IMG/VR virus record: IMGVR_UViG_3300020187_000265
Location: 1 to 21,084 of that record
Source: a virus
Length of the DNA stretch: 21,084 bases
Direction: 5' to 3' (one strand)
Every line of letters starts with the position of its first letter. The first letter of the stretch is position 1. The notes beneath the pieces are model-generated. The model had not been told where the DNA came from and did not search any database. It saw nothing but the letters and a program-made list of their open reading frames with translations. The position numbers and the translations under genes are program-made. Positions 1 to 21,084 of the stretch are shown piece by piece.

Positions 1-1
1 G

Positions 2-37
2 AAGAACCCAACGCAGGCATCAGGAGTACCGTGGTAA
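2..37 (+). CDS. 3' end of an upstream phage gene (partial)
   Basis: The frame starting at base 2 is open from the window edge and stops with TAA at 35-37. The TAA overlaps the next ATG by one base (TAATG), the same junction seen at 4419-4423 and 8378-8382 in this operon. Only about 11 residues ending in GVPW are visible, so no function can be given. That it is coding is inferred only from this junction style. Confidence 0.4.
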   Translation, partial: KNPTQASGVPW

Positions 38-195
38 TGCTACTACTAGACTACTTAAACGCCCTCACAGCCCTTGTAACGGCCTGTAGCGCCATTACGG
101 CACTCACTCCTACTCCTAAAGACGACAAGATTGTCTCTAAGCTGTACAAGTTTTTAGAGATTGGCGCATTGGTAATTGGTAAGGCTAAAAGATAA
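37..195 (+). CDS. Small phage lysis-cassette protein, 52 aa
   Basis: The 52-residue protein starts with a Leu-rich hydrophobic stretch (MLLLDYLNALTALV). It continues with a TPTPKDDKIVSK segment and ends in a second short hydrophobic helix and a basic tail (GKAKR). I recognise the TPTPKDD...GKAK pattern from many small proteins encoded just before phage holins, but I know of no proven function. The ATG at 37 has an AGGAG at 22-26. An in-frame GTG at 31 is possible but sits too close to that ribosome site. It ends directly against the holin ATG at 196, so the two are probably translationally coupled. A role as holin partner or regulator is inferred from position and hydrophobicity only. Confidence 0.7.
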   Translation: MLLLDYLNALTALVTACSAITALTPTPKDDKIVSKLYKFLEIGALVIGKAKR

Positions 196-363
196 ATGCA
201 AGAGGAAGCCAAAACAGTGATAGATAGCCTGGCAGTAGGAGGCACTGTCGCCACACTGGCTGGTTGGCTGCCATCGGTAGCATCTTTGTTCACCATCATC
301 TGGTTGTCTCTGCGAATTTGGGAAAGCGACACAGTTCAAAAGTTAGTTAATCGCAATGGCTGA
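196..363 (+). CDS. Putative class II-type phage holin, 55 aa
   Basis: This 55-residue protein has two hydrophobic segments, around residues 11-27 and 28-41. They are split by GWLPS and followed by a charged tail (RIWESDTVQKLV). The GWLP-SVASLFTIIW-RIWES pattern is typical of short podovirus holins, which form inner-membrane lesions that release the endolysin at the end of infection. The start directly abuts the previous stop (TAA-ATG). The stop overlaps the ATG of the next gene at 356. The M15 endolysin gene lies about 750 bases downstream in the same operon, which supports the lysis assignment. Family recognition is from the sequence pattern alone. Confidence 0.78.
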   Translation: MQEEAKTVIDSLAVGGTVATLAGWLPSVASLFTIIWLSLRIWESDTVQKLVNRNG

Positions 364-691
364 GATAAGCGACGACACAAAAGTCACTGTTCCGCTTCGC
401 AATCTGATTGGGCTAGGCGGTGCTTTAGTGATAGCTACCGCAGCCTACGTGACGTTGAACAGTCGCATAACTACTTTAGAACACGGTCAGTCAATACAGG
501 ACATGACCATCAGAGAGAACGCCGCGTTTGTTCGAGAATGGCCGCTCGGGCTCAGGGGCGCATTGCCTGATGACCTAATCCAGAATGCCAAAATCATGGC
601 TTTGGAAGAACAGACTTTAGAAGTCAGAGAGTTAAGAACAAAGATAAACGAGCTAGAAATTGAAACCGGCCAGTGCAACAAGAATGGATAA
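356..691 (+). CDS. Membrane-anchored coiled-coil protein, 111 aa (possible spanin-like or accessory lysis protein)
   Basis: An N-terminal stretch of about 14 residues precedes one predicted transmembrane helix (about residues 15-34, LIGLGGALVIATAAYVTL). The rest is largely charged and helical, with heptad-like Leu/Ile spacing near residues 80-103 (ALEEQTLEVRELRTKINELE). One N-terminal membrane helix plus a long coiled coil resembles an inner-membrane spanin. However, I see no overlapping lipoprotein gene for an outer-membrane spanin, so this is only a suggestion. The ATG lies within the holin 3' end and the stop overlaps the next ATG at 684 (ATGGATAA). The lysis-cassette context is clear and the exact role is not. 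Confidence 0.7.
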   Translation: MAEISDDTKVTVPLRNLIGLGGALVIATAAYVTLNSRITTLEHGQSIQDMTIRENAAFVREWPLGLRGALPDDLIQNAKIMALEEQTLEVRELRTKINELEIETGQCNKNG

Positions 692-854
692 AACGCAGAT
701 GGAAACCTGGGAAATCATCGTGAGCGGTTGGCCGATAGCAGCGGGCTTGTTCATCTTGGTTCTTACAATCGGTCGAATCTTAAATCGTTTAGAAGTTTTA
801 GAAAGCAAAATGATTGAAGCCTGGAAGGCAATCAACGAACTGATTAGAAAATAA
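684..854 (+). CDS. Small transmembrane protein, 56 aa, lysis cassette
   Basis: The first methionine coupled to the upstream stop is at 684. A TTG at 660 would extend the protein but has no advantage. The product has one strong transmembrane helix (about residues 9-27, IIVSGWPIAAGLFILVLTI). A short amphipathic coiled coil follows (RLEVLESKMIEAWKAI). It is the fourth consecutive small membrane protein in this cassette. It could be a second holin or a pinholin-like or antiholin partner. The sequence gives no specific family signature that I can name. Confidence 0.65.
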   Translation: MDKTQMETWEIIVSGWPIAAGLFILVLTIGRILNRLEVLESKMIEAWKAINELIRK

Positions 855-860
855 AGGAGG

Positions 861-879
861 CTCTGCCAGGTCGGCGGAG
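861..879 (+). other. Small hairpin between two ribosome-site-like sequences
   Basis: CTCTGCC (861-867) and GGCGGAG (873-879) can pair over 7 positions with one G-T pair around the loop AGGTC. AAGGAGG lies directly before it (854-860) and AAAGGAG follows it (884-890). Only the second AAAGGAG is spaced to serve the ATG at 898. The hairpin may isolate translation of the downstream gene from the membrane-protein cassette. Confidence 0.35.
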
Positions 880-897
880 TAACAAAGGAGCGAGTAA

Positions 898-1119
898 ATG
901 GACATTAAAATCGATAAAGAAAAGCTAACGCTAGGTGGACAAGAAGTAGTGAGAGCAGAGCTTAGCGACAACAATCAAAAGTACGTTCATCGTATTGAGG
1001 CGTTGCTGCATAACATCAGCGATCTCGATATGCAGAGATCGGAACTAGAGCTACTGCTGACAGCTTATGGAAACACCGTAGAAAAAAGTCTGAACCCAGT
1101 GGTCGAAGAGGTTAACTAA
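898..1119 (+). CDS. Hypothetical phage protein, 73 aa
   Basis: The ATG at 898 follows a good ribosome site (AAAGGAG, 884-890), and the stop abuts the endolysin ATG. The sequence is charged and mostly helical, with a central Leu-rich amphipathic stretch (about residues 31-58, RIEALLHNISDLDMQRSELE). It has no membrane helix and no cysteine. I do not recognise a family. Its place between holin-type genes and the endolysin suggests a virion-assembly or lysis accessory, but nothing in the protein shows this. Confidence 0.65.
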   Translation: MDIKIDKEKLTLGGQEVVRAELSDNNQKYVHRIEALLHNISDLDMQRSELELLLTAYGNTVEKSLNPVVEEVN

Positions 1120-1479
1120 ATGCAGTTTTTTCACGAAGACGAATTTCGATGTCAGCACTGCGGATCGTTGTCCGGTGTTGACTGGGAATTTGCTTCTGAA
1201 ATAGATGCTTTGAGAGAGCGGGTAGGTTTCCCGCTCATTCTCTCATCAGCATATCGATGCTCTGATCATCCGATTGAGAAACGCAAAGATAAGCCAGGCT
1301 CACACGCAACAGGTCGGGCCGTTGATATTGCAGCAACCGGCGATCAAGCATTGAAAGTGATTGCGGCGGCTTTAGATATGGGTTTCGAGCGAGTAGGTGT
1401 TCAGCAAAAGGGTAGTGGTCGATTCATTCACCTAGACAAAGCGCATGGTTTTCCTGCGCCGGCAATCTGGAGTTACTAA
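1120..1479 (+). CDS. M15-family peptidoglycan endopeptidase (endolysin), 119 aa
   Basis: The protein matches the M15 D-Ala-D-Ala carboxypeptidase-like fold used by many phage endolysins, which cut cell-wall peptide crosslinks. The visible signature is SSAYRC (residues 42-47), then H62-x6-D69 within HATGRAVDI, then FIHLD with H104 and D106. H62, D69 and H104 are the expected zinc ligands. The N-terminus contains FRCQHCG, also usual for this phage subgroup. It has no signal peptide, so release through the upstream holin is expected. The length of about 120 residues is normal for a single-domain enzyme without a wall-binding module. The start abuts the preceding stop. Confidence 0.9.
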   Translation: MQFFHEDEFRCQHCGSLSGVDWEFASEIDALRERVGFPLILSSAYRCSDHPIEKRKDKPGSHATGRAVDIAATGDQALKVIAAALDMGFERVGVQQKGSGRFIHLDKAHGFPAPAIWSY

Positions 1480-2955
1480 ATGGGATTAATGGCTTTAAGA
1501 ATACCGCCTGGCGTCCATAAGAACGGTACTGATTACCAACAGTCAGGCGTCTGGAATGACAGCAACTTGATACGCTGGTACGAAGGAAGCCTCCAGCCTG
1601 TAGGCGGTTGGCGAAAGCGCACATCGTCTGCCATGACCGGCGCTTGCAGAAAGATCATTAGCTATCGCGACAACAGCGGCGGCAGAAGAACAGTTGCCGG
1701 TACGAGCAGCAAATTGTATGCAATAAACGAATCGAATGCCCTGTTTGACATTACGCCGGCTGGCTTTACAACGGGCGACGACAACGCGGTACAGAATTTA
1801 GGATGGGGCGCATTAACCTGGGGCCTGAGCTCATGGGGAACGACTCGTCCAGACAGCGGGCCGTATGTGCCTGCAACCACCTGGTCGATCGATACATGGG
1901 GCGAATACGCAATCGCGTGTTCAAGCGCTGACGGCAAGATTTATCAGTGGACCAATAACACGGCCACCGCAGCAGCAGTATTGAGCAACGCACCAATCGA
2001 CAACACAGCCATCATCACCACCGATGAAAGATTCGTTTTCGCCCTGGGTGCCGGCGGCGAGGGTGATCGAGTCGAATGGTGCGACCAAGAAAACAATAAC
2101 GTTTGGACCGCAACGGCGACCAACCAGGCTGGCGGATTTACGCTTACCACAAGCGGCAACATTCTCGCGGCAGAACAACTGCGCGGCGAGACGCTAATAC
2201 TAACAACGACAGATGCGCACGTTGCTCGATACCAAGGGCCTCCATTTGTTTTTGGTTTTCAGCGTGTCGGCACAGGTTGCGGTATTGCCTCAAGCAACGC
2301 TTGCGTAAAGGCAGACAGCTTCGCGATTTGGATGGGAACAAATGCTTTTTATGTGTACGACGGCGGCGTGAGAAGTTTGCCAAGCACCGTCGGTGATTTC
2401 GTCTTTAACAATTTGAACGAAGCGCAGCGATCAAAAGTTTACGGTGTATTGAACAGCAAGTTTTCAGAAGTTGTCTGGTTTTATCCCAGCAATAACAGTG
2501 GCGAAAATGATTCTTATGTCACATACAACTACAAAGAAAAATTTTGGACGGTAGGCTCTCTCGTTCGAACGGCTGGTGCGGATGTTGGTGAGTTTATTTA
2601 TCCAAATTATGTCGGCTCGGATGGTTATGTTTATGAGCATGAGGTCGGATTCGATTACGACAATGCGACAGTTTTCGCAGAGAGCGGCCCGGTCGAAATC
2701 GGACAAGGTGATCGAGTAGCCGTTGCCAAAAATTTGATTCCCGACGAGAAGACGCAAGGGGATGTCACGGCGACATTTAGGACAAGAAGTTACCCGAATG
2801 CCTCTGAGACTGAGCATGGGCCTTACACGCTATCAAATCCAACCTCAGTAAGATTTCAGGGTCGGCAAATTAGCATGCGCGTTACAGGCGAGCGGCAAAC
2901 AGATTGGCGCGTTGGCGTGATGCGATTGGACGTTGTGCCAGGTAGCGCCAGGTGA
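1480..2955 (+). CDS. Phage virion/tail structural protein, 491 aa
   Basis: The protein begins MGLMALRIPPGVHKNGTDYQ and has a repeated beta-rich pattern with many Gly, Trp and Tyr residues (LIRWYEGSLQPVGGW near residue 30; LTWGLSSWG near 110). The opening theme (a few residues, then LIRWYEG-L-P-GGW) is common to large structural proteins of podovirus-like phages. It resembles the layout of packaged-DNA stabilisation or tail-hub proteins such as P22 gp10, with a probable beta-propeller core. That functional analogy is an inference from composition and gene order. There is no signal peptide or membrane helix. The stop overlaps the next gene's GTG (GTGA). Confidence 0.7.
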   Translation: MGLMALRIPPGVHKNGTDYQQSGVWNDSNLIRWYEGSLQPVGGWRKRTSSAMTGACRKIISYRDNSGGRRTVAGTSSKLYAINESNALFDITPAGFTTGDDNAVQNLGWGALTWGLSSWGTTRPDSGPYVPATTWSIDTWGEYAIACSSADGKIYQWTNNTATAAAVLSNAPIDNTAIITTDERFVFALGAGGEGDRVEWCDQENNNVWTATATNQAGGFTLTTSGNILAAEQLRGETLILTTTDAHVARYQGPPFVFGFQRVGTGCGIASSNACVKADSFAIWMGTNAFYVYDGGVRSLPSTVGDFVFNNLNEAQRSKVYGVLNSKFSEVVWFYPSNNSGENDSYVTYNYKEKFWTVGSLVRTAGADVGEFIYPNYVGSDGYVYEHEVGFDYDNATVFAESGPVEIGQGDRVAVAKNLIPDEKTQGDVTATFRTRSYPNASETEHGPYTLSNPTSVRFQGRQISMRVTGERQTDWRVGVMRLDVVPGSAR

Positions 2956-3158
2956 TTCTACCTACGGCGCCAGAAAGATATGACGAGATTGCCTTCAGCA
3001 AAATGAATTTGTTGATCGAGCAGGCGGATGGCCTTAACCACAAGAAGAATCAAGACATTGAAGTTGGTGCAGCTCGTCTAATTCTAAGAGCGCCAAACGG
3101 AGCTCGCTACAGCGTCACAGTCGATAACTCGGGGAACCTGGGAGCAACAGCACTATGA
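2952..3158 (+). CDS. Hypothetical phage protein, 68 aa
   Basis: It starts with GTG at 2952, overlapping the upstream TGA by four bases. Its own stop overlaps the next ATG (ATGA). The N-terminal half is helical (YDEIAFSKMNLLIEQADG). The C-terminal half looks like two or three beta strands (ARLILRAPNGARYSVTVDNS). It is small and acidic to neutral, with no membrane helix or metal motif. Tight coupling on both sides supports a real gene. I see no recognisable function beyond virion-operon context. Confidence 0.65.
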   Translation: MILPTAPERYDEIAFSKMNLLIEQADGLNHKKNQDIEVGAARLILRAPNGARYSVTVDNSGNLGATAL

Positions 3159-3562
3159 ATGCAAAAGAAGCATTAGCGGCGCCTAGCACGCTAGAAGCGA
3201 TGCTGCCGTATCGGGTGATGCTCGAACGTGCGCTTGAGTTTGCCGGCGGTACGCACTTGTTTGAAGATATCGTCGAGGCTGTTAACGAGGGTCGTATGCA
3301 CTTTTGGCCCGCAGAAAAAAGCTGCGTTGTAACCGAGGTGGTTTGCTATCCGAGAGCTAGAGCCATTCATATCTTTTTGGCCGCAGGCGATCTGATGGAA
3401 ATAAAAGGTATGGACTCAACATTTCAAGAATTTGGTCGGGCTTTAGATGCCAAATTTATCACACTGTCTGGTCGCAGAGGCTGGACTAAAGCGCTTGATG
3501 ACATCGGTTACAAGCTGAGCCATGTGAGCATGTACAAGGAGATTGAAGATGTCAGGAAGTAA
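3155..3562 (+). CDS. GNAT-like phage structural-operon protein, 135 aa
   Basis: The protein combines a helical N-terminus with a mixed alpha/beta core (HFWPAEKSCVVTEVVCYP, then AIHIFLAAGDL, then FITLSGRRGWTKALDDIGYK). The pattern of a strand pair, a helix and a GRRGW-ALDDIGYK ending is typical of the N-acetyltransferase-like proteins found before internal virion genes in T7-like phages. An actual acetyl-CoA pyrophosphate loop is not obvious, so catalysis is doubtful and a structural or internal-virion role is more likely. The start overlaps the previous stop as ATGA. The end overlaps the next gene by 14 bases. Confidence 0.6.
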   Translation: MNAKEALAAPSTLEAMLPYRVMLERALEFAGGTHLFEDIVEAVNEGRMHFWPAEKSCVVTEVVCYPRARAIHIFLAAGDLMEIKGMDSTFQEFGRALDAKFITLSGRRGWTKALDDIGYKLSHVSMYKEIEDVRK

Positions 3563-4421
3563 AGGTGGAGGCGGCGGCAAAGGCGGATCGGTCACTCCTG
3601 TCGGCGGAGGATACGGTGGCGGAAATCAATACGGGACAGGGTATTACAACCCACAGCCTCGATTGCCTGCGACGCCCTATAACTCGATGATGGACGTTTA
3701 CGGATCTTCCCAAAATGTCATGCAGCCAATGTCAGGTTATTACAATCAATATCCTGCGGGCGGTAGCAATTATCAGCCTTATCAGCCACAGCCGGTTTAT
3801 GAACCGACACCGATGCCTGATCCACCTCCAGCACCAAACCCTGGCACCGGACCAAGCAATGGGCAAGGTGGATATTCTGGGAATCCCACTCAGCCGAATA
3901 TGGATTTCAACAATTACAATATAAATGATATCGGCAATTTGATCACCCGATCTATTTTCGGCGACTACACCGGCATCCCGACGGCAGGGAATTATCAGCA
4001 AACTTATCAGCAGCCGGCTCAAGAAGCGCAGCAGCCTGTGTATAACAATTTTCAAGCACCTGTGTATGAGAATCAGTCAGTTTATGCTCAGCCTATGGAT
4101 CAAGGGTCAAATTCTTTTGCTGCTGATCCAGTGTTTTATCAAAACAATAACGCGCAATACGCAGCCCCAGCGACTGCGACTGGAAATTACAATATGACTA
4201 CAAATACGCAACAGCTTTCAGAAGCACCGCAACTTGCAGCGCCTGTGCAGGGTAGTTATCAGCAGCCTAGACCCGACGGCTACCCAATGTCTCAGCCGAC
4301 GCAGCAAGTGCAAATGCCGATCCTTGACGCGGCTTCTAATCCAGGGTTTGGCGGGTACGATCAAAACGCAAGGGCAACGATGTATGCGCCACCTATGTTT
4401 AATTTTGGAGTATATTACTAA
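3549..4421 (+). CDS. Pro/Gln/Tyr/Asn-rich disordered phage protein, 290 aa
   Basis: The chosen start is the ATG at 3549 because AAGGAG (3536-3541) lies 7 bases upstream. An in-frame TTG at 3543 would be too close. The N-terminus is a Gly/Lys run (SGSKGGGGGKGGS). The rest is low-complexity sequence dominated by P, Q, Y, N, G and A with repeated short units (YQQP, YNQYP, QPVY). No hydrophobic core, membrane helix or catalytic motif is visible, so it is probably intrinsically disordered. The gene order suggests a virion protein, possibly one released with DNA or acting as an assembly scaffold. That is inference. The stop overlaps the next ATG by one base. Confidence 0.7.
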   Translation: MSGSKGGGGGKGGSVTPVGGGYGGGNQYGTGYYNPQPRLPATPYNSMMDVYGSSQNVMQPMSGYYNQYPAGGSNYQPYQPQPVYEPTPMPDPPPAPNPGTGPSNGQGGYSGNPTQPNMDFNNYNINDIGNLITRSIFGDYTGIPTAGNYQQTYQQPAQEAQQPVYNNFQAPVYENQSVYAQPMDQGSNSFAADPVFYQNNNAQYAAPATATGNYNMTTNTQQLSEAPQLAAPVQGSYQQPRPDGYPMSQPTQQVQMPILDAASNPGFGGYDQNARATMYAPPMFNFGVYY

Positions 4422-6811
4422 TGAGCTTTGGTAAATCTAAGCAGGATAGCGGTCAGTCAATGGACCCGCAAATTAAGGGTGCGTTGATGAATGTATTCCA
4501 GACAGGTCAAGCCCTGTCTCGAACGCCCTACAATCCTTACCAGAACGCGACTGTGGCGCCGATGAGTCCTTTCCAGCAGCAGGGAATGCAGGCGACGCTG
4601 GACGCTTCAAGGGCAGGAATCGGCCAAGAACAGATGGACCGGGCTATTGCGCGAGCACAAACCGAAGCAAAATTTGCCCCTTCAAATGTCGCAACAAAAG
4701 GTATTACTCAGATTGGGGATCTAACAGGCAACGTTTCAAGCGGTTCGGCTTCTAATGCTTTAACAGCGGCTGCTAATAATGTTTCAGGAGTCACTTACAA
4801 GCCAACGATGGCGACGTACCTTCCAAACGCAGGGACGGGGGTAAATGCCGGGACAGCGGTAGGGCTTGCGGGAACCGAAAATTACAATGATTCAAGGTAC
4901 AAAAATAACGTTAATGTTGGCGGAGTTAATACGGGCATTACCTTCAATGACGCAAAAGCCTCGACAGTCACGAACCCTGGCCAGATTTCAGCGGGCACTG
5001 CAACAGGGCAGGATGTTGCAAGTCTTGGCCTGCTAGGCCCAAGCGCGACAGCAGCGAATGCAGCCCAAATAGTTGACGTTGGTACGGGTAGAGTAAAAAA
5101 CAGAGAGGTTTCTGCTAACCAAATTTCTGGTCCATTGAGCGCGGTTAGTGTGGGGAAGATTACGCCAGGAACTGTAAGCGCTTCTGATGTGACAGCAGGC
5201 ACAATTGATCCGCTTAGTTTTCAGGACAGTAACGTCAACGACTATATGAACCAGTATCAAACTGGGGTGATCGACAGTGCGCTCGGTGACATCGAACGCG
5301 CTCGAAAAATGCAGCAGAATCAGAATGCGTCTAGCGCAATTTCAGCAGGCGCATTTGGCGGAGACAGGGCAGCGATTGTCGAGGCCGAAACGAACAGAGC
5401 GGCATTAGAGCAATCAGCAAAAACTGCCTCGGCGCTAAGATCGCAAGGCTTCGAATCGGCTGCGCGACTGGCCGAGGCAGACCTGGCTAGAAGGATGGAT
5501 GCTGCGTCTGCTAACCAGCAGACCGGATTGCAAGGTCAATTGGCGAACCAGCAAAGCGGCTTGGCAGCTAGCCAAGCAAACGCACAGCTTGGTCTGCAAG
5601 GTCAAACAGAAGCGGCAAGACTTGGTTTGCAGGCAGGATTGTCTGCACAAGACGCCAACATGCAGGCTGCTCTCGCGAACCAGCAAGCGGGCCTTACCGC
5701 TAGCCAGGCTAATTCTTCACTCGGCGTAGATGCCGGTAAAGCTAACCAGGATGCCGCTCTTCGACGCGCAATGGCGAACCAACAGGCTTCAGTTGGCGAT
5801 GCGGATCGTGCGCTGCGTGGCGGCCAGATTAACCAGGATGCTAGCTTGCAGGCGCGCCAGCAGGATTTGCAGCGGCTAATGTCCAATCAAGATAACGCGC
5901 GTGCATTTGCTCTAGCGAATCAAGCGCAGGGCATGTCCGCGCAACAAAGTAATGCGCAAAACAATTTGTCGCGACAGCAATTGAATCAAGATGCCGGCTT
6001 GCGCGCAGCGCTTGCTAACCAGCAGGCTCAATTGACGGCTGGTCAAGCGGCCAATCAGGGGCGTTTGCAGTCTCAATCGTTAGGTGTAGATGCTGGTCGG
6101 AGCAATCAAGCCGCAAACATACAGCAGTTGCAACTGGCCAATGCTGCTCAACAGGCAAACCGGGACAGATCGCTGCAAGCATCTCTTGCGAATCAGCAAA
6201 CTAAATTAGACCAACAACGGCTGGCTAATCAGGGCATTCTTCAAACCCAATTGATCGCTGCGCAGCAAAGTAGGGCAAACCAGGCGGATAACACGGCGGT
6301 CAATCAGCTTCGCCTGCGAGGGCAAGAGTCAAATCAACAAGCAGCCTTGCAGGCTTCCTTGGCAAACCAAGCGAACCAAAGAGCTTTTGCATTTCAGAAT
6401 CAGGATGCGGGACTCCAGGCGGCTCTCGCTAATCAGCAGCTTGGCTTCAATCAAGATCAGTCTGAGTACGATCGTAGATTTAGAAACGTCGAGAACAACA
6501 TGCAAGCGCAGTTGGCCAATCAAAGTGCTGGTTTGCAGGGTCAGCAGCAACGATTGGCAGGCGCGGGTATGTCTAGTCAGTTAGCTCAAGATCAGCGCGC
6601 CATGACCTTTGCAGATGCGCAGCAGATGCAGGGTGTGGGTAATCAGCAGCAGCAGTTTGCTCAGCAGATCATGGACGATCAATATCGCCGCTTCCAAGAG
6701 CAGCAGAACTATCCTTTCAGAATGTTTGATGTTCTGCGTAGCGGCGCCGGCATGTTGCCCAACCCGACTATGAGCAACTCAAGCGGTCGAAGTACTAATT
6801 TAGGAATCTAA
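4421..6811 (+). CDS. Giant Gln/Asn/Ala-repeat virion protein, 796 aa
   Basis: Residues 1-290 form a Gly/Thr/Val/Ala-rich region with imperfect short repeats (AGTA, GTVSA, SAGTATG), likely beta. Around residues 300-325 there is a QNASSAISAGAFGGDRAAIV motif followed by EAETNRA. I recognise this motif from structural proteins of many tailed phages. From about 360 to 740 the protein is a long array of imperfect repeats built on LANQQ-GL-A/QA-AN (for example residues near 368, 405 and 505). It is strongly helical and contains almost no aromatic residues. This looks like a filamentous or coiled-coil virion component such as an internal or ejection protein. The ATG is coupled to the preceding stop (TAATG). 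Confidence 0.75.
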   Translation: MSFGKSKQDSGQSMDPQIKGALMNVFQTGQALSRTPYNPYQNATVAPMSPFQQQGMQATLDASRAGIGQEQMDRAIARAQTEAKFAPSNVATKGITQIGDLTGNVSSGSASNALTAAANNVSGVTYKPTMATYLPNAGTGVNAGTAVGLAGTENYNDSRYKNNVNVGGVNTGITFNDAKASTVTNPGQISAGTATGQDVASLGLLGPSATAANAAQIVDVGTGRVKNREVSANQISGPLSAVSVGKITPGTVSASDVTAGTIDPLSFQDSNVNDYMNQYQTGVIDSALGDIERARKMQQNQNASSAISAGAFGGDRAAIVEAETNRAALEQSAKTASALRSQGFESAARLAEADLARRMDAASANQQTGLQGQLANQQSGLAASQANAQLGLQGQTEAARLGLQAGLSAQDANMQAALANQQAGLTASQANSSLGVDAGKANQDAALRRAMANQQASVGDADRALRGGQINQDASLQARQQDLQRLMSNQDNARAFALANQAQGMSAQQSNAQNNLSRQQLNQDAGLRAALANQQAQLTAGQAANQGRLQSQSLGVDAGRSNQAANIQQLQLANAAQQANRDRSLQASLANQQTKLDQQRLANQGILQTQLIAAQQSRANQADNTAVNQLRLRGQESNQQAALQASLANQANQRAFAFQNQDAGLQAALANQQLGFNQDQSEYDRRFRNVENNMQAQLANQSAGLQGQQQRLAGAGMSSQLAQDQRAMTFADAQQMQGVGNQQQQFAQQIMDDQYRRFQEQQNYPFRMFDVLRSGAGMLPNPTMSNSSGRSTNLGI

Positions 6812-6813
6812 TC

Positions 6814-7173
6814 ATGTTTAGCATGGGTAACTTGATAAAAAATATCTTGGCCAAAAAGTTAGGCGATAAGATGGGGGATTTATCGAACGCTGCTGATTTG
6901 GGAGCATCTTTACTTGATGACCCGTCGCAGATCGGCGGCATGCTAAAAGATCAAATCATGAATCGACCGGCAATAGCTGCTGCAACGATGTCGCCTGAAG
7001 AATACGAAGAGTACATGCGTAATCAAATTCTTATGGGTGACCAGCAAAGTCCAAGCATGACAATGCCGCCCTTGCCGCAAATGAACGCCCCGTATAGCCC
7101 TGGCGGTTTTATGAATCAAACGCCTAACTATCTAAATACAGCGCAGCAATCTTTGGGAGGGCCGTATGGCTGA
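6814..7173 (+). CDS. Hypothetical virion-operon protein, 119 aa
   Basis: The first 60 residues are helical (NLIKNILAKKLGDKMGDLSN, then ADLGASLLDDPSQIGGML). The second half is Pro/Met/Gln/Asn-rich and probably disordered. It includes SPEEYEEYMRNQILMGDQQS and a terminal NYLNTAQQSLGG. It starts two bases after the previous stop and overlaps the next gene by eight bases. I do not recognise a family. The composition resembles the flanking internal-virion-type genes, so a minor virion component is the best inference. Confidence 0.65.
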   Translation: MFSMGNLIKNILAKKLGDKMGDLSNAADLGASLLDDPSQIGGMLKDQIMNRPAIAAATMSPEEYEEYMRNQILMGDQQSPSMTMPPLPQMNAPYSPGGFMNQTPNYLNTAQQSLGGPYG

Positions 7174-8380
7174 GATGCCTTTTGATATTAATTCTTTGAG
7201 CGAAGAGCAGCGTAAAATCTTGCTTGGTCAGCTTCAGGCCGGGCAAATGCCGCAAGGTAATGCAATGCCGCAAATGAATCAGATGGCGCCAGCGCCAGCA
7301 ATGCCAGCGATCACTGATCAAAAAGATCGCGGTTTTCTTGGGAACTTTGCGCAGCGCAGAATACTTGACCCTCTGCAAGTACGGTTAGGCATGAAAGACT
7401 CACCACAAGACACGTTGAGAAAGCAGCAGTCGATTTTAAATCAGTATGAGTTGCAAGGGATGCGGCAAGATCGGCAGCAAGATAATACAGCAATAGATTA
7501 CATAAGAGGATTAACGCAAGAGCAGGGCCAACAACTTGGTCTAAATCCAGCTCAATTAGCTTTAGCGAAAGCCAACCCAATGCAGGCTTACGACGATATC
7601 GTAACTAGATCCTTTGCTAGAGAAACCTTCAGTACAACTCCGCAATACGGAATAGATGCCACTGGTGGTCGTGTAGCCTATCAGTTAGGCGATCGAGGCG
7701 GTTTGAATGTAGTAAATTACAGTCCATCAGAAGAATACAGAACCGTAGACGATGGGCGGAGCATTCACATTTACGATAAATTTTCGGATAAATTAATTCA
7801 AACAATCCCGAAGAAAATGACGCCTGAGCAGTCAGAGCGACTAATTATCGAGAGAGCCGAAAAGACTGAAGCAGATACCGAAAGGTTGCGAGCTAACGCC
7901 AAAGGTCTACGAACAGAGTTTAACAATCTCACAAAAAATGATCGCGATATTGCTTTGGCCTATAACAAAATCATTGCGTCAGCAAGTGATCCAAGTGCAG
8001 CCGGTGACATAGCATTAATCATAAACTACATGAAAATGCTTGATCCAGGCTCGGTCGTTCGAGAGGGTGAGTTTGCGACAGCAGCAAATGCTGGCGGCGT
8101 CGAGGATAGTGTTCGCGCAAGATACAACTCGGTCGTCAACGGCGAGCGGCTGTCTGCTGAACAGAGGCAGGATTTTGTTAATGCTTCTGGCAGAGTGTTG
8201 CAACCATACAGAGAACAGTTTGAGGCGACCAAGAGTAGATACAGCACACTTGCTACAGAGCAAGGATTGCAGCCTAGCCAGGTAGTAACAAACGATCCGT
8301 ACAGTGGGTTGAGAGTCGTAAAAAGAGATAGGCAATGGTACGAGAGTAGAGGATTAACCCCACCAGCAGGGATGAAATAA
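7166..8380 (+). CDS. Putative internal virion (ejection) protein, 404 aa
   Basis: The protein has a Met/Gln/Pro-rich N-terminal tail (residues 25-55) and a middle domain with mixed strands. A long helical C-terminal half follows, with a coiled coil near residues 215-260 (PEQSERLIIERAEKTEADTE). Near residues 281-303 it carries IALIINYMKMLDPGSVVREG followed by EF. I recognise this conserved segment from internal or DNA-ejection-associated proteins of many tailed phages. No lytic transglycosylase or peptidase motif is visible. It overlaps both neighbours (8 and 1 bases). Its position before the 616-aa hydrophobic protein fits a pair of ejected proteins, which is inference. Confidence 0.7.
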   Translation: MAEMPFDINSLSEEQRKILLGQLQAGQMPQGNAMPQMNQMAPAPAMPAITDQKDRGFLGNFAQRRILDPLQVRLGMKDSPQDTLRKQQSILNQYELQGMRQDRQQDNTAIDYIRGLTQEQGQQLGLNPAQLALAKANPMQAYDDIVTRSFARETFSTTPQYGIDATGGRVAYQLGDRGGLNVVNYSPSEEYRTVDDGRSIHIYDKFSDKLIQTIPKKMTPEQSERLIIERAEKTEADTERLRANAKGLRTEFNNLTKNDRDIALAYNKIIASASDPSAAGDIALIINYMKMLDPGSVVREGEFATAANAGGVEDSVRARYNSVVNGERLSAEQRQDFVNASGRVLQPYREQFEATKSRYSTLATEQGLQPSQVVTNDPYSGLRVVKRDRQWYESRGLTPPAGMK

Positions 8381-10230
8381 TGGCCAGCCAATTAGAAATC
8401 TTAGTTGAGAATATAAACTTGCTAGAACAGTCTGGCGGAAATCCACAAGACGTTAGAGACATGGTTTCTGATTTTGGTTATACCCCGCAAAGATTTGAAC
8501 GCGCACTTGAAATGCTAGAGAAAAGTGGGGGTAAGGTAACACCATCGTCAACACCTTCTAATTTAATTAGAGGCTTGACGCTCGGCGCATCTGATGCAAT
8601 CGAAGCTGGCGCTCGCTCATTGGTTGGACCCGAAAGTTATGAGCAAGAGCGTGCCGCAATAAGGCTTGGTGAGCAAGAGTACGCGGAAGATTACGGCGGT
8701 CGTAAATTTGCGCAAGAAGTAGTTGGCAGCATTCCGACAAGCATAGCAGCTTCGATGCTTGTGCCGGGTTCTGGTCCAGCGGTTGCAGGATCTCGTTTAG
8801 CTAGCTTTGCGAGAGCAGCCCCGGTGGCAGCAGGAGAGGGCGCTGTCGCTGGATATTTTGGCGGAGATGCTGATCCTTTAAGCGTTGATGCGTTGCAAGA
8901 TGCAGGTCAAGGTGGTCTTGCAGGCTTAGCGTTTGCAGGCGGAGGAGAGTTAATAGGCGCCGCGAAAGATGGAATTTCTCCAGCTTTAATGAACTCTGCG
9001 CAAGAAAGAATCGTTGGCCAGGTTCTTAACCAGCAAGCGACGAACCCAGCGCAAGCAGTACAGAACTTAGCTCGCGGCGGGGAACAGCTTGTTCCTGGTA
9101 GCGTGCCTACAACCGCGCAAGTAGCAAGAGATCCTGGTCTTGCAGCAGCAGAAACAACAGTACGAGGGATGGACACAAGCAACCGGCTTGGCCAGCGCAT
9201 GGTCGATCAGCAAACTGCGCGAGCAGATGAAATGCAAAGATTGGCAGGGTCAGAAGATGATCTTGCTCGCCTGGTAGATTACCGCAACGCACAAACGGGC
9301 GGTATGAGAGACGCTGCTTTTGATCAAGGGGGGATGATTACCAACCCGCAAGATTTGATTGATGCCTTTAACGCGCTTGCAAATCGTCCAGGCATCAAAG
9401 GGAAGAAGTCAGTTCGAACGCTTATAGAAAGATTTAGAGATGAAGTAGAGTTGCTGTCAAAAGATCCTGACAATCCAGAAGTCCTGCTACCAATCGACCC
9501 AAGAGATATGTATGCCGTTCGCCAAGAGATGAGCGATATGCTGTACGGCAAGCTGGGCAACGATGATAAAGCTGTTGCAAGACTTTCGAGGCAGCAGATC
9601 GGAGAGTTACAAAGTATCATCGACGATGAAATTGAGGCGGTTGCACCCGGATTCCAAGAGTATCTCGCGACTTATACGGCCAAGAGTAGGCCGGTTAATC
9701 GAATGGAAACAACGCAAGATATTCAAAGAAGGGCGCAATCGGCGGGCGTTAATTTGCAAACTGGTGATCTAGTGTTGACCGCGTCAAAGTTTCGTAATGC
9801 TTTAAACGCTCGCAAAAAAGAAATCGCAAGACTGCCTTTGTCGAATAAGAAGAGGATCAACGCGATTATGCGGGATTTAGATAGATCAAGCGCTGCTACT
9901 GCACCGGGTATAAAGGCGCCAGGTAGCGATACATTTAAAAATATGTCGATGGCATCAGCTATCGGCAGGATTTTTGGAGATGGTCAGGCAGATGGGTCAA
10001 TACCCAAGGCATTGATAAGCCCTTTCAAAGCCCTGTACGGTATTACCGGATCTGACGAAAAAATGACTGAGCTGCTTGTGCAGGCTATGATGGATCCTGA
10101 GCTTTCTGCAAGGCTTATGAGTAGAGCAACAGAGCAGAACGCGAATACATTTATTAGCGCACTAAAAAGAAGACTGCCGACAGTAATATACGCAACCTCT
10201 GCCGCTCAAGTAGGAATGAACGTAGATTAA
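8380..10230 (+). CDS. Putative internal virion protein with membrane-active region, 616 aa
   Basis: A short helical domain (residues 1-50, LEILVENINLLEQSGGNPQD) leads into an Ala/Gly-rich hydrophobic region at about residues 108-195 (SIPTSIAASMLVPGSGPAVA; GLAGLAFAGGGELIGAA). That region could insert into membranes. The remainder (200-616) is helical and charged, with QQxxRADEMQRLAG and DMYAVRQEMSDMLYG segments and a C-terminal KRRLPTVIYATSAAQVG. Similar architecture is seen in phage pilot or ejection proteins that cross the host envelope. No enzyme motif is visible. It is the last gene of the late operon and is followed by a hairpin terminator. The ATG is coupled to the upstream stop. Confidence 0.68.
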   Translation: MASQLEILVENINLLEQSGGNPQDVRDMVSDFGYTPQRFERALEMLEKSGGKVTPSSTPSNLIRGLTLGASDAIEAGARSLVGPESYEQERAAIRLGEQEYAEDYGGRKFAQEVVGSIPTSIAASMLVPGSGPAVAGSRLASFARAAPVAAGEGAVAGYFGGDADPLSVDALQDAGQGGLAGLAFAGGGELIGAAKDGISPALMNSAQERIVGQVLNQQATNPAQAVQNLARGGEQLVPGSVPTTAQVARDPGLAAAETTVRGMDTSNRLGQRMVDQQTARADEMQRLAGSEDDLARLVDYRNAQTGGMRDAAFDQGGMITNPQDLIDAFNALANRPGIKGKKSVRTLIERFRDEVELLSKDPDNPEVLLPIDPRDMYAVRQEMSDMLYGKLGNDDKAVARLSRQQIGELQSIIDDEIEAVAPGFQEYLATYTAKSRPVNRMETTQDIQRRAQSAGVNLQTGDLVLTASKFRNALNARKKEIARLPLSNKKRINAIMRDLDRSSAATAPGIKAPGSDTFKNMSMASAIGRIFGDGQADGSIPKALISPFKALYGITGSDEKMTELLVQAMMDPELSARLMSRATEQNANTFISALKRRLPTVIYATSAAQVGMNVD

Positions 10231-10250
10231 TTACTCCAAAATTACACCAA
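10231..10250 (+). repeat. Left arm-type integrase-site repeats
   Basis: TTACTCCAA (10231-10239) and TTACACCAA (10242-10250) are direct copies of the repeat found three times on the other side of the attP core (10426-10456). Similar repeats flanking a core are expected for arm-type binding sites of the integrase N-terminal domain. The pattern is seen directly and the binding role is inferred. Confidence 0.6.
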
Positions 10251-10259
10251 CCGAGTCAT

Positions 10260-10284
10260 GAGCCCAGTTAAAATGGGCTCTTTC
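10260..10284 (+). terminator. Rho-independent terminator of the late operon
   Basis: GAGCCCA (10260-10266) pairs perfectly with TGGGCTC (10274-10280) around a 7-base loop, followed by a short TTT run. It sits 30 bases after the last late gene. The weak U tract makes it imperfect. The stem ends immediately beside the attP core. Confidence 0.7.
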
Positions 10285-10304
10285 GATTCCGGCCCCGGGC
10301 ACCA
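10282..10304 (+). other. attP: attP core: identical in form to a tRNA 3' end
   Basis: The bases read as a T loop TTCGATT (10282-10288), a T-stem 3' strand CCGGC (10289-10293), an acceptor 3' strand CCCGGGC (10294-10300) and ACCA (10301-10304). The 5' parts of a tRNA are absent upstream, where the late-operon terminator stands instead. Tyrosine integrases commonly recombine into tRNA 3' ends, with attP carrying a copy that restores the gene. The implied 5' acceptor GCCCGGG would suit a tRNA-Leu. That isotype is a guess. Confidence 0.85.
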
Positions 10305-10381
10305 CGCCTCCCTACACCTTCCCACACCTAAGCCCACAAAGCCCCATAAATAAAGGGCTAACGGCCTTTACATCGTACCCC

Positions 10382-10400
10382 ATAAACACTTATAAACACT
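10382..10400 (+). repeat. Tandem ATAAACACT repeats in the attP region
   Basis: ATAAACACT occurs twice (10382-10390 and 10392-10400) with a 10-base period, about one helical turn. It lies between the att core and the right-arm repeats. The spacing suits binding of a small DNA-bending protein such as an excisionase. That is inference. Confidence 0.45.
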
Positions 10401-10425
10401 CCTATACATGTTTTTACGCGTTCAA

Positions 10426-10456
10426 TTACACCAAATTGCACCAATAATTACACCAG
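10426..10456 (+). repeat. Right arm-type integrase-site repeats
   Basis: Three direct copies are present: TTACACCAA (10426-10434), TTGCACCAA (10436-10444) and TTACACCAG (10448-10456). The last one runs into the integrase ribosome site (AGGAG, 10455-10459). Integrase bound here could therefore limit its own expression. Confidence 0.65.
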
Positions 10457-10464
10457 GAGCGGGT

Positions 10465-11445
10465 ATGCAGGGGACTTATCAGAAGCGTGGAGATCGTTGG
10501 CGGGCCATAATTATGGTGCATGGTCGGCGCCGCTCAGCAACATTCGATACTAAGCGCCAGGCCCAAGCTTGGGTGGCTGAGTTGGTCACAACGGACACCG
10601 GGGTCGCGATAGCAACTGGCACGCTGCGCGAGCTCTGCGAGCGATACAAGAGCGAGGTGAGCGAAACAAAACGGGGCGAACACTGGGAGGTCATTCGATT
10701 AGATATGTATGCGCGCGAGTATGCAGATCTGTTTGATCGGAAGCTGACAACGATTCAACGAGAAGATCTTGAGCGCCTGATTAAAGATCGTCTAAAGCAA
10801 GTGAAACCCAGTACGGTCAATCGAGATCTTAATCTCATTAGCAATGTGTTCAAGTATGGCCGGCGCTGGCGAATGATGAGCCACAATCCGATGACCGACA
10901 TTAAACGACCTACGGATCCGCCACCAAGGGATCGTCGAGTGTCTGAAGCCGAGGAGGCCATGCTTTTACAGGCAATGTCTTATTCGGACGAAATGCCGAT
11001 ATCTAGCCAGCGCCAAAAAGTCGCGATAGCATTTTTGCTTGCTCTTGAGACTGCCATGCGACAAGGCGAGATAACATTGACAAAATGGTCAGACGTGCAT
11101 ATCGATGAGCGATATATTTTCTTGCCGCATACGATCACGAAGACGGCTGTATCGCGTAATGTGCCGCTGTCAGCCCGGGCTATAGAGTTAATAGGAAGGC
11201 TAGACCATGACAAAGAAACGATGCTGGGCGTCTCTAAGGGTGTTGTAAGTACAATGTTTCGCGCGGCTGTCAGAAACTGCGGGATAGATAACTTGACGTT
11301 TCATGATGCGCGGCATGAGGCAACGACTAGGCTAGCAGGGAAGCTGCAAGTCCTAGACCTTGCCCGCGTCACGGGACATAGAGACATCAAGCAGCTAATG
11401 ACCTACTACAACAAAGATGCGCGAGAACTTGCCGAACTGCTCTAA
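10465..11445 (+). CDS. int: Tyrosine-recombinase integrase, 326 aa
   Basis: The enzyme catalyses site-specific recombination between attP and the host attB. All active-site residues are visible: R199 (AMRQGE), H280 and R283 (FHDARH), H305 (GHRDIKQ) and nucleophile Y314 (LMTYYN). The spacing matches lambda Int. The N-terminus (YQKRGDRWRAIIMVHGRRRS) is a short arm-binding-type strand domain, followed by a SAM-like core-binding domain near residues 60-150. I chose the ATG at 10465 because AGGAG lies five bases upstream. The open frame from 10408 would translate the arm repeats. It lies directly beside attP. Its stop overlaps the convergent Xis-like gene by four bases. Confidence 0.93.
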   Translation: MQGTYQKRGDRWRAIIMVHGRRRSATFDTKRQAQAWVAELVTTDTGVAIATGTLRELCERYKSEVSETKRGEHWEVIRLDMYAREYADLFDRKLTTIQREDLERLIKDRLKQVKPSTVNRDLNLISNVFKYGRRWRMMSHNPMTDIKRPTDPPPRDRRVSEAEEAMLLQAMSYSDEMPISSQRQKVAIAFLLALETAMRQGEITLTKWSDVHIDERYIFLPHTITKTAVSRNVPLSARAIELIGRLDHDKETMLGVSKGVVSTMFRAAVRNCGIDNLTFHDARHEATTRLAGKLQVLDLARVTGHRDIKQLMTYYNKDARELAELL

Positions 11446-11672
11446 CCTTTTGCCCAGCGGACGATGTCAGCTTTAAGCCACACTGCGCCAGTGCCTCTTG
11501 CTTTTGGGAAGCCTGGCTGCTTCGCAAGTTTTTCCGCAAAATATCGTCGCTTAAAGTGTAAGTAATCCGCACATTCCTGCGCGTTCCACAGCACTTCGTG
11601 ATCTTTTGGCGCCTTGCTGATTTGATGCGCTATCTTTTCAGCAAGCAAGTCGTAATCTAAAGCGAGGTCCAT
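11442..11672 (-). CDS. AlpA/excisionase-like DNA-binding protein, 76 aa
   Basis: Residues 27-76 match the MerR-like winged helix of AlpA and phage excisionase proteins: VLWNAQECADYLHFKRRYFA, then PGFPKARGTGAVWLKADIVR, ending WAKG. The N-terminal 25 residues are a helical extension. Such proteins bend attachment-site DNA and push recombination towards excision, or act as activators. The position at the far end of the early leftward operon, convergent with integrase, supports excisionase. The two stop codons overlap in CTAA (11442-11445). The ATG at 11672 lies inside the 3' end of the 38-aa gene. An activator role instead of Xis cannot be excluded. Confidence 0.75.
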   Translation of the reverse strand: MDLALDYDLLAEKIAHQISKAPKDHEVLWNAQECADYLHFKRRYFAEKLAKQPGFPKARGTGAVWLKADIVRWAKG

Positions 11673-11773
11673 AGCAAACCCCCTACACAGACGATCATCA
11701 TTACTAGCATGGCCACCGACGCCAAGCTGTCTGATTGCCGGTAATTATCACCCCATCGTCTACGCTTAAACAT
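11657..11773 (-). CDS. Tiny single-pass membrane protein, 38 aa
   Basis: The minus strand encodes a basic N-terminus (MFKRRRWGDNYRQSD) and one hydrophobic helix (about residues 17-35, LASVAMLVMMIVCVGGLLW). The positive residues before the helix predict a cytoplasmic N-terminus. The ATG lies in the last codons of the DUF3310 gene (AAATGTTTAA). The 3' end overlaps the Xis-like start by 16 bases. This coupled layout is the same as elsewhere in the operon and argues for a real gene. No family is recognisable. Early-expressed small phage membrane proteins can act in superinfection exclusion or host takeover, but nothing here proves that. Confidence 0.55.
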   Translation of the reverse strand: MFKRRRWGDNYRQSDSLASVAMLVMMIVCVGGLLWTSL

Positions 11774-12074
11774 TTTCAACTCTCACAATATCTCTTTCAT
11801 CGCTGAACGTATTAAATTTTCGTGCGCTTCTAAATTCGTCTTCTTCCTGATGATCAGGGCTTTCTAACTCCATCGCGATCAGCAGCTCTGCGTAGTGGAT
11901 GATCTTCCTGAGATCGTCCAGGTTGCCGGTGTGCTTTCGTTTCCACCGACAGGCGTACTTAACGATGCTGCTCTCCGCAGCGCCCAAGCCATTTTTTTGG
12001 CAGAACCGAATCGGTTCGATTGCAAAACCTTTGTAATGATTACCACCAACCTGCTTCTTGAAGGGCTCGCTCAT
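11766..12074 (-). CDS. DUF3310-family phage protein, 102 aa
   Basis: The core VGGNHYKGFAIEPIRFCQKN followed by GLGAAESSIVKYACRWKRKH and DLRKIIHYAELLI is the DUF3310 signature, also found in the T7 gene 1.7 nucleotide kinase. Here the domain stands almost alone with a charged C-terminal tail, so kinase activity is uncertain. I chose the methionine of MSEPFKKQ at 12074, preceded by AGGA. The 12140 start would overlap the upstream gene far more, and an alternative at 12095 is possible. It overlaps the 75-aa gene upstream by 35 bases and is coupled to the 38-aa membrane gene downstream. Confidence 0.8.
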   Translation of the reverse strand: MSEPFKKQVGGNHYKGFAIEPIRFCQKNGLGAAESSIVKYACRWKRKHTGNLDDLRKIIHYAELLIAMELESPDHQEEDEFRSARKFNTFSDERDIVRVENV

Positions 12075-12267
12075 ATTGTTTTTCCTCATGCTCATCAAAA
12101 TTTGATTTGCGCCACTTGGCTCTGACCCATCTGTCCGCATGCCTGCAACTTAAATACTCAAGATCGATGCTTTTCGACCGCTGACAAACCCGGCAAAGGG
12201 TTGTCCTTTTTCTGATCCAGCCGCCGCAACCAGCGCACTGCTTGTAAAAATCTGACGAATACTTCAT
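12040..12267 (-). CDS. Small zinc-ribbon-like protein, 75 aa
   Basis: Two CxxC knuckles (C11-AG-C14 and C25-RV-C28) in YKQCAGCGGWIRKRTTLCRV suggest a treble-clef or zinc ribbon in the first half. A basic and aromatic C-terminal region follows (CRHADRWVRAKWRKSNF). Proteins of this kind often bind nucleic acid or partner proteins. The ATG overlaps the upstream TGA (ATGA) and supports translational coupling. I cannot name a family. The early-operon position suggests a role in replication or host takeover, as inference only. Confidence 0.68.
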   Translation of the reverse strand: MKYSSDFYKQCAGCGGWIRKRTTLCRVCQRSKSIDLEYLSCRHADRWVRAKWRKSNFDEHEEKQYERALQEAGWW

Positions 12268-12449
12268 GGACTCATAGCCTCATTAAAATGCTCGCAACTG
12301 TTTTTCTCGTTCTTGAATGACGCCGGTACGTCTGAATCAAACACCTCGCACCAGGTAAAAATTAAGTGGCTGCAATAGCCGCAGCTTTGTCGAGGCCACT
12401 TAAATACAAGCTTCGTGGTGATTGGCTTAGGCTTGATCGTTCGCCGCAT
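12264..12449 (-). CDS. Cys-rich small phage protein, 61 aa
   Basis: The ATG at 12449 is preferred over an adjacent TTG at 12452. The protein contains CGYCSH (a CxxC knuckle), a later Cys in FTWCEVF, and a terminal CEHF. Together these are four possible metal ligands in CxxC...C...C(xH) order, preceded by a basic N-terminus (RRTIKPKPITTK). This pattern recurs in small phage proteins with an apparent metal-binding fold of unknown role. The start lies within the 3' end of the 45-aa gene and its stop overlaps the next ATG. Confidence 0.65.
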   Translation of the reverse strand: MRRTIKPKPITTKLVFKWPRQSCGYCSHLIFTWCEVFDSDVPASFKNEKNSCEHFNEAMSP

Positions 12450-12564
12450 CAATCAACTCTTCTGCTATTGCGAGAAGTCGCGACAGCGTTTCGGCGATCT
12501 CTTCTTGATTCGCCAGGAAACGATCCATATCGTCGCTTTCTATCTGCACAAATATTTTGCTCAC
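12427..12564 (-). CDS. Small acidic helical protein, 45 aa
   Basis: A GTG at 12564 overlaps the nuclease stop as GTGA. It is preceded by a perfect GGAGG (12576-12572 on the minus strand) with seven bases of spacing, the best ribosome site in this operon. The product starts MSKIFVQIESDDMDRFLANQ and continues with EEIAETLSRLLAIAEELIDA. It is one strand followed by an amphipathic helix, with no Cys. Size and layout suggest a small modulator or partner of a neighbouring protein. Codons 27-29 (LSR) contain one of the GTCGCGACAGC motifs. Confidence 0.7.
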   Translation of the reverse strand: MSKIFVQIESDDMDRFLANQEEIAETLSRLLAIAEELIDAANDQA

Positions 12565-13607
12565 CCTATTACCTCCGCTTGAAAACTTTCTTTCCAATGA
12601 TCGATGTCTGGATCGCCGATTGCGTTCACGTCCCGGGCTCGGCTGATTTCTTTCGACGAGTAGCCGCCCCAGCCGTTGACAAACTCATGGCCGGTTAATT
12701 TGTTTTTATAGCTGACGTGCTCTTCTGTGCCGTCTAACACTTCAGCCCAGGGCTCTAACAACTCAGGAATGAACAGGTGCTTGTCACACGCCAGGCGCTG
12801 ATCCTCTACACCAATATCTTTCTTATGCTTCGCGCATGACCACCTCGAATCACCATCAATCTCTGCTGTCGCGAAAGCACAGGTGCGGCAGCTCAGTGCC
12901 GGCGTTTGGTAGCCGTGGCATAGAAAGCTGTGGTCGCAGAATTTGCACTTGTAGAATGAGGGATCGGTGCTGATGCCTTCAGGCGGTCGATCGCTTGTGA
13001 TGATGTGCTCAGCCTTGCGTATCAATGCCTCCGCAGCGGGCTTGTCGTACTCAACGCGCTCGTAGTACAGCGCATCGTTGTTCTTGTTCACCGCCTGGTA
13101 AAATGCCCAGGGCAGCTCCATAAGGTGCATATAAACTTGCATCTGCGCATAGTGCTCGGGCTTGCTTTTAAGGACGCCTTTCTTTTCGACATCCTCAAAA
13201 CTTTTCGCAGCGTGCGTCTTTTGCTCGGAAACGTGCGGTACTTGCGGGGCTTCACGGAGCCCCATGACCACGCCGTCCAGGCTGCCGCCGAAGTGACCAC
13301 CGACTGCCTCGACCCTAAACTGCTGCTTGGTATCAGGATCGACATCCCAGACTGTTACGCCGGCCTGAGTGAGCAGATGATTAAACCAATCTTCCTCTCT
13401 GGCGCCGCGTGCAAAAAGTCGTAAAATTCTGGCCTTGTGCGTGACGATGGTGCCCCACCTAAAGCTGAACCACAGCTCTCTCTTACACTCGCGGCCAATG
13501 ATGCTGCCGCCAAGATGAGCCCGGCCACCATCGGTGGCCTGACCCTTCTCACCCGCTCGCTCGACGGCGTTGAGAGTAGTGCTTGCTGGTTCTGGTAAAG
13601 CAACCAT
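12561..13607 (-). CDS. Cas4/RecB-like PD-(D/E)XK nuclease with Fe-S cysteines, 348 aa
   Basis: The RecB/Cas4-type nuclease core is visible: D111 in GGSLDGV, E128-x-K130 in SEQKTHA, and Q155 in HYAQMQVYM. One upstream Cys (C41, GRECKRELWF) and a C221-x2-C224-x5-C230 group reproduce the four-cysteine 4Fe-4S layout of Cas4 and AddB. A second group (C240-x2-C243, C258, C274) follows and is unusual. These enzymes resect DNA ends. With the SSB and Sak4-like genes directly upstream, an exonuclease feeding single-strand annealing is likely. The ATG at 13607 follows GGGAG; a TTG 12 bases earlier is less likely. The length exceeds Cas4 (about 200 aa) because of the C-terminal region. Confidence 0.85.
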   Translation of the reverse strand: MVALPEPASTTLNAVERAGEKGQATDGGRAHLGGSIIGRECKRELWFSFRWGTIVTHKARILRLFARGAREEDWFNHLLTQAGVTVWDVDPDTKQQFRVEAVGGHFGGSLDGVVMGLREAPQVPHVSEQKTHAAKSFEDVEKKGVLKSKPEHYAQMQVYMHLMELPWAFYQAVNKNNDALYYERVEYDKPAAEALIRKAEHIITSDRPPEGISTDPSFYKCKFCDHSFLCHGYQTPALSCRTCAFATAEIDGDSRWSCAKHKKDIGVEDQRLACDKHLFIPELLEPWAEVLDGTEEHVSYKNKLTGHEFVNGWGGYSSKEISRARDVNAIGDPDIDHWKESFQAEVIG

Positions 13608-13609
13608 GC

Positions 13610-14080
13610 TTACTCCCAAGGTTTCTTGCCGGCCGCGGCAGGAGCCGCAGAGGGTGCGGCAGCAGGAGTCGCGACAGCCTGCAATTGATCGGCTGGCGAG
13701 TACGCTTTGATCTGATTACTAGGACCGTATTCGCCGCGGCCAGGCTGTATTGCAACCTTAATCATGATCGCTTTATGGTGCAGCTCTTCGCTGTCTTGAA
13801 TAGACTTTTTGCCGAGGGCGCGGCAAATCGAACTCAACTCTTTTTGCGCAATCTCGACAGCTTTTTCGTTTGGATTGTCTAGGTTCAAATTGGTCTTCAC
13901 CCATCGACCCGCGTGCGCGCCTTCAAGCACTTCGAACTTCAGCATCAAATAGCTGCCGGTTCCTGCGTTGGTCTTTCGCATTTCCGAATCGATTATCACG
14001 GCCTTGTACAAAGCCTCTGGGATCGGCTCAAACCTTTGCTCTTCGACAAAATCTTCCGCATTAAAACTTAATGACGCCAT
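13610..14080 (-). CDS. ssb: DUF669-family single-stranded-DNA-binding protein, 156 aa
   Basis: The sequence FEPIPEALYKAVIIDSEMRK, then GTGSYLMLKFEVLEGAHAGR, then TNLNLDNPNEKAVEIAQKEL fits the DUF669 family, which is OB-fold SSB-like and found beside phage annealing proteins. The C-terminal third is an Ala/Pro linker ending in KKPWE, an acidic-aromatic tip of the kind SSBs use to bind partners. It coats single strands and probably stimulates the Sak4-like protein, whose gene ends two bases upstream. AAGGAG overlapping that stop provides the ribosome site. One GTCGCGACAGC motif (13668-13678) lies within the Ala-rich linker codons. Confidence 0.85.
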   Translation of the reverse strand: MASLSFNAEDFVEEQRFEPIPEALYKAVIIDSEMRKTNAGTGSYLMLKFEVLEGAHAGRWVKTNLNLDNPNEKAVEIAQKELSSICRALGKKSIQDSEELHHKAIMIKVAIQPGRGEYGPSNQIKAYSPADQLQAVATPAAAPSAAPAAAGKKPWE

Positions 14081-14082
14081 TT

Positions 14083-14841
14083 CTATTTCTCCTTGCTTGT
14101 TGCTGTAGTGATTGCTTGCTCGAAGGCTGGCCAGGTGAGGTCGATCTCATCAGGCAAGCCATATCGATTCTTTGCGATGTAACCAGGCGTCTCTGTGGTG
14201 CAAAGCACGCGCTCGCCAGTGCTAATACCGCGCACCCTGGTCTGGTTAAATCCTTTGTCTTCTTTCTTCGTGATGATCTTGTGCTTCGCGAATAGCACGC
14301 TATCGACTGACTCTTGAATCAGGCCGCTGGCTTTTGCGTGCAGCTTGATCTCGTAGCGGTCGTAGCTCTCAGTGTCCGGGCTGTTGTAAGCGCGAATATG
14401 AGTGTGCGCGAGCAAAATCAGCGACATATTCTTACGATGTCGCAGCGAATTAATCGCAGCTAAAAACTCGCGCCAATAGTCCAACGCGAACACGTAGCCC
14501 TTGCCGTACCCAAATTCCTCAATCGATTTCTTACCTTCCACCAGGCAAACCTTCTTCCAGATCAGCGGCTCTAAATGGTCCAGGCTGTCAAGCACTAGCG
14601 TGCCGTAATCATGCTCATGCTCTATCAGCGCGGTGATGGCCTCGATGAGCTCGTCGTATGTTTTGATGAGCGGGAATGCAGACAGCTCTAACGCACCTTC
14701 GCCGGCTTCCGTTTGCAGGAACACGGGGTTAGGCGCGGCAGCCGCGAACGTGGTTTTACCCACGCCGGCAGAACCAAATACGATCATCGATGGTGGCTTG
14801 AGGCCCGTAGTCTTTTTGATTGCAGATAGGTCGATAGCCAT
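14083..14841 (-). CDS. sak4: Sak4-like RecA-fold annealing ATPase, 252 aa
   Basis: A Walker A motif GSAGVGKT (residues 23-30) and a Walker B-like YGTLVLDSLDH (about 78-88) place it in the AAA_24/Sak4 group, remote RecA relatives that promote single-strand annealing. LILLAHTHIR (near 145) contains the expected motif 3. Sak4 of phage HK620 is known to work with its cognate SSB, and here a DUF669 SSB gene follows directly. With the Cas4-like nuclease downstream, this makes a complete resect-coat-anneal set for phage recombination. The ATG overlaps the upstream stop by one base. The length is normal for the family. Confidence 0.87.
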   Translation of the reverse strand: MAIDLSAIKKTTGLKPPSMIVFGSAGVGKTTFAAAAPNPVFLQTEAGEGALELSAFPLIKTYDELIEAITALIEHEHDYGTLVLDSLDHLEPLIWKKVCLVEGKKSIEEFGYGKGYVFALDYWREFLAAINSLRHRKNMSLILLAHTHIRAYNSPDTESYDRYEIKLHAKASGLIQESVDSVLFAKHKIITKKEDKGFNQTRVRGISTGERVLCTTETPGYIAKNRYGLPDEIDLTWPAFEQAITTATSKEK

Positions 14842-15269
14842 TAGATCTCACCCCCAGTGATTGAAATGTAGGGCTTAGCAGGGGAGTGCGAGAATGCTCT
14901 CGCGATCTTGCGATAAATCGTTGGCTCGTTGTTGCGAAGATATTTAAGGCGCGCAACGTCAATCGTTTGCGTCAGCTTTAGCGGGAGCATGTTCGCCGGC
15001 ACGCTATCGCGCACTGCTTGCAAGGCAATGTCATCAAGCTTGTAGTTGTTCTTGGTGGTTAGCTTGATCTTTCGACCGAATGTGGTTTCGGTTGTCTGCG
15101 AACCTTCAGCGCGCTGAGCAAGATGAGGGATCATCTGCTCTTCAATCTCAATGCGACGAGCTTTACAATTGTCCTCCAGCGTTTTCTGCTGAAGCCACTG
15201 CTCGGCTAGTACATCGAGGTTGGGTTCGTTATGGGAGGGGGTTACTGCTTCGTTTCTTTGTGCGTCCAT
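14841..15269 (-). CDS. Conserved phage protein of unknown function beside sak4, 142 aa
   Basis: The 142-residue protein is highly charged. It has an N-terminal helix (LDVLAEQWLQQKTLEDNCKA), a middle with short strands (TTETTFGRKIKLTTKNNYKL), and a C-terminal half rich in Leu and Lys (ARLKYLRNNEPTIYRKIARA). I recognise it as the type of protein often encoded just before Sak4-like genes, with no assigned activity. It is the promoter-proximal gene of the leftward operon. The ATG at 15269 has GAGAGA upstream. A role with the recombination proteins is inferred from position. Confidence 0.7.
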   Translation of the reverse strand: MDAQRNEAVTPSHNEPNLDVLAEQWLQQKTLEDNCKARRIEIEEQMIPHLAQRAEGSQTTETTFGRKIKLTTKNNYKLDDIALQAVRDSVPANMLPLKLTQTIDVARLKYLRNNEPTIYRKIARAFSHSPAKPYISITGGEI

Positions 15270-15302
15270 CGTTCATCTCTCTTTTCGTATTGAAAAAAGA
15301 GC

Positions 15303-15346
15303 GTAACCGATTTATGTAATCGTTGTCTACCTTTCGGTTACATAAA
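15303..15346. promoter_or_regulatory. Operator-like inverted repeat before the leftward operon
   Basis: TTTATGTAATCG (15311-15322) and CGGTTACATAAA (15335-15346) form a 12-bp inverted repeat with one G-T pair. A further GTAACCGA stands at 15303-15310. The GGTTACA unit is also the half-site of the dyads between repressor and cro. On the minus strand a TAGACA (5 of 6 to a -35 box) lies in the loop, but no clear -10 box follows. The site is probably an operator controlling the recombination operon. Confidence 0.6.
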
Positions 15347-15348
15347 CT

Positions 15349-15810
15349 TTAGGCAGATATTTTAGTGTTCACATAGACGCCCAATACAGGTGGTTTACTG
15401 TAAAGGTTTTTTGCCTTTGCAACGCGCACCAGTTCGCCCGCAAATTGTTCGGGGATTGCGTGATTGTAAATTGCGTTTCCGTGCGCCCAAATCATGTGCG
15501 GTCTGCGTAGTTCGAGGACGCAACTGGCTGCGCCGTCCTGGCGCAAAAGCGACAAAAAATCATTGCCTTTCATTGTCAGGGCGCGCAGGGATTTGCTTTG
15601 CCAAAAATCGCCGCAAAAAATCTTCTGTCTCTGGCCATCAATTTGAGCGCAGTCACAAATGTAGGGGCAGCAAGTGCCGACGTGCCAGATTTCAAAATCA
15701 GAAGTTGTGCAGCAATGGTAGTTGTCTTCTAAGTATATTCTGTCGATTGTATTTCGTACATACTGCGAAGCTTCTTTTGATACGTGAAGGTGATCGTCTA
15801 ACTCTCTCAT
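15349..15810 (-). CDS. Cys-rich protein co-transcribed with the repressor, 153 aa
   Basis: The ATG overlaps the repressor stop (TTATGA), with AGGAG just upstream, so it is made with the repressor in lysogens. The N-terminal 70 residues hold a dense Cys/His set: H32, C33, C34, H43, C47, C48, C52, C54 and C66. This looks like a metal-binding or disulfide-rich domain. The second half contains ALTMKGNDFLSLLRQDGAAS and a short C-terminal VLGVYVNTKISA strand. I cannot name a family. Genes cistronic with a CI-type repressor are often lysogenic-conversion or superinfection-exclusion functions, which makes this the best candidate for such a role. That is inference. Confidence 0.7.
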   Translation of the reverse strand: MRELDDHLHVSKEASQYVRNTIDRIYLEDNYHCCTTSDFEIWHVGTCCPYICDCAQIDGQRQKIFCGDFWQSKSLRALTMKGNDFLSLLRQDGAASCVLELRRPHMIWAHGNAIYNHAIPEQFAGELVRVAKAKNLYSKPPVLGVYVNTKISA

Positions 15811-16187
15811 AATTCTCCTGCTTTTGACTTCCTTGCCTTTATCAATAAATCCTTAACCTTTAACAGCGCCTCAAACTCTTCGTCTGTCAAAAGCTCAACG
15901 TCCAGCATCTTTTCGCTGCGACCTGATCCCGATTTAGATTTCACGCTCGCAAACATTTCTTCAACCAAAAATGATGGCTTTACGTTGAAAAGCTTACACA
16001 ACGCCCCGATCACTTCTTTGCTTGGAAGCCGCGTCGATCCTGACGGCTTTTCAGACTCCCACTTTGCTATCGCGTTATGACTGACTTTGACGCCGTACTG
16101 CTCAAGGTCTATAGCCATTTGCCGCAAGCTTAGTCCTCTCGCAAGACGCAACTCGGCTATCCGTCGATTGAATGGAACTCGTGACAT
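15807..16187 (-). CDS. CI-like XRE-family repressor, 126 aa
   Basis: Residues 7-75 form an XRE helix-turn-helix domain: RRIAELRLARGLSLRQMAID, then VSHNAIAKWES, then EVIGALCKLFNVKPSFLVEE. The C-terminal 50 residues are a charged helix that probably dimerises. There is no LexA/CI S24 peptidase domain (no Ser-Lys dyad), so induction cannot use RecA-triggered self-cleavage. The gene is read leftward from a promoter overlapping a perfect operator dyad at 16224-16240. It is followed at once by the Cys-rich gene. It should repress the rightward cro/prim-pol operon and probably the leftward recombination operon. A GAGGA lies seven bases before the ATG. Confidence 0.85.
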   Translation of the reverse strand: MSRVPFNRRIAELRLARGLSLRQMAIDLEQYGVKVSHNAIAKWESEKPSGSTRLPSKEVIGALCKLFNVKPSFLVEEMFASVKSKSGSGRSEKMLDVELLTDEEFEALLKVKDLLIKARKSKAGEL

Positions 16188-16220
16188 ACCCTTATCCTCT
16201 ATGGTTATTAATGCCTCCTA

Positions 16221-16249
16221 AATGTAAACCCAAGGTTTACTGATTACAA
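16221..16249 (-). promoter_or_regulatory. Repressor promoter with operator dyad
   Basis: On the minus strand TTGTAA (16249-16244) and TACATT (16226-16221) are spaced by 17 bases, giving a plausible -35/-10 pair. Between and overlapping them lies GTAAACCCAAGGTTTAC (16224-16240), a perfect 7-bp dyad with a 3-base centre. It is a likely repressor or Cro operator, allowing autoregulation. Confidence 0.62.
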
Positions 16250-16277
16250 CCCCTGCTTCAAATGTTGCATCAATAAA

Positions 16278-16308
16278 GGTTTACGCTTGTAACCTTTTCG
16301 GTTACATT
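16278..16308 (+). promoter_or_regulatory. Rightward early promoter with operator dyads
   Basis: TTTACG (16280-16285) and TACATT (16303-16308) are separated by 17 bases and would start transcription about 20 bases before the cro ATG. TGTAACC (16288-16294) and GGTTACA (16300-16306) form a perfect 7-bp inverted repeat covering the promoter. GGTTTAC (16278-16284) is a further half-site. A protein bound here would block the promoter. Confidence 0.62.
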
Positions 16309-16333
16309 TGATTTTTTTGTGAGAGCGATACCG

Positions 16334-16531
16334 ATGACACCAGACACCTTTTGGTCCGAAATAAATGTAAGTGAAATGGCCGCACAGCTCGGCCTCAGTA
16401 GGAATGCCGTTTACAAGTGGAAGCGCAGCGAAAAGGGCATACCCGCTGAGCGTGCCGCTGAGATATCATCAATACGAAACATAAAAAAATCTGCAATTCG
16501 CCCTGATTTGTGGGCCGAAATTGATGATTGA
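16334..16531 (+). CDS. Cro-like helix-turn-helix protein, 65 aa
   Basis: The short protein contains a helix-turn-helix near residues 10-35 (VSEMAAQLGLSRNAVYKWKR). A GIPAERAAEISSI segment follows, typical of Cro/YdaS-type regulators that bind the same operators as the repressor. It is transcribed divergently from the repressor and is the first gene of the rightward operon. The ATG at 16334 has GAGAG at the right distance; the upstream GTG at 16319 has no ribosome site. The stop overlaps the prim-pol ATG (ATGATTGA). Confidence 0.8.
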   Translation: MTPDTFWSEINVSEMAAQLGLSRNAVYKWKRSEKGIPAERAAEISSIRNIKKSAIRPDLWAEIDD

Positions 16532-18428
16532 GGCGCCAGCAACGCCTGCTGAAAAGGCGCGCGAGCTCTTTGAGCAGGGATTAACGATCATCCCAGCTCA
16601 CCCTCATCAAAAGATTCCTCTTATTCCTTGGCAAAAATACCAGAGTAAAGAAGTCACGGTCGATGAATTTGAATACTTCACAAGCAGCGCCAGGTTTGCC
16701 AACTGCAACTTCGCCCATGTAACCGGAAAAGAGATCGTTGTGATCGACGCTGACTCAGCAGAAGCGGAAGCCTGGGTCCGAGAGAACTTGCCTTATACGC
16801 CAAGAACAGTCGCGACAGCACGCGGTCGGCACTTCTATTATCAGGCCAATCCAAATTTTGATATCAGCAACTCGACCGATCCAGAAGCCAAGATAGATGT
16901 GCGCGGTAAGGGCGGGATTGTCATTGCTGCCGGCAGTGTTCACGCTAGCGGCGCTATCTACCAAGAGACGATCGATAAGGGCGTAGATGGCGACTGGCGA
17001 GAGCTGCCAATGCTGAGCGCTGCTGACATCGACAAGATTAGCGCCGAGAACAAGCCCAAGCCTCTGGTCGAAGCCAGCGAGGGCGGCTGGCACGATGACA
17101 TGATTCGGTACGTGGGCTCTCAGGTCCAGGCCGGGCTGACCGACGAGGATATATTGCGCACTGCAACGGGATGGACGCAGCCAGGCTACACGCATGAGCA
17201 AACCTTCGCAGAGTTTAAGGTTGCGATTAAGGGCGCCCGGGACAAAGGCTGGGACCAATCACCAGAAGTCGCGACAGCCGAGGAGATTGCTCAGATCACT
17301 GATGCTCTGGCGCCGATTGCCTTGGACATCGGCAGCATCGCAGCACTGCCAAAGCGAGAGTGGGTTTATGGCCGGCACTATATACGCAAATTTTTGTCCG
17401 TCACGGTCGCTGCCGGCGGAACCGGAAAGACGGCTCTAACATTGACAGAAGCGATGGCTATGGCGTCTGGAATACCGCTTTTGGGGATAGAAACGCCCAA
17501 GCGGAAGGTATGGGTCTGGAATTTGGAAGACCCTTTAGATGAGCTAAAAAGACGCTTGGCAGGCATTGCAGTGCATCACGGCGTAGAGGCGCATGAGTAC
17601 GCCGGCAACCTGTTCGTCAACTCAGGTCGCGACAGCTCGGTCGTCATTGCTGAGAACCGCGGCGGTGAACCAATCATTTTACCCGCTGCGGACATCATTC
17701 TTAACTACATCAAGCAGCACGCAATCGATGTCATCATCGTTGATCCTTTCGTCTCAAGTCATAAGCTAAACGAGAACGACAACGGCGCAATGGACCTGGT
17801 GGTCAAAACCTGGGGCAAAATCGCAGAGCAGGGCAACTGCGCCGTCGAGCTCGTGCATCACGTCAGGAAAGCCCAGAACGGCCAGTCAGCAAGCTATGGC
17901 GACGCCAGAGGCGCATCCGCGCTGACGGATGCCGCCAGGCACGTCAGACGATTGATGAGTATGACTTATGAAGAGGCGCGGAATGGCGGCGTTGATGAGG
18001 CTGACCGATGGCGGTACAGCCGCGAGGGCGACAGCAAAGACAACCTGGCACCGCCTAGTCGCGACAGCTCTTGGCGGCAGATGATCAGCGTGCAGCTCGA
18101 CAACGGCGATAACGTGGGCGTGCCTGAGCCCTGGGAATGGCCTGATCCTTTCGCTGAGATCACCGTGGCGGATCTCAATGCGGTGCAGACGGCCATCGGC
18201 AAGGGCGAGTGGCGCGAGGACGTGCGGTCCAAGAATTGGGCGGGAATCGCGATAGCAGACGTGCTTGGATTAGACGCTGCCCTCGCGGAAAATAAGAGCA
18301 AGATTAAACAACTGCTCGCGGTCTGGATCCAGAATCGTGAGCTCAAGGTCGTTGAGCGGGCCGACGCAAGCAGACATATGCGAAAGCATATAGAAGTCGG
18401 GGACGCTGCAAAATGGATGATCGAGTAA
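16524..18428 (+). CDS. Prim-pol / RepA-like helicase fusion, 634 aa
   Basis: The N-terminal domain (residues 1-200) is a bifunctional primase-polymerase: D75-A-D77 (VVIDADS), RGRHFYYQ near 97, and IDVRGKGGIVIAAGSVH near 125. The C-terminal half is a RecA-fold helicase of the RepA/AAA_25 type, with Walker A GGTGKT (298-303), Walker B IIVDPF (D407) and ELVHHVRK near 440. It would prime and unwind DNA for phage replication. The ATG overlaps the cro stop. The iteron array lies about 460 bases downstream, as expected for an initiator or helicase acting at a nearby origin. Four GTCGCGACAGC motifs lie inside it, in two different frames. Confidence 0.9.
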   Translation: MIEAPATPAEKARELFEQGLTIIPAHPHQKIPLIPWQKYQSKEVTVDEFEYFTSSARFANCNFAHVTGKEIVVIDADSAEAEAWVRENLPYTPRTVATARGRHFYYQANPNFDISNSTDPEAKIDVRGKGGIVIAAGSVHASGAIYQETIDKGVDGDWRELPMLSAADIDKISAENKPKPLVEASEGGWHDDMIRYVGSQVQAGLTDEDILRTATGWTQPGYTHEQTFAEFKVAIKGARDKGWDQSPEVATAEEIAQITDALAPIALDIGSIAALPKREWVYGRHYIRKFLSVTVAAGGTGKTALTLTEAMAMASGIPLLGIETPKRKVWVWNLEDPLDELKRRLAGIAVHHGVEAHEYAGNLFVNSGRDSSVVIAENRGGEPIILPAADIILNYIKQHAIDVIIVDPFVSSHKLNENDNGAMDLVVKTWGKIAEQGNCAVELVHHVRKAQNGQSASYGDARGASALTDAARHVRRLMSMTYEEARNGGVDEADRWRYSREGDSKDNLAPPSRDSSWRQMISVQLDNGDNVGVPEPWEWPDPFAEITVADLNAVQTAIGKGEWREDVRSKNWAGIAIADVLGLDAALAENKSKIKQLLAVWIQNRELKVVERADASRHMRKHIEVGDAAKWMIE

Positions 18429-18883
18429 CGTGTTACCTGTGTGGGCAAGCAAAGCTCGCCGCTGATTTTTATGAGAGCGAGTTAGCAACCAAACGATGCC
18501 GCGAATGCTTGCGCCTTATTCGACAGCGCAGCGTTAACGAAGACCACACAAAATACCTCCGCCGACTCACGGCACAATTAAAAAGCCAACGACTAAAAAG
18601 CAACTTCACCTGGGAAATCAAACCGCAGGATGTCATCGATCTATGGGAGTCCCAAAATGGGAGGTGCGCAATCTCCGGTTTAAACATGACCCATCATCGA
18701 ACGAATGAGGGCGGCAAATCCGCCTTCAACGCCTCGATCGATCGCATCAATAACCTCGAAGGGTACGTCAAAAACAACATTCAATTGGTCTGTAATCAGA
18801 CAAATACGATGCGCCACACGCTCAACGTGGGCGAATTTTGGTGGTGGATTAAGACGATTTATCAGCACCAAAACAAAGAATAG
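18413..18883 (+). CDS. HNH endonuclease, 156 aa
   Basis: A CYLCGQAK...CREC zinc-binding N-terminus (CxxC, CxxC) is followed by an HNH-type core. The core includes CAISGLNMTHH and then NASIDRINNLEGYVKNNIQL, which contains the ID-R-N and GYVKNN signature, followed by VCNQTNTMR. These proteins nick or cut DNA and in phages serve in homing, packaging or recombination. The ATG lies in the last codons of the prim-pol gene. Free-standing HNH genes in this position can be homing invaders, but coupling with the upstream gene suggests long residence. The target is unknown. Confidence 0.82.
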   Translation: MDDRVTCYLCGQAKLAADFYESELATKRCRECLRLIRQRSVNEDHTKYLRRLTAQLKSQRLKSNFTWEIKPQDVIDLWESQNGRCAISGLNMTHHRTNEGGKSAFNASIDRINNLEGYVKNNIQLVCNQTNTMRHTLNVGEFWWWIKTIYQHQNKE

Positions 18884-18892
18884 CTGTGAGGG

Positions 18893-19070
18893 CTGCGACA
18901 GTGCGACAGTTGTGCGACAGTTGGCCAAAATAACTGTCGCAGTCAATGAATCCGGGGCTTTGCGGGGAGTTTGCGACAGTTGCGACAGTTTGTTTTCTGC
19001 GACAGTTCATTTGCAAACGATTAACAGCAACGATATCAATGACTTAGAGAATCTGCGACAGTGCGACAGT
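18893..19070 (+). repeat. Iteron array TGCGACAGT, likely replication origin
   Basis: TGCGACAGT occurs as eight direct copies starting at 18894, 18902, 18913, 18972, 18981, 18998, 19054 and 19062, and once inverted at 18933-18941. Two overlapping pairs share the same 20 bases (18893-18912 and 19053-19072). The inverted copy pairs with its neighbour in a perfect 10-bp dyad (18913-18922 with 18932-18941). The array is non-coding, lies just after the prim-pol/helicase and HNH genes, and leads into an AT-rich stretch. Confidence 0.8.
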
Positions 19071-19075
19071 TGCCC

Positions 19076-19113
19076 CTATATATAGATATATAACTGGCGC
19101 ACTGTCGCGCCAG
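19076..19113. other. AT-rich tract and hairpin beside the iterons (candidate unwinding region)
   Basis: Bases 19077-19093 are an A/T tract (TATATATAGATATATAA), a typical easily melted element. It is followed by CTGGCGC (19094-19100), the loop ACTGTC, and GCGCCAG (19107-19113), a perfect 7-bp stem. The loop and the adjoining stem carry an inverted GCGACAGT. No strong T run follows, so it is not a classic terminator. The stretch 18884-19208 holds no credible gene. Confidence 0.6.
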
Positions 19114-19134
19114 CTTTATCTACATATATTCTGA

Positions 19135-19150
19135 GCGGCTGAACAGCCGC
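19135..19150. other. Short GC hairpin after the origin region
   Basis: GCGGCT and AGCCGC pair over six bases around GAAC. It lies between the A/T tract and the acidic-protein gene and may end transcripts or structure the leader. No T run follows. Confidence 0.35.
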
Positions 19151-19208
19151 CGCATTGATCATCTTGCAAGAAGTAGCGCATCAAGTTTTAGCGTTGCAAT
19201 ATTCGGTC

Positions 19209-19409
19209 ATGGCCACATTGCATTTACAGATTGATGACTTCGAACCCGGCATGACAATTCGGGTGCAGCTAGACAATGACGAGTACGTTATCGAGCTGGA
19301 TGATGACGGGCCCGATGAGCCTGATGAGGCGCCCGAGGCGGAAGACAAACCTAGAGTCGCGACAGCAGACGCGCAGCGGTTTGCGTTCGGGGGCAAGCGT
19401 GGGGGCTAG
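19209..19409 (+). CDS. Small acidic protein, 66 aa
   Basis: The ATG at 19209 begins MATLHLQIDDFEPGMTIRVQ, two or three short beta strands followed by a very acidic Asp/Glu/Pro tract (about residues 30-48). It ends in a Gly/Lys/Arg tail. No ribosome site is obvious, and a TTG at 19155 would add 18 residues, so the start is uncertain. Strongly acidic small phage proteins can mimic DNA and inhibit host nucleases, but I see no specific match. It overlaps the next gene's GTG by eleven bases. It contains a GTCGCGACAGC motif read as Val-Ala-Thr-Ala. Confidence 0.5.
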   Translation: MATLHLQIDDFEPGMTIRVQLDNDEYVIELDDDGPDEPDEAPEAEDKPRVATADAQRFAFGGKRGG

Positions 19410-19743
19410 CAAGCTTGAGGAACTGATGTCGCGACAGCTTGAGGAGGCCGGCATTGAGTTTGAGCGAGAGCAGATGCTTATCCCTGGGCGGAAGTTTAGA
19501 TTCGACTTTGTGCTGCCGCAGGCTTCCCTGATCGTTGAATGCGAGGGCGGTACGTGGAGCGGTGGTCGGCATACCAGTGGGATCGGCTTTCGCAACGATT
19601 GCGTGAAGTACAACCTGGCGGTCGAGCATGGCTATGTCGTACTTCGATATACGAGCGACCTCATCAAGAACGGATCGGCCATTGAATCGATTGCGAGGGT
19701 TCATGAGCGTTATGCCGTTCAGACGCCCTTAGAAGCGATCTGA
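19399..19743 (+). CDS. DUF559/Vsr-like PD-(D/E)XK endonuclease, 114 aa
   Basis: The core FRFDFVLP (D36), then LIVECEGG (E47, E49) and a basic GRHTSGIGFRNDCVKYN segment, matches the small DUF559/Vsr-type nucleases common in phage replication regions. KLEELMSRQLEEAGIEFERE at the start is typical of the family and supports the GTG at 19399 rather than the upstream out-of-family extension. An ATG at 19426 is also possible. It probably cleaves branched or nicked DNA during replication or packaging. The start overlaps the acidic-protein gene by eleven bases. Confidence 0.78.
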   Translation: MGASKLEELMSRQLEEAGIEFEREQMLIPGRKFRFDFVLPQASLIVECEGGTWSGGRHTSGIGFRNDCVKYNLAVEHGYVVLRYTSDLIKNGSAIESIARVHERYAVQTPLEAI

Positions 19744-19752
19744 GGCACGATC

Positions 19753-19950
19753 ATGACCTCGTCCAAGCCAGGACAAAGGGGTGCGGAACTGTCGCCTGCA
19801 AAGGGTGATTTAAGATTTCATGTGGAACGTTCTGGTTCACAGAAGATACACAAAAGATTATTCACAGATGACTACATCGATTTCGACTATGAGAACGATG
19901 TCAGGGATTTATTGCGAGACTTAGGAGTGAGCGAATATGGCAGGCACTAA
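19753..19950 (+). CDS. Hypothetical phage protein, 65 aa
   Basis: A GAGG seven bases upstream supports the ATG at 19753. The N-terminal half is basic and polar (SSKPGQRGAELSPAKGDLRF). The C-terminal half is acidic (DDYIDFDYENDVRDLLRDLG). It is probably a small soluble protein, and no family is recognised. It lies directly before terS and its stop overlaps the terS start by 14 bases. A packaging or late-regulation role is possible but only from position. Confidence 0.55.
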   Translation: MTSSKPGQRGAELSPAKGDLRFHVERSGSQKIHKRLFTDDYIDFDYENDVRDLLRDLGVSEYGRH

Positions 19951-20350
19951 GCTAATGACCATGAAGGTTAAGCAGCTTGAGGATATCGGCGAAGACGTAC
20001 TGTTCGACAAGCTAGCGTCAGGATCTAGCGTCAACAGTCTAATCAAAGAATGCGGCATCGGTAAGCGCGTGTTCTACAAGTGGATGCGTGGCGTTGAGGG
20101 TAGGGAGGAGCGTTACTATGCTGCGCGCAAGGAGTGGGCGAACTACCTGGCTGAAGAGACGTTATCGATTGCCGATAACATTGCAGACGCTGGCGATGCA
20201 CAGGTTGCTAAGGTTCGTATTGACACGCGCAAATGGCTGGCTGCTCAAGCAAACCCGGACAACTGGGCTGCGCGAAAGGATCCGCTGGTGCAAATCAACA
20301 TCCAAGATCAGCATTTAAAAGCGCTGCGAGACCTCGTAAGCGAGCAGTGA
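19937..20350 (+). CDS. terS: Terminase small subunit, 137 aa
   Basis: The N-terminal helix-turn-helix (LFDKLASGSSVNSLIKECGI, then RVFYKWMRGVEG) is followed by YYAARKEWANYLAEETLSIA and KVRIDTRKWLAAQANPDNWA. The RIDTRKWLAAQANP motif is typical of small terminase subunits of the Sf6-like group. The protein recognises the packaging site and feeds DNA to the large subunit. AGGAG upstream supports the ATG at 19937. The large subunit is not in the window, and the next gene on this strand is not visible. Confidence 0.87.
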   Translation: MAGTKLMTMKVKQLEDIGEDVLFDKLASGSSVNSLIKECGIGKRVFYKWMRGVEGREERYYAARKEWANYLAEETLSIADNIADAGDAQVAKVRIDTRKWLAAQANPDNWAARKDPLVQINIQDQHLKALRDLVSEQ

Positions 20351-20671
20351 TACACGCGCAGAGACGCACCGCACGCGGCGGCCAACGCGCGCAGGACCAA
20401 GATTTGCGGGGCATTGAGCCCTAAACGCACGTAAAATCTAGGCTGTAGCGTGTAACGTCCGTGTACGAGTGTTACATGCAATATGCAACCCTATATAAAT
20501 CAATGACTTACGTGCGCCCGGTGGTCAGGGATGGTGCTTGGTTTTCCTGGGCAGCTCGATCCCGGCGCCAGGGATTTGCGGGCGCGCGGACCCCCCCCGG
20601 CGAGCGGCAGCGGGGGTGGGGGATAGGGGTTAGACTCGAACGCACCAAATTTTTTTTTGTAAATTTCAGGC
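20351..20671. other. Non-coding GC-rich region after terS
   Basis: No credible gene is visible; the long open frame here is compositional and overlaps a real - strand gene. Visible elements are an inverted TGTAAC/GTTACA pair (20451-20456 with 20471-20476), a -10-like TATATAAAT (20492-20500), a C8 run (20591-20598) pairing with GGGGGTGGGGG (20612-20622), and a T9 run (20650-20658). A packaging site is possible next to terS, without direct proof. Confidence 0.55.
20451..20499 (+). promoter_or_regulatory. Candidate promoter with an operator-like inverted repeat
   Basis: TGTAAC (20451-20456) and GTTACA (20471-20476) form a 6-bp inverted repeat that shares the GTTACA core of the repressor half-sites. 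TATAAA (20494-20499) is a fair -10 box, but no good -35 box is present at the right distance. It would read rightward. Confidence 0.35.
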
Positions 20672-20699
20672 AAAAAAAGGCCCGACGAGGAGCCGGGCC
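20672..20699 (-). terminator. Rho-independent terminator, leftward
   Basis: On the minus strand GGCCCG (20699-20694) pairs with CGGGCC (20684-20679) around a nine-base loop, followed by seven T. It lies 35 bases after the 47-aa gene. A second stem, GGCCGCA/TGCGGCC (20707-20713 with 20727-20733), stands just before it. Confidence 0.8.
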
Positions 20700-20733
20700 A
20701 GGAGGGGGCCGCATAAAGGGATTAACTGCGGCC

Positions 20734-20877
20734 TTATTTCTTCTTCTTAGCGGTTTTCTTGGCTGTCGCGAACGCCTTATTCGTTGGGGCGCCTGCGGCG
20801 CCGGGCTTCCGCATCTTCTCTTTCGATCCCTTGGCAATGCGCTTCCGCTTTGCGTGAATGTTGCTGTACAGGCCCAT
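20734..20877 (-). CDS. Small basic conserved phage protein, 47 aa
   Basis: The protein starts MGLYSNIHAKRKRIAKGSKE, then KMRKPGAAGAPTNKAF, and ends in a Lys-rich tail. I recognise MGLY-NIHAKRKRI-GS-EKMRKPG-GAPT as a short basic protein found in many tailed phages near the packaging or portal genes, of unknown function. It may bind nucleic acid or nucleocapsid components. GAGGA lies seven bases before the ATG. It runs against terS on the opposite strand and ends at a strong terminator. One TCGCGACAGC lies in its codons. The region upstream of its start is GC-rich. Confidence 0.8.
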   Translation of the reverse strand: MGLYSNIHAKRKRIAKGSKEKMRKPGAAGAPTNKAFATAKKTAKKKK

Positions 20878-21084
20878 TATGCTGTCCTCGATTTTGTGCC
20901 GCTGCACTTCCACCGTTTTCGCGATAGCCGCAGTGGCGAGTTAGGGTTTGCGGCAGCCTTTGGGCTCCGCTTCATTTGGCCGGCGCTCCGCGCGCAATAG
21001 GCATCGCCTTTCTTCGTGCCGGCCCGTACCCGCGGCCCGCCATCGCTAGCGCGCCCTGCCTGGCAAATGAAGCGGAGCCCAAAG
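20878..21084. other. GC-rich window end, no clear gene
   Basis: No convincing gene is visible. Short - strand frames exist (for example a basic 32-residue one starting near 20974), but none is convincing. The stretch carries a 21-bp inverted repeat whose right arm is the final 21 bases of the window. Confidence 0.5.
20958..21084. repeat. Perfect 21-bp inverted repeat ending at the last base
   Basis: Bases 20958-20978 (starting CTTTGGGCTCC) are the exact reverse complement of 21064-21084 (ending GGAGCCCAAAG). They are separated by 85 bases. The match stops exactly after 21 bases on the inner side and at the sequence end on the outer side. Confidence 0.9.

What the first reader, a model, noticed from the sequence alone, without database searches (positions are those of the whole stretch)
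12478..19438. Dispersed 11-mer GTCGCGACAGC selected at DNA level in the early region
Seen: eight exact copies, all in + orientation, in a 7-kb stretch. An 11-mer is expected about 0.01 times in both strands of this window. The copies fall in genes on both strands and in different reading frames: Val-Ala-Thr-Ala at 16809, 17268 and 19356; (G/S)-Arg-Asp-Ser at 17626 and 18058; Ser-Arg-Gln at 19428; and antisense Leu-Ser-Arg at 12478. Protein constraint therefore cannot explain them. Orientation follows the genome, not transcription. The motif contains the palindrome TCGCGA, shares GCGACAG with the origin iterons, and is absent in exact form from the late genes. Inference: it is a binding site for a phage protein (replication initiator, partition/silencing or packaging factor) or a polar recombination signal of Chi type.
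Basis: partly seen in the sequence, partly recalled or inferred. Interest (0 to 1): 0.85.

Follow-up and report, generated by a model that had tools for sequence, protein, structure and literature searches.

The report
Direction-marking DNA word in phage family
An 11-letter DNA word is kept unchanged at many places in a family of marine phages, always pointing toward one spot near the likely replication origin on both arms of the genome, like a one-way road sign for a DNA-handling enzyme; I found no description of such a sign in a phage.

Summary
GTCGCGACAGC occurs 9 times in the window (expected 0.03), all on the + strand; one copy (5968) lies in a late gene. Codon-preserving shuffles leave about 0.26 copies inside annotated genes, against 8 observed. 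In 66 contigs of the same uncultivated phage family, 242 exact GTCGCGAYAGC copies form 31 context clusters with no polarity exception: + from the tail genes through the replication genes to DUF559, then - from just after TerS through TerL to the tail. The two switch points are about half a genome apart; polarity follows genome arms, not transcription. The word survives in a second clade whose primase-helicase is only 60% identical; in that gene the only run of three or more invariant codons is AGT CGC GAC AGC. Origin iterons vary between relatives while the 11-mer does not. None of 779 Gamma-/Alphaproteobacteria genome scans shows enrichment, and paired-copy scans of viral contigs found only this family. 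Best reading: a phage-encoded directional signal for replication or repair, most likely a start or loading site for the phage Prim-Pol/RepA-type helicase (about 0.38). A Chi-like recombination signal is the main rival. The reader protein is unproven.

The parts
5968..5978 (+). GTCGCGACAGC copy in late gene 4421-6811
   Evidence: homologous site present in 7 of 12 covering contigs
10603..10613 (+). GTCGCGATAGC variant copy in the integrase gene
   Evidence: conserved with the same polarity in 5 contigs
11020..11030 (+). GTCGCGATAGC variant copy in the integrase gene
   Evidence: 10 contigs, two of them with the C form
12477..12487 (+). GTCGCGACAGC copy between integrase and exonuclease
   Evidence: 10 of 14 covering contigs
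13668..13678 (+). GTCGCGACAGC copy, antisense in the DUF669 (SSB-like) gene
   Evidence: 14 of 14
16809..16819 (+). GTCGCGACAGC copy in prim-pol/helicase gene
   Evidence: 15 of 16
17268..17278 (+). GTCGCGACAGC copy in prim-pol/helicase gene (GTTGCGACAGC in part of the clade)
17626..17636 (+). GTCGCGACAGC copy in prim-pol/helicase gene, also kept at 60% protein identity
   Evidence: (17 of 18)
18058..18068 (+). GTCGCGACAGC copy in prim-pol/helicase gene; only run of 3+ invariant codons in that gene
   Evidence: (16 of 16)
19356..19366 (+). GTCGCGACAGC copy in DUF559 gene
   Evidence: 13 of 14
19428..19438 (+). GTCGCGACAGC copy in DUF559 gene; last + copy before the polarity switch
   Evidence: 11 of 14
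20762..20772 (-). one-mismatch copy TTCGCGACAGC, - strand, after TerS; relatives have exact - copies from TerS+336 on
1661..1671 (-). GTCGCGATAGC variant copy on - strand in the virion structural (stabilisation) protein gene; far end of the - arm
   Evidence: 10 contigs
16521..18428 (+). Prim-Pol (PF09250) fused to RepA-type AAA_25 helicase (PF13481); C-terminal winged-helix-like domain; proposed reader
18894..19110 (.). cluster of about ten GCGACAG-core iterons (putative origin); core sequence polymorphic in relatives
19077..19093 (+). AT-rich TATATATAGATATATAA next to iterons (possible unwinding element)
19439..20660 (.). interval of polarity switch 1 (end of DUF559, small ORF, TerS), placed with relatives
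1672..4330 (.). interval of polarity switch 2 (stabilisation protein gene to the next genes), placed with relatives
12561..14841 (-). recombination genes: Cas4-type exonuclease, DUF669 SSB-like, Sak4-like annealing protein
18413..18883 (+). HNH/endonuclease VII-like gene
19276..19743 (+). DUF559 endonuclease-like gene carrying two copies
19937..20350 (+). terminase small subunit (Sf6 type)

Best explanation
GTCGCGAYAGC is a directional (polar) protein-recognition site that the phage keeps, at DNA level, along both arms of its genome, pointing toward one zone beside the iteron origin and TerS. It is most likely read by a phage-encoded replication protein. My preferred mechanism: the complementary-strand word GCTGTCGCGAC is the template start or loading site of the Prim-Pol/RepA-type helicase fusion, so that, if replication starts near the iterons, the sites lie on the lagging-strand template of each fork and set where new strands are started or restarted. 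Shown: non-randomness, DNA-level constraint, arm-wise polarity with two switch points, restriction to this family in the scans made, independence from the iterons.
For: Polarity: 242 exact copies, 31 clusters, no exceptions; after merging homologous positions by hand at least 16 sites + on one arm and 6 - on the other, p=1.3e-5. One-mismatch copies follow the same rule except those that are palindrome overlaps of + copies. Constraint: 13668, 16809, 17626, 18058 and 19356 exactly kept in 92-100% of relatives against a local mean of 22-29%; only run of 3+ invariant codons in prim-pol. Sites arise by point substitution in frame, not insertion. Switch 1 lies next to iterons and AT-rich DNA. The protein has the right parts: Prim-Pol like pRN1 ORF904, helicase like RSF1010 RepA, a winged-helix-like C-terminus. 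Precedents: NrS-1 Prim-Pol recognises 5'-TTTGGTTA-3' on the template (PMC8718748); RSF1010 RepB' recognises ssiA/ssiB, one per strand (PMC4434180). L053/L067, with TerL 85% identical but no prim-pol seen in the stretch held, lack the motif.
Against: Prim-Pol is not the most conserved protein between motif-bearing clades (60%; TerL 86%, Sak4 71%). Relatives with 52-55% identical prim-pol (L058, L066) lack the exact motif. An 11-mer is longer than the known primase sites cited, and 10-15 sites are few for Okazaki priming. Two + copies (19356, 19428) lie just beyond the iterons. Weak fourfold-site GC skew has the sign expected if the origin were at switch 2, not at the iterons. No binding or replication data exist.
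Confidence: 0.38

Rival explanations
1. Chi-like recombination signal: an exonuclease/helicase (host RecBCD/AddAB or a phage enzyme such as the Cas4-type exonuclease) entering at a double-strand break at pac/origin would meet the 3' side of the motif on both arms and switch from degradation to recombination.
For: Geometry fits: both arms point toward one zone containing TerS. The phage carries exonuclease, SSB-like and Sak4 genes. E. coli Chi is over-represented and polar along replication arms (PMC8022716).
Against: A host Chi should be frequent in host chromosomes: no enrichment in 779 gamma/alpha genome scans, though the host is unknown. Candidate proteobacterial Chi motifs are GCTGGTGG-like octamers. 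Three pair scans found no unrelated phage with it.
Confidence: 0.25
2. KOPS-like signal for a DNA translocase (segregation, dimer resolution or packaging) that moves toward switch 1.
For: Motifs converge on one zone and are densest near it, as KOPS are around dif; several relatives carry a serine resolvase near TerL; the weak GC-skew sign fits a terminus at switch 1.
Against: Host KOPS would be abundant in host genomes, which was not seen; no dif-like site was looked for; no FtsK-like phage gene among those annotated.
Confidence: 0.12
3. Strand-specific nicking sites (as recalled from memory for T5 and phiKMV), cut by the HNH or DUF559 endonuclease.
For: Polar dispersed sites; two endonuclease-like genes in the same cluster.
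Against: No precedent for arm-wise reversal that I know of; not testable from sequence.
Confidence: 0.1
4. Asymmetric repressor sites (stoperators) that silence the prophage.
For: Temperate phage with integrase and HTH repressor; dispersed asymmetric 13-mers are known in cluster A mycobacteriophages.
Against: Stoperators lie in promoters and short intergenic spaces and follow transcription (PMC9283540); here nearly all copies are inside genes, sense in prim-pol and late gene 4421-6811, antisense in DUF669 and in the resolvase region of relatives. GTTTAC-type inverted repeats beside the repressor gene (about 16190-16330) look like its operators.
Confidence: 0.05

Closest known systems
Chi sites (RecBCD/AddAB)
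   Same: Short, over-represented, polar along replication arms
   Different: Different sequence and length; no host-genome enrichment found; seen in one phage family only
KOPS / leading-strand polar octamers (FtsK)
   Same: Two arms of opposite polarity meeting at one zone, denser near it
   Different: KOPS belong to bacterial chromosomes and a host translocase; here a phage-specific 11-mer with no translocase identified
AEP primase recognition sites (NrS-1 Prim-Pol TTTGGTTA; RSF1010 ssiA/ssiB)
   Same: Strand-specific word next to a Prim-Pol/RepA-type replication module
   Different: Known cases are one site per strand or short words; here 10-15 long dispersed copies; no priming shown
Stoperators of cluster A mycobacteriophages
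   Same: Many dispersed copies of an asymmetric word in a temperate phage
   Different: Stoperators follow transcription and lie outside genes; these do neither
Replication iterons of the same phages
   Same: Share GCGACAG in the window; adjacent
   Different: Iteron core varies between relatives while the 11-mer does not

Membership tests
Chi site | Over-represented and polar along genome arms | tested here: met
   (in phage genomes)
Chi site | Enriched in the host chromosome | tested here: inconclusive
   none of 779 Gamma-/Alphaproteobacteria genome scans enriched; host unknown
Chi site | Changes RecBCD/AddAB from degradation to recombination | not testable with these tools
   needs an enzyme assay
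KOPS | Two arms of opposite polarity meeting at one zone | tested here: met
KOPS | Orients an FtsK-type translocase toward dif | not testable with these tools
   no translocase or dif identified
AEP primase recognition site | Present with an AEP Prim-Pol in the same replicon | tested here: met
AEP primase recognition site | Strand-specific primer initiation at the site | not testable with these tools
   no biochemical data
AEP primase recognition site | Polarity follows replication forks | tested here: inconclusive
   two roughly antipodal switch points, but the origin is not mapped and GC skew conflicts
Stoperator | Orientation follows transcription; sites outside genes | tested here: not met
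   definition from PMC9283540
Iteron of the origin | Same core as the clustered origin repeats | tested here: not met
   iteron cores vary, 11-mer constant
Mobile or inserted repeat | Copies arise by insertion | tested here: not met
   in-frame substitution without indels in aligned prim-pol genes

The most novel reading that the evidence does not exclude
A phage family carries its own genome-arm polarity code: a fixed 11-bp word, read by a phage protein, marks strand and direction along both arms independently of the host and of the origin's own iterons. To my knowledge it would be the first phage-encoded system of this kind.
Probability: 0.5. Interest if true: 0.87.

Novelty: new variant of a known kind. 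Interest (0 to 1): 0.76.

Why it matters
Polar genome-wide words such as Chi and KOPS are known as features of bacterial chromosomes read by host enzymes. A phage family with its own such word, kept through 40% protein divergence against codon drift, would show that small phage replicons also need directional landmarks. It gives a concrete target for finding the reader protein and a sequence-only way to map replication or repair arms in uncultivated phages.

Tried and rejected
Chance or codon usage: rejected. Iteron-related site: rejected. Operator/stoperator: unlikely. Host-wide motif: not found in 779 genome scans, although the host is unknown; genome-contig scans gave no prophage with this prim-pol and only 57-64% TerL relatives. 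Motif in unrelated phages: pair scans with gaps 140-170 and 270-300 found none, 391-421 found only this family, and a 10-mer scan (220-250) found six unenriched contigs; each scan sees only part of the possible spacings. DnaA box at 19858: only in three near-identical contigs. GC skew as origin test: weak and contradictory. RNA families: nothing credible. De novo search for analogous polar words in more distant relatives: none as strong. NrS-1 genome not held under the accession tried, so polarity of TTTGGTTA there was not tested. AF2 of full prim-pol was low confidence (pLDDT 59.5), so only domain-level matches are used. The literature search for the 11-mer gave three unrelated papers.

Full report
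What was checked. GTCGCGACAGC occurs nine times in the window, all on the + strand, against 0.03 expected. It is the commonest 11-mer by far. One copy (5968) lies in a late gene, contrary to the finding. Shuffling synonymous codons within genes leaves about 0.26 copies in genes, against 8 observed. The copies fall in all three frames and in genes of both strands.

Where it lies. The window is a 21,084-base linear virus record of a temperate tailed phage: integrase, Cas4-type exonuclease, DUF669 SSB-like protein, Sak4-like protein, repressor, Prim-Pol fused to a RepA-type helicase, endonuclease VII-like HNH, iterons, DUF559, Sf6-type TerS. No phage in INPHARED matches by megablast.

Relatives. 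Twenty IMG/VR contigs with 82-100% identical prim-pol segments all carry the 11-mer in the same orientation around that gene. TerL and stabilisation-protein searches added the other genome half. There every exact copy is on the opposite strand. A scan for two copies 391-421 bases apart found 27 contigs, all of this family, including a second clade with prim-pol only 59-60% identical, DUF669 42-48% and TerL 86%. That clade was found through two of its copies, so their conservation is partly ascertained; its other copies (DUF669/exonuclease boundary, Sak4, near TerL) were not selected for.

Polarity. In 66 contigs 242 exact GTCGCGAYAGC copies form 31 context clusters: all + from 1.3 kb after the stabilisation protein gene to DUF559, all - from 336 bases after TerS through TerL to inside the stabilisation protein gene. 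Merged by hand into homologous positions this is at least 16 to 0 and 0 to 6, p = 1.3e-5. One-mismatch copies obey the same rule, apart from overlaps due to the palindrome. From G010 (34.1 kb) plus the gap seen in G009 I estimate a genome near 37 kb, which puts the two switch intervals about half a genome apart (inference; a coincidence of roughly one in ten cannot be excluded).

Selection on DNA. At 13668, 16809, 17626, 18058 and 19356 the word is exactly kept in 92-100% of relatives, against a local mean of 22-29% for other 11-mers; 17268 is not better kept than its surroundings. Across 60% protein identity, 303 residue columns of prim-pol are invariant, 24 of them in codon too, and the only run of three or more invariant codons is AGT CGC GAC AGC. 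Flanking synonymous codons vary freely, and the edges of the motif are sharp, with only a purine preference upstream.

Not iterons, not operators, not an obvious host word. The iterons between HNH and DUF559 have different cores in different relatives while the 11-mer is constant. Stoperators follow transcription (PMC9283540); these do not. None of the 369 gamma-, 289 alpha- and 121 Rhodobacteraceae-family genomes scanned is enriched over the reversed-pattern control; a few genomes are in more than one set.

Mechanism. A site whose direction reverses twice, about half a genome apart, fits a process with direction along genome arms: replication, repair from a break, or translocation. Recognition by a phage protein is favoured because the word is fixed across two divergent phage clades and was not seen elsewhere. 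The Prim-Pol/helicase resembles pRN1 ORF904 and RSF1010 RepA and ends in a winged-helix-like domain. Related enzymes recognise strand-specific start sites (PMC8718748; PMC4434180). If replication starts near the iterons, GCTGTCGCGAC lies on the lagging-strand template of both forks. Against this, the weak skew at fourfold sites has the opposite sign and no origin has been mapped. Chi-like and KOPS-like readings share the geometry.

Verdict. The feature is real, strongly selected and, as far as I could find, undescribed.

Noticed in passing
window 18894-19110; L011, L044, L171, L177, L178, L184: Origin iterons switch core sequence (GCGACAG, GCTCCAG, GCGTCAG, TCTCCAG) between close relatives and across clades, as if origin specificity were diversifying.
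   Followed up: partly
L062, L066, L091-L093, L097, L102, L110-L116: Related phages have the palindrome GAGCTC about 3-6 times over-represented (e.g. 23 seen, 6 expected in L111) without clear polarity.
   Followed up: no
window about 19816-19828; L042, G006, G007, G015, L044: A small ORF before TerS contains a parS-like GTTTCACGTGGAAC in several relatives (one letter different in the window) inside the polarity-switch interval.
   Followed up: partly
window 3155-15810 versus right arm of G005/G010: Weak fourfold-site GC skew (G>C on + strand on one arm, C>G on the other) independent of gene strand, changing sign near switch 2 but also at about 15.8 kb.
   Followed up: partly
L053 4794-4881, L067 1066-1144: Tandem 9-base repeat (CCGTCGTAA) downstream of TerL in relatives with a rearranged recombination module.
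   Followed up: no
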